From: Terrimonas ferruginea DSM 30193
GTDB lineage: Bacteria > Bacteroidota > Bacteroidia > Chitinophagales > Chitinophagaceae
Length of the DNA: 64,000 bases
Assembly (NCBI RefSeq): GCF_000425585.1
Contig: NZ_AUDS01000008.1
Location: 248,001 to 312,000, forward strand
Reading direction: 5' to 3'
Positions within the stretch are counted from its first letter, which is position 1, and each line of letters begins with the position of its first letter. Position numbers and translations under genes: made by a program. Shown in pieces: positions 1-64,000 of the stretch. Under the pieces are notes generated by a model that saw nothing but the letters and a program-made list of their open reading frames with translations, was not told the origin of the DNA and made no database searches.

Positions 1-790
1 TTTCGAAATACTTCTTGCCATAAGGATTTACATATCCGGAAGGGTTGGCCTTCATCAGACCGATCAGGCGCAGCGTAAACTCTTTTGCAGTAGCTGAAAG
101 GTCTTCATCTTTTAAACTTTCGTCGAGAATTTCAATATTGCTTTTTGAAGATCTGAATTCATCCGGGTATGTCTTAACCGGTGTTGTATAAATAAAAGGC
201 AGGAGATTGCTGAACGCGTAGTCAGTACCTCCGCTATTACCCCTGATATCGATGATCCAGTTCGATGTTTCACTCAACCATGTTTCGTTTGCTGTGATCA
301 GGCTATCAATTATGCCTTTTTGATTCCATTCAAATGAAGGTAGTCGTATCAGCAAAGTAGAGGGGCTCAACTTTGTGATGCTGCTGGTAGTGGACAATAC
401 TTCACCGGTTGAGGGAGAACCGGCGGGCTTACTAAGCAGGGCATTTAGTCTTTTTACAGCGTCAGGATTTTTCTCCCGGTATCGCCAATCCAGTTGAACC
501 CGTAAATGGCGATCCTTAAAATAATTTGTCCAGGTCCGTAATAGCAGATAGCAGGAATCTGTGGTATTTGAGGTCTGTGCTTTCTGGCGTAATCCCTTGG
601 TAAATGCATTGAAATCTTTCCGTGTATCCTTTTTTACTTTATCGGGAAAGCCAGCATAACTCGCTGTCACCCGGCCGACCATCGTATCAAAATTTGCCAG
701 GCAGTCGCAATCCTGTGCTTTTAAATGCTGGCTGCATAATATAAGGATGCAAAAAAGGCTGGCTTTCAGGGCAGTAATCATATGATACAT
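1..790 (-). CDS. S41-family peptidase-like secreted protein (3' end outside window)
   Basis: The reading frame is open from the ATG at 790 (a second in-frame ATG lies at 781) to the window edge, so the C-terminus is missing. The N-terminus has a signal peptide: a short Lys-containing start, a hydrophobic run rich in Leu, Ile and Cys, and a likely cleavage near LKAQD. Further on the segment WIIDIRGNSGG is the characteristic strand-and-loop of the tail-specific protease (S41) fold, which precedes the catalytic Ser in this family; the Ser-Lys part itself has not been identified in the visible portion. Likely role: periplasmic or outer-membrane-associated peptide cleavage. It is transcribed away from the SDR gene at 1127. 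Family assignment is fairly sure; substrate is unknown. Confidence 0.75.
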   Translation of the reverse strand, partial: MYHMITALKASLFCILILCSQHLKAQDCDCLANFDTMVGRVTASYAGFPDKVKKDTRKDFNAFTKGLRQKAQTSNTTDSCYLLLRTWTNYFKDRHLRVQLDWRYREKNPDAVKRLNALLSKPAGSPSTGEVLSTTSSITKLSPSTLLIRLPSFEWNQKGIIDSLITANETWLSETSNWIIDIRGNSGGTDYAFSNLLPFIYTTPVKTYPDEFRSSKSNIEILDESLKDEDLSATAKEFTLRLIGLMKANPSGYVNPYGKKYFE

Positions 791-1126
791 ACGGTTGAGA
801 AGGGTGTTTTGTTACAGGAACGACGGCCAGGCAGCAAAAGAAGGCGCAGGTTCACAGATTTACAACAATGCAGCGCGCGCAACAGGAGGCTTTGTGTTAT
901 GGCAGCGGAAGAATAAGTGCTAATCACTCTGAATGCTATCTGACTTTATTTCCCGAAGCCGGCTAAGGAAAAAGAAATCCGCAGGCCACAAAACCCGTAC
1001 GTTAGCTGTTACTCGTACAGGCCAGTACCCCATTTCATCATTTCTTTTTGCCTACAACAACCTGAACTTTGGCTACAACTGTTTTTTCAATGGTGCGGAA
1101 CTTTGTTCCAACAAAAACACATTAAA
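791..1126. other. Intergenic region between divergent genes
   Basis: No convincing gene. A 65-codon open frame here has no recognisable features and runs into the SDR gene. Two copies of GAACTTTG (about 1062 and 1098) lie some 36 bp apart, and the second sits in the small palindrome GGAACtttGTTCC at 1097-1109. These could be operator or promoter parts for the SDR gene, but they do not match the TAnnTTTG consensus exactly. Confidence 0.4.
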
Positions 1127-2002
1127 ATGAAAATATTTGTGACAGGAGCTTCGGGCTTCATCGGTTCTGCGGTAACCAGGGAGTTGGTCGGTGCAGGACA
1201 CCAGGTAGTTGGTTTAGCCCGCTCAGACGAATCGGCAAAAAAAATCCGCGAGAGCGGAGCAGATGTTTTGATCGGCGACCTTACTGATCTGGACGTGTTA
1301 AAACAAGGCGCGTTAAACGCTGATGGTGTTATACACACAGGTTTTATTCACGACTTTTCCCGGTATGAAAATGCGGCGGCAATAGATAAGACTGCTATTG
1401 ATACTATGGGCGAGGCTTTAATCGGTACAGATAAGCCCATAGTGGTATCGGCCGGTATTTTAGGTTTGCCCCTTCACGATGGATTTGTAACGGAAGAAAG
1501 CGTAGCAAAATATTCCATTCGTTTTTCGGAGGCAGCAGCTTTAGCATTAGCGGAAAAGGGCGTACATGCCTCGGCCGTTCGTTTATCACCATCTGTACAC
1601 GACAAAGGAGATCAGGGGTTTGTGCCGTTTATCATTTCACAGGCTCGTAAACATGGTGTTTCGGCCTATCCCGGAAATGGGACGAATCGCTGGTCTGCCG
1701 TACACCGCTTAGATGCTGCAACATTATTTCGTTTGGCCGCAGAAAAAGCGGCAAAAGGTGCTTTATATAATGCCGTGGGTGATACGGACATTGAAATTAA
1801 AAGAGTGGCCGAATTAATAGGTGAAAATCTCAACCTACCCACAGCATCTTTATCAGAAGAGGAAACCGCCGCACATTTTGAATGGATGAGTCGCTTTATC
1901 GTGTTTGACAATCCGGCAACCAGCATAAAAACACAGGAGCAGCTGGGCTGGCGGCCGAAACACATAGGATTGTTGGAAGACATGCAACAAAACTATTTTT
2001 AG
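1127..2002 (+). CDS. SDR-family NAD(P)-dependent epimerase/dehydratase-like oxidoreductase
   Basis: A 291-residue extended/atypical short-chain dehydrogenase. The N-terminal MKIFVTGASGFIGSAV is a Rossmann-fold glycine-rich loop (GxxGxxG) and is followed by VVGLARSDES and the acidic ADVLIGDLTD strand typical of NAD(P)-binding epimerase-like proteins. I chose the ATG at 1127, immediately ahead of the Rossmann strand; an upstream ATG at 1103 would add eight residues that do not belong to the fold. The usual YxxxK catalytic pair is not obvious, which fits the atypical SDR subgroup found beside AraC regulators. It is followed 133 bp later by an AraC-type regulator on the same strand that probably controls it. 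Substrate unknown. Confidence 0.85.
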   Translation: MKIFVTGASGFIGSAVTRELVGAGHQVVGLARSDESAKKIRESGADVLIGDLTDLDVLKQGALNADGVIHTGFIHDFSRYENAAAIDKTAIDTMGEALIGTDKPIVVSAGILGLPLHDGFVTEESVAKYSIRFSEAAALALAEKGVHASAVRLSPSVHDKGDQGFVPFIISQARKHGVSAYPGNGTNRWSAVHRLDAATLFRLAAEKAAKGALYNAVGDTDIEIKRVAELIGENLNLPTASLSEEETAAHFEWMSRFIVFDNPATSIKTQEQLGWRPKHIGLLEDMQQNYF

Positions 2003-2135
2003 CGTAAACGCATTGCATAAAATATATTTACATAACAGGAATTTGCAGCGGATGGCCTGATAATTAAACATTAGATGGTATCGCTAAGAACCTGTATACG
2101 TGAATGAGCAAATTCGACTACTATAAAGTGGTTAT

Positions 2136-3062
2136 ATGGAGCCAAATCGAACGGTACGAATAAAAACCATCAGCGAATTTCACCAATTGAGAGGGTTACC
2201 CAAGCCTGATCATCCGCTGATCAGCATTGTAGACTATGCTTCCATAAAACGCCCTCCAGACACCAACGAAGTAAACTGGATCTTTGACTTCTACCAGGTT
2301 TCGGTTAAACGGGGCATTGAAGGAATAATGAAGTATGGGCAACAGGAGTATGCTTTTGATTTTAATGAAGGAGTTATGTTTTTCATTGCGCCTAACCAGG
2401 TTTTTAAAATCCAGTTAGGCAATCATACTACCAAAGAACGTTCCGGGTGGATGTTGCTTATCCACCCGGATTTCTTTTGGAATACCTCATTGGCCAGGAA
2501 CATTAAGCGATACGAGTTTTTTGATTACTCGGTAAATGAAGCATTGTTTCTGTCAAATAAGGAAGAAAAAACATTGAATGGGATTATTGACAACATCCGG
2601 CAGGAGTATCATTCCAATATTGATCAATTTAGTAAGCAGATCATTGTCTCACATATTGAAGCCTTACTCAATTATTCTGAAAGGTTCTATCACCGTCAAT
2701 TTATTGTAAGAGAAAAAGCCAATCACCAGATTTTGGAAAGACTGGAGGATTTGCTTGCCCGCTATTTTGACAATGAAGAACTGATTTCAAAAGGTGTGCC
2801 TACGGTACAATATATTGCAGAAACCTTAAACGTATCGCCCAAGTATCTAAGTGGTCTATTGAAAGTGCTTACCGGGCAAAGCACACAGCAACATATACAT
2901 GAAAAGCTGATAGAAAAAGCCAAAGAAAAATTATCTACCACTCATTTATCGGTCAGCGAAATTGCTTACGAATTGGGCTTTGAGCACTCGCAATCATTTA
3001 GTAAGCTATTCAAGACGAAAACCAAATTGTCCCCTTTGGAGTTCAGGCAATCGTTTAATTGA
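2136..3062 (+). CDS. AraC-family transcriptional regulator
   Basis: A 308-residue protein with an N-terminal ligand-sensing half of the cupin-like AraC type and a C-terminal double helix-turn-helix. The first HTH is visible as TVQYIAETLNVSPKYLSGLL and the second as HLSVSEIAYELGFEHSQSF, ending with the conserved KTKTKLSPLEFRQS. This is the arrangement of Bacteroidota AraC regulators that control a neighbouring oxidoreductase gene. The upstream SDR gene at 1127 is the obvious candidate target; that link is inferred from adjacency. The ligand is unknown. Confidence 0.9.
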   Translation: MEPNRTVRIKTISEFHQLRGLPKPDHPLISIVDYASIKRPPDTNEVNWIFDFYQVSVKRGIEGIMKYGQQEYAFDFNEGVMFFIAPNQVFKIQLGNHTTKERSGWMLLIHPDFFWNTSLARNIKRYEFFDYSVNEALFLSNKEEKTLNGIIDNIRQEYHSNIDQFSKQIIVSHIEALLNYSERFYHRQFIVREKANHQILERLEDLLARYFDNEELISKGVPTVQYIAETLNVSPKYLSGLLKVLTGQSTQQHIHEKLIEKAKEKLSTTHLSVSEIAYELGFEHSQSFSKLFKTKTKLSPLEFRQSFN

Positions 3063-3070
3063 TGTGTAAG

Positions 3071-3154
3071 TATCCCTAATTTCGTTACGATTTATTTTTA
3101 ATATATCCCTAATTTTAATACAATTATATTAAAATAATACCCTAACTTTGTTAC
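3071..3154 (+). promoter_or_regulatory. Triple phased operator overlapping a Bacteroidota promoter
   Basis: Three 18-bp imperfect copies of TATCCCTAATTTCGTTAC lie at 3071-3088, 3104-3121 and 3137-3154, each beginning exactly 33 bp after the last, about three turns of the helix. The third copy ends on the base before the ATG of the ATPase gene and contains TAACTTTG (3143-3150), a perfect TAnnTTTG -7 box. Transcription would then start at or within a few bases of the ATG, giving a leaderless mRNA. Repeats and spacing are seen directly; protein binding is inferred. Confidence 0.75.
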
Positions 3155-4540
3155 ATGTTTCGGAGGGATATTTTGGAGGAGTTGCAAAAATGGCGTCATC
3201 GGGATGCCCGAAAACCTTTAGTTATCCGGGGCGCCAGACAGGTTGGAAAAACAACGGTGGTGCGCCAGTTTGCTGCTGAATTTGAGCAATATCTTTATCT
3301 CAATTTAGAGCTTCCCGAAGACAGGAAACCCTTTGCGGAATTCAGCAATTTTGATACCCTCCTGCAGTCCTTATTTTTCCTCAAAAACCTTTCGTTTGCA
3401 AAAAGAAAGGAGACGCTCATTTTTATAGATGAAATCCAGGAAGTTCCTGAAGCCTTACAGCAGCTTCGTTATTTCTATGAGGAGGAGCCGGACATCCCGG
3501 TTGTTGCGGCCGGATCAATGCTGGAAAGTCTGTTCAATACAGAGATTAGTTTTCCGGTTGGAAGGGTAGAATACCTGGTAATACACCCAGTTTCTTTTCC
3601 TGAATTTTTAGGGGCCGTTGACGAAACAGCAGCACTTGAACAACTAAAGAACATTCCGTTGGCGGACTTTGCACATGATAAACTAATGCAGCTATTTCGC
3701 ACTTACTGCGTGATTGGCGGGATGCCTGAGATAATCGAACAGTATGCGAGGGATAAGGATCTGACTGCTTTAACTACTACCTATGAGTCACTCCTGGTTT
3801 CTTATATGGACGATGTAGAAAAATATGCGGCAAACAACGCACAGGCGAATTATATCCGACATGCCATTCGTTCTTGTTTTGCCGAAGCAGGGAAACGAAT
3901 AAAGTTTCAGGGGTTTGGCAACTCAACTTATAAGTCAAGGGAAATGGGCGAGGCATTGCGCACATTGGAAAAGGCCTTGCTAATTCACCTGATCTATCCA
4001 CAAACCAGTCCTGTACTTCCGCTTCAACCTGATTATGAAAGATCGCCACGGCTGCAGTATTTAGATACAGGGATGCTGAATTATTTTGTCGGCATACAGA
4101 AGGAAATAATAGGAACAGCAGATCTTAATTCAGTATATGGCGGTACAATGATAGAGCACATTGTCGGACAGGAATTACTGGCAAGACAATATAGTGCCTT
4201 ACATGGTCTTAATTTTTGGGTAAGAGAGAAAAACACGGCCGTAGCAGAGATAGATTATTTATATCAGTATGACGGGAAGTTGATACCTCTTGAGGTAAAA
4301 TCAGGAGCCAACGGCCGATTACGTTCTTTACATCTGTTTATGGACATGGCTCCGCATAATATGGCCATACGATTCTATGCAGGTAAGCTAAGTATTTCTG
4401 TTCTCACAACATCTGGACAAAAGACATTTTATTTATTGAACCTTCCTTATTTCCTGGTGTCACAAATTGAAAACTACCTGCCCTGGTTTGAGGAGGAGAT
4501 AAAGAAGATGGCAATGGGTGAACGTAAAAACGAAGCATGA
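3155..4540 (+). CDS. AAA+ ATPase with C-terminal DUF4143-type nuclease-like domain
   Basis: 461 residues. Walker A is RGARQVGKTTVV near residue 25 and Walker B is LIFIDEIQE near residue 90; the C-terminal third has AEIDYLYQYDGKLIPLEVKS, a D...ExK arrangement of the PD-(D/E)XK nuclease fold seen in DUF4143 proteins. Members of this large family are abundant, often in several copies, in Bacteroidota; their cellular role is not established, with suggestions including DNA transactions and mobile-element or toxin-antitoxin-like behaviour. The start is fixed by the leaderless-type promoter that ends four bases upstream. No partner gene follows. It stands between the AraC gene and an IS remnant, in a stretch that looks like accessory DNA. 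Confidence 0.85.
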   Translation: MFRRDILEELQKWRHRDARKPLVIRGARQVGKTTVVRQFAAEFEQYLYLNLELPEDRKPFAEFSNFDTLLQSLFFLKNLSFAKRKETLIFIDEIQEVPEALQQLRYFYEEEPDIPVVAAGSMLESLFNTEISFPVGRVEYLVIHPVSFPEFLGAVDETAALEQLKNIPLADFAHDKLMQLFRTYCVIGGMPEIIEQYARDKDLTALTTTYESLLVSYMDDVEKYAANNAQANYIRHAIRSCFAEAGKRIKFQGFGNSTYKSREMGEALRTLEKALLIHLIYPQTSPVLPLQPDYERSPRLQYLDTGMLNYFVGIQKEIIGTADLNSVYGGTMIEHIVGQELLARQYSALHGLNFWVREKNTAVAEIDYLYQYDGKLIPLEVKSGANGRLRSLHLFMDMAPHNMAIRFYAGKLSISVLTTSGQKTFYLLNLPYFLVSQIENYLPWFEEEIKKMAMGERKNEA

Positions 4541-4691
4541 TAAATTTGTATTGTTTAACTGTTTATGTCGATCCCGGTAGTTTTTTACAAGTTTTGTTCA
4601 AAGGACAATAAAAAAGCGGCCACATAAACTATCACTACTTCTTCCTATGCTTCCCTGCTGTCTCGGAAATTCTTCCAAAACGTCGGTATGA

Positions 4692-5202
4692 TCCAGCGAC
4701 CTTACTCTGGTAAACAGCAGAAGGTTCAGACTGCAGAATATCATCGATGATTATAACCGTGAGTCGCTGGCTATCGAAATCGATACTTCGCTGCCAGCAC
4801 TCAGAGTGATCCGAACACTTGAACAGTTAATAGAACGAAGAACAAAACCAGCGCGAATACGTGTAGACGATGGTCCCGAATTTATCAGTGACAGATTGCA
4901 ACAATGGTGCGATAACAAACAAATCAGGCTACAGTTCATACAACCAGGCAAACCTATGCAGAACGGATTTGTAGAACGCAACAATGGTTGTTTAAGGAAA
5001 GAATTACTGATGCTTATTTGTTTTACAGCCTAAGGAAAGTACGGCAAATGGCTGAGGAGAGGCAGCACGATTACAACTACGAAAGACCTCACGAATCGCT
5101 GGGAAATGTACCGCCGGTTGAATTTATTAATCCAACCTTTTTTGAATACTAAAAAACTGAAAACTCTAATTACGAATGGCCCGAATATAGGGGGAGCTTA
5201 CA
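4692..5202 (+). mobile_element. IS3-family insertion sequence, 3' remnant with broken transposase
   Basis: From about 4692 a frame reads into IIDDYNRESLAIEID and on through RVDDGPEFISDRLQQWC and GKPMQNGFVERNNG, the C-terminal half of an IS3-type OrfB integrase with its second Asp and final Glu. The first catalytic Asp region and all of OrfA are missing. At about 5009 one base has been lost: the protein changes frame and continues as DAYLFYSLRKVRQMAEERQH to a stop at 5150-5152. GGGGAGCTTACA, ending at 5202 in CA, looks like the right terminal inverted repeat; no matching left end (TGTAAGCTCCCC) is present, so the left part was deleted. Inactive. Confidence 0.85.
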
Positions 5203-5440
5203 GAGCTATTTAATAAACAATTTTAGTGGGACGATAGATATTTATATACTTTACTTAACTGTCCGTTTTTGATCCTATTATTCGTTGGCGTAAAATTGTT
5301 AAATTGACTTTGCAGAACCGGTTGTGCTTGCGTTTGATTTGCCGCGAAAGATATTATGTGACTTTAAATGAATTCCCTTTTCAAATTCAGAAAATCTTAA
5401 GTTGCGCTGCTTTGCTGATTTACAGACTTTAAGTGAAATC
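5203..5440. other. Intergenic, no gene seen
   Basis: AT-rich sequence between the IS right end and the 3' end of the gene at 5441. I see no coding frame, RNA gene or clear hairpin. Confidence 0.4.
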
Positions 5441-5950
5441 TTAGAGTAATCGTCCGTCTACCTTATCAAGTATGAAATCTCGCCATCCTCCAGGAGGATC
5501 CCATTCACCAGTGCCGAAAATTTTCCCATTATCAAAATTTTTAATCAAAACACCATCAACTCCAAGATCAGTGTTTATCCATAAGATTGAACCTTTCTTA
5601 GTTACACAATATATGCTTCCAGCACTTGAAATGTAGAAGGAATCAGAATCAAAGTACAAGTGGGAAAAATACCCATCCATTTTTATTGCCGCCAAATTTA
5701 AGTCCTGCTTCAAGTCGTAGAGATAGAAATACTCTTCATAGCCAACAGCCAAATATTCTTCCAGAATCGAAGCCTGCCTGAAGGGACTGCAATGATATTC
5801 GAACCTGATTTCGAAGACATTTAGTATGGAATTCCCCTCACGACAAATCAGGTAGGAGATATTGGGAAGTAATTGGATGTTACCGCCGGAAATCAATTTG
5901 ACTGATCCTCTAAACCCACTTGGTACTATTGGGGAAAATTCAAAATCCAT
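5441..5950 (-). CDS. Unrecognised 169-residue protein
   Basis: I do not recognise this protein. It has no signal peptide or membrane segment. It is rich in aromatic and acidic residues with alternating strands (YLAVGYEEYFYLYDL, SFYISSAGSIYCVTKKGSIL) and a C-terminal GEWDPPGGWRDFIL. That pattern suggests a small beta-propeller-like or immunity-protein-like fold; this is only an impression. The start is an ATG at 5950. It stands alone between an IS remnant and tRNA-Asn, in probable accessory DNA. It could be an orphan immunity protein, but no toxin gene is next to it. Confidence 0.6.
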   Translation of the reverse strand: MDFEFSPIVPSGFRGSVKLISGGNIQLLPNISYLICREGNSILNVFEIRFEYHCSPFRQASILEEYLAVGYEEYFYLYDLKQDLNLAAIKMDGYFSHLYFDSDSFYISSAGSIYCVTKKGSILWINTDLGVDGVLIKNFDNGKIFGTGEWDPPGGWRDFILDKVDGRLL

Positions 5951-6092
5951 TTTGTTAATCTTATTAATTACTTCTATACAGCTAAATTACGCCAATCTAT
6001 TTCTAGTCGCTTTGGTGGTTTAACACGTAAGTGCATTGTGAGATTTGCAATTGAAAAGGTTAGTTAGTATTAAGAATAGTAGATAATAGGCA

Positions 6093-6128
6093 AATAAAAA
6101 AGGGGCAAACAGAATTGCTTGCCCCTTT
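6093..6128 (-). terminator. Intrinsic terminator after tRNA-Asn
   Basis: A 9-bp stem, AAAGGGGCA with TGCCCCTTT (6100-6108 and 6120-6128), loop of 11 nt. On the minus strand it is followed by a T-rich run, TTTTTTATTTG. It lies five bases past the tRNA 3' end. Confidence 0.85.
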
Positions 6129-6132
6129 CTTG

Positions 6133-6206
6133 CTCCCCCTGCCCGACTTGAACGGGCGACCCTCTGATTAACAGTCAGATGCTCTAACCAACTGAGCTAA
6201 GGAGGA
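6133..6206 (-). tRNA. tRNA-Asn (GTT)
   Basis: A 74-nt cloverleaf on the minus strand. The acceptor stem TCCTCCT pairs with AGGGGGA (one G-U), the D-arm reads TAGCTCAGTTGGTTAGAGCA, the anticodon arm CTGACTGTTAATCAG carries GTT, and the T-arm contains GTTCAAGTC. The discriminator base is G and CCA is not encoded. It is followed by a terminator. The region beyond its 3' end carries accessory genes, the usual side for integration at a tRNA. Confidence 0.97.
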
Positions 6207-6295
6207 ATTTTTCCCCTTTCGGGGCAGCAAAAATAGGGATTTTCAAACATTTAGCACAGCGAAACGCATTTTTTTTAAGACTTTTTCCACCATTC

Positions 6296-9200
6296 CTATT
6301 TAAAATTCCGCGCCTCCGGTATCCGCAGATCCGGACCGCCCCTCTCCGCTTTCAACCGCCGCACATCCTTCCGGTAGTCCGGCAGCTCGCCATCCTTCTC
6401 GTCCGCACGGCTCAGGGTCAGCACCGGCAAGTCCTCCCGCCCGCCACCGACCAGACCGGCCATCAACCTGGTAATATTATGACACCGCTCCGCTATGATG
6501 TGCACCACCTCACCCTCCCTTTGCAAACGCCCCTCGATCATCAGCAATTTCGCCTGCAGAATTTCCTTCCGGTCCCGTTCAAACAGGTTGGCAAAGACTA
6601 CCGCATTTACTACCCCCGTTTCATCTTCCAGCGTCACAAAACAGACCCCGCTGGCCGTACCCGGCCGCTGACGTACCAATACCAGTCCCGCCACTTTCAC
6701 TTTTTCCTTGTCCTTCACCTGCTCCAGATCAGCCGCCGACCGGATCCGTAACAGTTCCAGTTTTTCCCGCACAAAACTCACCGGATGCGCCTTGATCGAT
6801 AATCCCATGCTCCCGTAGTCCCGCACCACCTGCTCCGATTCACTGATCTGCGGCAGCGGGATTGCAGGCTCCTGCTCCGTTTCCGATGCCTGGCCGGCAA
6901 ATAGTTTTTCCGGGTGATCCGTTAACGCAGCCACCTGCCACATCGCGGCCCGCCGGTCCATGCCCATCGACCGGAAAGCATCGGCTTCGGCCAACCGCTC
7001 CAACGCATTCACCGGCACACCCGCATCACATAATGCCCCTACCGTACGATATCCCTCTCCGCGCCGCGTTGTAAGCATTTCCATATCATCTTCCCGCAAT
7101 CCTTTTACCTGCCGGAAACCTAACCGCAATACCTTATAGGCACCCGCCTGCTCTTCGAGTGTGTTGTTCCAGTACGAGTGGTTCACATCCACTTCCTTCA
7201 CCGTTACGCCATGTTTTCTTGCATCGATCACCAGTTGCGCCGGCTGATAAAATCCCATGGGCATACTGTTGAGGATGGCCGCCGCAAATACATCGGGGTA
7301 GTAACATTTGATCCAGGAAGAAATGTATACCAGCAGCGCAAAACTCACAGCATGACTTTCCGGAAATCCATAACTTCCAAATCCTTCCAGTTGCCGGAAT
7401 ACACGTTTAGCATAGTCTTCTTTATAGCCATTTTTTATCATGCCGCCGATCAGCTTCTGCTCAAACGCACTCACTTTACCATGCGCTTTGAACGTAGCCA
7501 TACTTCTGCGCAGTTCATCGGCCTCAGCCGGCGTAAACCCTGCGGCCACAATAGCAATCTTCATCGCCTGCTCCTGGAACAACGGCACACCCAATGTCTT
7601 GTTCAATATGGCTTCTAACTCTTTCGACGGATACGAAACGTCTTCCAGCCCATCGCGTCTCCTTAGATACGGATGCACCATGTCTCCCTGTATTGGCCCC
7701 GGTCTTACAATGGCCACTTCTATTACCAGGTCATAAAATTCTTTTGGTCTTAACCGCGGCAACATCGATTGTTGTGCGCGGCTTTCAATCTGGAACACCC
7801 CGATCGTATCGGCGTGGCTGATCATTTCATATACTTTCGGATCATCCTGCGGAATACTTGCCAGCGTATGATCGATTCCATAATGCTGTTTCAGCAGGTC
7901 GAATGTTTTCCGGATACAGGTGAGCATGCCCAGTGCCAACACATCCACTTTCATAAAGCCTAAAGCATCGATGTCATCTTTGTTCCATTCTATATTGATG
8001 CGGTTTTCCATGCGCGCATTTAGTAATGGACACAATTCCGTAAGCTTTCCCTGCGTGATTACAAATCCTCCGGTATGTTGCCCCAGTTGCCTCGGAAAAC
8101 CCATCATCTGACGTGTCAGTTGCAGTACTTTTTTCAGATGCTGATCTTTCGAGCTTAATCCTGTTGCTTTCAGGCGCTCTTCGTCGTACCATTCATCCGA
8201 ATAGGGTTTCACCAGCCCAGAAAGTTTTGCCAGCAGATCAGGCGATAGTCCCATGGCTTTCCCCACATCACGCAGTGCCCCCTTCTGATGTTGCTGGGTG
8301 ACGGTAGCCACAATTGCTGCGCGGTCGCGGCCATATTTATCATATACATATTGGATCATTTCTTCGCGGCGTTCGTGCTCAAAGTCTACGTCGATGTCCG
8401 GCGGTTCATTACGCGCAGAAGAAATAAACCGTTCAAACAACAGATCGAATTTTGTCGGGTCTACAGAGGTAATGCCGAGACAGTAACAGATCGTTGAGTT
8501 GGCGGCGGAACCGCGTCCCTGGCAGAGTATACCGCGGCTGCGTGCTTCACGCACGATATCGGCCACCGTAAGAAAATAGGGCGCATAGTTCATCTCCCGC
8601 ACAAACGTCATTTCATGCTGTATGTTTTTTACGATCTTACCCGGTACTTTTGCTCCGAATAAACGTCTCGCTCCTTCCCAGGTCAATTGTATCAAACGCT
8701 CCAATGCCGGCTGGCCATCAGTGATCTCTGCCGGATATTCGTATTTTAATTCATTCAATGAAAACGTACAGGCTTCCGCTATTTCATTCGCGCGTTCGAT
8801 CGCATCCGGGTATTGCCGGTACAAGCGCTGCATTTCCTCCACCGGTTTCAGGTATCGTTCTGCATTGGCATGCAGCCGGAAGCCTGCATCGTAGATCGTA
8901 CATTTCTCGCGAACACAGGTGAGAATATCCTGCAATTCTCTTCTTTCCGATTCGTGATAGTGCACATCATTCACCGCTACCAGTGGCAGATCGTATTGCT
9001 GCGACAATTGCCATAGCCGGTGCATTTTCTTCAGGTCATCTCCCTGGTAATATCTTGCCGCCGCGAGATATAGTTGCCTGCCCAATATTGATCGATATTC
9101 TTCTAGTGCAGCAACGAAAGAGGTGTCATAGTTGAACGTGTGATCGAGTTGGTCAGGAGGAACGACTATCAGTTTCATGCCTTCCGCATGTTCATACACA

Positions 9201-9532
9201 TCTTTTTTATACAATTCGCATTGTCCTTTTTCTGTACGCAGATTGCCTTTGCTCAGCAAGACACAGAGTCTTGCATAGGCATATTTGTCTGTAGGATAGG
9301 CAAGTAAAGAAGGACCGTCACGCAAGTCCAGTCTTGCAGCGGGAATAAATTTTATGCCTTTCTTTTTTGCTTCCACATGCGCGCGTACAATGCCCGCCAG
9401 CGTATTGCGGTCTGTGATGGCAATAGCTGTATATCCAAGCGCCGCGGCCTGCGCGATCATTTCTTCGGGGTGCGATGCTCCGCGGAGAAAGGAGAAGTTA
9501 GACGTTGTTTGTAGTTCGCTGTAGCAATTCAA
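6296..9532 (-). CDS. dnaE2: Error-prone DNA polymerase III alpha subunit (DnaE2/ImuC)
   Basis: 1078 residues, the usual DnaE2 length. The N-terminus (ELQTTSNFSFLRGASHPEEM) starts the PHP domain. The polymerase core has GILCQGRGSAANS, the catalytic PDIDVDFEHERR near residue 390 and VRPGPIQGDM near residue 600, followed by helix-hairpin-helix and a C-terminal OB domain. It lacks the C-terminal tau-binding extension of replicative DnaE. It acts with ImuA and ImuB in translesion synthesis and damage-induced mutagenesis; imuB lies just upstream on the same strand. The only usable start is TTG at 9532: the frame upstream holds no ATG before a stop at 9548-9550, and that upstream sequence is a dispersed repeat that abuts the gene. 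Confidence 0.95.
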   Translation of the reverse strand: MNCYSELQTTSNFSFLRGASHPEEMIAQAAALGYTAIAITDRNTLAGIVRAHVEAKKKGIKFIPAARLDLRDGPSLLAYPTDKYAYARLCVLLSKGNLRTEKGQCELYKKDVYEHAEGMKLIVVPPDQLDHTFNYDTSFVAALEEYRSILGRQLYLAAARYYQGDDLKKMHRLWQLSQQYDLPLVAVNDVHYHESERRELQDILTCVREKCTIYDAGFRLHANAERYLKPVEEMQRLYRQYPDAIERANEIAEACTFSLNELKYEYPAEITDGQPALERLIQLTWEGARRLFGAKVPGKIVKNIQHEMTFVREMNYAPYFLTVADIVREARSRGILCQGRGSAANSTICYCLGITSVDPTKFDLLFERFISSARNEPPDIDVDFEHERREEMIQYVYDKYGRDRAAIVATVTQQHQKGALRDVGKAMGLSPDLLAKLSGLVKPYSDEWYDEERLKATGLSSKDQHLKKVLQLTRQMMGFPRQLGQHTGGFVITQGKLTELCPLLNARMENRINIEWNKDDIDALGFMKVDVLALGMLTCIRKTFDLLKQHYGIDHTLASIPQDDPKVYEMISHADTIGVFQIESRAQQSMLPRLRPKEFYDLVIEVAIVRPGPIQGDMVHPYLRRRDGLEDVSYPSKELEAILNKTLGVPLFQEQAMKIAIVAAGFTPAEADELRRSMATFKAHGKVSAFEQKLIGGMIKNGYKEDYAKRVFRQLEGFGSYGFPESHAVSFALLVYISSWIKCYYPDVFAAAILNSMPMGFYQPAQLVIDARKHGVTVKEVDVNHSYWNNTLEEQAGAYKVLRLGFRQVKGLREDDMEMLTTRRGEGYRTVGALCDAGVPVNALERLAEADAFRSMGMDRRAAMWQVAALTDHPEKLFAGQASETEQEPAIPLPQISESEQVVRDYGSMGLSIKAHPVSFVREKLELLRIRSAADLEQVKDKEKVKVAGLVLVRQRPGTASGVCFVTLEDETGVVNAVVFANLFERDRKEILQAKLLMIEGRLQREGEVVHIIAERCHNITRLMAGLVGGGREDLPVLTLSRADEKDGELPDYRKDVRRLKAERGGPDLRIPEARNFK

Positions 9533-9742
9533 AGTGTCACACTGAGTTTATCGAAGTGTCAAAAAAGCAAAGTCGTGAATAGTGATCCCGAAGCCTCGGG
9601 AGTCGTGAATGTTTTTCCACGCAAAGGCGCTAAGATTTAAGCGACCGCTCCTACCTCTATTACCAGTTCCTGAAAACACGAACATGGGCTGATAACGGCT
9701 GTTTTACTTACTACTTATTACTTAAAACTTATAACCTTTCCC
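9533..9742. repeat. Composite of short dispersed repeats between imuB and dnaE2
   Basis: No gene. The stretch is built of elements also found elsewhere: a GTGTCACACTGAGT unit next to the dnaE2 start, the hairpin CCCGAAGCCTCGGG (about 9584), CCACGCAAAGGCGCTAAGA at 9617-9635 (the TTTGCGTGA repeat, inverted), and CGGCTGTTTTACTTA...TTACTTAAAACTTATAAC at about 9697-9734, which recurs in the 150-bp tandem repeat at 25754. It interrupts what would otherwise be a tight imuA-imuB-dnaE2 operon. Confidence 0.7.
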
Positions 9743-11245
9743 TCACGCGAAGATTCCATGCAAATACCAATGCCTTTGTCTCTTCGCGTCATAATGCCCG
9801 TCACGGAAGATCCAGAACCTTACTCCCTCTTCATCTTCCACTGTATAGTAATCACGGTGATCACCGGACTGCAGCCACCATTCCTGTTCAATGCGCTCAG
9901 GACCATCGGCTCTTTTTACCTTGTGCAGTTTTCCTTTATACCGGAACAACATCGGCGGATAATCGGGTACCGGTGCCGTTACTTCAATGGATACGGGTCT
10001 CGGAAAAAGACAAACCGGTCGCGGACGCTGAACAGGCACCGGCCATTCATTGTTCTTATTTTCGGCAAACGGTTCAATGCGACTGTATGCCCTTTCCGGC
10101 CAGTAATGCGCCGCCGGTTGATAACGATGTATCATTCCTTTTCCCAGCTTTCCTTCTATCCGGTCCAGCAATTCTGCAAGCACAGCTTTGTCGGAACTCC
10201 CTCCGTCCCATATGCGCTGTTGCTCAGGCTCAGCATCATCCACACGCGTGGCCTCTAGTATAAATAATTCAAATCCAAGATCTGGCTGCAGCGTATTTAT
10301 TTTTAACGCTAACAGCTTTTGCAGATGCACCGGCTGTATTGAAGGACGTGTGGTATTGATTTGTATTTGTTGCACATGTCCATCCACTCTGAAACATTTC
10401 AACACCGCTTCACGTACTCCTTTTCCTTCTTTTGCCAAACGCTTGCATAAGCTGTCCAATAGTTGTTCTATGGCTATCTCAATACCAGTTGCGCTGACGA
10501 TCGGATCGAGACAGGGCAATCGCTCTGCATAAGGAACCGGCGGCACCAAGGGTTCCAGGTGTTCTATTGCAAAACCCAGAGCCTGATCGAGCCGCTCCAA
10601 TAAGGTGGAACCAAAGCGACGTTGCAATGCTCTTCGCGGCATACCCATGAACCGGCCGATCGGTTGAAGTCCGAGCTGCAACAGTTTTGCTATAACCGTT
10701 TCTTCCAGTCGCAGCGCCTGCGGCGGCAACGATTGCATTGCTTTCAGTTGTTCGCCTGGTGCAATCCATTTTTCATCGGCATATCTGGCCGCGGCCCATG
10801 CAGCTCCAATCGTATCCGCCATGGCCGCACGCGCAGCATAACCCCAGCGCCGTAGACATTTTTCTATCGCCTCCAGGTAGGGTTGTTCGCCACCCCAGAG
10901 ATGTGCACAGCCACTGGCATCAAATAATAACCCATCAGGTTGGTTCATCGCAACAACCGGCGTGAACCGTATACAGGCAAATCCTAAAGCCTGAATTATT
11001 TTTTCCAGCAACCCATTCTCTTCTTCAATGATCTCCAACTCCGGCACCAACGCCCGCGCATCCGTGATGGTCATGCCTTTTTGCAGACCCGCTGCCTCTC
11101 CTTTATAGTTTACTTCACCGATGATGCGACGGTTACGTTCCACGCATTGAATGACCACCGGCCTGTTCGCCCGTTCGGCATTCCGCCGCGTATACCAATC
11201 TGTCTGTGGGTAACACAACCACACCGCCACATACCGTGTACTCAT
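9743..11245 (-). CDS. imuB: Y-family DNA polymerase-like protein ImuB
   Basis: 500 residues beginning MSTRYVAVWLCYPQTDW, with the Y-family polymerase-like fold (palm, fingers, little finger) and the C-terminal extension typical of ImuB. The strand where active Y-family enzymes carry catalytic acidic residues lacks them, as expected for ImuB, which serves as a scaffold linking the beta clamp, ImuA and DnaE2. FRYKGKLHKVKRADGPERIE and WYLHGIF near the end are typical. The ATG at 11245 lies two bases after the imuA stop, so the genes are translationally coupled. Damage induction is expected from the family. Confidence 0.93.
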   Translation of the reverse strand: MSTRYVAVWLCYPQTDWYTRRNAERANRPVVIQCVERNRRIIGEVNYKGEAAGLQKGMTITDARALVPELEIIEEENGLLEKIIQALGFACIRFTPVVAMNQPDGLLFDASGCAHLWGGEQPYLEAIEKCLRRWGYAARAAMADTIGAAWAAARYADEKWIAPGEQLKAMQSLPPQALRLEETVIAKLLQLGLQPIGRFMGMPRRALQRRFGSTLLERLDQALGFAIEHLEPLVPPVPYAERLPCLDPIVSATGIEIAIEQLLDSLCKRLAKEGKGVREAVLKCFRVDGHVQQIQINTTRPSIQPVHLQKLLALKINTLQPDLGFELFILEATRVDDAEPEQQRIWDGGSSDKAVLAELLDRIEGKLGKGMIHRYQPAAHYWPERAYSRIEPFAENKNNEWPVPVQRPRPVCLFPRPVSIEVTAPVPDYPPMLFRYKGKLHKVKRADGPERIEQEWWLQSGDHRDYYTVEDEEGVRFWIFRDGHYDAKRQRHWYLHGIFA

Positions 11246-11247
11246 GG

Positions 11248-11976
11248 TTATCCTGTTTTTCGCATCGGTATAATTTTTTTCGCAGGAACAGTTTCTTCCT
11301 TAAACGCAAACTGTCCGTCCCGCCACGTTATTTCCCAACTTCCCGGCTTACCATTACGTACGCGCAGCAATTCCACTTTCCAGCGCGGAAATCCTACGCC
11401 CGGCAGATCATCGTCTATTGATCCCGGCAACGATCGTATTTGCCAACGCGCAATAGAAGTACTGTCAAGCACACGCGGTTGCGGGCGTATGATCAATGCC
11501 GTAACGCCACTCGTCTCAACCGCTAATTGTAACCGGCGCGACGATGTAAAATCGAGTTGACGTACTTCTGCCACCACCACATTCAGCGGGGTACATTTCA
11601 ACGCTTCCTCCAATGTCCATAACACATCTTTTTCGCGTCGCAGATCTGCGAACAGCATTTGATGAACCGGTATACCAAATGCGGCCAAGGCAGGAGGATA
11701 TATATTTCTGGCAGCACTTATCCATAAAGATGGATTGTCCTTTTTCAATAGCGTATGCAACAGACCAGTAATAAATCCCGATGTGGCAGCCATGTCTTCT
11801 GCACGTGCCGCTATGAATTCATGCACCGCTCCTGTAGCAAATATGCCATTGGGAAATGCGCTGTTCAACGGACCTAACGCCGGTTCTGCACATGCGCCGG
11901 TGAGCGGCCGGTAACCCTGCCAGCGCAATAACTCCTGCCGGAGTGCAGCAATATGTTCGGCATTGAAGGCGGACAT
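11248..11976 (-). CDS. imuA: ImuA-type RecA-like mutagenesis protein
   Basis: 242 residues, a RecA/SulA-related protein of the imuA-imuB-dnaE2 cassette. MSAFNAEHIAALRQELLRWQG starts the protein, and GIFATGAVHEF takes the place of the P-loop region, with no clean GKT. Later parts (LWTLEEALKCTPLNVVVAEV, SSRRLQLAVETSG) follow the RecA-like core. ImuA supports ImuB and DnaE2 in lesion bypass. It is first in the operon. Upstream on the minus strand, TAGCTTTG (12002-11995) is a perfect -7 box, and a 15-bp palindrome at 12018-12032 may be the damage-responsive operator. Confidence 0.9.
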   Translation of the reverse strand: MSAFNAEHIAALRQELLRWQGYRPLTGACAEPALGPLNSAFPNGIFATGAVHEFIAARAEDMAATSGFITGLLHTLLKKDNPSLWISAARNIYPPALAAFGIPVHQMLFADLRREKDVLWTLEEALKCTPLNVVVAEVRQLDFTSSRRLQLAVETSGVTALIIRPQPRVLDSTSIARWQIRSLPGSIDDDLPGVGFPRWKVELLRVRNGKPGSWEITWRDGQFAFKEETVPAKKIIPMRKTG

Positions 11977-11994
11977 CTCATCAACATTTCAAAA

Positions 11995-12032
11995 CAAAGC
12001 TAAACTATTTAGCCATTAATTACTAAGTAATT
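11995..12032 (-). promoter_or_regulatory. imuA promoter with palindromic candidate operator
   Basis: The -7 box TAGCTTTG reads on the minus strand at 12002-11995. Just upstream, 12018-12032 is a perfect palindrome with 7-bp arms around one base (AATTACT-A-AGTAATT). Its placement over the upstream promoter region suits a repressor. I cannot say whether LexA or another regulator binds it. Confidence 0.6.
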
Positions 12033-12174
12033 TAGTCATATAATATGAGGTTTTTTCCGGCTCGGTTACCCGGCAATAAGTCAATAAGTGAATAAGTCAA
12101 TAGCAACAACTCGTTCATGCTCAGGCGCAAAGCGATCAGATGCCTCTTTTGATTTTTTAATTTTGAATTTGACT

Positions 12175-12204
12175 TATATTTGTAACCGAACGGTTACAAA
12201 TATA
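12175..12204 (+). promoter_or_regulatory. arsR operator-promoter: perfect 14-bp-arm palindrome containing the -7 box
   Basis: Arms of 14 bp (TATATTTGTAACCG and its exact complement) flank a 2-bp centre. The left arm begins with TATATTTG, a perfect TAnnTTTG -7 box, so a bound dimer would block polymerase directly. It ends six bases before the arsR ATG, the classical position for ArsR autorepression. An 11-bp match to its core (CGAACGGTTAC) recurs at 12597-12607 inside the next gene. Confidence 0.85.
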
Positions 12205-12210
12205 TTTTTT

Positions 12211-12534
12211 ATGCGTCGAGATGTTTTCCAGGCCATAGCAGATCCTACACGCCGCGCCATCATTGGCCTGCTGGCCAGTCAGTCTTTGAACCTCAACGCC
12301 GTAGCAGACCATTTCCCCGTCAGCAGGCCCGCCATTTCCAAACACATAAAGATCCTTACCGAATGCGGACTCATTCATGTGCGCAAGGAAGGACGCGAAC
12401 GATATTGCCAGGCCAACCTGCACCAGCTTCAGCAGGTATCCGCCTGGATAGAACAGTACAGAAAGTTCTGGGAAACCAAACTCGATGCACTCGAATCTTT
12501 TCTCAAGGAACAAAACCCCAAACCTTCATCTTAA
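12211..12534 (+). CDS. ArsR/SmtB-family winged-helix repressor
   Basis: 107 residues: MRRDVFQAIADPTRRAIIGL starts the domain, and SRPAISKHIKILTECGLI is the recognition helix. The sequence lacks the Cys-rich metal site of true ArsR and resembles the group paired with SRPBCC/AHSA1 proteins. The ATG at 12211 is chosen because the family consensus begins here; the longer frame from 12088 would run through the operator. The next gene starts nine bases after its stop, so the two form an operon, probably autorepressed through the palindrome at 12175. The signal is unknown. Confidence 0.92.
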   Translation: MRRDVFQAIADPTRRAIIGLLASQSLNLNAVADHFPVSRPAISKHIKILTECGLIHVRKEGRERYCQANLHQLQQVSAWIEQYRKFWETKLDALESFLKEQNPKPSS

Positions 12535-12543
12535 TTTTTTCCT

Positions 12544-13482
12544 ATGGCACATCTTGGTCAACTCAGCCGGCAGCCCGATGGCTACAAAGTTGTATTCGAA
12601 CGGTTACTACCCCATTCCATCCAACAGGTATGGAAAGCGATCACCGATCCCGCACAACTTCGTTTCTGGTTTACCGATATTGAAATGGACTTTCGTCCCG
12701 GCGGCAAGATCAGTTTTCATTTTGCCGATAAAGACCATTCCGTTTCGTACGGTGAGATCGTACAGATCGATGAACCACATCTGTTTTCCTGGACATGGGA
12801 AAAGGAATTAGCCGAGTGGAAACTTTCCGAGGTGTCTGCCAATAGCACCCGCCTCGAGTTAACGTATAGCAAACTCACTGATGATTTTGCCGTGAAAGCT
12901 CCTGCCGGTTTCCATGATCTGCTCGATCAACTGGAAGAACGGTTGAGTGGCAGCGATACTGTTCATACATTGGGAGAAGACGATCACCAGTCAGATACCG
13001 CATTGAGTTATGCCGCTGTTGCGTATGAAAAGTTTCCCGACCTTATAAAAAATCAACCTGTTGTCACCGAACGTACAATTCCCGTAACGGTTGAGCGCCT
13101 GTGGCAGGCATTGACAGACAAAGAGCAATTGCGTCAATGGTTTTTTAACCTCGATGATTTTAAACCCGAAGTCGGATTCCGCTTTCGTTTTCCCGGCACC
13201 GGCCACAAGGGAGAACAATACATTCATATTTGTGAGATCACGGATGTCGTTCCGTTGCACAGGTTACAGTTTAGCTGGCGCTATGATGCACATCCGGGTT
13301 ACTCCATTGTAAACATTGAGTTGGGAGAAAAAGATAATCAGAGCTGGATAAGGCTCAGCCATCACGGCATTGAAACATTTCCCAAAGGACCCGATTTTGC
13401 TGCGGAAAGTTTTCAGGGTGGCTGGAACGAAATCATTGGTAAGATGCTGCCGGATTTCCTGGCAAAAGAAAAAACGGCATAA
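12544..13482 (+). CDS. Tandem SRPBCC (AHSA1-like) domain protein
   Basis: 312 residues made of two START-like helix-grip domains of the AHSA1 type. Domain 1 (about residues 18-120) opens with VVFERLLPHSIQQVWKAITD and contains FWFTDIEMDFRPGGKISF. Domain 2 (about 175-310) repeats the plan with VVTERTIPVTVERLWQALTD and RQWFFNLDDFKPEVGFRF. Single-domain members are usual next to arsR; the duplication in one chain is less common. These domains bind hydrophobic ligands or assist protein folding; the ligand here is unknown. No signal peptide, so cytoplasmic. Confidence 0.9.
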   Translation: MAHLGQLSRQPDGYKVVFERLLPHSIQQVWKAITDPAQLRFWFTDIEMDFRPGGKISFHFADKDHSVSYGEIVQIDEPHLFSWTWEKELAEWKLSEVSANSTRLELTYSKLTDDFAVKAPAGFHDLLDQLEERLSGSDTVHTLGEDDHQSDTALSYAAVAYEKFPDLIKNQPVVTERTIPVTVERLWQALTDKEQLRQWFFNLDDFKPEVGFRFRFPGTGHKGEQYIHICEITDVVPLHRLQFSWRYDAHPGYSIVNIELGEKDNQSWIRLSHHGIETFPKGPDFAAESFQGGWNEIIGKMLPDFLAKEKTA

Positions 13483-13551
13483 ATCACTGTTTCGGTGGAT
13501 TGGCAAAACCGGGCAGTTACGCATTTTTACGGATCATCAAAATCAATAAAT

Positions 13552-14331
13552 ATGCGTTTCTGCCTGGTTTTTTTATTGGTGGCCTGTTTTGTCGCCTGCC
13601 GGAAAAGTAACGGGGATCGTTCTTCCTCTCCCTATCGTGTGGTTTCCGCCATTCATCACCTTAACGGCGAGACAGATACCACCCGTTATACCTACAACGG
13701 ACGAAACGTTGAAATCCGGCAGGTTTACAGCCGCACACCGTCCGATGTGTATCTCTCCCGCTATATGTTTGAAGGAAGCGGTTACCGCCTTGCTGGTTTC
13801 ACGGGTTCCACCCCAACTCAATCCGGCTGGTTCCGCACCGGTTCAAATGGTTATATCGATTCAAGCCGTACGATCCGGCAAAACGGTACGATCAATAACA
13901 CCTTGTTATATCAATACGATAGTGAAGGAAAAGAAATCCGTAACCAGGCAGATTGGGGTACGTATAAAAATGATTACAGGAAATTTTACCGGGACGGTAA
14001 TTATAGTTATTGGTTGAATGATTACACCAATGTATCCAATCCGTCATTAAATCAACGCGACTCCATTGCATTTGAGTTTTATACCGATAAACCTCAAAAA
14101 GATTTTTACAAAGGTCATTTACCCGATATGTATGGCAAGCCTGTTACCCATCTCGTTAAAAGCCGGCGCTATTACAATATGAACCGTAGCGGTGAACTGT
14201 ACCAGCGCTGGGAGTATAATTATCTCACCGATGCGCAGGGATATGTTACGCGCGAAGTGTGGCTTATCTACACTTATCCCGGTGAAGTTTTATCCCGCAG
14301 CGACACGACGTTTTATACTTATGGCCGGTAA
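13552..14331 (+). CDS. Putative lipoprotein of unknown function
   Basis: 259 residues. MRFCLVFLLVACFVACRKS is a lipoprotein signal with two possible lipoboxes (LVAC or CFVAC). I chose the ATG at 13552, directly ahead of the signal; the frame opens earlier at 13495 but those residues would spoil it. The rest is rich in Tyr, Asn and Arg with repeated short strands (TRYTYNGRNVEIRQVY, LLYQYDSEGKEIRNQ), like YD-repeat or RHS-type beta-strand proteins common in Bacteroidota lipoproteins. I do not recognise a specific family. It converges on tolC: the two stop codons lie in one 16-bp palindrome, 14327-14342. Confidence 0.75.
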   Translation: MRFCLVFLLVACFVACRKSNGDRSSSPYRVVSAIHHLNGETDTTRYTYNGRNVEIRQVYSRTPSDVYLSRYMFEGSGYRLAGFTGSTPTQSGWFRTGSNGYIDSSRTIRQNGTINNTLLYQYDSEGKEIRNQADWGTYKNDYRKFYRDGNYSYWLNDYTNVSNPSLNQRDSIAFEFYTDKPQKDFYKGHLPDMYGKPVTHLVKSRRYYNMNRSGELYQRWEYNYLTDAQGYVTREVWLIYTYPGEVLSRSDTTFYTYGR

Positions 14332-14337
14332 TAATTA

Positions 14338-15651
14338 TTACCAATCGCCATTGCTGTAATACTCGAGCACCTGTTGTTTTAATACCAGGTCGTATTTGGC
14401 AAGGATCATATTTTGCCGGGCACGATCGAGGTTATTTTTTGCCAGCAGGTAATTCAGCGAGCCGTCAACACCGGTTACAAAACGCGCTTCTGCGGCTTCA
14501 TAAGAAACTTCGTAAGCGCTGATCTGTGTTTGCAGTGCCTGATATTTTTGTCTGGCATTAACCATGGCCACATCGGCCCTTTCGATCTGCCGCCATATTT
14601 CTGTCCGGTTGGCTTCTTCCGCTAAGGCCGTACGTTTTCTTTGTACATCTGCCAGCTTTATTTGATTGCGGATAGCCCCACCGGTAAAGATGGGTATGCG
14701 TATTCCCAGGTTGAGGGTGGCAAAGCGGTTGTTCCAAAACTGATCGCCGAAAGCCACTTTATCGTTGGCGATTCGTGCCGAACTTGCGTATACCGTCTGC
14801 ACCGTTCCGCCAAGGATCACCTGCGGATACCGCAGGCCTTTTGCTGAACGCCAGCGATAAGCCGCACTCTCCGAACGTAACTGCGCTGCACGTACCTGCG
14901 GCAACACGCCAAGCGCGCGGCTATACACATTGCCCGCTCCCTGACTTACAGCTTTCGTCATGCCATCAATATTTATAGCCTGCAAACGGATATCCTTATT
15001 ATAGGGCACATTCATGTGCTGGGCCAATTCCATTTTATACCACTCCAATGTATTCTGCAAATCAACAATAGCGAGTTGGTCATTCTGCAATTGTCCCTGC
15101 AGGTCGCTCACCTGCGACGCGGCCGTTACGCCTTTTTTCTTCCGCAGCTCAAGACGTTTAAGCTGTTCCTCGCTGGCGAGTGCCTGTTTGCGTACAGCCT
15201 CGAGTTGTTCGGCGGTGCTCAATACCTGCAGGTAAGCAAGCGTAACATTCAACCGTGTTTGCTGGCGCACGGTTTCGATATCGAGTTTGGAGGCATTGGC
15301 TTCGAGTTGCTGCTGCTTTACGTTGTTGCGGATCGAGTTTCCACTAAACAATGTAACGGAAGATGACAGGCCATAACTACCGAAATCAATCGTGCGCTGT
15401 ACATAGTCGTTCGTAAACGGATCCACATTGCGTCCGAAGTTCACGCCCTGATTCACACTACCATAAAGGTCAGGCATCATGGAAGCTTTGGCGATATCCG
15501 CATTGCGATCGGCAGCTTCGGATGCCAGCCGTACATCCCGCAAGGGAATATTACGCCGGAGTGCGGTATCGATACATTGTTGAAGCGTTAAGACCTGTGC
15601 CGTACAAGCGGCAGACAATAACAGGCAAATGATAAGCGTTGGTGTTTTCAT
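14338..15651 (-). CDS. TolC-family outer-membrane efflux protein
   Basis: 437 residues. A signal peptide (MKTPTLIICLLLSAACTAQ) is followed by LTLQQCIDTALRRNIPLRDV, the classic start of an outer-membrane efflux repeat, and two long alpha-helical coiled regions with YGSVNQGVNFGRNVDPF as the first beta segment. It forms the trimeric outer-membrane channel of a type 1 secretion system. It is the last gene of the peptide-export operon, 29 bp behind the ABC transporter. The N-terminal motif set and length suit the family. Confidence 0.93.
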   Translation of the reverse strand: MKTPTLIICLLLSAACTAQVLTLQQCIDTALRRNIPLRDVRLASEAADRNADIAKASMMPDLYGSVNQGVNFGRNVDPFTNDYVQRTIDFGSYGLSSSVTLFSGNSIRNNVKQQQLEANASKLDIETVRQQTRLNVTLAYLQVLSTAEQLEAVRKQALASEEQLKRLELRKKKGVTAASQVSDLQGQLQNDQLAIVDLQNTLEWYKMELAQHMNVPYNKDIRLQAINIDGMTKAVSQGAGNVYSRALGVLPQVRAAQLRSESAAYRWRSAKGLRYPQVILGGTVQTVYASSARIANDKVAFGDQFWNNRFATLNLGIRIPIFTGGAIRNQIKLADVQRKRTALAEEANRTEIWRQIERADVAMVNARQKYQALQTQISAYEVSYEAAEARFVTGVDGSLNYLLAKNNLDRARQNMILAKYDLVLKQQVLEYYSNGDW

Positions 15652-15680
15652 ATCTGCAATGAACTGGTTTTAGAAATTTT

Positions 15681-17969
15681 TCATTTGGGACTTATTGCTT
15701 GTTCAGTATCCGTTTTCTTTCTCCGCGTTTTTTTCTGTGCCGGAAACTGACGCTCCCACAAACCACTGTAGGCGCCTTTTTTCTTTAACAACATTTCATG
15801 ACTACCTTCTTCTACCAGCTCACCTTTATGCAATACCACAATCTTATCGGCAAAGACCACGGTGCTCAGCCGGTGAGCAATAATGATGATTGTTTTCCCT
15901 TGTTGTTGTAATTGGGACAATGCTTCCTGTATATATTGCTCGGATAAAGAATCAAGTGAAGAGGTGGCTTCATCCAGTACGAGGATTTCCGGATCGCGGT
16001 AAAGCGCGCGTGCGATAGCGAGGCGCTGCCGCTGTCCTCCGGAGAGGTTTACGCCATTTTCTCCCAGCATTGTATCAAAGCCGCCCGGCAGCGACTCGAT
16101 CATTTCCAGGATGCCGGTCTCTTTGCAGATGCGGATCACCTTGCGTATGTCCGGCTCAAATTCCCCAACGGCGATATTCTCCAATACGGTACCTGCAAAC
16201 AAGTCGACTTTCTGCGGCACGACGCCTACCACAGACCGCAGGCTGCCCGGACTGATATATTTCAGGTCATATTCCCCAATATGAATGCTGCCTGACTGCA
16301 GGGGATATAGATTCTGCAGCAATGCCAACAGTGTCGTTTTTCCGGAGCCGCTTTCACCTGTTATGGCGGTTACTTTTCCCGCAGGAAACGTAACAGAAAG
16401 ATTGGCAAATACGCTGGCCCTGGTGCCATAGCGGAAGTTCACTTCCTTCAGTACCACATCGCCTACCATGTCTTTTTCCAACGTGATCTTATTCTCATAT
16501 TCTTCGCGATCAAGATCCATGATCTGGAATAAACGGTCAAAAGCAATGAGCGCATCCTGCATGATCTTGTTCATGTTGATCAACGAAAGCACGGGGCCGG
16601 TGAAGTAACCGACAAGCGCATAAAAAGCCAGTAACTCGCCGGGTGTAATGCCGCGGTTCAACACAAAGGTGGCTCCCGTCCATAGCAACACCACGATAAA
16701 CAATCCCGATACAAAACTGGTAGCGGCATTGATGCCGGCGGTGTTGACGCCGGATTGATAAACGGAACCAAGCAGTTTGACAAACCGGTTTTCCGTTTTC
16801 ACATTGGCATACTCTTCCAGTGAAAATTGTTTGATCGTGCTCACCGCATTTACAGACTCCACGAGTTGGGCGCCCAGCTCTGCATTGTCTTCCATCAATC
16901 GGCGTTGTGTCCGCTTGTTGATCTTATTGGATAAATAGTAGATAACAGCATAGAGCGGAATTACCACCAGCATGATCAGCGCCAGCTTCCAGTAGGAGGT
17001 AAACATCAATACAAATGCAAAGACCAGGATAAAAAGATTAACGGCAAATGATACCAGCGCTTCGTTGATAAATACACGGATTTTGACAGCATCGTTCAAC
17101 CGGGAAATGATTTCACCCGTACGCATAGTATCGAAAAACGATTGCGGTAATCGCAGCAGGTGTTTATAATAACCCAATATCAACTGTGCATCGATCTGTT
17201 GACCGGTTTGCATGGTCAGCAATGTGCGGGTGTAATTAATGAACAGTTGAATAAGCAGGATGCCGATCATCACCAGGCTCAGTGTGTTGAGCAGATTTTG
17301 ATTTGAATCGGGAATAATGTTGTCAATTATTTTTTGCAGAAAAATGGAAGTGCTCAGTCCGAGTATGGTATAAAAAATAGCGCCGATTAACACTTGTATC
17401 AGCAATAAGCGATGCGGGCGAAGTAATTGCCAGAGGCGTGTGAGTGGCGGCACGGTATGATCTCCTGCCTCAAATGCCGGCAGTGGTGCCAGCAAAACAA
17501 GAATACCTGTCCACAACTTTCTAAAATCCGCATGTTTGATGGTGGTATAGGTGCCGCTTCCCGGATCCATTACCTGTACGGCTGTTTCATTCACTTCATA
17601 TATTACCACGTAGTGATGCAGGCCATTCGGCAAAACCACATGTGCGATAGCGGGCAGTGGTATTTCAAAAACACTTTCCGCTTCGCCTTTCACGCCTTTG
17701 GCGGAAAAGCCCAGTTGTTGTGCTGCTTCGATGAGTCCGAGGACATTGGTTCCTTTTTTATCGGTGGATGCCAACTGGCGTATGCGCGCGATCGGGTAGC
17801 GCAGCCCGTACCACGCGGCTACGGAGGCCAGGCAGGCAGCTCCGCAATCTGTAAGATCCTGCTGGCGTATTACAATTCCCTTACGGCGTCTGCGCGACGC
17901 GTTCATTTTTTTGCCAAGCCAATTTGCCAGCCAGGAAGTCCGTTGTTTATTTTTTTGCTGTCGGGCCAT
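15681..17969 (-). CDS. Peptidase-containing ABC transporter (C39 bacteriocin-type exporter)
   Basis: 762 residues in three parts. Residues about 30-165 are a C39 peptidase: QQDLTDCGAACL holds the catalytic Cys, HHYVVIYEV the His and MDPGSGTY the Asp, so it should cleave double-glycine leaders. The middle has six membrane segments (for example HRLLLIQVLIGAIFYTILGL). The nucleotide-binding domain shows GESGSGKTTL (Walker A), LSGGQRQRLAIARAL (signature) and ILVLDEATSSLD (Walker B). It should cleave and export the peptide encoded at 19194. A 23-bp overlap with hlyD indicates translational coupling. All catalytic residues appear intact. Confidence 0.96.
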   Translation of the reverse strand: MARQQKNKQRTSWLANWLGKKMNASRRRRKGIVIRQQDLTDCGAACLASVAAWYGLRYPIARIRQLASTDKKGTNVLGLIEAAQQLGFSAKGVKGEAESVFEIPLPAIAHVVLPNGLHHYVVIYEVNETAVQVMDPGSGTYTTIKHADFRKLWTGILVLLAPLPAFEAGDHTVPPLTRLWQLLRPHRLLLIQVLIGAIFYTILGLSTSIFLQKIIDNIIPDSNQNLLNTLSLVMIGILLIQLFINYTRTLLTMQTGQQIDAQLILGYYKHLLRLPQSFFDTMRTGEIISRLNDAVKIRVFINEALVSFAVNLFILVFAFVLMFTSYWKLALIMLVVIPLYAVIYYLSNKINKRTQRRLMEDNAELGAQLVESVNAVSTIKQFSLEEYANVKTENRFVKLLGSVYQSGVNTAGINAATSFVSGLFIVVLLWTGATFVLNRGITPGELLAFYALVGYFTGPVLSLINMNKIMQDALIAFDRLFQIMDLDREEYENKITLEKDMVGDVVLKEVNFRYGTRASVFANLSVTFPAGKVTAITGESGSGKTTLLALLQNLYPLQSGSIHIGEYDLKYISPGSLRSVVGVVPQKVDLFAGTVLENIAVGEFEPDIRKVIRICKETGILEMIESLPGGFDTMLGENGVNLSGGQRQRLAIARALYRDPEILVLDEATSSLDSLSEQYIQEALSQLQQQGKTIIIIAHRLSTVVFADKIVVLHKGELVEEGSHEMLLKKKGAYSGLWERQFPAQKKTRRKKTDTEQAISPK

Positions 17970-19119
17970 TGGTTACATCGTTTGGATTGAGCCAATCTTC
18001 CAATTTATCTGAAAGCAATTGAAACAGCGAGCGTCGGGCAATTTTGAAGCGGACCTGTATGGTCATGCCTTTTTTTAATTGCCCGGCATATCCATTGTTC
18101 AATTGCAGTTGTGTCTTGTCTAACCGGCACCGGACTTTGAAATAGGGTTGTCCTTCTGTGGTGAATACATCGGGCGAAATTGATTCCACTACTCCTTCCA
18201 CATCACCCCATGCATTGTAATTGAAGGCATCCACCTGCATCTTCACGTTTTGTCCTGTACGGATGAGCGCAATATCTTTTGGCAGCACATAAGCTTCTGC
18301 CAGTAATCCTCCTTCCGGTGATATTTCACCGATCACTTCACCACTTCCAACTACGTTGCCGGGCTGAACGCCTTTCAGCCCCTGCACGGTGCCATCTATT
18401 TGTGCCTTGATTTCATACTGCGCTACATATTCTTCATTGATACCGAGCTGGGCCGACAACTGCTGAAGCTGGTTGTTGAGGTTCGTAAGTTCTGTCTGCC
18501 ACAAACTCTGCTGTTGTTGTTTGATCAGTGCGGCCTCGCTTTGCGCGGAAGTCTTTTCGAAAGATGCTTTATCGTATTCGAGGGCCGATACAGCTTTATG
18601 TTGATAGAGATAAGCAAACCTGTCGAAGTTTTTAACGGCCAGGCTGACCCGGTTGTTCACTTCGGCGAGCCGCTGGAGATAATACCTGTATTGTTGTTGG
18701 TAAACGGCGGACGACAAAGAGTCGTACCGGCCGCTAGTGAGGAATCGCAGATCGTTTACCTGAGCTTCCAATTCTTTATATTGTTGTGCAAGCGCTGCAT
18801 TTTTTTGTTCGAGCGCCGCAGAACGTATTTTCATAAGTGGTTGTCCGGCTTTCACTACGCTATTCTCCTGCACATACAATGAATCGATAACACCATCGGT
18901 ACCGGTTCTGATCTCGTTTCGTTCGGTAAGTGATTTGATGGTTCCACCACTTTTAACGGTTACGTCTGTATGAATAACAAACAAAAGAATAAAACAAGCG
19001 AACACGGTGAAAAGTATCGTCAGATAGATGATACGTGTAGGACGATTGGTCCGTGATAAATGCTGTTCCACCGAATGGGGAATCGCAGCGAGGGGTACTA
19101 TTTTCCGGGCAGATGACAT
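17947..19119 (-). CDS. HlyD-family membrane fusion protein
   Basis: 390 residues. A single membrane segment (IIYLTILFTVFACFILLFVI, about residues 28-48) is followed by a lipoyl-type beta domain (TGTDGVIDSLYVQENSVVKAGQPL), a long coiled coil and a C-terminal beta-barrel (AYVLPKDIALIRTGQNVKMQ). It bridges the ABC transporter and TolC across the periplasm. The gene follows the peptide gene after a strong hairpin and overlaps the transporter gene by 23 bp. Confidence 0.93.
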   Translation of the reverse strand: MSSARKIVPLAAIPHSVEQHLSRTNRPTRIIYLTILFTVFACFILLFVIHTDVTVKSGGTIKSLTERNEIRTGTDGVIDSLYVQENSVVKAGQPLMKIRSAALEQKNAALAQQYKELEAQVNDLRFLTSGRYDSLSSAVYQQQYRYYLQRLAEVNNRVSLAVKNFDRFAYLYQHKAVSALEYDKASFEKTSAQSEAALIKQQQQSLWQTELTNLNNQLQQLSAQLGINEEYVAQYEIKAQIDGTVQGLKGVQPGNVVGSGEVIGEISPEGGLLAEAYVLPKDIALIRTGQNVKMQVDAFNYNAWGDVEGVVESISPDVFTTEGQPYFKVRCRLDKTQLQLNNGYAGQLKKGMTIQVRFKIARRSLFQLLSDKLEDWLNPNDVTNGPTAKK

Positions 19120-19136
19120 AGGAAATTTTGAAAAGA

Positions 19137-19173
19137 ATATAAAGGGATAAACAAGTTGTTTATCCCTTTATAT
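19137..19173 (-). promoter_or_regulatory. Intercistronic 18-bp hairpin (partial terminator) between peptide gene and hlyD
   Basis: Arms of 18 bp (19137-19154 and 19156-19173) are perfect complements around a single base. On the minus strand the stem lies 20 bases after the peptide stop, is followed by TTCTTTTC and ends 17 bases before the hlyD ATG. It should stop or stabilise most transcripts at the peptide gene, giving much more peptide mRNA than transporter mRNA. The structure is seen; the effect is inferred. Confidence 0.8.
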
Positions 19174-19193
19174 ATATTAAGCCTGGTGCGGGC

Positions 19194-19394
19194 TTAGTCG
19201 TTAGCGAGGAAATTCAGATTAAATGCATCACCAAGCATAAAGCTGGTTGATTCACCGTCGTCGTTTGTGTGCTGGAATCCCAGCTGGAAGCCATTACTGA
19301 TGTTGAGCATTCCGTTGTCGCCGCCCAAAATACCACCGATGAAGCCACCGTTTGTTTGTTGTAATTCCTGGGCATTAAGTTCTCTGGTTTTCAT
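19194..19394 (-). CDS. Double-glycine leader peptide (bacteriocin-like export substrate)
   Basis: 66 residues. The leader MKTRELNAQELQQTNGG has the ELxxxELxxxxGG pattern recognised by C39 peptidases, with cleavage expected after Gly17. The predicted mature part of 49 residues begins FIGGILGGDNG and ends NLNFLAND. It has no Lys, Arg or Cys and six acidic residues, so it is strongly anionic, unlike most cationic class II bacteriocins. Two segments alternate hydrophobic and polar residues (NGFQLGFQ and DAFNLNFL), which suggests beta strands. It is first in the operon with HlyD, the C39 transporter and TolC. No immunity gene is recognisable. It may be a toxin, a signal or a surface-acting peptide. 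Confidence 0.85.
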   Translation of the reverse strand: MKTRELNAQELQQTNGGFIGGILGGDNGMLNISNGFQLGFQHTNDDGESTSFMLGDAFNLNFLAND

Positions 19395-19686
19395 AACTTA
19401 AAATTTAGACTGTGATGCCTACTCATTTTGAAAAGGGGTTTTCGGCTTTGTCCCCTGCATGTTCAAAGGCCTCTGAAACATGTGAAGCAGAAACCCAAAG
19501 CCATGCCATACCAACCCTTTCAGAACTATATTTTTTTTTGAAAACCATATCAATTTTGTATTCGTATATCGGCGCCGGACAAGGGTTTCAGCCTGTGCAT
19601 AAAAAAATAATCCCTCTATGAAATCCGGAGGCATCTATGCTTCGTTTATAAGTGGTTCGCTTTTGTTGCAACCAATCATTATAAAT
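19395..19686. other. Upstream region of the peptide gene
   Basis: About 290 bp that must hold the promoter of the peptide operon. I find no exact TAnnTTTG box on the minus strand. Short open frames on both strands here look like chance. A poly-T/poly-A tract (about 19530-19540) is the only notable feature. Confidence 0.4.
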
Positions 19687-19716
19687 AAATAACCCGCTAT
19701 AACAAGCGGGTTATTT
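19687..19716. terminator. Bidirectional hairpin terminator downstream of rtcB
   Basis: 11-bp perfect stem AAATAACCCGC/GCGGGTTATTT with an 8-nt loop. A T-rich tail follows on the plus strand (TGTTTTATT), and the minus strand is AT-rich past it. It lies downstream of rtcB on the minus strand. Confidence 0.75.
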
Positions 19717-19780
19717 TGTTTTATTCATTCTCCTTTAATGTATGAATTGTCCTTTACCAGGAGAGGAGGAAGAAGCATTT

Positions 19781-19855
19781 CTCACATTTTCTCATGGCCC
19801 CGCCGGAGGCGGGCACATTTCCACATTGTTTAATCCGGGTGTGGCCGGATTAAAC
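19781..19855. repeat. 75-bp dispersed repeat, copy 1 (abuts rtcB stop)
   Basis: About 91% identical by eye to 22501-22575 in the same orientation. It contains two hairpins: CCCGCC-GGA-GGCGGG and GTTTAATCCGG/CCGGATTAAAC (11-bp arms). It ends on the base before the rtcB stop triplet. Confidence 0.85.
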
Positions 19856-21274
19856 TCAATCTTCCCTGCTTCCATCTGCCGCCATGCGCACGAGTCGCGG
19901 TTTAAAAGTAGCCACCACATCTACCAGATCTGTTTGTGCAGCCATTACCTGGTGAATATCTTTATATGCCATCGGCGCCTCATCCATTCCACCGCCGATC
20001 AATTCCACTTCATTCGCAACAAGCGCCGCTTTTAATGCTTCTTTTGAAAGATTTTTTACCGCGGCTGTGCGGCTCATCTGACGACCTGCGCCATGAGAAG
20101 CAGAGTTGATCGCATCGGTTTCTCCGCGGCCACGTACCAGGAAACCTGGCGCGGCCATAGATCCGGGAATGATGCCCATTACTCCTCTTGCAGCCGGCGT
20201 CGCTCCTTTGCGGTGTACGATTACTTCTTCTCCATTCAGTTGTTCTTTCCAGGCAAAGTTGTGATGGTTCTCCACTTTCGCCAAGACCTGTGCTCCTATG
20301 GCTGCTGCCATTTTATTATGGATCACTTCGTGGCAGGCAGAGGCGTAATCACCGGCAAGGTTCATCGCTTCCCAGTATTCCTGTCCTTCCTGTGTATCCA
20401 AACCCAGGTAAGCCAGGTTCACTGCTTCGTGTGGTAGCTGACAGATTTTTTTGGCGAGCTGTGTGTAGTGGCCGGCAATGGTTGCGCCGAGTCCGCGTGA
20501 ACCGGAGTGTGTCAGCAATGCAATATAACGTCCTGCCTGTAACTCCATTACCTCATCGGGTTCGGCTAATTCGAGTACACCAAATTCTGCAAAGTGATTT
20601 CCTCCGCCGGATGTTCCCAACTGCGACCAGGCACGGTCTTTCAGATGCTGAACAAAACTGTTCATTCCAAATGAAGCATTATCCAGCACGGCATGTTCTG
20701 CACGCGCAGCTCCTTTGTATCCCTGACCTGCACCGAAGATGGTTTGCGCGATCAGTTCGCGGCGAAACCGGTCTTTATTTTCGTTAAAATAATTTTCCGG
20801 AATATCATATATCGATAACGCCATACGGCATCCGATATCCACGCCCACTCCATAAGGAATAACCGCATTCTTCGTCGCCAACACACCGCCGATCGGCAGG
20901 CCATAACCCGCATGTGCATCGGGCATAAGGGCGCCCGCCACGGCTACCGGTAGTTTAATAGCAGTGTCCATCTGCGCGCGGGCACCCTTCTCGATGAAGC
21001 CTTCTCCATAGATGGCGTAGGTTGGTGGGGTGTTATTTAAAGAAATGATCTTGCTTGGTTCTTCTCTTTCTGCGATCAATGCCGCCGCTACATCTTTCAT
21101 CAAAGGGTCTTCCAATGCAGCTTCCGGGTTTTCCAGTACCCTTTTATATAGCGCGAGCATTTCTTCACGGGTGAATTGATTTCTTTTTTTGTTCGCTTTT
21201 AAGGCTGTTCCCAGTGCCGGTCCCTGAGGGTATCCGAGGTCCAGCAGATCGTCTCCATTGATTCGTTGTGTCAT
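19856..21274 (-). CDS. rtcB: RtcB-family RNA ligase
   Basis: 472 residues with the RtcB signature segments in order: VGVDIGCRM (Mn-binding Cys), LGTSGGGNHFAEFG, LTHSGSRGLG, GMGIIPGSM-type VMGIIPGSMAAPGFL, and SHGAGRQMSR with the His that is guanylylated. RtcB joins 2',3'-cyclic phosphate or 3'-phosphate RNA ends to 5'-OH ends using GTP, repairing RNA cut by toxins or other nucleases. It is divergent from a WYL regulator; two related operator sites lie between them. There is no archease gene beside it. The ATG at 21274 fits the family's length. Confidence 0.95.
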   Translation of the reverse strand: MTQRINGDDLLDLGYPQGPALGTALKANKKRNQFTREEMLALYKRVLENPEAALEDPLMKDVAAALIAEREEPSKIISLNNTPPTYAIYGEGFIEKGARAQMDTAIKLPVAVAGALMPDAHAGYGLPIGGVLATKNAVIPYGVGVDIGCRMALSIYDIPENYFNENKDRFRRELIAQTIFGAGQGYKGAARAEHAVLDNASFGMNSFVQHLKDRAWSQLGTSGGGNHFAEFGVLELAEPDEVMELQAGRYIALLTHSGSRGLGATIAGHYTQLAKKICQLPHEAVNLAYLGLDTQEGQEYWEAMNLAGDYASACHEVIHNKMAAAIGAQVLAKVENHHNFAWKEQLNGEEVIVHRKGATPAARGVMGIIPGSMAAPGFLVRGRGETDAINSASHGAGRQMSRTAAVKNLSKEALKAALVANEVELIGGGMDEAPMAYKDIHQVMAAQTDLVDVVATFKPRLVRMAADGSRED

Positions 21275-21337
21275 CTTCTTCTGTTTTTAATCCGGAAAAA
21301 CATTCATTGTCTTTCACAACACAAAAATGCATACCCA

Positions 21338-21360
21338 GGTACGCAACCGAACTGCGCAGT
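21338..21360. promoter_or_regulatory. Second (degenerate) WYL operator, rtcB side
   Basis: Half-site TGCGCAGT (21353-21360) is exact; GGTACGCA (21338-21345) is a degenerate left half. The 7-bp spacing equals that of the perfect site at 21425. The right half is also part of the 10-bp palindrome ACTGCGCAGT. It lies 64 bp upstream of the rtcB start. Confidence 0.6.
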
Positions 21361-21424
21361 GAAATTAATTGTCAAAAAATCCTTTTTTCGACGGATATAG
21401 ATTAAAAATATTTTCCCGTTTCAC

Positions 21425-21453
21425 TTAACTGCGCAACTGTATTGCGCAGTTAA
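21425..21453. promoter_or_regulatory. Perfect inverted-repeat operator before the WYL gene
   Basis: 12-bp arms TTAACTGCGCAA/TTGCGCAGTTAA around 5 bp, ending 17 bases before the chosen WYL start. The core half-site ACTGCGCA recurs in the site at 21338, so one regulator probably controls both divergent genes. Confidence 0.8.
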
Positions 21454-21470
21454 TGCCTTTTCTTTGTCTT

Positions 21471-22487
21471 ATGGCCGTGAATAAACTTGCATTGTTACGT
21501 TACAACACCATTGATAAATGTCTTTCCAATCGTTATCGCCAGTGGACATTGAATGATCTTATTCAAAAAGTATCTGAGGCGTTGTACGAACAGGAAGGCA
21601 TTAGCTCAGGCGTCAGTAAAAGAACCATACAGGCCGATCTCGAACTGATGCGCAGCAACAAGCTTGGTTACAATGCTCCTATTGTAGTATTGAACCGCAA
21701 GTTTTATACCTATGAGGATGCGCGGTACAGCATCCACCGTTCGCGTGTGACACCGGCAGATATGGAAAAGATGAACGAGATGGTGAGTGTGCTGCAACAG
21801 ATGAGCGGCTTTGATTATTTTAAGGACATGACTGATATTATGGCGAGGCTGCAGAATTCGTTACAGAACGCTGCAGGCAAGAGTCCGGGTTATATTCAGT
21901 TGGAAAATAATCATCGCCTCAAAGGCATCGAACATGTCGGGCCATTGTACCAGGCGATTTTGAAGAAAATCCCGCTGCTCATCCGTTATCAATCCTTTCA
22001 GCAGACAGAGCCGAGAGAGCAGGTTTATCATCCTTATCTGCTTAAAGAGTACCGCAACAGATGGTTCCTGCTGTGCCGGCCAAGGCAAAGCCAACACCTC
22101 CTCACGCTGGCCCTCGACCGCATGATTGATTTCATGGAAATGTCGCCGCGTGATTTTGTTCCTTACGAAGGCGTGGACTTCGAGCGTTATTACGCAGATT
22201 GCATCGGTGTAACGAAAAATAGTAAGGACCGCCCGCAGAAAGTTATTTTAAAAGTTGACAAGGAAACAGCTCCCTACGTATTGACAAAGCCGATTCATCA
22301 TTCACAACAATTATTGCACGAAGAGGAAACGGGCATAATCATCCGTATCGATGTCGTATTGAACTTTGAGCTGGAAAGGGAACTGCTGGGTTTTGGAGAA
22401 TGCATAGAGGTGAAAGGTCCGCTCAGGCTAAAGAAGCGCATGAGCAGCCGGCTGGAACGGGCGGCAAGGCAATACAGGAATGTATAA
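21471..22487 (+). CDS. WYL-domain transcriptional regulator
   Basis: 338 residues. The N-terminal winged helix is WTLNDLIQKVSEAL...SKRTIQADLELMRS (YafY type). The central WYL domain reads IRYQSFQQTEPREQVYHPYLLKEYRNRWFLLC, and a C-terminal WCX part ends with VKGPLRLKKRMSS. WYL domains sense ligands, in some cases nucleic-acid pieces. The start at 21471 is preferred over the ATG at 21453 because the operator arm ends on that upstream ATG. Divergence from rtcB and shared half-sites imply that it controls rtcB and itself, perhaps in answer to RNA damage. Confidence 0.9.
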   Translation: MAVNKLALLRYNTIDKCLSNRYRQWTLNDLIQKVSEALYEQEGISSGVSKRTIQADLELMRSNKLGYNAPIVVLNRKFYTYEDARYSIHRSRVTPADMEKMNEMVSVLQQMSGFDYFKDMTDIMARLQNSLQNAAGKSPGYIQLENNHRLKGIEHVGPLYQAILKKIPLLIRYQSFQQTEPREQVYHPYLLKEYRNRWFLLCRPRQSQHLLTLALDRMIDFMEMSPRDFVPYEGVDFERYYADCIGVTKNSKDRPQKVILKVDKETAPYVLTKPIHHSQQLLHEEETGIIIRIDVVLNFELERELLGFGECIEVKGPLRLKKRMSSRLERAARQYRNV

Positions 22488-22500
22488 ATGTGCAGGCGTT

Positions 22501-22575
22501 TTCACATTTACACATGGCCCCGCCGGAGGCGGGCACATTTACACATTTTTTAATCCGGGCGGGGCCGGATTAAAC
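22501..22575. repeat. 75-bp dispersed repeat, copy 2 (supplies the DinB stop codon)
   Basis: Partner of 19781-19855, same orientation. It holds the same two hairpins. Its last six bases overlap the 3' end of the DinB-like gene, whose TAA stop lies within the repeat. Confidence 0.85.
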
Positions 22576-23049
22576 CTCCCTCTCCCGTAATTCTTTCAGC
22601 AATTGCCTGATTGCTCCGAGGTGATAGGCCATGTGCGGTACAAAGGCCAGCACGCCGGTCTCGAGCTGGACGTCAGACCAATCTTCGCGTTCTTTCACTT
22701 TATCGCGGAAGGCTTCTGCGCGGTCCTCGATCTGCTCCAGTAGTTTCAACCAGTCCTCTTCGTCGAGGTCTTTGGTTTTCCAGCTATCTGGCCATTTACC
22801 CGTGGGTGTTTCACCATTCAAAAATGTCAATGCAAAATCCAGCGCCCAATTAACATGGCCGGCATGCGAAGCAATGCTGATACCGTCTTTGCGCAGCGGC
22901 GTAGACGCTTCCTTACCTGAAAGTTCCTGGAGAGAACGCAAAATTCCCTGACCGGGATCGCGATCGATGATCCAGGTATACTCGCCGGTTCTGCCGATCA
23001 TTATTTCTTCGAAAAGCGTGAGGTAGGCTTTTAATGAAAAAGGATGCAT
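22570..23049 (-). CDS. DinB-like (DfsB/YfiT four-helix) protein
   Basis: 159 residues in a likely four-helix bundle. Candidate metal ligands are the His of ISIASHAGHVNW and the HxxxH-type pair in FVPHMAYHLGAIRQLL near the C-terminus, the pattern of DinB-superfamily proteins, many of which act as thiol-dependent transferases. I chose the ATG at 23049 (MHPFSLKAYLTLFEE); the longer frame depends on a TTG. The substrate is unknown. Its C-terminus lies inside a dispersed repeat. Confidence 0.8.
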   Translation of the reverse strand: MHPFSLKAYLTLFEEIMIGRTGEYTWIIDRDPGQGILRSLQELSGKEASTPLRKDGISIASHAGHVNWALDFALTFLNGETPTGKWPDSWKTKDLDEEDWLKLLEQIEDRAEAFRDKVKEREDWSDVQLETGVLAFVPHMAYHLGAIRQLLKELREREV

Positions 23050-23157
23050 AGGAGTAATAATGGTTTTAGGGATGAACAATTTAATTCATTTCAGACAAAT
23101 AATATTCCCGCATTTGCCCAGGCGCCTGCGATAATGTATTTTGTCCCAAACTTTTCT

Positions 23158-23691
23158 ATGATCGTTCAGTTCACCGGGTTGTCCGGTGCCGGTAAATCTT
23201 CTCTGGCTCAACAACTGCGCCAGATCGCGCAGCCCGGTCACGAAGTAGTGATCGTCGATGGTGATGCCTACCGGCAGACCCTTTGCCGGGACCTCGGATT
23301 TTCAAAAGAAGACCGGATGGAAAATATCCGTCGCCTTGGCGCAGAAGCGGCCAGGCTCGACGCAACCGGTAAGATCATCATCATCGCCGCCATCAATCCT
23401 TTTAATAGTGTAAGAAAAGAGTTGGAAGAAAAATACAACACTCTCACCGTCTGGATTCGCTGCGACATTCCCACTTTAGTGCAGCGCGACACAAAAGGTT
23501 TGTATCGCAGAGCGCTGTTGCCGGAAGATCATCCGGAAAAATTGCACAACCTTACCGGCATCAATGATCCGTACGAATCGCCGGAATCCGCACACCTGAT
23601 CCTCGACACCCATTTACAATCACTGGAAGAGTCGGCGCAGGCACTTTATCATTTTCTATTGGATAAACGCCAAGCCTCCAGCGCTTCGTAA
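23158..23691 (+). CDS. Adenylylsulfate (APS) kinase-like protein
   Basis: 177 residues from the ATG at 23158 (an alternative ATG at 23134 adds eight). FTGLSGAGKSSLAQQL is the P-loop, VDGDAYRQTLCRDLGFS the DGDxxR substrate loop, and TKGLYRRALLPEDHPEKLH with GINDPYESPE the lid region of CysC proteins. The reaction would be ATP + APS giving PAPS, the sulfate donor. This fits the sulfotransferase encoded convergently next to it, whose 3' end overlaps by 43 bp. No ATP sulfurylase or sulfate reduction gene is in the window. It could instead phosphorylate another adenylylated substrate. Confidence 0.85.
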   Translation: MIVQFTGLSGAGKSSLAQQLRQIAQPGHEVVIVDGDAYRQTLCRDLGFSKEDRMENIRRLGAEAARLDATGKIIIIAAINPFNSVRKELEEKYNTLTVWIRCDIPTLVQRDTKGLYRRALLPEDHPEKLHNLTGINDPYESPESAHLILDTHLQSLEESAQALYHFLLDKRQASSAS

Positions 23692-24611
23692 GCTTCTACA
23701 GCAGCAGAAAATTTCTCCGGATCAATAGCCATTTCGCTGTCTCCTTTAAAAGATTCATCGGGATATTTTGCATGGTATTGTGAGCGTTCCTGCCAGATGG
23801 CACGCTGTTCTTCAGTGGGCGTTATTCCAGTAGCCACGCTGATCTTTTCCATCATCGATAGCACGCCCTCGCCATAGTTAACGAGTACGGCATGCTTATC
23901 CTGCTGTGCAATCGCTAAAAAAAGCTGATAATATTTTTCGAGCACCGCACCCATGTATTCTTCTCGGCTTGCCAACTCATCTTTGATATCAAATAGCCGT
24001 GCAGGCGACAATCCCTGCACGGCGTGCATGCCCGGATTTTTTTTCTGCGAACGGATAACGGCCGCCGGTTCGCGGTACAACAGTATCAGCGGCAAGGCAG
24101 GAAACAGCTCGCGGTATTCTTTGTAGTAGAACATGTGCCAACTGTCCGTCTTAATGAAAAAACGTTTTTGTGCGGGATGACGTTGATGCGTATAAAAGTC
24201 AATGGCTGCAGACAACAAAGCCGTGTCCGGTACATTGATATCAATGCCATTTTTCCCCATCAACAATTCATCGAAGAAAGGAACTTCCGACAACACAATA
24301 TTTTCTTTTGATGAGGCAAGCAATTGCGATACCAGCGTGGAGCCGCAGCGCGACACATGAAAGATCAAAGCGCCCGGATCAACCGGGTTCGTATAGGCCT
24401 GCCATTGTTTCAGCGCATCAGCATCGCTCACCGATCGTTTCAACTGCGAATTCTGTGATGCCTGCTGACACATACCTATCGTGCTGTCAAAAAAAGGTTC
24501 GGTAAATTCTTTTTCACCAACATACAACCAACGGCACAAGGCCTGGCCATTGTCTTGCACGAGGCGATAAGGAATCCAGTCGAGGAGCGCGGACTTGCTT
24601 TGCTGATCCAT
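23649..24611 (-). CDS. Sulfotransferase-family protein
   Basis: 320 residues. LIFHVSRCGSTLVSQLL near residue 85 is the 5'-phosphosulfate binding loop (SxxGST type with Cys for Gly), and LILLYREPAAVIRSQKK near residue 175 is the 3'-phosphate binding segment with its Arg and Ser. It transfers sulfate from PAPS to an acceptor hydroxyl or amine. I chose ATG 24611 over the GTG at 24629; it then starts two bases after the PKHD stop, making a Rieske-PKHD-sulfotransferase operon. The acceptor is unknown. Confidence 0.87.
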   Translation of the reverse strand: MDQQSKSALLDWIPYRLVQDNGQALCRWLYVGEKEFTEPFFDSTIGMCQQASQNSQLKRSVSDADALKQWQAYTNPVDPGALIFHVSRCGSTLVSQLLASSKENIVLSEVPFFDELLMGKNGIDINVPDTALLSAAIDFYTHQRHPAQKRFFIKTDSWHMFYYKEYRELFPALPLILLYREPAAVIRSQKKNPGMHAVQGLSPARLFDIKDELASREEYMGAVLEKYYQLFLAIAQQDKHAVLVNYGEGVLSMMEKISVATGITPTEEQRAIWQERSQYHAKYPDESFKGDSEMAIDPEKFSAAVEAYEALEAWRLSNRK

Positions 24612-24613
24612 GA

Positions 24614-25348
24614 TTATAAGTCCGCCCACATGCGGAACAGGTTACTGTGTGTTTGAAGAAGTAATTGTGTTTCGGGTGCCTGCGGTGCGCGTTGATGCAG
24701 CATGGCATGTACCTGGTTGAGTTGAAACAATATCTGCCGTTGCTCCGGTGATTTTACATTGCTTTGAATCCAGGTAACGGCGGCCACACGTTCGCCACTT
24801 GTTACTTCATTCACGCAATGCAGGAACTGACAGGGATAAAGAACGGCGTCACCTTTGGCGGGTTTGAAATTGAATACGCCACCGCCTGTTTGTAATACGA
24901 GTTCACCACCTTCATAAGTTGAAGGATCGCTGAGGAAGATCGTCATGGCGAGATCGGTACGTATGGCCGGGTTGCCCATAACAGGACTATCCACATGCCA
25001 GCCATAGTAACGGCCCGGGCCGTATTTGCTGATCAGCGGAGGAAAGATTTCTCCGGGCAATGCCGCGATCTGGAATAGTGGACTTTGCTGAAGAGCCTGG
25101 TGAATAAGGCTGCGGATTTGTTCGAGTATCGTCGTTTCTCCGGCATCGAGCTGCAGGTTGTTTTTCACCTCTTTTGCGGCCATGCTGGCGGTAAGTTTGC
25201 CGTCAACAAAATTTGCGCGGGAAATAAGGTTCTCGATTAATTCGAGTTCACCCGAACGAAGCAGTGCTGGGATATGAATGAATTGACTCAAGGGAAAGGG
25301 TTTTGGTTCAAAAGAGCGTAATCGTTTTACGCCTAAAAGATACATCAT
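24614..25348 (-). CDS. Fe(II)/2-oxoglutarate-dependent dioxygenase, PKHD (PiuC/YbiX) type
   Basis: 244 residues. YGWHVDSPVM supplies the HxD iron ligands near residue 105, FLHCVNEVTSGERVAAVTWI the distal His and the Arg that binds 2-oxoglutarate, and YEGGELVL is typical of the prolyl-4-hydroxylase-like fold. Members are often linked to iron metabolism; here the neighbours are a Rieske protein and a sulfotransferase. The start ATG at 25348 overlaps the Rieske stop (ATGA), showing coupling. The longer frame to 25399 lies inside the Rieske gene and is rejected. Confidence 0.88.
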   Translation of the reverse strand: MMYLLGVKRLRSFEPKPFPLSQFIHIPALLRSGELELIENLISRANFVDGKLTASMAAKEVKNNLQLDAGETTILEQIRSLIHQALQQSPLFQIAALPGEIFPPLISKYGPGRYYGWHVDSPVMGNPAIRTDLAMTIFLSDPSTYEGGELVLQTGGGVFNFKPAKGDAVLYPCQFLHCVNEVTSGERVAAVTWIQSNVKSPEQRQILFQLNQVHAMLHQRAPQAPETQLLLQTHSNLFRMWADL

Positions 25349-25677
25349 CCCCACCAACTCGCTTGTTCCATTTCCACAAAAACACCGTCTTCTCTCCATT
25401 CCACTTTCCAGCGTTTGAGAAAATATCCTTCACCGCTGGTGTTTCGTCCGGTGCGCATATCGAATTTGTACCGGTGCAGCGGGCAAACAACCTGTCCCAT
25501 GGCATCGATATAACCATCGGCCATGATGCCGCCGGCATGCGGGCATTTATAAGCAAAGGCAAACAGTTCCTCGCCATGGCGACCTATGCAAAAAGTTTTG
25601 CCTTTCACTTTAACCACGGCAATGCGGTTGGTAGCGAAATCAAGTTCGTTGGGATGTTCGGCGATTTTGTGCCACAT
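25345..25677 (-). CDS. Rieske [2Fe-2S] ferredoxin-like protein
   Basis: 110 residues. The cluster motifs are CPHAGG and CPLHRYKF (CxH and CxxH, 16 residues apart), with the surrounding fold of the small nitrite-reductase-NirD/ferredoxin group. It would carry single electrons. The ATG at 25677 (MWHKIAEHP) is preferred; the longer frame needs a TTG. First gene of the operon with the PKHD dioxygenase and sulfotransferase, an unusual partner since 2-oxoglutarate oxygenases do not usually need a reductase. Confidence 0.88.
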   Translation of the reverse strand: MWHKIAEHPNELDFATNRIAVVKVKGKTFCIGRHGEELFAFAYKCPHAGGIMADGYIDAMGQVVCPLHRYKFDMRTGRNTSGEGYFLKRWKVEWREDGVFVEMEQASWWG

Positions 25678-25714
25678 GTGAGGAAAATTCAAACGTAAAA
25701 TTGGAGACCCGAAT

Positions 25715-25742
25715 CGTCAATCGTGAATCGTCAATCGTGAAT
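25715..25742. repeat. 14-bp direct repeat, two copies
   Basis: CGTCAATCGTGAAT occurs twice head to tail, 11 bp before the 150-bp tandem repeats. Related AGTCGTGAAT text occurs at about 9571 and 9600. Confidence 0.7.
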
Positions 25743-25753
25743 AAACAGCCGTT

Positions 25754-26166
25754 GCTTAGGGCCTTTGCCCCTTATGCCGCTTTGCGTGATATTTAAAGAG
25801 AGCTTGAATCTCCACGGCTGTTTTACTTATAACCTATTACTTAAAACTTATAACTCTTTTGAATTATAACGGATTTTCTACCACTCCCGCATCTTTTACC
25901 TTTGCTTAGCGCCTTTGCCCCTTATGCCGCTTTGCGTGAAATTTAAGGAGAGCTTGAATCTCCACGGCTGTTTTACTTATAACCTATTACTTAAAACTTA
26001 TAACTCTTTTGAATTATAACGGATTTTCTACCACTCCCGCATCTTTTACCTTTGCTTAGCGCCTTTGCCCCTTATGCCGCTTTGCGTGAAATTTAAGGAG
26101 AGCTTGAATCTCCACGGCTATTTTACTTATAACTTATTACTTAAAACTTATAACTCTTTTGAATTA
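25754..26166. repeat. 150-bp tandem repeat, 2.75 copies
   Basis: Copies begin at 25754, 25904 and 26054, exactly 150 bp apart; the third stops at the hflX stop codon. Differences between copies are only a few bases, so the duplication is recent. Each unit holds a TTTGCGTGA-type repeat, a hairpin (GAGCTTGAATCTC region) and an AT-rich block also present at about 9697. No protein is encoded. Confidence 0.92.
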
Positions 26167-27354
26167 ATAAAAGAAGTCTGTCTTATACGGATAACGAATC
26201 CTGTACAGCTCTCTCACTTTTGTCAAAATAGTATTGCGTAATTCGTCGAGATTGCGGCGTTCGATGGCGGAAATAAAAACGGCATTGCCGTTGGTTTCGC
26301 TGTTCCACCGTTCTCGGAGGTCTTCGAGAATTTCGCGGCGTGTATCGTCGCTCAGCCATTCGTCGAAAGTGCGCGCCTCGTAGAGATCCATTTTATTGAA
26401 AATGGTCAGCACGGGTTTGTCGTGCACTTTCAGCTCCTGCAGGGTTTTATTCACTACGCCCAACTGATCTTCATAAGCGGCGTGACTGATATCTACCACA
26501 TGCAATAAAATATCGGCTTCCCGCACTTCATCGAGTGTGCTTTTGAAACTCTCCACCAGGTGGTGAGGCAGTTTGCGGATAAAACCAACGGTATCACTCA
26601 GCAGGAATGGTGTGGTATCCAGCACGATCTTGCTGGTCGTTGTATCGAGTGTGGCGAATAATTTGTTTTCGGCAAACACATCACGTTTGGACAAAAGGTT
26701 CATGATGGTAGACTTACCGACGTTGGTATAACCGACCAGCGCCACGCGGATAAACTCGCCGCGCTCTTTGCGTTGGGTCTGTGCCTGCTTATCTATTTCT
26801 GCTAAACGTTTGCGAAGCAATGAAATCTTATCGCGGACAATACGGCGGTCCGTTTCGATCTCGGTTTCACCCGGACCTCTGGTACCGATACCGCCGCCGA
26901 GGCGTTCAAGGTGTTTCCACATACCGCGGAGGCGCGGCAGGATGTACTGGTATTGGGCCAGTTCCACCTGTGCGCGGGCCTGTGCGGTTTTTGCCCTTCG
27001 GGCGAAAATATCCAGGATCAGGTCGCTGCGGTCGATGGTCTTGGCGTTGAGTTCCTTTTCAATATTGTTAATCTGCGCACCGGTAAGCTCATCGTCAAAG
27101 ATCACCAGGTTGATGTCTTTTCCCGTGATGTACTCACGGATCTCTTCCAGTTTACCTTTACCAACGAAAGTGCGGCTGTCGGGGTGTGACAATTTCTGTG
27201 TGAAGCGCTTAACGGCTTTGGCTCCGGCGGTTTCGGCCAGGAAAGCCAATTCATCCAGGTATTCCTGCAATTGCGGCTCTGTCTGGTCCTTTTGCACCAT
27301 GCCTACAAGCACGGCCTTCTCTTCTTTCTCGATGACGTTCTTTTTCTCGATCAT
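26164..27354 (-). CDS. hflX: GTPase HflX
   Basis: 396 residues. The N-terminal domain includes SRTFVGKGKLEEI and VIFDDELTGAQINNIE, the middle a GGIGTRGPGETEIETDRR loop that marks HflX, then the G domain with GYTNVGKSTIMNLL (G1), DTVGFI (G3) and TIFNKMDL (G4). HflX splits or rescues stalled 70S ribosomes. The ATG at 27354 is preferred to the upstream TTG; TATCTTTG at 27371-27364 is a perfect -7 box nine bases away, so the leader is nearly absent. Its stop codon touches the tandem repeat. Confidence 0.95.
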   Translation of the reverse strand: MIEKKNVIEKEEKAVLVGMVQKDQTEPQLQEYLDELAFLAETAGAKAVKRFTQKLSHPDSRTFVGKGKLEEIREYITGKDINLVIFDDELTGAQINNIEKELNAKTIDRSDLILDIFARRAKTAQARAQVELAQYQYILPRLRGMWKHLERLGGGIGTRGPGETEIETDRRIVRDKISLLRKRLAEIDKQAQTQRKERGEFIRVALVGYTNVGKSTIMNLLSKRDVFAENKLFATLDTTTSKIVLDTTPFLLSDTVGFIRKLPHHLVESFKSTLDEVREADILLHVVDISHAAYEDQLGVVNKTLQELKVHDKPVLTIFNKMDLYEARTFDEWLSDDTRREILEDLRERWNSETNGNAVFISAIERRNLDELRNTILTKVRELYRIRYPYKTDFFY

Positions 27355-27409
27355 ATGCTGTGTCAAAGATAGTTACTAAAACGGTGCCGCCGGAAATGAG
27401 CCGGTTTTG

Positions 27410-27435
27410 TATATTTGCGTAATCAATTACGTAAT
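27410..27435 (+). promoter_or_regulatory. MarR-GNAT promoter and operator
   Basis: TATATTTG (27410-27417) is a perfect -7 box. Immediately after it come CGTAAT-CA-ATTACG (27418-27431) and the overlapping palindrome ATTACGTAAT (27426-27435), ending five bases before the ATG. This is the AT-rich palindromic form bound by MarR dimers, so autoregulation is likely. Confidence 0.75.
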
Positions 27436-27440
27436 TAACT

Positions 27441-28394
27441 ATGGAGTTTTATAGCCGCGTAGGAAAAATGGCCATTGGCAGCCGGCTCCGGCGTCTCAGC
27501 GAAAGATTAACCGACCAGGCTGCCGCTGTTTATCGCCTTTATGAAATTGATTTTCAGCCGAAATGGTTCCCCGTTTTTTATATGCTGTCTCAACGTGATG
27601 GCATGACGATTACGGAAATTGCCGCGGAGATTGGCCACAGCCATCCTTCGGTCAGTAAAATCGTGAGTGAAATGCGCAAGGCCGGGCTGATCGAAGGACG
27701 TAAAGATGACAGCGACGGCCGCCGCAACCGTGTGGTGCTTTCAGCCAAAGGGGAAGAAATGCGGGAAAAAGTGAAAGAACAGTACCAGGATGTGGAACAG
27801 GCGAGCCTGAAATTATTGAGCGAAGCCAATCATAATCTCTGGAAAGCGATGGAAGAATGGGAATACCTGCTGGACCAGAAAAGCCTCTTGCGCCGCGTGG
27901 AAGAAGCACGCAAGGAGCGCGAAAGCCGCGACGTACGGGTGATTGATTACACGCCTGCTTACCGCGACGCCTTCCGCGAATTGAACGAAGAATGGATCCG
28001 CACTTATTTCAAGCTGGAGCCAAGCGACCTGAAGGCCCTGCATCATCCGGAGGAATATATTTTAAATCCGGGCGGGCATATATTGGTGGCCATCGATAAA
28101 GCAGGTGAAGCCCTGGGTGTGTGCGCATTGATCCCGATGAAAGAAGGTCCGTATAAATATGAGCTGGCGAAGATGGCGGTATCGCCGGATACGCGTGGAC
28201 GCGGGGTGGGTCATTTATTGGGCAAAGCGGCGCTGGGCTGGGCACGTCAGCATGGTGCGGAAAAGGTTTACCTGGAAAGTAATACGGTTTTAGCACCGGC
28301 TATCCGGTTATATGAGAAACTTGGTTTTCAGAAAATAACCGGTTATCCCTCGCCTTACGAACGATGCAACATCCAGATGGAATGTATCTTATAA
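27441..28394 (+). CDS. MarR winged-helix/GNAT acetyltransferase fusion
   Basis: 317 residues in two domains. Residues 1-150 are a MarR domain: MTITEIAAEIGHSHPSVSKI is the recognition part and DDSDGRRNRVVLSAKGEEM the wing. Residues about 165-317 form a GNAT N-acetyltransferase: LAKMAVSPDTRGRGVGHLLG is the acetyl-CoA loop and VYLESNTVLAPAIRLYEKLGF the C-terminal half. Fused MarR-GNAT proteins are known in bacteria; coupling of ligand sensing with acetylation is assumed but substrates are mostly unknown. It is divergent from hflX. Confidence 0.92.
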   Translation: MEFYSRVGKMAIGSRLRRLSERLTDQAAAVYRLYEIDFQPKWFPVFYMLSQRDGMTITEIAAEIGHSHPSVSKIVSEMRKAGLIEGRKDDSDGRRNRVVLSAKGEEMREKVKEQYQDVEQASLKLLSEANHNLWKAMEEWEYLLDQKSLLRRVEEARKERESRDVRVIDYTPAYRDAFRELNEEWIRTYFKLEPSDLKALHHPEEYILNPGGHILVAIDKAGEALGVCALIPMKEGPYKYELAKMAVSPDTRGRGVGHLLGKAALGWARQHGAEKVYLESNTVLAPAIRLYEKLGFQKITGYPSPYERCNIQMECIL

Positions 28395-28419
28395 AAAAAG
28401 CCCCGCCAGATGGCGGGGC
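28393..28419 (-). terminator. Intrinsic terminator for the outer-membrane protein gene
   Basis: 8-bp GC stem GCCCCGCC/GGCGGGGC with a 4-nt loop; on the minus strand it is followed by seven T. It may also serve the convergent MarR-GNAT gene. Confidence 0.88.
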
Positions 28420-28445
28420 ATATTATTTAAAGGAACGCAGATCGG

Positions 28446-29171
28446 TTAAAGTCCGCTGAGTGTAATCCCGATGGAATATGGGCGGATTTCAGCGGCAACA
28501 CCGTCTTTGAACAGGTTGGTAAGCTGATAAGAACCATAAAGCGTGAAGTGTCCCCAACCGATGCGCGCCGTGGCGGCAATGCGGGTAGTATTGAAATAAC
28601 GCTTGCTGGCTTCTTTGAGTGTATAATCGTTGAGCGTGGTGCCGCTGCGGGATTTGAGCGTACGATTGCGGGTATGTGCATTCAGCATGGTACCCACTTT
28701 TACGCCGAGCGCCGCTTTGAAGCTACGGTCGCTGTTGTTCGGATCGGATACAAACCGCAATTCGAGGGGAGCCTCGAGATAGGTTGTAGCGAGTTTGGTC
28801 TTTTTGAAATAGTTGGTATCATTCAGGTCCTTGAAATCAAGGGTGGGCGAAGAGCCTTTGATATCAACATATGTTTTACGGAAAATGATATTGTCGGAGC
28901 CGATGCCTGCGCCGATGCCAACACTCAGTTTAGGATTGGACTTAAAGGGCAGGTCGAGCATGAAATAAATGTTCAGGCTTTTGGAAAAACCGCCGGTATT
29001 GATGGTGTCGGGTTGGCCGGCCCATCCGGTATAGCCGAGTTGCACCATCAGGTGATCGTTGGCGCGACCGGCCCTTTTGAATGGATTGCTCTTAACGGTA
29101 ACGGTAGAGTCTTGAGCCGAGGCGGCCAGCGTCATGGCGAAACCTGCGACCAGCAGAAATACTTTCTTCAT
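28446..29171 (-). CDS. Outer-membrane beta-barrel protein of unknown function
   Basis: 241 residues. MKKVFLLVAGFAMTLAASAQ is a clear signal peptide, and the ATG at 29171 is chosen to begin with it. The rest has amphipathic strands (SLNIYFMLDLPFKSNPKLSV, APLELRFVSDPN, HFTLYGSYQLTNLF) and ends in a hydrophobic GITLSGL, the layout of small Bacteroidota porin-like barrels. TATATTTG on the minus strand at 29271-29264 is a perfect -7 box, leaving a leader of about 85 nt. The exact role is unknown. Confidence 0.85.
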   Translation of the reverse strand: MKKVFLLVAGFAMTLAASAQDSTVTVKSNPFKRAGRANDHLMVQLGYTGWAGQPDTINTGGFSKSLNIYFMLDLPFKSNPKLSVGIGAGIGSDNIIFRKTYVDIKGSSPTLDFKDLNDTNYFKKTKLATTYLEAPLELRFVSDPNNSDRSFKAALGVKVGTMLNAHTRNRTLKSRSGTTLNDYTLKEASKRYFNTTRIAATARIGWGHFTLYGSYQLTNLFKDGVAAEIRPYSIGITLSGL

Positions 29172-29600
29172 AATGAATGCGGTAATGGGCAAATGTATTT
29201 TCATCCGTGGTTAATAAAAGGTTAAAGAAGACGGATAAAGAACAAATACCGTGAATTAGGCCGCAAATATAGTTTTTTGGGGTAGAAATACAGAAAAACC
29301 GCGGATCATAGGCGTTTTTCACTTATTCGGAACTTACCCGTTTATTCTCCGGCTTCCGGTCCTCCGGCATACGATTATTGCAATAAAATGTGTGACTATT
29401 GAAACAAGACAGTCTATAAGCACAATTGGAAGTAGTTTCCATCGACTGAATAAATCCAGTCTTTAGTTTTTACTTCGGAGCACTAAAGAAGTTTTGACCT
29501 AATTTCAGCTTTGCCATATCTAGTTACTGTGCCGCTGAAGGAGCCCTGATCGGTTCGTCAGCGGACGCTGGTAGAGATTTGTGATCACAATTTTCTAAAT
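29172..29600. other. Intergenic region
   Basis: It holds the promoter for the outer-membrane protein gene (-7 box at 29264-29271, minus strand). The remainder, 29300-29600, shows no gene or RNA that I can identify and has the AT-rich look of accessory DNA. Confidence 0.4.
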
Positions 29601-29792
29601 ATGAACTGGAAAACAACCCTTGGAGTAATACTTATTTTCGGTGCTGCAAGAGAACTGATGAGCGTTATAGTCGATTATCGTTCCGGCAAACTTCAGTCAT
29701 GGCCCCTCGGTATTGAAATTGGTTGTGCCGCGGTTGTTGCTTTAGGAACTTATCTTATTTGGAAAGGTCAGAAGCAGAGAAAGTCACTGTGA
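29601..29792 (+). CDS. Small two-helix membrane protein, unrecognised
   Basis: 63 residues. Two hydrophobic segments (TTLGVILIFGAARELMSVI and IEIGCAAVVALGTYLIW) are linked by a short polar loop and followed by a basic tail (KGQKQRKSL), so both ends are probably cytoplasmic. I recognise no family. There is no obvious operon partner. It may be a real small membrane protein or a remnant. Confidence 0.55.
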   Translation: MNWKTTLGVILIFGAARELMSVIVDYRSGKLQSWPLGIEIGCAAVVALGTYLIWKGQKQRKSL

Positions 29793-30057
29793 TCTGATTG
29801 GGAAAATAGATAAAATTTTCCATGTTTGGCAAACAAGCCTAGAAGTACTAATCATTGAAGCAAGTATAATTTCATCGCGTTTTGAATGATGTAGGTCTAA
29901 GTTTGGAAGAGTTCGATTCTTCCGTGCTTAAAAATGCATTTGCCCCAACAGACAGACATTCCCACCTGCAAGGGCTTTCTAACAAACTGGTGAACCTTTT
30001 TCAAGCTTGAAAACCGGAACGTTCATTTTGTCGACACAGCTTATGCGCAAACAAGGA

Positions 30058-30358
30058 ATGAAGCCCATACAAACCAAGTCCAACCCTCAAACAACTTTAC
30101 CTTGAACCCTTAGGCATAAGTCAGGCAGATGCAGCCGGCAATCTCGGGGTCACCCGCAAAACGCTCTCGATGTTATTGAATGGACATCAGGGAATAAGTG
30201 CGGAAATGGCATTACGCCTTTGAAAGGCATTTGGCACAACGCCGGAGTTCTGGCTGAATATGCAATGCAATTATGATTTGTGGAACGCCGGGCAGTATGT
30301 GAAGCTTTCGCAAATCAAAGTTTTTCGTAAGCGGCGATCTGTTGCTCGCACAGTGTAA
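30058..30358 (+). pseudogene. HigA-type antitoxin pseudogene
   Basis: The text [37 protein letters not shown] and KAFGTTPEFWLNMQCNYDLW is the XRE-family HigA antitoxin, readable to a stop at 30356-30358. It is broken twice. A TGA stands where the family has Glu (ALRL-stop-KAF, about 30222), and near 30090 a short deletion shifts the frame, removing the HPGE-type segment after KPIQTKSNP. No HigB toxin is recognisable upstream. It marks a decayed toxin-antitoxin locus in the islet beside tRNA-Met. Confidence 0.85.
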
Positions 30359-30424
30359 CATTCCGAAAAACAAAAGCGGTTGTAAAAAATATCTGTTCTT
30401 AAAAACCTACGTAAATCGCAGACA

Positions 30425-31561
30425 TCAAGTCAACAAACTAAACTCAGTAATTTTTTCAATCAGCCCGAACCTGTTTTGCCTGTTGAGAATTCCTTTTGCC
30501 ATAACATAGGCTCCGCCTTGCTGGTGAGCTTCGATAGCGGTCTTATATTTTTCTTTGTCCAGGTTTGCCCGGGCCCGGACTATTTCGTTTTCGATTAATA
30601 CGGACAAGGTAACTTCTCCCGATCTCATACCGTCAGGCCCTATATCACCATTTAAAGATTCAACCGTTGCATAAAAAGTGTCGGCTACAGCTTTCGTTGC
30701 AGGAGCCAGATAATTCTTTAGCTCCTGGAGTTTGGGTTTATAGTCAAACGGGAAAGATACCCTTCGGGGAGCCGTAGGCACAGGATATGTTAGTGCTGAA
30801 GATTTACTCCAATTAAACAACAGCTCAAAGGGCAGTTCTCTTTCGTCATCAAAAACTTTAATCAGGGCGTCACAAAAGTTATAGCTGATTATCGGGTTGG
30901 TTTTTTTTGCTTCGGCCACATATAGCGCCTGAATTGAATTAGATTCTATCGCATCGATAATAGCCTGGGACGACTGACTGATAACTTCTATGGTTTGCCT
31001 TCCGATTGGCATATTGCTGCCACACTGTTCACTGAAAAATACCTTGCCGGAAGAAGCTTTTTCAAAGGGTATGGAAACCTTTATAATAAAACTTCCTTCT
31101 TCCGTATGCCGAAACCTGGTGTTTTTAATAATTTCCTGGGGCTCGGTTCTGTTGAGTTTACGATGAAACAACTGAGGGTTTACCACAGTACTCGCAGCAG
31201 ATAGAATCAGTTGCCGGGTAGCAGCTATTGCCTGGTAAGCCTCTTCGAACGAAATTGAATTCACTGTTTTATTCGCAGAATAATACCGAACACCAATTAC
31301 ATCATCGTTGACCTCCCGAATATCTTCGGCGATAGCCTCAATTGGTTTTTTATAATATTCAGCTAATCGTTTTAAACTCATATAAGCCAATTCCTGAAAC
31401 GAGGCAGAGGCAACCTCTTTTGGAAAAAGTAATTGCGTATTACTTCCGTCCGGACTGTTTAAAACAAATAACCCTTCCTGCAACGCCTCTTTAACGAGCG
31501 TCCAGTTGAGACTTTGTGCATAATCCCGGATCTCTATAGCACTTACATCGACAAATTTCAT
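30425..31561 (-). CDS. Unrecognised 378-residue partner of the DUF4365 protein
   Basis: I do not recognise a named domain. There is no signal peptide or membrane segment. The N-terminal 80 residues look like a small sensor or binding module (EIRDYAQSLNWTLV, LAYMSLKRLAEYY); the middle is beta-rich (GSFIIKVSIPFEK) and the C-terminus ends with AYVMAKGILNRQNRFGLIEK, which I associate with a group of uncharacterised proteins encoded beside DUF4365 genes. Its ATG overlaps the DUF4365 stop codon (ATGA), so the two are translated together and probably act as a complex. Confidence 0.75.
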   Translation of the reverse strand: MKFVDVSAIEIRDYAQSLNWTLVKEALQEGLFVLNSPDGSNTQLLFPKEVASASFQELAYMSLKRLAEYYKKPIEAIAEDIREVNDDVIGVRYYSANKTVNSISFEEAYQAIAATRQLILSAASTVVNPQLFHRKLNRTEPQEIIKNTRFRHTEEGSFIIKVSIPFEKASSGKVFFSEQCGSNMPIGRQTIEVISQSSQAIIDAIESNSIQALYVAEAKKTNPIISYNFCDALIKVFDDERELPFELLFNWSKSSALTYPVPTAPRRVSFPFDYKPKLQELKNYLAPATKAVADTFYATVESLNGDIGPDGMRSGEVTLSVLIENEIVRARANLDKEKYKTAIEAHQQGGAYVMAKGILNRQNRFGLIEKITEFSLLT

Positions 31562-32100
31562 TTTGCGGAGCTTACATAGTTTGGAATCTTTTTTACTGCT
31601 GCCAGGTTAGCTATCCGGATCAATTCGTCCGGCGTCAGAAGATGGGATCTTGGAATATATATGGTTTGTCCGGAGTCGTTTCCGGATTGCTCGGCGCCAT
31701 ACAGGCAAATCCAATAAGCAGCGTGCTTCATTATCAATTCATCTTCGTCGCAGCCGAGCCAATCGTTTGATTCTCTCGGCAGAAACAATACAACCAATAT
31801 TTTATAGATATCACTGTCCTCCCTTCTTAGTTTATCATATCGCTTCGTATCGTCGATAAAATAACGGGCATGCCCTTCATCTTTACCGGAAGAGCCGGTG
31901 GTCGCTTTTAATTGAATGTTTAGCTGAATATGCTTGTGAAAGGGGTGGCTTGTCACATTTCTGTAGTTTAGTTCAGCATCTACACCATGCCCATCGTCGT
32001 GTCTGTCACCTGGTTTGCAGCTCATTCCCGCTTTGCTGGCCACCGCATGGAGATAGGCGTAACTCAATTCGGCTTCTATGTTGTTTATGGTAAGGGCCAT
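31558..32100 (-). CDS. DUF4365-domain protein (PD-(D/E)XK nuclease-like)
   Basis: 180 residues. ELSYAYLHAVASKAG is the N-terminal helix, GHGVDAEL provides an acidic metal ligand, and HIQLNIQLKATTG the QxK end of a D...QxK active site as in restriction-endonuclease-like folds. DUF4365 proteins are predicted nucleases often found in accessory DNA. The ATG at 32100 (MALTINN) is chosen over a TTG at 32124. First gene of a two-gene unit next to tRNA-Met. Defence function is an inference. Confidence 0.8.
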   Translation of the reverse strand: MALTINNIEAELSYAYLHAVASKAGMSCKPGDRHDDGHGVDAELNYRNVTSHPFHKHIQLNIQLKATTGSSGKDEGHARYFIDDTKRYDKLRREDSDIYKILVVLFLPRESNDWLGCDEDELIMKHAAYWICLYGAEQSGNDSGQTIYIPRSHLLTPDELIRIANLAAVKKIPNYVSSAK

Positions 32101-32183
32101 TTCTATCGAGGTTAATGGCAGCAAGATAATACCCCAATGTGCCGGCTACCGGTAATAAACGTTTAATTTTTTGCCTCGTTCCC

Positions 32184-32220
32184 TCAAACAAAAAAAGCAC
32201 CTACAAAAACGTAAGTGCTT
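32184..32220 (-). terminator. Intrinsic terminator after tRNA-Met
   Basis: 10-bp stem with one mismatch (AAGCACCTAC/GTAAGTGCTT), 6-nt loop, followed on the minus strand by TTTTTTGTTTG. It begins ten bases past the tRNA. Confidence 0.85.
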
Positions 32221-32229
32221 ACTATTCAG

Positions 32230-32303
32230 TGGACCCTGCCGGGCTCGAACCAGCGACCCTCTGATTATGAGTCAGATGCTCTAACCGACTGAGCTAAGGG
32301 TCC
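32230..32303 (-). tRNA. tRNA-Met (CAT), elongator type
   Basis: 74-nt cloverleaf on the minus strand. The acceptor GGACCCT pairs fully with AGGGTCC, the D-arm is TAGCTCAGTCGGTTAGAGCA, the anticodon arm CTGACTCATAATCAG carries CAT, and the T-arm is GCTGGTTCGAGCCCGGC. Full pairing at position 1-72 argues against initiator tRNA. A CAT anticodon could also belong to a lysidine-modified Ile tRNA; the arm sequences suit Met. CCA is not encoded. Confidence 0.93.
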
Positions 32304-32361
32304 GGTGCCATAAAGGCAGGCGCAAAAATAGCTATTTTGACGGCATTTACAGGAACCCCGT

Positions 32362-32607
32362 CTACTTTATTTCTTCAAATTCAATGTAATCGCCCTGGGA
32401 TTTGGGAGCCGGCTGCGAAGAGGCCTGCTGATGCGGGGCCGCCTGAGCCGACTGATGCTGCTGGCGCGCAGCCTGCTGAAATTGCTCCTGCACCTCGCGG
32501 AATTGCTTCCGCATCTGGCGCGACGCCCGGTAAACCGGTATGATAAACCGGAATATGAGGTTGTACAGAAACCAGGCAAGCAGTATATAGAGAATGATCT
32601 TAAACAT
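32362..32607 (-). CDS. DUF4834-family small membrane protein
   Basis: 81 residues. A single membrane helix (IILYILLAWFLYNLIFRFII) is followed by a basic Arg/Gln-rich cytoplasmic stretch (RASRQMRKQFREVQEQF) and a Gln/Ala/Pro linker, ending in the acidic GDYIEFEEIK. This is the DUF4834 layout conserved in Bacteroidota, often near rimP or nusA as here. Function unknown. It is divergent from rimP. Confidence 0.85.
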   Translation of the reverse strand: MFKIILYILLAWFLYNLIFRFIIPVYRASRQMRKQFREVQEQFQQAARQQHQSAQAAPHQQASSQPAPKSQGDYIEFEEIK

Positions 32608-32710
32608 TGTGCAACAAAACTACCATTGTTTGTCTTTTTATAACCCCGCCACAGATAAATAGTTCGTTAAAGGTTTCCGCACTCCCGGCAAAAAAGATAT
32701 CCACGGTTTT

Positions 32711-32790
32711 TTGACATTTCTATCGTATTTCTCCTTACCTTCGCATCGGAATTAGACAATAGAAGGGAACGAAATCGTTCCCTTCTTCTT
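32711..32790 (+). promoter_or_regulatory. rimP-nusA-infB promoter and leader hairpin
   Basis: TTGACA (32711-32716) and TACCTTCG (32736-32743) are 19 bp apart and match the Bacteroidota -33/-7 pair. Downstream a perfect 12-bp hairpin (32761-32772 with 32775-32786) is followed by TCTTTTG and ends 13 bases before the rimP ATG. It resembles an attenuator or a NusA autoregulation site. Confidence 0.7.
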
Positions 32791-32799
32791 TTGCCCGAT

Positions 32800-33270
32800 A
32801 TGAACAATGAAACTATAATTTCCACAGTGACCGAAAAAATCGGCCCGCTGCTGGAACAGAACCCATCACATTTCCTGGTTGAGATCAAAATCAAGCCTAC
32901 CAATAATATTAAGGTATTTATCGACGGCGACCAGGGAGTAGGTATCGACCAGTTGGTACGGTATAACCGGCAACTCTACAAGGCTATCGAAGAACTGGGA
33001 ACATTTCCCGAAGGCGATTTTTCGCTCGAGGTTTCCTCCCCCGGACTCGATGAGCCCCTCAAGCTGCAACGCCAGTACCTCAAAAATGTAGGCAGGTATG
33101 TTGAAATCTTACTCCTCGACGGCACCAAACTCGAGGGTAAACTTACCGGCGCCGATGACACCAGCCTGACGGTAGAAGAAGAAAAGGGAAAAGGAAAGAA
33201 GAAAGAACTGGTTTCACATACGATCCTGTTGTCAACGATTAAAACCACAAAAATTCAAATCAAATTTTAA
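32800..33270 (+). CDS. rimP: Ribosome maturation factor RimP
   Basis: 156 residues. FLVEIKIKPTNNIKVFIDGD and FSLEVSSPGLDEPL are the N-terminal domain markers of RimP, and TLLDGTKLEGKL-type LLDGTKLEGKLTGADD the C-terminal Sm-like part. RimP assists assembly of the 30S subunit. The ATG at 32800 is chosen rather than the in-frame TTG at 32791, since it begins the conserved MNNETI segment. First gene of rimP-nusA-infB, 54 bp before nusA. Confidence 0.95.
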   Translation: MNNETIISTVTEKIGPLLEQNPSHFLVEIKIKPTNNIKVFIDGDQGVGIDQLVRYNRQLYKAIEELGTFPEGDFSLEVSSPGLDEPLKLQRQYLKNVGRYVEILLLDGTKLEGKLTGADDTSLTVEEEKGKGKKKELVSHTILLSTIKTTKIQIKF

Positions 33271-33324
33271 CCGGTAACCCGAAACAGTCAACTGTTCCGG
33301 AGCCAGATTTCAAATTTTGTTCTT

Positions 33325-34569
33325 ATGGCAATCAATCTTATCGAAGCATTCCAGGAGTTCAAGGATGCGGAAAATATTGACCGTCCCACGATGATGAAAG
33401 TGGTAGAGGATGTGTTCAAGACCCTGCTGCGCAAAAAATTTGGTAGCGATGATAACTTCGACGTGATCGTGAACGCAGAGAAAGGTGACCTCGAGATCAT
33501 CCGCCACCGCCTGATCGTGGAAGACGGACAAGTAGAAGATCCCCTGGCCCAGGTTGGTTACCAGGACGCCATCAAAGTTGAACCCGACTTTGAAGTAGGC
33601 GAAGATCTGTACGAAGAGATTGACCTGTACGATTTCGGACGCCGCGCCATCCTGGCCGCCAAACAAACTCTGGCCAGTCGTATCGGTGACCTGAAAAAGA
33701 ACGTTCTCGCCAAGAAATATGAAGGACGCATCGGAGAAATCATCAGCGCCGAAGTTTACCAGGTCTGGAAAAAAGAAATCCTCCTGCTCGACGAAGAAGG
33801 CAACGAACTGATCCTCCCCAAAAGCGAACAAATCCCACAGGATTACTTCAAAAAAGGTGAAAATATCCGCGCCGTTGTGAAGAAAGTGGACATGAAGAAT
33901 AATAACCCCGTTATTATCCTCTCCCGCACTTCACCCGACTTTTTGGCCAAGTTGTTGGAGATAGAAGTTCCCGAAATATTCGACGGCCTGATCGTTATCA
34001 AACGCATCGTCCGCGATCCGGGAGAACGCGCCAAAGTAGCCGTAGAGTCTTACGACGACCGCATCGACCCCGTAGGCGCCTGCGTGGGTATGAAAGGTAG
34101 CCGTATCCACGGTATCGTCCGCGAACTGAAAAACGAAAATATCGACGTGATCAACTGGACCAGCAACACACAGTTGCTTATCCAGCGCTCCCTGACACCA
34201 GCCAAGATCACCAATATGGAACTCGATGCAGAGAAAAAACACGCCAACGTGTACCTCCGCCCCGATCAGGTGTCACTGGCCATCGGCCGCCGCGGTGTAA
34301 ACATCAAACTCGCGAGCGAACTGACCGGCTACGAACTGGACGTATTCCGCGACAACGAAGGCGAAGAAGAAGAATTTGACGTTGACCTGGAAGAATTCAG
34401 CGACGAAATTGAAACATGGGTGCTCGATGAACTGAAACGCGTAGGCTGTGACACCGCCCGCAGCGTACTCAACCTGACACCGGAAGAACTGGAACGCCGT
34501 ACCGACCTGGAAAAAGAAACTATTTCCGAAGTACGCCGTATTCTGCAGGCCGAACTCGAAAGCGAATAA
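33325..34569 (+). CDS. nusA: Transcription termination/antitermination factor NusA
   Basis: 414 residues. The N-terminal domain (residues 1-130) binds RNA polymerase, then come S1 (EGRIGEIISAEVYQVWK), KH1 (DPVGACVGMKGSRIHGIVRE) and KH2 (LAIGRRGVNIKLASELTGY) domains, and an acidic tail (EGEEEEFDVDLEEFSDE) before a short C-terminal helix-hairpin region. NusA modulates pausing, termination and antitermination. It lacks the two C-terminal repeats of the E. coli protein, as is usual outside the gammaproteobacteria. Confidence 0.96.
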   Translation: MAINLIEAFQEFKDAENIDRPTMMKVVEDVFKTLLRKKFGSDDNFDVIVNAEKGDLEIIRHRLIVEDGQVEDPLAQVGYQDAIKVEPDFEVGEDLYEEIDLYDFGRRAILAAKQTLASRIGDLKKNVLAKKYEGRIGEIISAEVYQVWKKEILLLDEEGNELILPKSEQIPQDYFKKGENIRAVVKKVDMKNNNPVIILSRTSPDFLAKLLEIEVPEIFDGLIVIKRIVRDPGERAKVAVESYDDRIDPVGACVGMKGSRIHGIVRELKNENIDVINWTSNTQLLIQRSLTPAKITNMELDAEKKHANVYLRPDQVSLAIGRRGVNIKLASELTGYELDVFRDNEGEEEEFDVDLEEFSDEIETWVLDELKRVGCDTARSVLNLTPEELERRTDLEKETISEVRRILQAELESE

Positions 34570-34682
34570 AAACGCTTCCCGACCACTGCCTGTAAGCGCA
34601 GCGATGCAGCTTTCCGGTGCAGCCCGGTGCCTTATTGAACCCGTGTGAGAGCATTTGACTTTATAGACTATAAATAAACTGA

Positions 34683-37571
34683 ATGTCAGAAACAACCACA
34701 TTACGATTAATGGCTGCGGCCAAAGAGTTCAACATCGGTAAAGAAACCCTTGTGAACTTTTTGGTGGGGAAAGGCTTCAATCAGGATGACCTTAAACCAA
34801 CCTCGAAGCTGACCGAGGAGATGTACCGTGCCCTGCAAACGGAGTTTCAGAGCGACAAGGCCGCGAAAGAAAAAAGCGACCGGGTAGATCTTCCCAAAGG
34901 CAACATCGCTGAGCCGCGCAAGAAGAAAGAAGAAGCAGAAGTCCTTTTCAAAAAAGAAGACAAACCTTCCAAAACAGCCGAGCCCGCAAAGCCCGCCGTG
35001 GTGGAAGAAAAAGCGCCAGAGCCCGCTCAACCCGAAGCTCCGGCCACTCCCGAAGTAAAGGCAGAAGAACAACCAAAACAGGAAGAGGCCAAGCCTGAAC
35101 CCCCGGTTACAGGTATCAGCCCCAAAATCATCGATAAGATCGACCTCTCCGCTATCGATTCTTCTACCCGCCCCAAAAAGGTAATCAAGAAGAAAACCGA
35201 AGAGAAAAAAGAGGCCGTTCAACAGGAACAACCCGCTCAACCCGAAGCTCCGGCCAGGGAAAAAGAAGAGGTTGCAACGCCTGCCGTAACAGCAGAAACT
35301 CCCGCAACACCGGCCGTTGAAGAAACACCCGGCGTTAAAGAGACTTCCGAAGAAGAACAGGCTCCCGTTATCGAAAATATCAAGGCGGAAAAACTCGAAG
35401 GTCCCAAAATCCTCGGCAAGATCAACCTGCCCGTGGACAACGACACCCGCCCGAAAAAAGACGAAAAACGCAAACGCATCCCGATCGAGAAAAAAGATAC
35501 CAAAGCTCCTGATACAGGACGCAGCGGTCATCAGGGTCAGGGTGGCCAGCGCCCCCATCAGGGCGGTAACGCCGGTCGCGGCGGCCATCAGCGTGGCGGC
35601 ACACAAGGCGGCGGTAACCGTCGCGGTGCTCCCGTTCGCAGAGAAGATAAACAGATCGACGAGAAAGAAATCCAGGAAAAGATCCGGGAAACGCAGGCCA
35701 AGTTGTCCGGCGGCGCCAGAGGCGGCAAAAATTTCAAGGCGAAACTCCGCCGCGAAAAACGCCAGGAAATGGCTGAAGCCATGGGCAACCAGACCGAAGA
35801 CGGCAAGTTGCAGGTGACCGAGTTTATCAGCGTTAGCGAACTCGCCAACCTGATGGACGTAGGTTTCACCGAAGTCATCAGCAAGTGTATGGGCCTCGGT
35901 ATCATGGTTTCCATCAACCAACGCCTCGACGCTGAAGTAATCGAACTGGTAGCCAGCGAATTTGGTTTCGATGTTGAGTTCATCGACATGGATAAACAAG
36001 CCGAACTCGAAGAAGAGGAAGAAGATGACAGCCCTGAAGACCTCGTGCCACGTTCCCCCATCGTTACTATCATGGGTCACGTTGACCACGGTAAAACCTC
36101 CTTGCTCGACTATATCCGCAATGCCAACGTGGTTTCCGGTGAAGCCGGCGGTATCACCCAGCACATCGGCGCCTACGAAGTAACTGCGCCGAGCGGTAAG
36201 AAGATCACCTTCCTGGATACACCAGGTCACGAAGCGTTTACCGCGATGCGTGCCCGCGGTGCCAAGATCACCGACATCGCCGTAATCGTGGTAGCTGCCG
36301 ACGACGCCGTGATGCCTCAGACAAAAGAAGCCATCAGCCACGCACAGGCTGCCGGCGTTCCGATGATCTTCGCCGTGAACAAAATCGATAAAGACGGAGC
36401 CAATCCGCAAAAGATATACGAGCAATTGTCAGGCATGAACATCCTGGTAGAAGAGTGGGGCGGTAAGTTCCAGAGCCAGGAGATCAGCGCCAAAAAAGGC
36501 CTGAACATCGACCTGCTGCTGGAAAAGATCCTCCTCGAAGCCGAATTGCTGGAACTGAAAGCCAACCCCAACAAGTTGTCTAACGGTACCATCATCGAAG
36601 CAACACTCGACAAAGGCCGCGGTTATGTAGCCACCGTACTTGTACAAAATGGTACACTGCGCCAGGGCGACCTCGTAGTGAGCGGTCAGTACTTCGGACG
36701 TGTGAAGGCAATGTTCAACGAACGCAACGAACGCAGCGAAGGCGCCGGTCCTTCAGCTCCCGCAGTAGTGCTGGGCCTGAACGGCGCTCCGCAGGCCGGC
36801 GAAAAGTTCCGTGTATACGAGGACGAAGCCGAAGCCAAAGAGATCGCCTACAAACGCGGTCAGATCCTCCGCGAACAGGGTATGCGTACCAAGAAACACA
36901 TCACCCTTGATGAGATCGGTCGCCGTCTGGCCCTGGGTAACTTTAAAGAACTGAACGTGATCATCAAAGGTGACGTGGACGGTTCCGTAGAGGCCCTCAG
37001 CGACAGCTTGCAGAAACTGAGCACCGAGGAGATCGTGGTAAATGTGATCCTGAAAGGTGTAGGTGCGATCAGCGAAAACGACGTTTCACTGGCCAACGCT
37101 TCCGATGCCATCATTATCGCGTTCAACGTACGCGCCAACCTGCAGGCAGCACGCCTGGCCGAACAGGAAGGTATCGAGATCAAACAGTACTCAATCATCT
37201 ATAACGCCATCAACGACGTGAAAGCAGCCATGGAAGGCCTGCTGGAACCGAAGATCGAAGAGAAAGAAGTGGCCACAGTCGAAATCCGCGAGGTGTACAA
37301 ATTCGACAAAGCTACCGTTGCAGGTTGTTATGTACAGGAAGGTAAGATCAAGCGCGACGCGAAGATCCGCCTGTACCGCGATGGTGTACTGATCTACCCT
37401 CGTACGGAAGGCGGCTTCGCCGAACTGGCGAGCCTGAAACGCTTCAAAGACGACGTGAAAGAAGTAGCCAGCAATACGGAGTGCGGTCTTACTATCCGCA
37501 ACTTCGCCGACATCCAGGTGGGTGACACCGTGGTGGCTATTGAAGAAGAAGAAGTTAAGCGAACACTTTAA
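34683..37571 (+). CDS. infB: Translation initiation factor IF-2
   Basis: 962 residues. IF2-N ([20 protein letters not shown]) is followed by about 280 residues of low-complexity Lys/Glu/Pro/Ala sequence and a Gly/Arg/His-rich patch ([19 protein letters not shown]). The G domain has [24 protein letters not shown] and VNKIDKDGA, then domains II to IV including [17 protein letters not shown]-2 places initiator tRNA on the 30S subunit. Third gene of its operon; a strong terminator follows. A 572-codon antisense frame here is a shadow of the biased codons. Confidence 0.97.
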
Positions 37572-37579
37572 TAAAGCAA

Positions 37580-37607
37580 GGGGCTGGCCGCAAGCCGGCC
37601 CCTTTTT
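37580..37607 (+). terminator. Intrinsic terminator of the rimP-nusA-infB operon
   Basis: 9-bp GC-rich stem (GGGGCTGGC/GCCGGCCCC, one G-T), loop CGCAA, then five T. It starts eight bases after the infB stop. Confidence 0.93.
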
Positions 37608-37685
37608 CATTTCAGACCAGAAAATATTTGTTAAATAGACCGCCCTCCGCACCACCAGTGTGCCGGCGGGTTTATTTTTGATACT

Positions 37686-39068
37686 ATGCGTTTTATCCAA
37701 ACTCTCCTGCTGGCTGCATGCCTGCTCACCGGAGCAACCGTATTTGCACAGGGTCAGTCTTTCAAAGCCGTGGCTGACAAGATCGTTGCCGTTGTTGGTG
37801 ACAAGATCATCCTGCGCTCCGATATTTATAACTCTATCGCTGACGCTCGCCGCCAGGGTGCCAACGTTCCCGAGAAAGCCGAGTGCATGCTGCTGGAACA
37901 GGCCATCATTTCCAAAGTACTCATGCTGCAGGCACAGAAGGATTCCCTGCCCGTTACCGACGAAGAAGTAGAAGCTGAACTCGATCAGCGTATCCGCTAC
38001 TACGTTAACCAACTCGGCAGCGAAGACGAACTTGTGCGCATGGCCGGTAAGTCCGTTTACCAGATCAAGGACGACGCCCGCGAATCGGTGAAAGAGCGTA
38101 AATGGGCCGAAGCGATGCAACGCAAGATCGTAGAGAACGTACGCATTACTCCACAGGAAGCCAAAGCGTTCTTCGACAAAATTCCTTCAGACAGCCTGCC
38201 GTTCTTCGAATCGGAACTGGAAGTTGGTCAGATTATTTTTTATCCGAAAGCTACCCGTGACCTGGAGGAATACATCGTTACGGAAATGAATAACTACAAA
38301 CGCCAGATCGAATCGGGCTCCATTTCTTTTGAGGCGCTTGCAAAACGAGTGTCTGAAGACCCGGGCAGCCGCGACCGCGGTGGCATGTACGAGATCAACC
38401 GCAACGACAAAGGCATGTGGGATCCCGTTTTCCTGTCTACTTCCTTCCGCCTGAAAAAAGATGAGATTTCTGTTCCCGTGAAGTCCGACCGCTTCGGTTA
38501 CTTCCTCATCCAGATGATCGAACGTAAAGGTGACAAGGCAACCATCCGCATGATCCTGCGCGTGCCGCCAGTGACCAAGAATGAAATCCTGGCCTCCACT
38601 GTCAAACTCGATTCAATCCGCACACTGATCACTACCGGTAAAATGAACTTCAACGAAGCTGCGACCAAGTTCAGCGAAGACCCTTCCGTTAAGTTCTCCG
38701 GCCCCTTCATGATGAACCGCGAAGGCAATCCTTATGTGACCATCGATCAGTTGGATAAAGAAACTGTGGCTCTTATCAGCAAAATGAATGTGGGCGATAT
38801 TTCTCCCGCAACAGCTTATACTTCCGAAGAGAAAAAAGCCGCCGTGCGTATCGTTTTCCTGAAGTCCCGCACAGAGCCGCATATCCTGAACCTCCGCGAC
38901 GACTACAACCGCATTGCCTCCGAAGCATTGGAGCAGAAAAAAGCGGAAGTGATCGACAAATGGATGGCTACAAAAATTCCGACCTATTATATCATGGTGG
39001 ATAAAACCTCTTCTGAATCCTGCGAGAGTTTGCAGAAGTACAATAGCACCGATTCACGCGGATTTTAA
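37686..39068 (+). CDS. SurA-like periplasmic peptidylprolyl isomerase
   Basis: 460 residues. Signal peptide MRFIQTLLLAACLLTGATVFAQ. The N-terminal chaperone part has VADKIVAVVGDKIILRSDIY, then a parvulin (PpiC) domain around residues 175-290: FEALAKRVSEDPGSRDRGGM and VKSDRFGYFLIQMIERKGD. A second, weaker PPIase-like part follows (NEAATKFSEDPSVKFSGPFM). The layout matches SurA, which escorts outer-membrane proteins. It could also be a general PpiC foldase. Confidence 0.92.
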   Translation: MRFIQTLLLAACLLTGATVFAQGQSFKAVADKIVAVVGDKIILRSDIYNSIADARRQGANVPEKAECMLLEQAIISKVLMLQAQKDSLPVTDEEVEAELDQRIRYYVNQLGSEDELVRMAGKSVYQIKDDARESVKERKWAEAMQRKIVENVRITPQEAKAFFDKIPSDSLPFFESELEVGQIIFYPKATRDLEEYIVTEMNNYKRQIESGSISFEALAKRVSEDPGSRDRGGMYEINRNDKGMWDPVFLSTSFRLKKDEISVPVKSDRFGYFLIQMIERKGDKATIRMILRVPPVTKNEILASTVKLDSIRTLITTGKMNFNEAATKFSEDPSVKFSGPFMMNREGNPYVTIDQLDKETVALISKMNVGDISPATAYTSEEKKAAVRIVFLKSRTEPHILNLRDDYNRIASEALEQKKAEVIDKWMATKIPTYYIMVDKTSSESCESLQKYNSTDSRGF

Positions 39069-39124
39069 TATGGAAAAAACTGGCAGTGAGGAAACTATGA
39101 TTTAATTTTCCCATTGTTGCACCA

Positions 39125-39156
39125 GCGGACAGGTCTCACGGCCTGTCCGCTTTTTT
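39125..39156 (+). terminator. Intrinsic terminator after the PPIase gene
   Basis: 9-bp perfect stem GCGGACAGG/CCTGTCCGC, 8-nt loop, followed by six T. It lies 57 bp past the stop. Confidence 0.92.
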
Positions 39157-39216
39157 GTTTTGTTAAGGTCCCGGAAAGTTTCTGCGAATGGACTAACTTT
39201 GCGCTTTCCTACAACA

Positions 39217-41064
39217 ATGAGCGATCCAATAAAACACGAATGCGGCCTTGCTTTTATGCGGCTGCGGAAACCGTTCTCCTACTATCAGCAACAATACGGC
39301 TCCGTCATGTGGGGACTCAACAAGATGTACCTCCTGATGGAAAAACAGCACAACCGTGGCCAGGATGGCGCCGGTGTAGCCGCTGTAAAGCTGAATGTTG
39401 AAGCCGGTTACCCGTTTCTTCACCGTATCCGCAGCGCCGCTCCCCAGGCAATTGCCGATGTGTTCCGCCAGATCGGTGCCGAAGTAGACGAACTGGCCCG
39501 CTTTAATCCGGAAGTGCACAAACACCCCGGCCTCATGAAAGGACACATCTCTTTTCTCGGTGAATTGCTCCTGGGTCATCTTCGCTACGGCACACAAGGA
39601 AAAAACAATGCTGAATTCTGTCACCCGTTTATTAAACGTGACACTATTCCCAGTCGCAACCTCGCGCTGGCCGGCAACTTCAACCTCGTTAATACAGAAG
39701 AACTTTTTTCTCTCATCAATATCAATCCGGGCGAGTTTCAACGTCAGAGCGATCTCGCGGCCATGATGGAAGTAATCCATCATTTCATCGTTAAAGCCGA
39801 CGAAGAGCAACCCGGTAACCCCGATGTAAAATCTGCCCTGCGCAAAGCGCTGCCATTGTTCGATGGCGGTTTTCATGTTGGGGGATTACTCGGCAACGGC
39901 ACCTCATTCGTTTTCCGTGATGCACATGGCATCCGCCCTTCTTATTATTATATCAATGAAGAAGTGATCGTGGCTGCTTCCGAAAGAGCCGCTATCCGCA
40001 CCGCATTTAATGTGGGGGAAAATGAAGTGAAAGAACTTCTGCCCGGACAGGCACTCATCGTGCAGGAAGATGGCAAGTGGGAAATAGAACAGATCATCGA
40101 CGCACAGGAACGCAAAGCCTGCAGCTTCGAACGCATTTATTTCTCCCGCGGCAGTGACGAAAAAATTTACAAAGAAAGAAGCGCATTGGGACACAACCTC
40201 AGCGAGCAGGTTCTCAATTCCGTTAATCACGATTTGAAGAATACCATTTTCTCTTTTATTCCCAATACCGCCGAAGTAGCTTTCTACGGATTGCAGAAAG
40301 GGTTGGAAGATTACCTCAACAAAGTAAAACTGGAGCGGATTCTCAGTTGGGATAAAGATTTCGATGAAGAGAAGTTGTCTGAGATGATCAACCGCCGCAT
40401 CCGTATAGAGAAGATCGCGATCAAAGACGTCAAAATGCGCACCTTCATTACCGGCGACGATGCCCGCAATGAAATGGTGCAACACGTTTACGATATCACT
40501 TACGGAACTGTTCGCCCCGGCGAAGATACCCTGGTGGTGATCGACGATTCCATCGTTCGCGGCACCACTTTAAAGGAAAGCATCATCCGCATGCTGGCAC
40601 GCCTGAAGCCCAAAAAGATCATCGTGGTTTCTTCCTGCCCGCAAATCCGCTATCCCGATTGTTACGGGATCGACATGAGCAAAATGGGCGACTTCATCGC
40701 ATTCGGCGCCACTGTGGAGTTATTGAAAGAAAAAGGCAAAGGAGATTATCTCAACGAATTGCTGGAAAGATGCCGCGAACTGCAGCATAATAATCAACTG
40801 CACACAGAGAACGTGGTTAAACAGTTGTATAAAACCTCTACTACCGAAGAGATCAGCGAGCGCATCGCCAAAATGATCACGCCGCCCGATATCGATATCC
40901 CCGTTGAAGTAATTTTCCAGAATATAGAAAATCTTCACAAGTCCTGCCCCAGCAACCTGGGTGACTGGTATTTCACCGGCAACTACCCTACGCCCGGCGG
41001 AAATAAAGTGGTGAACAAGGCATTCATCAACTACATGGAAGGGAAAAATGTACGGGGTTACTGA
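39217..41064 (+). CDS. Amidophosphoribosyltransferase-type (PurF-like) protein
   Basis: 615 residues from ATG 39217. MSDPIKHECGLAF places a Cys at residue 9 for N-terminal nucleophile glutaminase chemistry after trimming; KQHNRGQDGAGVA and GHLRYGTQG are glutaminase-domain motifs. VVIDDSIVRGTTLKES is the PRPP-binding loop. PurF makes phosphoribosylamine, the first purine intermediate. The protein is longer than E. coli PurF (about 505), with extra segments in the middle and C-terminus as in a Bacteroidota-specific branch; a second, standard purF may exist elsewhere. TAACTTTG at 39194-39201 is a perfect -7 box, giving a leader of about 10 nt. Confidence 0.88.
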   Translation: MSDPIKHECGLAFMRLRKPFSYYQQQYGSVMWGLNKMYLLMEKQHNRGQDGAGVAAVKLNVEAGYPFLHRIRSAAPQAIADVFRQIGAEVDELARFNPEVHKHPGLMKGHISFLGELLLGHLRYGTQGKNNAEFCHPFIKRDTIPSRNLALAGNFNLVNTEELFSLININPGEFQRQSDLAAMMEVIHHFIVKADEEQPGNPDVKSALRKALPLFDGGFHVGGLLGNGTSFVFRDAHGIRPSYYYINEEVIVAASERAAIRTAFNVGENEVKELLPGQALIVQEDGKWEIEQIIDAQERKACSFERIYFSRGSDEKIYKERSALGHNLSEQVLNSVNHDLKNTIFSFIPNTAEVAFYGLQKGLEDYLNKVKLERILSWDKDFDEEKLSEMINRRIRIEKIAIKDVKMRTFITGDDARNEMVQHVYDITYGTVRPGEDTLVVIDDSIVRGTTLKESIIRMLARLKPKKIIVVSSCPQIRYPDCYGIDMSKMGDFIAFGATVELLKEKGKGDYLNELLERCRELQHNNQLHTENVVKQLYKTSTTEEISERIAKMITPPDIDIPVEVIFQNIENLHKSCPSNLGDWYFTGNYPTPGGNKVVNKAFINYMEGKNVRGY

Positions 41065-41231
41065 TCCTGCTCATGATTCTGATCATTAAAATTCATACTT
41101 AAGCGGTACACGCATTGCTTGTGCTCCGCATTCCTTATTTTAGCAAAAGGCGATCCTCCCAACCAAGGGTCGCTTTGATGTTTGTTATGCCCGTCTGTCA
41201 CTGGTCTTGTTATTATTTTAAACGGTGAGAA

Positions 41232-41729
41232 ATGAAAACGCTCATATTGGTCCGTCATGCGAAAAGTGACTGGCAGGATGTTACACTCGAAGATTTCGAC
41301 CGGCCGCTGAACGCACGGGGAAAAACAGACGCGCCCGTAATGGCAGAACGCTTACGTAAACGCGGCATTGTGCCTGATTTGTTTATCAGCAGCCCGGCAA
41401 AACGCGCCCGCAAAACCGCAGACATTTTTGCCGAAACCTATGACGTAGATAAAAAAGATATCCTGTTTGAAAAGGATCTTTATCTCGCCCCTCCTTATGT
41501 TTTTACGGAAGTAATCGGCCGCTTCAAAGATGAAGGAAACATCGCTGTGATTTTCTCCCACAATCCCGGTATCACCGATTTTGCCAATACATTGACGAAT
41601 GCACGCATCGACGATATGCCCACCTGTGCCATATTTGCTGTAGAAGCGGATACAGAGTCATGGGCTGCTTTTGATACAGCGGCCAAGCGTTTTCTTTTCT
41701 GTGATTATCCGAAAAAACCGCAGGATTAA
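41232..41729 (+). CDS. SixA-like histidine phosphatase
   Basis: 165 residues. [11 protein letters not shown] holds the catalytic RHxK-type motif at residues 7-9 of this phosphoglycerate-mutase-like fold, and [14 protein letters not shown] contains the second conserved His. SixA proteins remove phosphate from phosphohistidine, for instance on phosphorelay or PTS proteins. TATTTTAG (41136-41143) may be its -7 box. The 3' end overlaps the convergent PCD gene by 4 bp. Confidence 0.9.
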
Positions 41730-41968
41730 TAATCGAAAAGCGCATCGATTCTTTTGGCTAACGTATGGTCTTTTTCTGTGACCACATCTCCGGCATCATG
41801 CGTGCTGAGCCAGATCTCCACTACATTATAGGCATTCTTCCACTCGGGATGATGATCCATTTTTTCTGCCTCCTGTGCCACACGGGTCATAAACGAAAAG
41901 GCTTCGGTAAAATCGCGGAAACGGAACAAACGATACAGCTTGTTGCTTTTTTCTTGCCAGTTACTCAT
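41726..41968 (-). CDS. 4a-hydroxytetrahydrobiopterin dehydratase (PCD/DCoH)
   Basis: 80 residues. The motif [26 protein letters not shown] splits into HHPEW (two active-site His) and the third His in STHD, both intact; ALFDY ends the protein as in the family. It dehydrates 4a-hydroxypterin to recycle tetrahydrobiopterin for aromatic amino-acid hydroxylases; no hydroxylase gene lies in this window. At 80 residues it is slightly shorter than the usual 95-105, missing part of the first strand. Confidence 0.92.
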
Positions 41969-42008
41969 ACCTGTATTATTTGCCGTAAACGGCAGGAAAA
42001 CCGTGCCA

Positions 42009-42458
42009 CTAAAACACGAGGTGTTCTTTGTTTTTGATCTTTTCGTTGGTAAGCTCCGTTACGAGTTGTACTCCGTTGAGACTGCGCAGGGAAGACATGA
42101 TTCCCTGGAAATAGTCGTCGCTGACCGTATCGCCTTTCATGAGCCACAAAAAGTCCAGGTGTCGGAATTCAGGCAACAGGTATTCACCATCAAACAGATT
42201 GTTGTAGAGATAATGGCACAGTGAGCCGGTCGGCTCAGGATATTCGTATACGGAAAAAAAATATTCGCGTTTTTTGCGGATCAGCTTGATCTCGATCTCA
42301 TGATTGATCCGGAAATCAATCGCCATCAGGCTGTTGAGATGCCAGCAAAATTGGTAATCTTTTACCGGCGCCATGATGCCCAGTAGCTTCGTTTCTTCGA
42401 AGAACTCATCCGTAAGATCCTGGGTATTCAGTGTCAGCTTGAAGGGACGTTCGGCCAT
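42009..42458 (-). CDS. IPExxxVDY-family protein
   Basis: 149 residues without signal or membrane segment. The sequence plan ([36 protein letters not shown]) is that of the Bacteroidota IPExxxVDY family; here the name-giving motif appears as [10 protein letters not shown] with altered residues. Function is unknown; it is a compact cytoplasmic protein found once in most Bacteroidota genomes. It is transcribed with or just before the PCD gene, 40 bp apart. Confidence 0.8.
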
Positions 42459-42509
42459 GACATCGGTTGTTAGTGAAAGATACGCTATTTAAACGGGCTT
42501 ACCCTTTTA

Positions 42510-44156
42510 TCAGAATTCTATATCTGCCGTCTTCTCTTCGTTGCCGCGTTTAAATTTCACCGTTGTTTTTTGCCCTTTGCTGAATCCATTCAACGCTTTC
42601 ATATAAGTCTCCATGTCCGAGATCACACGCTCACCAAGCTGTGTTACCACATCACCCGCTTTGATGCCCGCTTTTGCCGCAGGCCGGCCATCCGTTACGC
42701 CATCCACTCTTACGCCTGCGCCGGTGAATGAATAATCCGGCATGATGCCTAATGTTACTTTAAATGGCGTTACCGATACCTGCTGCTCACGTGTTTTGAG
42801 AAAAGATAATTTCCCTTGTTTATCGAGAGTTTCTATTAGTTGGCGGATATGCTGAATGATCATTACTTCACCAACATAGTTGATTTTGTCAAAGTCATCA
42901 CTTGGTTTGTGGTAGTCGGAGTGTGTGCCGGTGAAATAGAATAAAACCGGAATGTCTTTGCGGTAAAACGACGTATGATCGCTCGGACCGGCGCCGCTTG
43001 AATCGATGTTGATATTGAAGTATCCTTTCTTCGCGGGTTGAATAACAGATGCCCATTGTGGCGAAGTGCCATAACCGCCAATCGTCAGCGCTTTCGTACT
43101 GTCTTTTAATCGTCCGACCATATCCATATTGATCATGTAGTTGGCCGCGGCCAGATCGATCGTTGGATTTTGGGTAAAATATTTTGACCCAAACAATCCC
43201 AGCTCTTCTCCGGAAAAGGCAATGAAGAGATAGTTGTTCTTTTTCGCTTTGCTTGTTTTCAGTATTCGCCCAAGTTCTATAAGGGCCGCGGTTCCGCTTG
43301 CATTGTCATCAGCACCGTTATGAATTTGTTTTTCTCCGGTGCGCATCATGGAGTTGCCGTCTTCACCATAACCCAGGTGATCGAAGTGTGCGCCGAGTAT
43401 GACGGTTGTCGGTGCGCCGTTGTCGATATAACCGACTACATTATGGCCGGTACGTTTGCGTGCAATGATCGATACATTCAGGTTGATCTCGAATGAGCTG
43501 GTTGGATCGGAGAAAAAACGTTTGGCTACATCGCGGCTCACATAGATCACGGGAATAGGCGTGGCTTCCGAACGGTCCCTCGGATCGAAAGCCAGTTTGT
43601 CTTCCACATCGGATGTGTTGTATAATACGATCGCTGTTGCCTGTTTATCTGCCGCCTTCTTTGCATTGGTGCGGATATAGTCGGCCAGGTCGAAGTGCGG
43701 GTTGTGGCTGTTTGCTTTAATGATTTCGCTCAGATCAACAAACCAGGGCATGTCGTCTTCTACCAATGCAATCGCAGGCATCGCATTGATGCGGCCATCA
43801 GGAGAAAAGGATAAGGGGAAAAAGTCGGTTCCGGGCTTCAACTGATGATCATTGATGGAAAGAAATGTTTCGGGGCCGATCTGTTTGCCATCGTTGATAT
43901 CAAATGCCTGAAAATATTCCTGCGTACCCTTAGGCGCCAGTCCTGCAGCACGGAATTGCTCCGCGATGTATTGCATGGCCAGTTCTTCCCCCTTGCTGCC
44001 GGCGCGGCGGCCTTCCAGCTTATCGTCCGCCAGGTAGGCAACATGTTGCTGAATATTAGTCAGCACTTCCTTCTCCGCCTTTTTCAGTTTCTGGGCTGAA
44101 GCGGCCGTGGAAATGCAAAGCAGGATTAAAACCAGTTTGGTACGCATACGCATCAT
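42510..44156 (-). CDS. Secreted M28 aminopeptidase with PA and PDZ domains
   Basis: 548 residues. Signal peptide MRTKLVLILLCISTAASAQ. A PA-domain insert (TAIVLYNTSDVEDK) precedes the M28 metallopeptidase core: VILGAHFDHLGYG (Zn His), GADDNASGTAALIELG (bridging Asp), SGEELGLFGSKYF (catalytic Glu) and GPSDHTSFYRKDIPVLF (last His). The C-terminal 100 residues are a PDZ domain (GVTDGRPAAKAGIKAGDVV). It should cleave peptides in the periplasm or at the surface. Confidence 0.94.
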   Translation of the reverse strand: MMRMRTKLVLILLCISTAASAQKLKKAEKEVLTNIQQHVAYLADDKLEGRRAGSKGEELAMQYIAEQFRAAGLAPKGTQEYFQAFDINDGKQIGPETFLSINDHQLKPGTDFFPLSFSPDGRINAMPAIALVEDDMPWFVDLSEIIKANSHNPHFDLADYIRTNAKKAADKQATAIVLYNTSDVEDKLAFDPRDRSEATPIPVIYVSRDVAKRFFSDPTSSFEINLNVSIIARKRTGHNVVGYIDNGAPTTVILGAHFDHLGYGEDGNSMMRTGEKQIHNGADDNASGTAALIELGRILKTSKAKKNNYLFIAFSGEELGLFGSKYFTQNPTIDLAAANYMINMDMVGRLKDSTKALTIGGYGTSPQWASVIQPAKKGYFNINIDSSGAGPSDHTSFYRKDIPVLFYFTGTHSDYHKPSDDFDKINYVGEVMIIQHIRQLIETLDKQGKLSFLKTREQQVSVTPFKVTLGIMPDYSFTGAGVRVDGVTDGRPAAKAGIKAGDVVTQLGERVISDMETYMKALNGFSKGQKTTVKFKRGNEEKTADIEF

Positions 44157-44318
44157 AATAAAACAACATTAATTGGTGCAAAGGTATTCAAGACTACCCG
44201 GTTTTCCGGTTACAAAACGTTTGTTTTTCGTCAGTAATTCCGTGGTGGCCGGTAATGACCGCTGCCCGAAATGCAGTATTTTTGGCACCGCGGAAAGCAG
44301 AGCCGCCCTTATCAAAAT

Positions 44319-45800
44319 ATGACCAGCCAAAACAACAAGCGCTGTGCCGTAATCGGCGCAGGTGTGTCGGGAATAGCGGCGTCCATCCGCATGCGCAACA
44401 AAGGTTATGACGTAACCGTGTACGAAGCAAACAGTTTTCCCGGCGGCAAACTTTCTTCCGAAAGCAATAACGGTTACCGTTTCGACATGGGTCCCTCTGT
44501 TTTTACCATGCCTTCGTATGTCGATGAATTATTCGAACTCTCCGGAAAAAATCCCCGCGATTATTTCAATTACACACAATTAAATCCTGTTTACCATTAT
44601 TTTTTCGAAGACGGAAGCAGGTTGGACGCTTTTCATAACAAAGAAGGTTTTGCCGAAGCAATGGCCAAAACCACCGGTGATAGTAAAGAAGCCATCGTCA
44701 ATTACCTCAATCGCACCGAAACGATCTATCGTTTGACGGATGAGGTTTTTCTGCAAAATTCTTTGCATAAGTTCCGCAACTTCCTCACCTGGCCTGTATT
44801 ACGCGGCATTCTCAACTTCGGAAAGATCGGCGCATTCGATACCATGAACGGCGCCAATGAAAAATCGTTTAAGGATCCGAGGCTGGTACAATTGTTCAAC
44901 CGTTATTCTACTTATAATGGCTCCAGCCCTTATCTCGCTCCGGCCACGCTCAATGTCATTGCCCACCTCGAGATCGCCAAAGGCGCTTATTATCCCGAAG
45001 GTGGCATGTACAGTATCACCCGGTCATTGGTAAAACTGGCGAAAGATATCGGTGTGCAGTTTCGTTTTTCCACACCGGTAAGAGAGGTCCTTACCGAAAA
45101 CAAAAAAGTCAGCGGCATCCGCACCGATGAAGGAACAGAACAGTACGACGTAGTGATCAGCAACATGGACGTTTACAACAGCTATCGCCTGCTGCTGCCC
45201 AATCTGAAGAAGCCGCGTAAAACGCTCGATCAACCCAAGTCAAGCTCGGGCATTATTTTCTATTGGGGTATCAAAAAAGAATTTAGCGAACTCGGTTTAC
45301 ACAATATTCTTTTCAGCGCGGACTACCGCAAAGAGTTTGAAGCCATTTTCAAACACAAGACCATCGACAACGATCCCACCATTTATATCAACATTACCAG
45401 TAAACATTCTCCCGGAGATGCGCCTGCCGGTGGCGAAAACTGGTTTACGTTCATCAATGTGCCGAACAACAATGGTCAGGATTGGGACCAGCTCATCGCG
45501 CAGGCAAGAAAAAATATTGTCAGCAAGGTAAACAGGATGCTGAAGACGGATATTGAGCCGCTGATCGAAGCGGAGATGGTGTTTGATCCGCGCGTGATAG
45601 AGAACCGCACCTCGAGTGCATTCGGCGCTATTTACGGAAACAGCTCTAATAATAAGTTCGCGGCCTTCCTGCGGCATGCTAATTTTTCCAAAGAAATCAA
45701 AAACCTTTATTTCTGTGGCGGCAGCGTACATCCGGGGCCAAGCATTCCGCTTTGCCTGCTTTCCGCCAAGATCACCACCAATCTGGTAAAAGAACCTTAA
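44319..45800 (+). CDS. CrtI/CrtD-family carotenoid desaturase
   Basis: 493 residues. CAVIGAGVSGIAASIRMRNKGYDVTVYEA (in two parts CAVIGAGVSGIAA and YDVTVYEA) is the FAD dinucleotide fold, GYRFDMGPSVFTMP the substrate-side motif, and YFCGGSVHPGPSIPLCLLSA the C-terminal FAD motif. The HPG-IPLCLLSAK ending is closer to CrtD (hydroxycarotenoid 3,4-desaturase) than to phytoene desaturase, and a true CrtI-like protein is encoded at 56817. TATTTTGG (44278-44285) is a possible -7 box. The ATG at 44319 removes a spurious 16-residue extension. It may be the CrtD of the carotenoid pathway, or belong to the following cluster. Confidence 0.85.
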   Translation: MTSQNNKRCAVIGAGVSGIAASIRMRNKGYDVTVYEANSFPGGKLSSESNNGYRFDMGPSVFTMPSYVDELFELSGKNPRDYFNYTQLNPVYHYFFEDGSRLDAFHNKEGFAEAMAKTTGDSKEAIVNYLNRTETIYRLTDEVFLQNSLHKFRNFLTWPVLRGILNFGKIGAFDTMNGANEKSFKDPRLVQLFNRYSTYNGSSPYLAPATLNVIAHLEIAKGAYYPEGGMYSITRSLVKLAKDIGVQFRFSTPVREVLTENKKVSGIRTDEGTEQYDVVISNMDVYNSYRLLLPNLKKPRKTLDQPKSSSGIIFYWGIKKEFSELGLHNILFSADYRKEFEAIFKHKTIDNDPTIYINITSKHSPGDAPAGGENWFTFINVPNNNGQDWDQLIAQARKNIVSKVNRMLKTDIEPLIEAEMVFDPRVIENRTSSAFGAIYGNSSNNKFAAFLRHANFSKEIKNLYFCGGSVHPGPSIPLCLLSAKITTNLVKEP

Positions 45801-45866
45801 TGCCTTGATCTGCGGGCATTCCATTGCCCGGCATTCCGTATTTTCGCGGCGACGCAAATCTCCCTT

Positions 45867-46619
45867 ATGAGCCATTCCGCCATTATAGAAATCAGCGAGC
45901 TCACGAAAAAGTTCCGGAATGCGACCGAACCATCGGTCAAGGGAATTTCGTTTTCCATCGAACGCAATGAAGTGTTTGGTTTGCTCGGACCCAACGGCGC
46001 AGGCAAAACCACCACGATCTCCATTCTCTGCGGATTGTTTCCGCCAACCAGCGGCACCGTGAAGATCGATGGAAAATATTTACACGAAGATTTAGCCTCC
46101 ATACGTCCGATCATCGGCATCGTGCCGCAGGACATTGCTTTGTATCCGACCCTCACGGCCCGCGAGAACCTCGATTTTTACGGCCATATGTATGGATTAA
46201 AAGGAAAAGAATTGCGCAGCCGCATCGATGAATGGCTGGAAAAACTGGGATTGACCACCGCAGCCAACCGCCCCGTTGCCGGTTATTCCGGCGGTATGAA
46301 AAGAAGGGTGAACCTCATCGCCGGTGTTCTTCATCGCCCGCGCATTTTATTTCTCGACGAACCAACGGTAGGCGTGGATGTGCAAAGCCGCAATGTGATC
46401 ATCGAACACCTCCAGGAATTAAACAAAGAAGGAACGACCATCATTTATACTTCGCATCACATGGAAGAAGCGGAGAACTTCTGTACGCATGTTTCGATCA
46501 TCGATCATGGAAGAATTCTGACGGAAGGTTCTCCTGCCAGCCTCATAGCGGCACACCCCGGATGCAACAACCTGGAAACCGTATTTCTCCACCTGACCAA
46601 CCGTAAACTCCGGGATTAA
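45867..46619 (+). CDS. ABC-2 type exporter, ATPase subunit
   Basis: 250 residues. LLGPNGAGKTTTISILCGLF (Walker A), YSGGMKRRVNLIAGVLHRP (signature), ILFLDEPTVGVD (Walker B) and YTSHHMEEAENFC (switch His). The sequence type is that of DrrA/CcmA-like drug or lipid exporters. TATTTTCG at 45839-45846 is a near-consensus -7 box. One base separates it from the permease gene. It probably exports the product made by the genes that follow. Confidence 0.93.
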   Translation: MSHSAIIEISELTKKFRNATEPSVKGISFSIERNEVFGLLGPNGAGKTTTISILCGLFPPTSGTVKIDGKYLHEDLASIRPIIGIVPQDIALYPTLTARENLDFYGHMYGLKGKELRSRIDEWLEKLGLTTAANRPVAGYSGGMKRRVNLIAGVLHRPRILFLDEPTVGVDVQSRNVIIEHLQELNKEGTTIIYTSHHMEEAENFCTHVSIIDHGRILTEGSPASLIAAHPGCNNLETVFLHLTNRKLRD

Positions 46620-46620
46620 C

Positions 46621-47928
46621 ATGATAAGCAAGCTACTCGCCACCATCCGAAAAGAAATCTGGCTGCTGCTGCGCGACCGCGTTGGCTTATCCATCCTTTT
46701 CCTCATGCCCATGATCCTCATCTTCGTAATGACGATGATCCAGGATGCGGCTTTCAAAACATTGAACGAAAAAGGTATTCCCGTTGTGTTTGTTAACCAG
46801 GACCGCGATTCCCTCGGCAGCATGATCGAATACGGTTTGCGCAATAATGATCTTTGTACGTTTTACGATTCCATCGATGGGCAGCCCGCAACATTGGAGT
46901 CTGCACGCAAGGCCATTGCCGATGGTAAGTTTCTCATTGGTATCGTTGTGCCCGCCGGCGCTACGGCCGCCATCCGCGAAAATGTAACGGCGCTGATCGC
47001 CGAAACGATCGACAACAGCGGCGACACCACACATACTGATCCATCCAAAGTTGCCGTCATCGATTCGGTGGAGATCTCCATACTCATCGATCCGGTAACC
47101 AAAAAATCGTTCATTACCTCCATTACCAGCAATCTGCGTGAATTTATTTCGGAGGTAAAGACAAAGATCATGTTCGAGACCTTCTCGAAAGAAATAGCGG
47201 AGATCATTCCCGATAACAATGGCAAAGGTCCGCGCAATGCCTTTCAGCGTACACAGATCATCCGCTACAATGAAGAGTATGCTTCACGCACCTCCGACAC
47301 GGTGGTGCCCAATGCCGTGCAGCACAATGTTCCGGCCTGGACCATCTTCGCCATGTTCTTTATCGCCATTCCGCTTTGCGGAAGTATTATGAAGGAAAAA
47401 AGCGAAGGCAGCGCTTTCCGTTTGCACACGATGCCCACTTCTTACCTGTTGCTGACACAAGGCAAGCTGATCGTGTATGTAATGGTTTGCCTGATCCAGT
47501 TTATGCTGATGTTATCGGTTGGTTTATATTTCCTTCCGATGCTGGGCCTTCCCAAATTAGTATTGGGTCATAGCATGGCGGGCATTGCAGTATTAACGAT
47601 CGCCACTTCGCTTGCAGCAACAGGATATGGTGTGCTGGTTGGAACACTGGCGTCTACCGAACAGCAGGGCGCTATCATGGGCTCGTTGTCTATTCTTTTG
47701 CTCTCTGCATTGGGCGGCATTTGGGTACCGACTTATGTAATGCCGGAAGCCATGCGCCAAATCAGTGTCTTCTCGCCGTTGAACTGGTCGCTGGATGGTT
47801 ATTATCAATTGTTCCTGCGGCAGGGCGGACTAAGTGATATTTTGATTTATTCGTTGAAGCTCTTCCTGTTCTTCGTGATCACACTCGGATGTGCCACAGC
47901 GATTAACAAATGGAAACGGCGCATCTGA
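46621..47928 (+). CDS. ABC-2 type exporter, membrane subunit
   Basis: 435 residues. One membrane helix near residue 25 (VGLSILFLMPMILIFVMTMI), a large extracytoplasmic domain of about 220 residues, then five membrane segments (WTIFAMFFIAIPLCGSIM, LIQFMLMLSVGLYF, GIAVLTIATSLAATGYGVL, AIMGSLSILLLSALGGIWV, LKLFLFFVITLGCATAI). This is the ABC2_membrane_3 plan used for polyketide, peptide and lipid exporters. Partner of the ATPase encoded upstream. Confidence 0.92.
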   Translation: MISKLLATIRKEIWLLLRDRVGLSILFLMPMILIFVMTMIQDAAFKTLNEKGIPVVFVNQDRDSLGSMIEYGLRNNDLCTFYDSIDGQPATLESARKAIADGKFLIGIVVPAGATAAIRENVTALIAETIDNSGDTTHTDPSKVAVIDSVEISILIDPVTKKSFITSITSNLREFISEVKTKIMFETFSKEIAEIIPDNNGKGPRNAFQRTQIIRYNEEYASRTSDTVVPNAVQHNVPAWTIFAMFFIAIPLCGSIMKEKSEGSAFRLHTMPTSYLLLTQGKLIVYVMVCLIQFMLMLSVGLYFLPMLGLPKLVLGHSMAGIAVLTIATSLAATGYGVLVGTLASTEQQGAIMGSLSILLLSALGGIWVPTYVMPEAMRQISVFSPLNWSLDGYYQLFLRQGGLSDILIYSLKLFLFFVITLGCATAINKWKRRI

Positions 47929-47967
47929 CAACGCATCTTCAATTTCCCCTATCTTAGCAATTACACT

Positions 47968-48219
47968 ATGGAAGAATCTGTGATCATAGCCGATATAAGG
48001 CAGTTTATTGAAACAAACATCCTGGCGGGTGGTGTGGAACTGACACCGGATACCAATCTGCAACAGGCAGGCATCGACTCGTTCTCTACCGTTGAGATCA
48101 TCCTTTTCCTCGAGCGGAATTTCAATACACCTGTACCGGACGACAAATTGCTTCCTGAAAATTTTCAAACCCTTCGCAGCCTGGCCCGCCTGGTCCGCGA
48201 ATTGTCGGCCACTAACTGA
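47968..48219 (+). CDS. Stand-alone acyl/peptidyl carrier protein
   Basis: 83 residues. LQQAGIDSFSTVEIILFLE is the carrier helix-2 site, with Ser in DSF (in place of the usual DSL) as the phosphopantetheine attachment residue. A four-helix carrier of normal length. TATCTTAG (47950-47957) ends ten bases before the ATG, suggesting its own promoter with almost no leader. The next gene, a condensation-type enzyme, begins four bases after its stop. It most likely carries the substrate activated by the ligase at 50991. It is not the fatty-acid ACP, which is encoded beside fabF in other genomes. Confidence 0.92.
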   Translation: MEESVIIADIRQFIETNILAGGVELTPDTNLQQAGIDSFSTVEIILFLERNFNTPVPDDKLLPENFQTLRSLARLVRELSATN

Positions 48220-48223
48220 CCTT

Positions 48224-49531
48224 ATGCCTGCGCTTCCCCGTAAAGTAATATTGAGCGGTTCGGATTGTTTTCATCTCGTACTGGACAAACACGCACATAA
48301 ATACGGCACTGGAAGCAACGTCATGCGGATCGTTTTTCAATCGCAGGAAAAAATAGCGGCACAACAGTTATCCGCACAACTTAACGCGTCTCCGCTTGTC
48401 CAATGGCTTTGCAACATACGCCTTCACAGTGGCGGATTATTCGGACGACCTTATTGGGAATACACCGGCGGCAACCAACCTATCCCGTTTTACGAACATC
48501 AATACGGACAAGCCGGAGAATTACCGGCAACACTTTTGCAGCGCGATCTTCCGTTGCGTCAGCAGCATTTTATAGAATGCGACCTGGTGCATTATCCCGA
48601 TGACACAACGGCGATTGTTATTTCCTGGAATCATATTTTACTCGACGGCCGCGGTATCGGTATGCTGATACAACACCTGAATGAATTGCATGAAGGACAG
48701 CCCGCGAGATCGGCCGATGTTTTATTTCCTCCTCCGGAGAAAAAAGCAAACTGGCCTGCGTATATCCGCAACATGTATCGCGTAAAAAGTTTTATCGAAA
48801 AATCTTCCCGCGCGCCTATTGCCTCTGTTGCATCCGGTTATGGTAAAGAGCCATCACAATTTCATACGCAACTGGTTCAGTTTTCTGTTGAAGAAACGGC
48901 GCGCATTCAGCAACAGGCCACGGCAGCAGGCGCGAGATTTGGTCCCAATCTTTTTTATTTATCCTGTTGCGCGCAGGCAGTGCGTGCAAGGTTGGATGAA
49001 AAAAATATTCCCGGTCCTTTCTGGATCCCCATTCCCTATGACGGACGCCTGCGTGGATCATTCGGGCCGGTCATCACCAACACCGTTGCTTTTCTTTTTT
49101 ACCGGCTGGAACGCGACCAGTTACATCAGCTTCCTACGACCGTGGCAGCACTGCAGCAGCAAATGACCGATCAGATGCGCGACAAAATGCCGCAGCGTTA
49201 CAGTATGCTGCTCAGCATGATGCGGCACATTCCCCTGAATCTTTACTATTTCCTGGTCAACCGGCGCGGCAAGGGCGCTTTTGCCAGTTTTCTTTATTCT
49301 TCTACGGGCGACAGTTTCAACAAAACCGACCGTTTTATGGGCATTCCGGTGGAACATGTCACGATCTACCCGTCGCCCACCTTCCCGCCCGGCCTCACTT
49401 TTTCCTTCCTCAAACACCGGGAAGCGTTGAATATCAACATTGCGTACTCACCCGATATTGTTCCGCAGGCAGACCTGCAACTACTTATAGCGCGGCTTCG
49501 TCAAATGCTGCTGGGCAGCGGTTCCGAATGA
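48224..49531 (+). CDS. Condensation-type acyltransferase (free-standing C-domain-like)
   Basis: 435 residues. SWNHILLDGRGIGML contains HxxxDG, the catalytic motif of NRPS condensation domains and related acyltransferases; NTVAFLFYRL and the basic GPFWIPIPYDGRLRG match the second half of the fold. It would join a carrier-bound acyl or aminoacyl group to an amine or alcohol. The ATG at 48224 is preferred over the longer frame, which would overlap the carrier gene. The presence of carrier, AMP-ligase and FAD enzyme around it supports a dissociated assembly line. Confidence 0.85.
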   Translation: MPALPRKVILSGSDCFHLVLDKHAHKYGTGSNVMRIVFQSQEKIAAQQLSAQLNASPLVQWLCNIRLHSGGLFGRPYWEYTGGNQPIPFYEHQYGQAGELPATLLQRDLPLRQQHFIECDLVHYPDDTTAIVISWNHILLDGRGIGMLIQHLNELHEGQPARSADVLFPPPEKKANWPAYIRNMYRVKSFIEKSSRAPIASVASGYGKEPSQFHTQLVQFSVEETARIQQQATAAGARFGPNLFYLSCCAQAVRARLDEKNIPGPFWIPIPYDGRLRGSFGPVITNTVAFLFYRLERDQLHQLPTTVAALQQQMTDQMRDKMPQRYSMLLSMMRHIPLNLYYFLVNRRGKGAFASFLYSSTGDSFNKTDRFMGIPVEHVTIYPSPTFPPGLTFSFLKHREALNINIAYSPDIVPQADLQLLIARLRQMLLGSGSE

Positions 49532-49706
49532 TACAATACGGTTTTTCACGGATATAGGAAATACGTATTTCGTGGGATTGGTCAAATGCCCGGAGAGTCG
49601 TAACTATGCCCTTTAAGGCCCATCGCCCTTCGTTCCCAAAGGTCCCTGAGGCACTCGAAGGGCTCAGGGAACGAAGGGCTCGGAGAATTTCGGGTAACCA
49701 TTAACC
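49532..49706. other. Spacer with 13-bp-arm hairpin
   Basis: No gene. GCCCTTCGTTCCC (49625-49637) and its complement (49667-49679) form a long-loop inverted repeat with an internal CCCTGAG/CTCAGGG pair. It looks like an inserted dispersed repeat in the cluster. Confidence 0.7.
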
Positions 49707-50957
49707 ATGAAGCTTCAACGCACAGATATTCTTGTACTGGGAGGAGGCGCGGCGGGAATCGCTGCCGCCTCGGCCGCCGCCGACACGGGACTCGACGTGA
49801 CCCTGGTGGAAAAAAATGGTTATGCCGGCGGCAAAGCCACTGCCGCTGAAGTGGGCACCATCTGCGGACTTTATCGCTTCAGCTTTGATAGTGCAGATTA
49901 TATCGTCAAAGGTTTTGCACGCGATTTTGCAGAAGAACTGCGTATCCGCTCCGGCACAACCCCGCTCAGCAACGCATCCGGTCTTCACTATCTCCCCTAT
50001 CATATCGACGTTTTTAAACAATACAGTTACGAATTACTGAATACAAAAGGTGTTCGCGTATTCTTTCATAGCCATGTTACGGCAGTAACGGTAAAAGAAA
50101 AACAAGTCAATGCCGTTTTCATTCACACGCAGGATGAAGGTGAAATAGAAATTCGTCCGCGTATCGTTATTGATTGTACGGGCGAAAGCACCGTTGCACG
50201 CCTTGCCGACCTGACGGTAATCAGAAGTGAGCACTACCAGGCCGCAGCGCAGGTATTTACCCTGCAGGGAATCAAAGAAACGCATGAAGGAAAACTGGGC
50301 CTGATCCTGATGAAAGAACTTCGTATGGCGATTCAACAGGGCAAACTCGATCATTACTTCGATCGCGTATATGTGGTGCAGGGCTCGTTGCATGATGGCA
50401 CCGTGAGTCTCAAGATCGGCATTCCGGTGCCGGTTACTTATTGCCCCGGCAATCTCGATGCGCTTCGGGCTTCGGCCTTTGATTTTATTTACCGCCTTAC
50501 CACTTATCTCAAAGAAAATGTAGCCGCTTTCAAAGAAGTGACCATCGAACATATTGCCCCCGAAGTGGGCATCCGTGTCGGTCAGCGTACACATGGACGT
50601 TATGTATTGACAGAAGAAGATGTATTGGGTTGTAAAAAATTTCCCGACGCTATTGCGGATTGCGGCTGGCCCATTGAAGAATGGGAACAGGACCGCCGTG
50701 TACATATGCGTTACTTCGAACCGGAAGAATTTTACCAGGTGCCGGCCCGTTGCCTCCGCGCCAACGGCATCGACAATCTTTATATGGGTGGACGAAACAT
50801 ATCTGCCACAGACGGCGCCATTGCCAGTGCGCGCGTGATCGGTATTTGTTTACAAACCGGCTATGCCGCCGGGCGACTGGCCGCCGCGCAATTACAAGGC
50901 ATCTCTGCCGACAGCATCATTGAAGAAATTCAACTCGGTGCGGTTTACTCTTCCTGA
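49707..50957 (+). CDS. FAD-dependent oxidoreductase (FAD_oxidored type)
   Basis: 416 residues. ILVLGGGAAGIAAASAAAD is the FAD fold, GGKATAAEVGTICGLY the Cys-containing loop of this family (PF12831-like), DCTGESTVARLADL the second nucleotide contact and NLYMGGRNISATDGAIASAR the C-terminal motif. Such enzymes oxidise substrates of many kinds, some of them carrier-bound amino acids in secondary metabolism. Here it lies between the condensation-type gene and the AMP-ligase, so oxidation of a tethered substrate is a fair guess. Confidence 0.88.
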   Translation: MKLQRTDILVLGGGAAGIAAASAAADTGLDVTLVEKNGYAGGKATAAEVGTICGLYRFSFDSADYIVKGFARDFAEELRIRSGTTPLSNASGLHYLPYHIDVFKQYSYELLNTKGVRVFFHSHVTAVTVKEKQVNAVFIHTQDEGEIEIRPRIVIDCTGESTVARLADLTVIRSEHYQAAAQVFTLQGIKETHEGKLGLILMKELRMAIQQGKLDHYFDRVYVVQGSLHDGTVSLKIGIPVPVTYCPGNLDALRASAFDFIYRLTTYLKENVAAFKEVTIEHIAPEVGIRVGQRTHGRYVLTEEDVLGCKKFPDAIADCGWPIEEWEQDRRVHMRYFEPEEFYQVPARCLRANGIDNLYMGGRNISATDGAIASARVIGICLQTGYAAGRLAAAQLQGISADSIIEEIQLGAVYSS

Positions 50958-50990
50958 AAACTCCATTCCCTTTTTGAATATCTTCACGAG

Positions 50991-52430
50991 ATGAATGACC
51001 AGCCCGTATATGAGGTGTTGCGGCAAGCCGCGATCAACTGGCCGCAACGGCCAGCCGTGATCGACGAATACGGCACCATGACCTTTGATATGTTGTGGAA
51101 TGAAACGGAGCTGCTGAAAGCACAGCTACAACAACAAGGCGTAACCTCCGGGCATGCAGTTGGCATGAAAGCGCACAACGGCCGCTATTTCATCATCGGA
51201 CTATTTGCCGTAGCCGGATGTGGTGCTGCCGTGATGCCACTCTATCATTTATTAAAAAAAGAAGAAACAGCGCAATGCATCGCCGATGCCGGGCTTCATT
51301 TTTTACTGGAAGAATACATTGGTATAACCAATGAAAATGATCAGCGTGAACCGCTGGCCCTTTCCGGAGGAGGCTTTTATTTTTCCCCGACAACTATTGA
51401 CGCAGACTATCCCTTTGCTCCGCATGTAGATCATCCGGTGTTTGTCCGTTTTACTTCGGGCACAACGGGCACGTCGAAGGGCGTAGTACTATCACAAAAA
51501 ACGGTAATAGATCGCATTGAAGCCGCGAACCGTGGCCTGGAGCTGGGGCCGGAAGATGTGGTAGTGTGGGTTTTGCCAATGGCCTATCACTTTGTGGTGT
51601 CGATTGTATTGTATGTGCGTTTCGGCGCCGCCATAGCAGTGGTCAGTGATTTTCTCGCGCGCAATATCATTCGCATGACCAACGACCACAACGGCACGAT
51701 GATCTATGCCTCGCCCCTGCAGATACGGTTGATGGCGCATGATAAAAGTGAAGAGCAATTGCCGTCGCTGAAAAAAATCATCTCTACGTCCGCAGGTATT
51801 GGCGTGGATGTATGCAACGACTTCCGCGCAAGATTCGGTAAAGACGTGAGCCAGGCTTATGGCATTATTGAAATCGGCTTGCCCATGATGAACCTGCGCA
51901 AATCAGCGGAGCATCCTGATGCGGTAGGCTACGCATTGCCGGGATACGATATTGGTATTCTGGATGACAACTATCAACCACTTCCGCCGGGGCATACGGG
52001 CTACCTGGGTATTCGCGGTCCGGGTATGTTTGATGCTTACCTGAAACCCGCCAAACGCAGTGCAGAAGTGTTGGTCAATGGTTATTTTCTGACCGCAGAC
52101 TACGCCAGCAAAACGGAAGATGGCCTGGTAAAAATAGAAGGGCGTGCGAAGTCGGTGATCAATGTGTCGGGTATAAAAGTTTTTCCGGAAGAAGTGGAAG
52201 CGGTGATCGAAACTTATCCCGGTATTCTTCAGGCAAAAGTGAGCAGCGTTCCGCATCCATTGATGGGGCAGTTGATAGAAGCAGAAATTGTGGTGGAGAA
52301 AAATGCGGACATCAATATAGAAAAAGTAATGACCTATTGCCGGCAAAAACTCTCCAATTTCAAAGCGCCGCAAAGAATGCGGGTGGTCGAATCGCTGGAG
52401 ATGACAAGCACGGGAAAGTTGAAACGATAA
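50991..52430 (+). CDS. AMP-forming acyl/aminoacyl ligase (adenylation enzyme)
   Basis: 479 residues. FVRFTSGTTGTSKGVVLSQ is the A3 phosphate loop, SQAYGIIEIGLP the A5 region, GYFLTADYASKTEDG (A7) and GRAKSVINVSGIKVFPEEVE (A8) follow, and STGKLKR holds the A10 Lys. It adenylates a carboxylic acid and should load it on the carrier protein encoded at 47968 or on CoA. The substrate cannot be read from the sequence; the lack of a clear Asp in the amino-binding position needs checking. It ends the run of plus-strand cluster genes. Confidence 0.9.
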   Translation: MNDQPVYEVLRQAAINWPQRPAVIDEYGTMTFDMLWNETELLKAQLQQQGVTSGHAVGMKAHNGRYFIIGLFAVAGCGAAVMPLYHLLKKEETAQCIADAGLHFLLEEYIGITNENDQREPLALSGGGFYFSPTTIDADYPFAPHVDHPVFVRFTSGTTGTSKGVVLSQKTVIDRIEAANRGLELGPEDVVVWVLPMAYHFVVSIVLYVRFGAAIAVVSDFLARNIIRMTNDHNGTMIYASPLQIRLMAHDKSEEQLPSLKKIISTSAGIGVDVCNDFRARFGKDVSQAYGIIEIGLPMMNLRKSAEHPDAVGYALPGYDIGILDDNYQPLPPGHTGYLGIRGPGMFDAYLKPAKRSAEVLVNGYFLTADYASKTEDGLVKIEGRAKSVINVSGIKVFPEEVEAVIETYPGILQAKVSSVPHPLMGQLIEAEIVVEKNADINIEKVMTYCRQKLSNFKAPQRMRVVESLEMTSTGKLKR

Positions 52431-52440
52431 CGGCGATCTG

Positions 52441-52519
52441 CCTTTGCGCCTTAATTTCTTGGCGTCTCTGCGTGAACCGAAGCCGCGTATCACGCAAAGC
52501 AACATAAGGAGCAAAGACG
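52441..52519. repeat. TTTGCGTGA-family palindromic repeat
   Basis: Between two convergent genes. Left part (CTTTGCGCCTTAATTTC, GTCTCTGCGTGA) is repeated in inverted form as TCACGCAAAGC and GGAGCAAAGACGCTAAG up to about 52525, overlapping the end of the MBL gene. Related copies are at 9617, 25754 and 53317. Confidence 0.75.
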
Positions 52520-53272
52520 CTAAGAAAGTTTTAACTCGCTTCTATCGTGGTAACCAAACACCTCTACTTCCGGATGTTCCTTTATTAATTTCCTGATTTT
52601 ATCGAGGCTCGCCAATCTTTGTTCATTGTCATCGGCTCTTGCAATGGCCAGTGCGGTAACGGGATGTTCGGGATCTTCCAATTCTCCCCGTAAATAATAA
52701 GCATCGCCAACATACAACACCCAGCGGTCACCTTGTTCGATGGCGACACCGCAATGTCCGCGCGTATGGCCAAACAACGGCACAAGATAAACGCGTGAGC
52801 TAAAGCCCAACTTCACTTCGCGGGCTTCGAGTCCCATCCATTTTTCGTCGCCAGCCTTATACGCAATGATCTCGGGGTTGTGTGATAACTGATGCGGCAG
52901 GTAACGTTGATTGCCGCTGTTGAAATTGGCGAGTTCTTCTGCACCAACGTGTATGGTCATTCCGGAAAAATCTGCGAGGCCGCCGATATGATCCGGATCG
53001 AGATGGGAAATAACGGCTTGCTTCACGAGCAGGGGATCGAGTCCGAGCAGACCGATTTGTTTATAGGCGGCCAGGTCTTCATCCAATCTGAACCCCACGA
53101 GGTCGATGAGTGTCTGACCCACGCGCGTCTGTGGTTGTTGTGCATCGAGCATGCCCATACCCGCATCCACCAAAGCAAGACCCGCAGGATCTTCGAGCAG
53201 CAGGCAATGTCCGATCACATCGTCATTAACCGGCGTTACGATTTTGAGGCAATTGAGATGATGAATTTTCAT
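52520..53272 (-). CDS. Metallo-beta-lactamase-fold hydrolase (AHL-lactonase-like)
   Basis: 250 residues. SHLDPDHIGGL is the HxDxDH zinc motif (H, D, D, H), LFGHTRGHCGVAI the third His and LYVGDAYYLRG the bridging Asp. The order and the absence of a signal peptide suit the N-acyl-homoserine-lactone lactonase branch, but other lactone or thioester substrates are equally possible. The ATG at 53272 is chosen. It stands convergent to the AMP-ligase and 153 bp downstream of crtYcd, with palindromic repeats on both sides. Confidence 0.88.
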   Translation of the reverse strand: MKIHHLNCLKIVTPVNDDVIGHCLLLEDPAGLALVDAGMGMLDAQQPQTRVGQTLIDLVGFRLDEDLAAYKQIGLLGLDPLLVKQAVISHLDPDHIGGLADFSGMTIHVGAEELANFNSGNQRYLPHQLSHNPEIIAYKAGDEKWMGLEAREVKLGFSSRVYLVPLFGHTRGHCGVAIEQGDRWVLYVGDAYYLRGELEDPEHPVTALAIARADDNEQRLASLDKIRKLIKEHPEVEVFGYHDRSELKLS

Positions 53273-53316
53273 AAGCAAAATTAAAAATTCAAAAATGTTG
53301 AATGGAGATTCATTGG

Positions 53317-53400
53317 CCTTCGCGACTTAATTTCTTAGCGACTTTGCGTGAAAGCGGCGCCGGTTCACGCAAGGATGCATAAGGGGCAAAGACGCGAAGG
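53317..53400. repeat. TTTGCGTGA-family palindromic repeat, closed form
   Basis: Outer arms CCTTCGCG/CGCGAAGG bound an element with inner CTTTGCGTGAA/TTCACGCAAGG arms around AGCGGCGCCGG. The whole 84-bp unit could fold into one long hairpin. It lies downstream of crtYcd. Confidence 0.8.
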
Positions 53401-53425
53401 ATTACTTACAACTTATTATGGCTGT

Positions 53426-54139
53426 TTACCCTTTTGAGTTTTTACTTTTGAATTGTTCTCTTTTGAGAACACGCTCATAAAGCGCCACGTTCATCATGAT
53501 TAATAACATGCCGTAAAAAGTATCTTCAAAAGGAATGGTATACATGCGGATGCCGAGATTTTCCGCATCGTTATACAACACCACCGGAATAGCCGTAAGG
53601 AAACCATTTACTATCAAAAACGGCACCAGGATGATGATATACGATACCACAAACGAGACCGCATCAAAGCCTTTGAACCATGACTTCCATACATACACCA
53701 TACCGATAAAGATGCCGAGGAAGAAAAAGGTCCAGGAGGTATAATATTTATCGTAGAAGACTGCACCGGCGATAATAGACAATACTGCTATCAACTGCAG
53801 CACCCGGTTACCCCATACCTTCTTTTTAAGATTGGGAAAATAACAACGGATACATTCATATACAAACACGCAACAGTACGGCACTACGAAAAAGAAAAGT
53901 ATTTCCTCGATAGGTAATCCGAAAAGGCGATGCCCTGTAATATATTTTTCATTAAACCACCATACGCCTTCCTTCGTGAAAAAGGAATCCCAGGCAACAT
54001 AAAGTGCAGCTGGAATCAGCATGGGAATAACCAGGTATTTCCACCTTTTATAAAACGCTACTTTTTTATCAAAGCTAAGCGCCAACGGACCGGCGAGCGA
54101 TGCTGCCAGTATGATATAGTACGTGTAATGACTGTTCAC
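53426..54139 (-). CDS. crtY: Lycopene cyclase, fused CrtYc-CrtYd type
   Basis: 237 residues, very hydrophobic, with about seven membrane segments. Two half-repeats show the acidic signature of this family: HRLFGLPIEEILFFFVVPY (PIEE) and MYTIPFEDTFYGMLLIMMN (PFED). The two halves correspond to the heterodimeric CrtYc and CrtYd joined in one chain, as in Bacteroidota. It closes the psi ends of lycopene to beta rings. The start is GTG at 54139, six bases past the crtZ stop. Last gene of the carotenoid operon. Confidence 0.93.
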   Translation of the reverse strand: MNSHYTYYIILAASLAGPLALSFDKKVAFYKRWKYLVIPMLIPAALYVAWDSFFTKEGVWWFNEKYITGHRLFGLPIEEILFFFVVPYCCVFVYECIRCYFPNLKKKVWGNRVLQLIAVLSIIAGAVFYDKYYTSWTFFFLGIFIGMVYVWKSWFKGFDAVSFVVSYIIILVPFLIVNGFLTAIPVVLYNDAENLGIRMYTIPFEDTFYGMLLIMMNVALYERVLKREQFKSKNSKG

Positions 54140-54145
54140 GGAAAA

Positions 54146-54664
54146 TCAGGATTCAGACTTTTCAATGGTAGGATAGGCGACTCCGCGGCCGGAAGCTTTG
54201 CGTTTTTTGTCCGCCTGCACTTTCTCCCAATATTTTTTTGCCACCCAAAGCATACCAAAGCTTTCGCCGTCATGTTTGTCCAGATGCTTATGGTGCATCT
54301 TGTGCGCCCAGCGAAGCGTACGGATATAGGTATTGTTGCTGCGGGAAAACCATTTGAACCGCTGGTGGATGATCACATCGTGCACCATGAAATAGGCGAA
54401 GCCATAAAGACTCAGACCCGCCCCGATGGCAATGGACCAGTAAGCCTGGTTCATTACTCCCAGCATGATCAGCAACCAGCTTGGAATAGCGAAAATGAGA
54501 AAGAAGGCATCGTTCTTTTCAAAAAAGCCCGGCTCCGGCTGGTGATGGTCTTTGTGCAGGTACCATAAAAATCCATGCATCACATAACGATGCAGGCACC
54601 AGGTAAAACCCTCCATCAGCACAAACGTGGCTAATGCAATGCCTATGTACAATAATATGCTCAT
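54146..54664 (-). CDS. crtZ: Beta-carotene 3-hydroxylase
   Basis: 172 residues. The His clusters HRYVMHGFLWYLHKDHHQ, HDVIIH and HKMHHKHLDKHDGE are the di-iron ligands of the fatty-acid-hydroxylase superfamily CrtZ group. Four membrane segments. It adds a 3-hydroxyl to beta-ionone rings. The His set is complete. Coupled to crtYcd downstream and cruF upstream. Confidence 0.95.
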   Translation of the reverse strand: MSILLYIGIALATFVLMEGFTWCLHRYVMHGFLWYLHKDHHQPEPGFFEKNDAFFLIFAIPSWLLIMLGVMNQAYWSIAIGAGLSLYGFAYFMVHDVIIHQRFKWFSRSNNTYIRTLRWAHKMHHKHLDKHDGESFGMLWVAKKYWEKVQADKKRKASGRGVAYPTIEKSES

Positions 54665-54680
54665 GGCGCCGGATGAACGT

Positions 54681-55328
54681 TTAGGTTAAAAAGATGCGAA
54701 GTACCAAAAAGAACAGGAGTTGTATGAGCAACAAATTTACACCGAATTTATTATCCTTTGAGACTTTACACCAGTGAAAAATCGCGGCCAGCAGCATACT
54801 TACCAAAAACCAGGTGATATAGTTATATACCGGCACAGATCCGTCACCGCCCCATTGCCAGTATCCCAATCTGATCGCAACAGGTTCCATCAGCCAGTCA
54901 TACCCCACGGCTAACAATGCCGTGACAATTATCTTTATCAAGGGTGCCGTGCCTGACAGCAACCGCCACGTGGTAATAGCACTGATGTATACGACCATGA
55001 ACCAGTTGACGCCCAGCATCAGCGGCACACCCAATACTTTGATGCCCATGATCCAGCCATAATTATAATGACCAAACAAGGCCGAGGTCTGCACGCCCAC
55101 TATTTCCACGGTCATGCCCGCCACAAAACAGCAAAGCACAAATATCCAGAAGCCCGTGTTGCGCGGCTTTTGCGTCCAGAACAAAAGACCCATCATCAAT
55201 AGCAGATTGAAGGGCGTCGCCGTCAAAAAAAACTCATGCGGAAAAAACAACATGCCCACCGCTCCGATTACATGGAACAGCGCAGCAACGGCTGTTGCCT
55301 TTTGATAAATGGATAAATTTTTAAGCAC
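54681..55328 (-). CDS. cruF: CruF-like carotenoid biosynthesis protein (C-1' hydratase)
   Basis: 215 residues with about six membrane segments, of the carotenoid-biosynthesis family (DUF422) that includes CruF. HYNYGWIMGIKVLGVPLMLGVN and AVGYDWLMEPVAIRLGYWQW are the conserved parts. CruF adds water at C-1' of the open end of gamma-carotene. Start GTG at 55328, overlapping the idi stop by 8 bp; no ATG is available before residue 25. Symbol by family and context. Confidence 0.82.
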   Translation of the reverse strand: MLKNLSIYQKATAVAALFHVIGAVGMLFFPHEFFLTATPFNLLLMMGLLFWTQKPRNTGFWIFVLCCFVAGMTVEIVGVQTSALFGHYNYGWIMGIKVLGVPLMLGVNWFMVVYISAITTWRLLSGTAPLIKIIVTALLAVGYDWLMEPVAIRLGYWQWGGDGSVPVYNYITWFLVSMLLAAIFHWCKVSKDNKFGVNLLLIQLLFFLVLRIFLT

Positions 55329-55845
55329 CGCTATTTTTTTCCTGTAAAAAAGCCATCAGTCTTGGAAGCGCGATCTTGAACCACTCGGTATATTTCTGCG
55401 GATGCGTTTGCATGGACTGCACAATTTCCTCAACAGGTTTGTAGCAATAATCGGCTACTTCGTCCGGATCGGGAGACACGGCTCCTTCGTAGGTGCCGGT
55501 AAATACATGGTCGTATTCATGTTCGGTAAGGCCGTTGTCGAAAGGTGCCTTGTATACAAACGAAAAAGCATGCTGAAGCGGAGTATTGAACCCCATTTCT
55601 TCCTGCAATCGCCGCGAAGCGGCATCCGCTGTTTTTTCTCCGGGAAAAGGATGACTGCAGCAGGTGTTGGTCCACAAGCCACCGCTGTGATATTTGCTCA
55701 GCGCACGCTGGTGCAGGAGCAATTCTTTTTTTTCGTTGAAAATAAAAATGCTGAAGGCCCGGTGCAGTACCGCCTGCCTGTGCGCTTCCATCTTTTCCAT
55801 CGTTCCCAACTCAACATCATGTTCGTCCACCAGGATCACATCCAT
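55321..55845 (-). CDS. idi: Isopentenyl-diphosphate delta-isomerase, type 1
   Basis: 174 residues. The Nudix-type core is present: WTNTCCSHPFPGEK (catalytic Cys in CCSHP) and ASRRLQEEMGF (Nudix Glu cluster), with ENNTEHEYDHVFTG-type TEHEYDHVF carrying the second catalytic Glu. It interconverts IPP and DMAPP, supplying carotenoid precursors. Two bases separate it from crtB. Confidence 0.96.
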   Translation of the reverse strand: MDVILVDEHDVELGTMEKMEAHRQAVLHRAFSIFIFNEKKELLLHQRALSKYHSGGLWTNTCCSHPFPGEKTADAASRRLQEEMGFNTPLQHAFSFVYKAPFDNGLTEHEYDHVFTGTYEGAVSPDPDEVADYCYKPVEEIVQSMQTHPQKYTEWFKIALPRLMAFLQEKNSGA

Positions 55846-55847
55846 AG

Positions 55848-56684
55848 CTATAGTATATTGAACTGGCTTCGCACGCCGGCTTTTGCTACGATGTATGCTT
55901 TGCCGTAATTGGGAATGCGGATTCGCTGCTCGAGAATGCAGGAAGGCGCCGTTCGTTTTATTTTTTTGAAAAGAGACAGATAATATTTGTAAGCAACGTA
56001 CACTCCGAAGCGCGCTTTCACCGGTAATTCCAGTATGCCTTTATACGCATCTTCAAAATCTTTCGCGATATCATCTTCAATCTCGCGTTTCATGTCGAGG
56101 GTGAAGTTGCGGAAGTCTACGCCGGGAAAATAAGTCCGGTTGAGGTGTTCGTAGTCTGCTTTTACATCACGCAGGAAGTTTACCTTCTGAAAGGCCGCAC
56201 CCAATGATTGCGCTGAAGGTTTCAGCTTTGCATACATGTCGCGGTTGCCTTCGCAGAATACGAACAGACACATCAGTCCTACCACTTCCGCACTGCCATA
56301 GATGTATTCTTTGTATCCGCAGCTATTGTATTTTGTTTTGCTGAGGTCCATTTCCATGCTTTGGAAAAACGCTTCGATCAGTTCATGATCGATGTTGTAT
56401 TCACGCACGGTTTTCTGAAAGCTGTGCAGAATCGGGTTGAGGCTGATGCCCCTTTCGATTGACGCATAGGTTTCTTTCTTGAATTCGAACAGGAGCGTTT
56501 CCTTATCGTATTCATGGAAAGTATCTACAATCTCATCGGCCAGGCGCACGAAGCCGTAAATATTGAAGATCGGTTTGCGGAGATCTGCATGAAGCAGCCG
56601 GATAGCACTGCTGAAGGATGTGCTGTACTTTTCCGTCGTGGCCTTACTGCACTGTTCACATAGATCATGAAATAGCTGCATCAT
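55848..56684 (-). CDS. crtB: Phytoene synthase
   Basis: 278 residues. FVRLADEIVDTF is the first Asp-rich DxxxD motif and KVNFLRDVKADYE the second, both for Mg-diphosphate binding. It condenses two GGPP molecules to phytoene. I chose ATG 56684 over the upstream TTG. Squalene synthase is a related possibility; the neighbours decide for CrtB. It lies 132 bp after crtI. Confidence 0.95.
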   Translation of the reverse strand: MMQLFHDLCEQCSKATTEKYSTSFSSAIRLLHADLRKPIFNIYGFVRLADEIVDTFHEYDKETLLFEFKKETYASIERGISLNPILHSFQKTVREYNIDHELIEAFFQSMEMDLSKTKYNSCGYKEYIYGSAEVVGLMCLFVFCEGNRDMYAKLKPSAQSLGAAFQKVNFLRDVKADYEHLNRTYFPGVDFRNFTLDMKREIEDDIAKDFEDAYKGILELPVKARFGVYVAYKYYLSLFKKIKRTAPSCILEQRIRIPNYGKAYIVAKAGVRSQFNIL

Positions 56685-56816
56685 CGCATTCAATCGGTTT
56701 AAGGACTGGTTATTCGTTTTGGTTAAAGATATGTCTGTCTGTTCGGCTATTAATTTACGCTTTTTTAGGAAACTGACACCTCCGGAGATGGTTTTTCCCC
56801 GTTGGCGGTTGCCTGA

Positions 56817-58304
56817 TCAATGACTAAAAACACGGGCTACTTCTCCCGCTACCACTTCGCCGCTGATCAGGCTGGGCGGCACTCCCGGCCCGGGAACCGT
56901 CAGTTGGCCTGCATAAAACAGGTTCCTGATTTTCGAACTCCGGCAGGAAGGTTTCAATACTGCGGTCTGGCTCAGCGTATTAGCCAGCCCGTAGGCATTT
57001 CCTTTAAAAGAATGATAGTCCGTCGTGAAATCGCTGACGGAATAACTTTTCTTATATATAATGGCATCTTCCACGGAAGTGCCTGTCTGTTCTTCATAAC
57101 GGCGGAGAATCTGCCTGAAATATTTTTCCCGCAATTCTTCCGTATCTCCTTCCAGTCCCGTGGCTACAGGAATCAGGAAAAAGAGGTTTTCGCAACCGGC
57201 CGGCGCTACCGTTTCATCGGTTACGGACGGTGCACATACATAAAACAAAGGATCCGATGGCCATTCACGCGAGCGATAGATCTCTTTTCCATGCACACCA
57301 AAATCCGTATCGAAGAACAAAGAGTGATGCAATATGCCGGGTAGTTTTTTGTTCAATCCCACATAATACAACAGGCAACTCGGCGCCATCACGCGTTTGT
57401 TCCAATATGACTCACTATACGAACGGTCTTCGGGTGCCAGCAGTTTTGTTTCGATGAAATGATAATCTGCGGCTCCTACTACCACATCGGCTTCGAGACT
57501 TCCTTCTTTTCCGGAGGCATCCGTATAACGTACGCCCGTTGCACGACCATGGCCCGTCTGGATGCCTGTCGCCGGCGTATTGAAACGGAATTTCACTCCC
57601 TGTTCCTGTGCCAGTTGATACATCGCATCCACCACCTGGTACATCCCTCCCTGCGGATACCAGGTACCCAGACACATGTCAGCATAGTTCATCAGGCTGT
57701 AAAGTGCCGGTGTATTTTCAGGAAGCGCTCCTAAAAACAAAACCGGGAACTCCATCAGTTGCTGCAGTTTGGGGTCGCGGAAATATTTGCGGATATGCTT
57801 TTTCATATTGGTCAGCACATCCAGTTTAAATACGCCTTTTGCCACATCCCAATCCAGGAACTCGGCCCATGAGCGACCGGGTTTGTGCACGAGCTTGTTG
57901 ATACCAACTTCGTATTTGTAGGCCGCTCCCTGCATAAACTGGTCGAGCTTTGCGCCGCTGCCGGATTCTATCGATTCAAATAACTGTTTCAGTTCTTCGT
58001 AAGAAGCGGGAAGATCCATCGGCCCGTCCTGCCAGTATACACGATAGGACGGATCCAGCCGGTCAAGGTGATAATAATCGCTCACTTTTTTACCAAAACA
58101 TGCAAAAAAGCGTTCGAAAACGTCCGGCATCCAATACCAGCTCGGTCCCATGTCGAAAGTAAAACCTTCGGCTTTCAGGATACGGGCACGTCCGCCGGGG
58201 GTGGCATTTTTCTCCAAAACGGTCACATCCCAACCCGCGCGGGCGAGAAACGACGCAGCAGAAAGACCCGCAAATCCGCTTCCTATAACGATGGCTTTTT
58301 TCAC
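56817..58304 (-). CDS. crtI: Phytoene desaturase
   Basis: 495 residues. AIVIGSGFAGLSAASFLAR is the FAD fold, GFTFDMGPSWYWMPDVFER the family motif and FYAGQLTVPGPGVPPSLISG the C-terminal FAD motif. It converts phytoene to lycopene. First gene of the operon. The start is GTG at 58304; TATTTTCG on the minus strand at 58318-58311 ends only six bases upstream, so its mRNA may be leaderless. Confidence 0.95.
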   Translation of the reverse strand: MKKAIVIGSGFAGLSAASFLARAGWDVTVLEKNATPGGRARILKAEGFTFDMGPSWYWMPDVFERFFACFGKKVSDYYHLDRLDPSYRVYWQDGPMDLPASYEELKQLFESIESGSGAKLDQFMQGAAYKYEVGINKLVHKPGRSWAEFLDWDVAKGVFKLDVLTNMKKHIRKYFRDPKLQQLMEFPVLFLGALPENTPALYSLMNYADMCLGTWYPQGGMYQVVDAMYQLAQEQGVKFRFNTPATGIQTGHGRATGVRYTDASGKEGSLEADVVVGAADYHFIETKLLAPEDRSYSESYWNKRVMAPSCLLYYVGLNKKLPGILHHSLFFDTDFGVHGKEIYRSREWPSDPLFYVCAPSVTDETVAPAGCENLFFLIPVATGLEGDTEELREKYFRQILRRYEEQTGTSVEDAIIYKKSYSVSDFTTDYHSFKGNAYGLANTLSQTAVLKPSCRSSKIRNLFYAGQLTVPGPGVPPSLISGEVVAGEVARVFSH

Positions 58305-58446
58305 GAAGGACGAAAATAGAACTATTCAGCATAATTCTGCATACCGCAAACTGGGTAAAATATTGAATTATACATTAATAGATAAGACAACCAACCCGGC
58401 CCTCTACCCTTAAATCTTTGTATAAAATCGTAATTCGTAAACGGTT

Positions 58447-58470
58447 ATAACCCGCGCGGGGTTATTTTTG
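58447..58470 (+). promoter_or_regulatory. feoB promoter with overlapping palindrome
   Basis: ATAACCC-gcgcg-GGGTTAT (58447-58465) is an inverted repeat with 7-bp arms. The perfect -7 box TATTTTTG (58463-58470) overlaps its right end. The start codon follows eight bases later, so the mRNA would be nearly leaderless. An iron-responsive repressor is the natural candidate, by inference. Confidence 0.65.
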
Positions 58471-58478
58471 CAATCGTT

Positions 58479-60599
58479 TTGTTGAAAAAAGAAAAGCTAC
58501 ATATCGCGCTCGTCGGAAACCCCAATAGCGGGAAAAGTTCCTTGTTTAATTGCCTGACTGGTCTGAATCAGAAGGTCGGCAATTTTCCGGGCGTAACAGT
58601 CGACAAAAAAACCGGGTTCATGCAACTGGGTACGGGTGAGGCTGAAATAACGGATCTTCCCGGATCTTATAGTTTGTATCCGCGCCGGCTGGATGAATGG
58701 GTAAGCTATAAAGTGTTGCTCGGCCAGGACAAAACGGTGAAGGCAGATGTTTTTCTTGCCGTTGTCGACGCCAGTAATCTCCAGCGCAACCTTCTTTTTT
58801 GTACACAGCTCATCGACCTCAAACTCCCGATCGTAGTGGTACTGACCATGACCGATCTTGCCGCACGCAAAGGAATCAAAATCGATACCCCGGAACTTGA
58901 ACGTGAATTGGGCGTACCCGTTGTTGCTGTCAATCCGAGAAAGCAAAAAGGCATTCCGGCTTTGAAAAAAGCAATCGAGCAAACAGCGCAGGGGCTTTAC
59001 AAACCACCGGTCAATAACTTTATCGATCTGCAGGCACTTGCCGGGGCACCGGTCAGTGATCTGAAAAAAGAAATTCCCGGCATCGGTGACTACACGGCCA
59101 TTCATTACCTGATCAATCACGAATCATTTGATCTGCCCGTGGATATGCAGGATCGCATCGAATCCATCGAGCAGAAAAATGCATTCAATCCAACGAAGAC
59201 GCAGGCCGAAGAAATATTGCAACGATACGGTCGTATCAAACATATCATGCAGGTGGCGGTATCCGTGCCCGATCCATTGCAAAAATCACGGGTCACCGAA
59301 AAGATCGACAACCTTTTGCTGCATCGCCGTTGGGGTTACCTGATTTTGCTGGCCGTACTTTTTTTACTTTTCCAAAGTGTATTCTGGCTGGCCAGTTATC
59401 CGATGGACTGGATCGACGCGGGCACGGCGTCATTCAGCGGATGGTTATCTTCCGTGCTTCCCGAAAACGGCTGGACCGATCTGCTTATCAACGGTATCAT
59501 CGCCGGTCTTGGTGGCATCGTCATCTTTGTTCCACAGATCGCCATTCTGTTCGGATTAATTACCATATTGGAAGATACCGGTTACATGGCGCGGATCAGT
59601 TTTCTGACCGACCGGCTTATGCGAAGCGTGGGTTTGAACGGGAAAAGTGTCATGCCCATGATCAGTGGATTTGCCTGTGCCATTCCCGCCGTGATGAGTG
59701 CACGCAATATCGAAAACAGGAAAGAAAGATTACTGACGATTCTCATTACTCCGTTGATGAGTTGTTCGGCACGTTTGCCGGTATACACCATTCTCATCGG
59801 ACTGGTGATTCCCAATAATTATTTGCTTGGATTCATTGGCCTGCAGGGCCTGGTGATGCTCGGACTTTACCTGCTCGGATTTGTAATGGCACTGATCGTT
59901 TCTTATGTAGCAAAATGGTTTATCAACATCAACGAAAAAAGTTTCTTCATTCTTGAATTGCCGGTATATCATTCACCTCGCTGGAAGAATGTATTGAACA
60001 CGATGGTAGAGAAGGCCAAGATCTTTGTGTTGCAGGCCGGTAAAGTGATCATGATCATCAGCCTTGTACTTTGGGTATTACAATCATTTGGTCCCGGCGA
60101 CCGGATGCACCGCGTTACAGAAAAATACGAAGCAGCACTCGCGCAACCCGGCGCCGACTCAACCCAACTCAAGTTTGACTACGACAACGAGCATCTGGAA
60201 AATTCCTATGTCGGCATTGCCGGTAAAGCGATCGAACCGGTAGTAAGTCCGTTGGGATATGATTGGAAAATTGGCATTGCCCTGATCACTTCTTTTGCAG
60301 CGCGTGAAGTATTCGTCGGCACTATGGCTACTCTTTATAGTGTGGAAGATGACGGCGAAGAAAACGCCACACTCAAGGAAAAAATGCATGCGGCTGTTCG
60401 CGCGGATGGCACGCCCGTGTATACACTGGCAACCGGAGTGTCACTCATGGTCTTTTACGTATTTGCCATGCAATGTATGAGTACGCTCGCGATCGTCCGC
60501 AGAGAAACGCGCTCCTGGAAATGGCCTGCGATACAACTGGTGTACATGACGGCATTGGCTTATGCCATGAGCTGGCTGGTTTACCAACTATTCAGGTAA
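58479..60599 (+). CDS. feoB: Ferrous iron transporter FeoB
   Basis: 706 residues. The G domain shows LVGNPNSGKSSLF (G1), NFPGVTVDKKTG (G2), TDLPGSYSLYP (G3) and VLTMTDLA (G4). After a spacer come the membrane parts with two Gate domains (SVMPMISGFACAIPAVMSAR, LMSCSARLPVYTILIGL) and CysPro-type metal-path residues. It imports Fe(II). The start is TTG (58479, or 58482); no ATG precedes the G1 loop. No feoA is seen upstream, where carotenoid genes diverge. Confidence 0.96.
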   Translation: MLKKEKLHIALVGNPNSGKSSLFNCLTGLNQKVGNFPGVTVDKKTGFMQLGTGEAEITDLPGSYSLYPRRLDEWVSYKVLLGQDKTVKADVFLAVVDASNLQRNLLFCTQLIDLKLPIVVVLTMTDLAARKGIKIDTPELERELGVPVVAVNPRKQKGIPALKKAIEQTAQGLYKPPVNNFIDLQALAGAPVSDLKKEIPGIGDYTAIHYLINHESFDLPVDMQDRIESIEQKNAFNPTKTQAEEILQRYGRIKHIMQVAVSVPDPLQKSRVTEKIDNLLLHRRWGYLILLAVLFLLFQSVFWLASYPMDWIDAGTASFSGWLSSVLPENGWTDLLINGIIAGLGGIVIFVPQIAILFGLITILEDTGYMARISFLTDRLMRSVGLNGKSVMPMISGFACAIPAVMSARNIENRKERLLTILITPLMSCSARLPVYTILIGLVIPNNYLLGFIGLQGLVMLGLYLLGFVMALIVSYVAKWFININEKSFFILELPVYHSPRWKNVLNTMVEKAKIFVLQAGKVIMIISLVLWVLQSFGPGDRMHRVTEKYEAALAQPGADSTQLKFDYDNEHLENSYVGIAGKAIEPVVSPLGYDWKIGIALITSFAAREVFVGTMATLYSVEDDGEENATLKEKMHAAVRADGTPVYTLATGVSLMVFYVFAMQCMSTLAIVRRETRSWKWPAIQLVYMTALAYAMSWLVYQLFR

Positions 60600-61487
60600 C
60601 GGCGTCCATTTATCTTTCGGTTCAAAATACTCCCACAACATCGTTGAAATTTTTCGCGTAAGCGTCCAGGCCTCGTTACTTTTCCGCCAGCTACGGTCTT
60701 TATTGTTTTTGGTAAAAATGCAGAAGATATAGGGGTTGTTTGGAGCATTCACCAGCAATGCTTCATTCCGGGATTGGTCTACGCAACCATTTTTGCTGAA
60801 CACTTCGATGTAAGGTGGAATGACGGAAATCGCTTCTTCCTGGTCCCAGAAATTGCGACCCATGCAGCGCATCATGCGATCGCAGGCAGCCGGAGAAAAA
60901 ACCTGGTTACGATAAATCCGTTCGAAGATCTCTCCCATTTCCTTCGGAGTTGTTTGTCCCCAACCATATATTTTTCGGATGTCTTCGCGGCCGGGTGTTC
61001 TGGAATTGACGCGTGTGTCTTTGAAACCAAGACTGTCTAAAAGCTGGTTGATGCGTGTGCCGCCACCAGCCAGGCCTTGTAACCAAAGGCTGGCAGTATT
61101 GTCGCTGGTAGTCATCATCAGCATCATCACTTTTTTCAATCTTATTTTTTCGCCATCCTTAAAAGAACCGAGAATATCTTCTCCGGCGTAGAGCAATGAG
61201 TCGCGGTAAGTAATGGTTGAATCGTAGAACAATTCACCGCGTTCGAGTTTTTGCATAACCCCCAGCAGGATCGGTACTTTCACAATACTGGCGGTTGGAA
61301 AAACAGTATCCGCATTGAAAACGGCAATTTTTCCGGTCTTTAGATTTTTTACATAAATACCGATATCACCGTTGAAGCCAGACACGGCTTCGCGCAAGCG
61401 GGTTTCCAGTTTTTTATCTGTCTGTTGTGCAAACGATGCAACGGAGAAAAAAAGGCCGAGGAATAGAATAGAAAAATTTCGTCTCAT
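60588..61487 (-). CDS. Beta-lactamase-like serine hydrolase
   Basis: 299 residues with a signal peptide (MRRNFSILFLGLFFSVASFAQ). The active-site Ser lies in ASIVKVPILL (SxxK), and TTSDNTASLW is the SDN motif. The third motif appears as FSKNGCV, with KNG in place of KTG, and the omega-loop ExxLN segment with Glu166 is not recognisable. It is therefore a class A beta-lactamase fold but may be a peptidase or esterase and not a drug-resistance enzyme. It overlaps the feoB end by 12 bp (convergent) and the M20 gene by 4 bp (ATGA). Confidence 0.85.
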   Translation of the reverse strand: MRRNFSILFLGLFFSVASFAQQTDKKLETRLREAVSGFNGDIGIYVKNLKTGKIAVFNADTVFPTASIVKVPILLGVMQKLERGELFYDSTITYRDSLLYAGEDILGSFKDGEKIRLKKVMMLMMTTSDNTASLWLQGLAGGGTRINQLLDSLGFKDTRVNSRTPGREDIRKIYGWGQTTPKEMGEIFERIYRNQVFSPAACDRMMRCMGRNFWDQEEAISVIPPYIEVFSKNGCVDQSRNEALLVNAPNNPYIFCIFTKNNKDRSWRKSNEAWTLTRKISTMLWEYFEPKDKWTPLPE

Positions 61488-62758
61488 TTCAGAAAGTCGA
61501 TTACGATTTGACAGAATGCGCGGATGCCGGGTTTCATGCCGCTGTCATCCACAAAAAAGTCGGGTGTATGATGAGGCGGGGCTTTGGCCGGATCGTTTCC
61601 GGCCGGCATACCGCCGAGGTAAAAAAAGAAAGCGGGAGCCTTCGTGCCGTAATAAGAAAAATCTTCCGCGCCGGTTACCCATTCTCTTTCTTTTACGCGG
61701 TCGGCACCCAACGCGGCGCGCAGCGATGGCAATGTGCGATTGACCAATGCAGGATCATTGAACGTGACCAATGTTTTTGTATCGATCACAGCTTCGGTCT
61801 GCACGCCGGCGGCCTCGCCGATCAGGCGGATGGTTTTGTAAAACTGTTCGTGCACCCGGAGTTGCATGGCACTGTCGAGTGTGCGGATCGTTCCGAGCAT
61901 GGTGCACTCTTCCGGAATAATATTATTACGTACACCTGACTGAATTTTTCCGACCGTGATAACCACCGGCGCTTTGGTCAATTCTGAATAACGGCTTACG
62001 ATATACTGCAGGCCGTTGATGATCTGCGCAGCAGCGGCAATCGGATCGGCGCCTTTCCACGGTTGAGATCCGTGACTTGCGCGGCCTTTTATTTTAATGG
62101 AAAAAAAATCGGCAGCGGCCATGAAAGCGCCGGGTTTGTATTCGATCGTGCCCGCTTCAATATTTGATTCGATATGTAAACCAAAAACCGCGTCGACACG
62201 GGGATTTTCCATCACGCCTTCCTTTACCATCAATGCAGCCCCTCCCTCTTCCCCGTCGGGTGCTCCTTCTTCGGCGGGTTGAAAAATAAACTTTACGGTG
62301 CCTTTCAGTTCCGAACGATAAGCCGTCAATACTTCCGCCACACTCATCAGCATGGCCACATGTGTATCATGTCCGCAGGCATGCATCACACCTACTTCTT
62401 CATTATTATATTGTGTTTTTACTTTTGAGGCATAAGGCAACGGCACGCGCTCGGTCACGGGTAAGGCATCCATGTCTGCCCGCAGCGCAATGCAGGGACC
62501 AGGTTTGCCTCCTTTGAGAATGGCAACCACGCCGGTTTTTGCTACCTGTTCTTTTACTTCCAAACCCAATTGCCGCAAATGATCGGCGACCAGTTTAGCT
62601 GTTTTGAACTCGCGGTTGCCGAGTTCAGGATGCTGGTGAAGCTGATGTCGCCAGGCGATACATTTCGGTTCAACTTTATCGATGGCATCCGAAATTTTTT
62701 TCGGCAATTGCGCATGGGCAAATGCGGAAATAAAAAGAAGGGGCAGCAGCAGGCGCAT
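61484..62758 (-). CDS. Secreted M20-family amidohydrolase
   Basis: 424 residues. Signal peptide MRLLLPLLFISAFAHAQ; the ATG at 62758 is selected for it. RHQLHQHPELGNREFKTA is the family start, VMHACGHDTHVAMLM the metal site with Cys and His, FQPAEEGAPDGEEGG the catalytic Glu region, and FGLHIESN with TGAEDFSYYG the other ligands. It removes acyl or amide groups from amino acids or peptides (hippurate-hydrolase-like). First of two genes with the serine hydrolase. Confidence 0.95.
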   Translation of the reverse strand: MRLLLPLLFISAFAHAQLPKKISDAIDKVEPKCIAWRHQLHQHPELGNREFKTAKLVADHLRQLGLEVKEQVAKTGVVAILKGGKPGPCIALRADMDALPVTERVPLPYASKVKTQYNNEEVGVMHACGHDTHVAMLMSVAEVLTAYRSELKGTVKFIFQPAEEGAPDGEEGGAALMVKEGVMENPRVDAVFGLHIESNIEAGTIEYKPGAFMAAADFFSIKIKGRASHGSQPWKGADPIAAAAQIINGLQYIVSRYSELTKAPVVITVGKIQSGVRNNIIPEECTMLGTIRTLDSAMQLRVHEQFYKTIRLIGEAAGVQTEAVIDTKTLVTFNDPALVNRTLPSLRAALGADRVKEREWVTGAEDFSYYGTKAPAFFFYLGGMPAGNDPAKAPPHHTPDFFVDDSGMKPGIRAFCQIVIDFLK

Positions 62759-62880
62759 TGGCTGGAATTTGTATGAATTTAGTTTAAATGTCGCAAAGCG
62801 AAGCATCATACGAACGGTCAAAAGTTTTTATAAAAAACGACGTCCAAAAAGTTATACCTTGTACGCCAAGAACCCCTGCT

Positions 62881-64000
62881 ATGTTACTGCGCCATTTTTC
62901 ATTTCTGAAATCGGTACTGTTGCACGCCGTCACTGCATACGGCGGTCCGCAGGCGCATATGGGCATGATGATGAAAACATTTGTGCGGCAGACACCTTAT
63001 ATAACAGAGCAGGAATTACTCGAGTACAATGCATTTTGTCAGTTGTTGCCCGGTGCGTCTTCCACCCAAACGATTACGCTCATTGGTTATAAACGCGGTG
63101 GTGTTCCGCTGGCCATTCTTACACTGGCTATCTGGATTTTGCCTGCATGTTTTTTAATGGGGATGCTGTCGTTTCTGCTCCGGTACATCGACCAGCGGGC
63201 GTTACATACAGATATATTCAAATTCATTGCGCCGATGGCGGTGGGGTTTCTGCTGTATTCCTGTTTCACTGCATTTCCCCATGCCGTAAAAAATACGATC
63301 ACTACAGTGATCATGCTGGTAGGTAGTCTTATCACATTTTTCTTTTTCCGTTCACCATTTATTTTTCCGGCGCTGATCCTCATTGGGGGTGTTACTACCA
63401 ATCTCAGTCACAAACGGATTCCGCAGGTACACGAGAAACCGAGGAAAATAAGGTGGTGGAATTTCTGGTTGTTTGGTATCATCTTTCTTGCGGCCGGTGT
63501 ACTCAGTGAAACGGCGAGAAAAAATGAATGGACCCATCGAAAGCCGTTGAACCTTTTCGAGAACACCTACCGGATGGGCAGCCTGGTGTTTGGCGGCGGG
63601 CAGGTGTTGATGCCAATGATGATCGAACAGTTCAGCGTGCGTCCAGAGGTGGTGAAAGAAAAAAACCCCAACGTAATTCAGATCGACAAAAACGACATGT
63701 ACACCGGGATGGGGATCGTGCGTGCGGTACCGGGACCAGTATTTTCGATCGCGTCTTTTACCGGTGGAATGGCGTTGAAAGACATGGGGCCAGAAATGCA
63801 AACCGTCGGCTGTATCATTGGGTCGATCGCTATTTTTCTGCCGAGTGCATTATTGGTGTTATTCTTTTTTCCGATCTGGAACAACCTGAAAAAATATGCG
63901 GTCATCTACCGTTCGCTGGAAGGTATCAATGCGGTGGTGATGGGGATCATGATCGGTTCCACCTTTTACCTGATGAAAGATATATCGCTCATCGATGTAA
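62881..64000 (+). CDS. Chromate transporter (ChrA-type), truncated by window end
   Basis: The frame is open from ATG 62881 to the edge, 373 codons. The N-terminal CHR domain has [12 protein letters not shown] and [17 protein letters not shown]; the second has [11 protein letters not shown] and [15 protein letters not shown]. About ten membrane segments. ChrA proteins export chromate; many homologues in Bacteroidota have no proven substrate. The start follows a gene-free stretch of 122 bp after the divergent M20 gene. The C-terminus lies outside the window. Confidence 0.92.

Follow-up and report, generated by a model that had tools for sequence, protein, structure and literature searches.

Seven plus-strand genes in the window (the whole 64,000-nucleotide stretch of Terrimonas ferruginea DSM 30193 DNA that was analysed) form one unit, which encodes a CrtD-type carotenoid desaturase (CrtD*), the ATPase and permease of an ABC exporter, a free carrier protein, a condensation-like (C-like) protein, an FAD oxidoreductase and an AMP-forming ligase. 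Our tentative reading, to which we give a probability of roughly 0.4, is that this unit is a co-inherited pigment-acylation and export module. It draws on gene content and order, the conservation of catalytic residues, the separate clade of CrtD*, the kinship of the ABC pair and the co-occurrence with pigment genes. The genes that follow CrtD* (the set) would act as a dissociated acylation module similar to that of C-1027, esterifying a pigment hydroxyl and exporting the product.

The unit and its carotenoid neighbours

CrtD* is the first gene of the unit (44271..45800, plus strand; true start likely near 44322). Its product, a CrtI/CrtD-type carotenoid 3,4-desaturase, scores 644 bits with the NCBIfam model NF042421 (CrtD, 1-hydroxycarotenoid 3,4-desaturase; cut-off 500). 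On the same strand follow the ABC-2 exporter ATPase (45867..46619; PF00005, 1.5e-35) and permease (46621..47928; PF12698, 1.6e-26), the free carrier protein of 83 residues (47968..48219; PF00550, 4.1e-9), the C-like protein of 435 residues (48224..49531), which its AlphaFold model and fold searches suggest to be a stand-alone condensation-fold, acyltransferase-like protein, the FAD oxidoreductase (49707..50957; PF12831, 5.9e-72; model pLDDT 88, with fold search) and the AMP-forming ligase (50991..52430; PF00501, 2.5e-56, and PF13193). The six open reading frames after CrtD* had been described in an earlier note and are all present, and the Pfam families agree with its naming of the ATPase, permease, carrier, FAD enzyme and ligase. 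That note leaves out CrtD, the neighbouring gene upstream (44271-45800), as well as the carotenoid genes at 53426-58304.

These carotenoid genes are convergent with the unit and lie on the minus strand: a CrtYcd-like lycopene cyclase (53426..54139; PF18916, TIGR03462), a gene which we take, from its position, to encode a CrtZ-type carotene hydroxylase (54146..54664), a CruF-like carotenoid 1,2-hydratase (54681..55328; PF04240, 1.4e-23; TIGR03460, 72 bits, under the cut-off of 154.7), isopentenyl-diphosphate isomerase (IDI; 55321..55845; NF002995, 169.8 bits, cut-off 127), phytoene synthase CrtB (55848..56693; squalene/phytoene synthase models, all under cut-off), which adjoins CrtI, and phytoene desaturase CrtI itself (56817..58304; NF058655, 739 bits, cut-off 640). 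The putative CrtZ has no Pfam or NCBIfam match, and a homologue stands at the same place in all ten relative loci that show the lycopene cyclase. CrtB, CrtI, CruF, lycopene cyclase, CrtZ and CrtD thus occur together as in a saproxanthin/myxol-type cluster, an assignment in which CrtZ is named from position alone and CrtB and CruF score under the NCBIfam cut-offs.

Adenylation, carrier and condensation functions each have a gene of their own and are not joined in one multimodular protein as in an assembly-line NRPS; no A/T/C gene fusion was seen in the window or in the relative loci read. The absence of a phosphopantetheinyl transferase (PPTase) and a ketosynthase, which the earlier note had pointed out, is true of the stretch and does not extend to the genome, which holds two PPTase-family and 11 ketosynthase-family matches.

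Conservation and pigment context

In the 18 distinct loci collected, the carrier gene adjoins the C-like gene in all 17 that show that side, the C-like gene adjoins the FAD gene in 18 of 18, and the ligase gene adjoins the FAD gene in 15 of 16. The permease gene precedes the carrier gene in each of the 15 Chitinophagaceae-type loci showing it, and CrtD* lies before the ATPase gene at 12 of the 13 loci where that side is seen. For these counts, L030 was merged with L007 (G003), L017 with L009 (G241) and L027 with L010 (G310), each being counted once; the nearly identical L020 and L022 were counted as two, and L016, L018, L025 and L029, which lie on cut contigs, were excluded on the side absent. 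The 17 records of one relative search are all metagenome-assembled genomes. Two Saprospiraceae loci hold the four-gene core without CrtD* and the ABC pair, and the set of G003 is spread across two contigs; both observations count against the module reading. Across Chitinophagaceae the genes stay together, and therefore the outcome which the earlier note had named as damaging, homologues found apart in most genomes, did not emerge.

The set is rare, occurring in 4 of 394 genomes of the family. The notion that it is widespread was rejected: when 395 genomes from across the phylum were searched by profile, only the window's own genome matched, though distant relatives may be missed because few candidates were scored per genome.

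Carotenoid genes adjoin the set in 12 of the 18 loci, window included. With a CrtD of a private clade in the unit, a carotenoid cluster as the usual neighbour and three loci in or beside flexirubin-type genes, the set is linked to pigment genes; what was earlier described as a dissociated ligase, carrier, FAD and C-like set with an ABC pair is indeed such a set, and its reading as a self-contained NRPS-like pathway is not supported. In L024 the set lies inside a flexirubin cluster and not with carotenoid genes. In L031 the core stands beside LolB2_flexi (107.6 and 107.7 bits, cut-off 60), a FabA/ApeI-like dehydratase, a GT2-DUF2062 protein and AcpS, and L032 has the same gene order by BLAST, so that the core is beside LolB2_flexi in both Saprospiraceae loci. 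L028 has neither carotenoid nor flexirubin genes near the set; the lack of carotenoid neighbours in L024 and L028 counts against the module reading. L138, the sole carotenoid cluster of Saprospiraceae seen with enough flanking sequence, has no CrtZ, CruF or CrtD match nearby; a hydroxylated carotenoid acceptor is therefore doubtful in that family, which also counts against the module reading.

The CrtD* proteins form their own clade of 12 copies (support 98/96), from which the CrtD of L016, split into two ORF pieces, was left out. The 11 other copies are 72-78% identical to that of the window, whereas the CrtD proteins of set-free genomes reach at most 53% among the 44 genomes listed at E<=1e-150, a cut-off that excludes weaker CrtD; the family counts given below use the curated CrtD family. 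L024 is the first branch of the clade, and its placement in the concatenated four-protein tree has a support of only 56/62, too low to argue for the flexirubin cluster as the original site of the set. An ordinary CrtD lies between IDI and CruF in 13 of 20 set-free loci read, which were hand-picked from the 98 set-free CrtD genomes for long contigs, seven of them for having both markers; one of the 20, L126, showed a generic 29% ATPase match. In G778 the carotenoid cluster has an ordinary CrtD (47%), and CrtD* is found with the set in the flexirubin cluster. Since this genome has two CrtD genes, CrtD* must act differently from the ordinary enzyme or be tied to the set.

The ABC pair of the set is paralogous to that of the flexirubin (dialkylresorcinol, DAR) cluster and shares its order of ATPase, permease and ACP. 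The window's genome has a flexirubin/aryl polyene cluster on another contig, and the set ATPase shares 47% identity with its counterpart in the flexirubin/DAR cluster of the same genome. The only other relative of the set permease at E<=1e-8 is, in 4 of 4 set genomes, a ketosynthase-adjacent permease of 33-35% identity, which in the window's genome belongs to the DarB/DarH cluster. A branch of 100/100 splits the set and DAR copies in the permease tree; the corresponding branch of the ATPase tree is weaker (97/79 for the DAR copies), and that tree has one far outlier, L007_11925. Family checks upheld the names BtrH-like, LolA, deacetylase, ketosynthase, ammonia-lyase and DarB, and L024:4633-5712 matched no Pfam family.

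One could argue from these data that the module tailors the flexirubin or dialkylresorcinol itself, with the C-like protein esterifying a free resorcinol phenol or supplying another acid, the carotenoid site being incidental and CrtD* merely carried along. Such a role fits the set inside the flexirubin cluster of L024, the core adjoining LolB2_flexi in both Saprospiraceae loci, the DAR-cluster type of the ABC pair and the occurrence of LolB2_flexi in 8 of 8 set genomes tested. However, 103 of the 107 family genomes with LolB2_flexi have no C-like match, so flexirubin does not need this protein; moreover, CrtD* precedes the ATPase gene at 12 of 13 loci, and in most loci (12 of 18) it is carotenoid genes that adjoin the set. 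Thus we consider flexirubin tailoring rather unlikely. The same 103 genomes indicate that the set is not the known flexirubin or aryl-polyene pathway, a match which the earlier note had raised as a possible objection; this identity was rejected, no ketosynthase, ammonia lyase or Lol-type gene being found among the seven genes.

CrtD and LolB2_flexi occur together in all four set genomes among the 394 and in only 17 of the 394 overall, a count of all genomes listed, in which one LolB2 match and two CrtD matches fall under the family cut-off. The figure for this co-occurrence is 2.4e-6, which ignores relatedness (two of the four set genomes belong to one genus). The eight set genomes tested all have both carotenoid and flexirubin genes, the latter by the marker LolB2_flexi. 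It could be that the module joins both pathways, an acid from the flexirubin (aryl polyene/resorcinol) side being activated, loaded on the module's own carrier and esterified onto a hydroxylated carotenoid, and the resulting carotenoid-polyene hybrid exported. This would explain both pigments in all set genomes tested, the ABC kinship, a separate CrtD* and the location in either cluster, and we nevertheless regard it as quite improbable. In the family, 98 of the 102 CrtD-bearing genomes lack the set, which counts against the module reading.

The set may also make a small acyl product of its own (ester, amide or lipid) that stays separate from the pigments, sharing the locus through common light or oxidative-stress control. 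The core stands without carotenoid neighbours in L028 and L030, and in the set-bearing carotenoid cluster of L010 an ECF sigma gene and a CarH-like gene (under the NCBIfam cut-off) lie beside CrtI, which makes shared control plausible. However, this does not account for the fact that CrtD* accompanies the set, even within the flexirubin cluster of G778, that both pigments occur in set genomes and that the ABC pair is akin to the flexirubin one; we hold an independent product to be unlikely.

The condensation-like enzyme, its partners and the proposed pathway

The C-like protein matched no Pfam family at E<=0.01, PF00668 included, and it has a weak match to WS/DGAT in NCBIfam, the only one there (2.5e-4), and a profile match to bacitracin synthase 3 (E 8e-4). 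Its AlphaFold model (pLDDT 81) matched condensation domains over the whole length (residues 1-435) in Foldseek and VIA-align, which argues that its HxxxD is not a chance motif; fold and conservation likewise led us to reject a chance ORF. The motif SWNHILxDxxG is conserved in 16 of 16 alignment rows, and so are the predicted catalytic His (48632-48634) and Asp (48644-48646) within it. The HxxxDG noted earlier therefore holds as HxxxD, the Gly being kept in only 4 of 16 rows; of the full HHxxxDG motif, HH occurs in 0 of 16 and DG in 4 of 16. The modelled two-lobed fold with HxxxD places the protein in the condensation/CoA-dependent acyltransferase superfamily (Z up to 30.8). Such a fold is common to carrier-dependent condensation enzymes and O-acyltransferases, and its similarity is no proof of function.

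The top VIA-align row is AzeD (8s6l), titled dehydratase (Z 30.8, next row 27.4), which counts against the module reading. The C-like protein may then be no transferase and may act on a carrier-bound substrate as an AzeD-like dehydratase, desaturating the acyl group with the FAD enzyme while the product exits by another route; the unconserved first His and Gly of HHxxxDG agree with this. However, function is not given by fold similarity, and Foldseek ranked the SrfA-C condensation domain first and AzeD third. Also PapA5 (1q9j, Z 25.5), WS/DGAT (6chj, Z 24.6), SgcC5 (4znm, Z 23.1, 13% identity) and starter C domains matched in VIA-align, with Z 23-26 over 333-397 residues. Additionally, release of the acyl group would need another enzyme, and no thioesterase or other transferase is found among the seven genes. 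Thus it is very unlikely that the protein is such a non-transferase.

The carrier has its attachment Ser at 48079-48081, in a DSFS sequence kept in 16 of 16 rows, as expected from the DSF site described earlier. The ligase keeps a TSGTTGxSKG motif and a C-terminal TGK motif in 14 of 14 rows. It has no PDB match at 1e-60, and the solved structures closest to it are as diverse as malonyl-CoA and oxalate-CoA ligases and the LgrA A domain, with similar scores. In A domains for alpha-amino acids, an Asp near the corresponding stretch holds the alpha-amino group. The ligase stretch AYHFxVSxxLY, kept in 14 of 14 rows (register to a solved A domain not fixed), has no Asp, which makes an amino-acid ('NRPS') flavour of this enzyme doubtful. 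The FAD enzyme has no PDB profile match at 1e-10; at 1e-3 the listed best PDB stretches cover the N-terminal FAD-binding part only. Its fold search did not discriminate (50 listed rows of many functions, Z 21.4 to 17.9) and thus counts against the module reading. The motif WxWxIP marks flavin-dependent halogenases; it occurs in 0 of 15 FAD rows, and this identity was rejected.

According to the pigment-acylation reading, the ligase would adenylate a carboxylic acid, which is probably no alpha-amino acid, and load it on the holo-carrier, primed by a PPTase of the genome such as the AcpS of the flexirubin cluster. The FAD enzyme would oxidise or reduce the carrier-bound acyl group, and the C-like protein would pass it on to a hydroxyl group on a membrane pigment, the likeliest acceptor being the 3-OH of a saproxanthin-type carotenoid made by the neighbouring genes and CrtD*. 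Removal of the acylated pigment from the inner membrane would then fall to the ABC-2 pair, whose paralogue presumably plays this part for flexirubin.

If this reading is right, carotenoids gain an acylation route that is dissociated, depends on a carrier and brings its own exporter, and carotenoid and flexirubin biology are tied together, a link that G778 with its two CrtD genes makes testable. As a marker, the C-like protein would also point to strains that merit extraction in search of unusual pigment esters. The pigment step probably has no published description in the open-access literature, where we found none of such a route for Bacteroidota; the parts of PMC10880069 and PMC9248904 consulted leave the reading unchanged.

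Comparison with known systems

The C-like protein shares with NRPS condensation domains, WS/DGAT, PapA5, BAHD-type acyltransferases and AzeD the fold, over nearly its whole length, and the catalytic His and Asp. It differs from them in being stand-alone, in having NHxxxD instead of HHxxxD and in an identity of about 10-15%.

The beta-amino-acid attachment module of C-1027 reportedly consists of the ligase SgcC1, the free carrier SgcC2, the FAD enzymes SgcC3 and SgcC and the free-standing condensation enzyme SgcC5. The latter is a C-fold enzyme that esterifies an alcohol of a core assembled separately. In this type of discrete module, the ligase, the carrier, the FAD tailoring enzyme and the stand-alone C enzyme are separate proteins encoded together, and so are their counterparts in the set. 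However, the kinship to SgcC5 is by fold only, no Asp stands in the ligase stretch expected to bind an alpha-amino acid, and the neighbours are pigment genes instead of enediyne genes, with an ABC pair of the DAR-cluster type and CrtD*.

The flexirubin/aryl polyene-dialkylresorcinol clusters, going by PMC3949708 and PMC3992019 and by NCBIfam matches to DarB, DarH and LolB2, have the same block of ATPase, permease and carrier (ACP), with the same ABC family, beside another acyltransferase, DarH. They share the genome with the set, and in L024 the locus. In contrast to them, the seven genes include no ketosynthase, DarH/BtrH-like protein, ammonia lyase, LolA or LolB2.

With the myxol/saproxanthin/flexixanthin-type clusters of Bacteroidota (PMC11855829, PMC10784355, in the parts consulted, whose main text contains neither 'acyl' nor 'ABC') the locus has in common CrtB, CrtI, a CruF-like protein, lycopene cyclase, CrtZ and CrtD. 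Here, however, CrtD is placed not between IDI and CruF but in a convergent operon with the genes for the ABC exporter, the carrier, the C-like protein, the FAD enzyme and the ligase.

Proteins and gene order of the set

The six consecutive plus-strand genes at 45867-52430, which the earlier note read as a dissociated NRPS-like pathway with its own exporter, are indeed present as open reading frames carrying the expected domains: Pfam recognizes an ABC ATPase, an ABC-2 permease, a carrier protein, a PF12831 FAD oxidoreductase and an AMP-forming ligase. The Pfam search gave no family for the remaining 435-residue protein (C-like), and its match to the wax-ester synthase/DGAT family in NCBIfam was weak. 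The structure model of this protein, built from 16 homologues (mean pLDDT 81), matches condensation domains across the full length. In Foldseek the SrfA-C condensation domain came out on top with AzeD in third place, and in a second alignment the AzeD dehydratase took the top row (Z 30.8, rmsd 3.6, 409 residues), followed by condensation domains (Z up to 27.4), PapA5 (25.5), wax ester synthase/DGAT (24.6) and SgcC5 (23.1).

The motif SWNHILxDxxG is kept in all 16 C-like rows; Gly stands directly after the motif Asp in only four of them, and no row has the first His of HHxxxDG. The carrier retains its Ser motif DSFS (16/16 rows) and the ligase both its core motif and the C-terminal TGK motif (14/14). 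The conserved ligase stretch AYHFxVSxxLY is without Asp, which mildly disfavours an alpha-amino acid as the putative substrate.

The best-supported reading of the set is that of a dissociated acylation module. Ligase and carrier would together give an acyl thioester, whose oxidation state the FAD enzyme would alter; the C-like enzyme would then hand the acyl group over to an alcohol, and export of the product would fall to the ABC pair. Domains, catalytic residues, gene adjacency, the private CrtD and the kinship of the exporter are observed, and the acid, its oxidation, the acceptor and the transport direction are inferred. The top row of AzeD for the C-like model speaks against this reading.

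Gene order among the 18 distinct loci (the window and 17 relatives) is tightly kept. The C-like gene adjoins the FAD gene in 18/18 loci and the carrier in 17 of the 17 showing that side, with a 0.5-kb gap in genome G003; the FAD gene adjoins the ligase in 15/16, the exception being again G003 (locus L030), where the ligase, the CrtD copy of the set and the carotenoid genes lie on a different contig of that genome. The permease precedes the carrier in all 15 Chitinophagaceae-type loci showing it. Spacing is mostly close: the ATPase-permease gap is -1 base in every relative showing both, and in most relatives the gaps are 2-4 bases for permease-carrier, -4 to 2 for C-like-FAD and about 13 for FAD-ligase. 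Exceptions are the Ferruginibacter MAG locus L024 (134 bases between carrier and C-like, 217 between CrtD and ATPase), locus L028 (79 bases) and the window itself, whose C-like-FAD gap measures 175 bases (49531-49707) compared to overlap or near-contact in most relatives. The latter gap carries a perfect 13-base inverted repeat (49625-49637 / 49667-49679).

The private CrtD and its carotenoid neighbourhood

The six genes are thus real, but the earlier note had overlooked their pigment context. A CrtD carotenoid 3,4-desaturase (44271-45800; 644 bits, with the cut-off at 500) lies directly upstream, and genes for a lycopene cyclase, a CrtZ-type hydroxylase (by position), a CruF-like hydratase, IPP isomerase, CrtB and CrtI follow downstream on the minus strand. 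Carotenoid genes adjoin the set in 12 of the 18 loci, window included, and the CrtD gene stands ahead of the ATPase in 12 of the 13 Chitinophagaceae-type loci showing that side, the thirteenth being G003. If CrtA-OH is absent, the product of the neighbouring carotenoid genes is presumably saproxanthin.

The window's CrtD shares 75-78% identity with the copies of the family's other three set genomes; for the other 44 genomes listed (E<=1e-150) the figure does not exceed 53%. A tree of 34 rows, made up of 12 set CrtD, 21 other CrtD and one CrtI, places all 12 set copies in a single clade with support 98/96. For comparison, 20 CrtD loci were chosen from 98 set-free genomes: 13 of them show the complete order CrtI-CrtB-IDI-CrtD-CruF-CrtZ, and none contains a match to the carrier, C-like, FAD, ligase or permease. 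At the CruF-IDI junction, CrtD is absent from the window and from the nine relative loci showing that junction. Furthermore, genome G778, which bears L024, has two CrtD genes, one (47%, within the ordinary clade) in an ordinary carotenoid cluster and the other being the set CrtD. The set CrtD is therefore a member of the unit and not just of the adjoining carotenoid genes. In G003 and G779 it is probably also the working carotenoid desaturase, since the CrtD search in G003 returned only this copy and CrtI, and the carotenoid locus examined in G779 contained no CrtD.

Between the ligase and the lycopene cyclase (52437-53400) the window carries a minus-strand metallo-beta-lactamase-fold gene (52520-53278), whose AHL-lactonase-like matches fall under the cut-off; the distance between ligase and cyclase is at most 23 bases in nine of ten relatives showing both. 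Repeats resembling 'CGCAAAGACGCTAAG' flank this gene on both sides and occur nine times in the window against 1.9 expected (<=3 mismatches). At the same junction, locus L025 has a 2.6-kb insertion with two minus-strand ORFs (272 and 554 aa). In locus L010, a partial CarH-like B12-binding regulator under the cut-off (L010:3-611) and an ECF sigma factor (L010:738-1235) adjoin CrtI; light control of this whole set-bearing locus is plausible. The E. coli work on carotenoid genes, which includes a strain producing 1'-hydroxy-gamma-carotene, gives myxol as the outcome (PMC11855829).

Spread of the set, flexirubin genes and exporter kinship

The C-like protein is found in 4/394 Chitinophagaceae genomes, belonging to 3 of 101 genera (E<=1e-8), and its profile matched only the window's own genome among 395 genomes of the phylum, in a search where a handful of candidates per genome was scored. 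The pattern scan over 84,980 species, one genome per species, returned 17 loci, all titled Bacteroidota and all from MAGs.

Within the family, the flexirubin marker LolB2_flexi occurs in 107 of 394 genomes and CrtD (NF042421) in 102; both are present in 17, below the expectation under independence (odds ratio 0.45, p 0.006, kinship ignored). CrtD-type carotenoid and LolB2-type flexirubin genes, kinship again ignored, avoid each other across Chitinophagaceae. All four set genomes of the family fall among these 17 (chance 2.4e-6, relatedness ignored). The other 13 carry the two markers but lack a C-like match, therefore both pigments are insufficient for the set. LolB2_flexi and carotenoid genes are present in all eight set genomes tested for the former (G000, which is the window's genome, G003, G241, G310, G775, G776, G777 with locus L032, and G778 with L024). 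CrtB turned up in 5/5 further set genomes, both Saprospiraceae among them. The flexirubin/aryl-polyene cluster of the window's genome lies on a separate contig (C6, about 51000-86700, L097-L099) and includes its own ligase, an aromatic amino acid lyase, AcpS, LolA, LolB2 and a dialkylresorcinol (DAR) part with DarB and DarH.

Three loci are placed with flexirubin genes, which argues against the acylation reading. In L024 the set is located within a flexirubin cluster. The genes upstream of the set encode a BtrH-type protein, an ATPase, a permease, a carrier, a ketosynthase and one protein with no Pfam assignment. Those on the downstream side encode a CrtI-like flavoprotein, a FabA-like protein, LolB2_flexi (122 bits, with the cut-off at 60), LolA, a polysaccharide deacetylase and a pair of ketosynthase-family proteins. 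Of the twelve neighbours with a match, eleven share 50-85% identity with proteins of the flexirubin cluster in the window's genome, and the twelfth 23%. The Saprospiraceae loci L031 and L032 consist of carrier, C-like, FAD and ligase only, and this core without CrtD or ABC genes is also a point against acylation. In L031 it neighbours LolB2_flexi (107.6 bits), a FabA/ApeI-like dehydratase, a GT2-DUF2062 protein and AcpS, and by BLAST L032 (LolB2_flexi, 107.7 bits) has the same order. The AcpS beside the carrier fits priming of the latter by phosphopantetheine. L028 showed no carotenoid or flexirubin cluster within about 10 kb on either side, and L018 is on too short a stretch to enter this comparison.

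The exporter is related to that of DAR clusters. In 4/4 set genomes the permease has a single further relative at E<=1e-8 (33-35% identity), and this one adjoins a ketosynthase gene. The DAR cluster of the window's genome runs DarB, one ORF, the BtrH-related acyltransferase DarH (444 bits against a cut-off of 300), ATPase, permease, carrier and ketosynthase; the arcuflavin dar genes have a similar listing in a table of PMC3949708. A long 100/100 branch separates set permeases from DAR permeases. By analogy, both systems may share an ATPase-permease-carrier block beside an acyltransferase-type enzyme, namely DarH in the DAR cluster and C-like in the set.

The set among known systems

For the acylation module, the acceptor core would be a pigment, with the carotenoid the most likely candidate. 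Our search of the open-access literature found no description of such a set. Dissociated ligase/carrier/C systems, saproxanthin-type clusters and flexirubin-cluster ABC pairs are already known, so what is new to us is limited to the union of the three in one co-inherited unit. In the C-1027 system (SgcC1/SgcC2/SgcC5) a stand-alone condensation enzyme esterifies a core made separately. This is the nearest functional parallel to the set, the comparison of structures having covered SgcC5 from that system.
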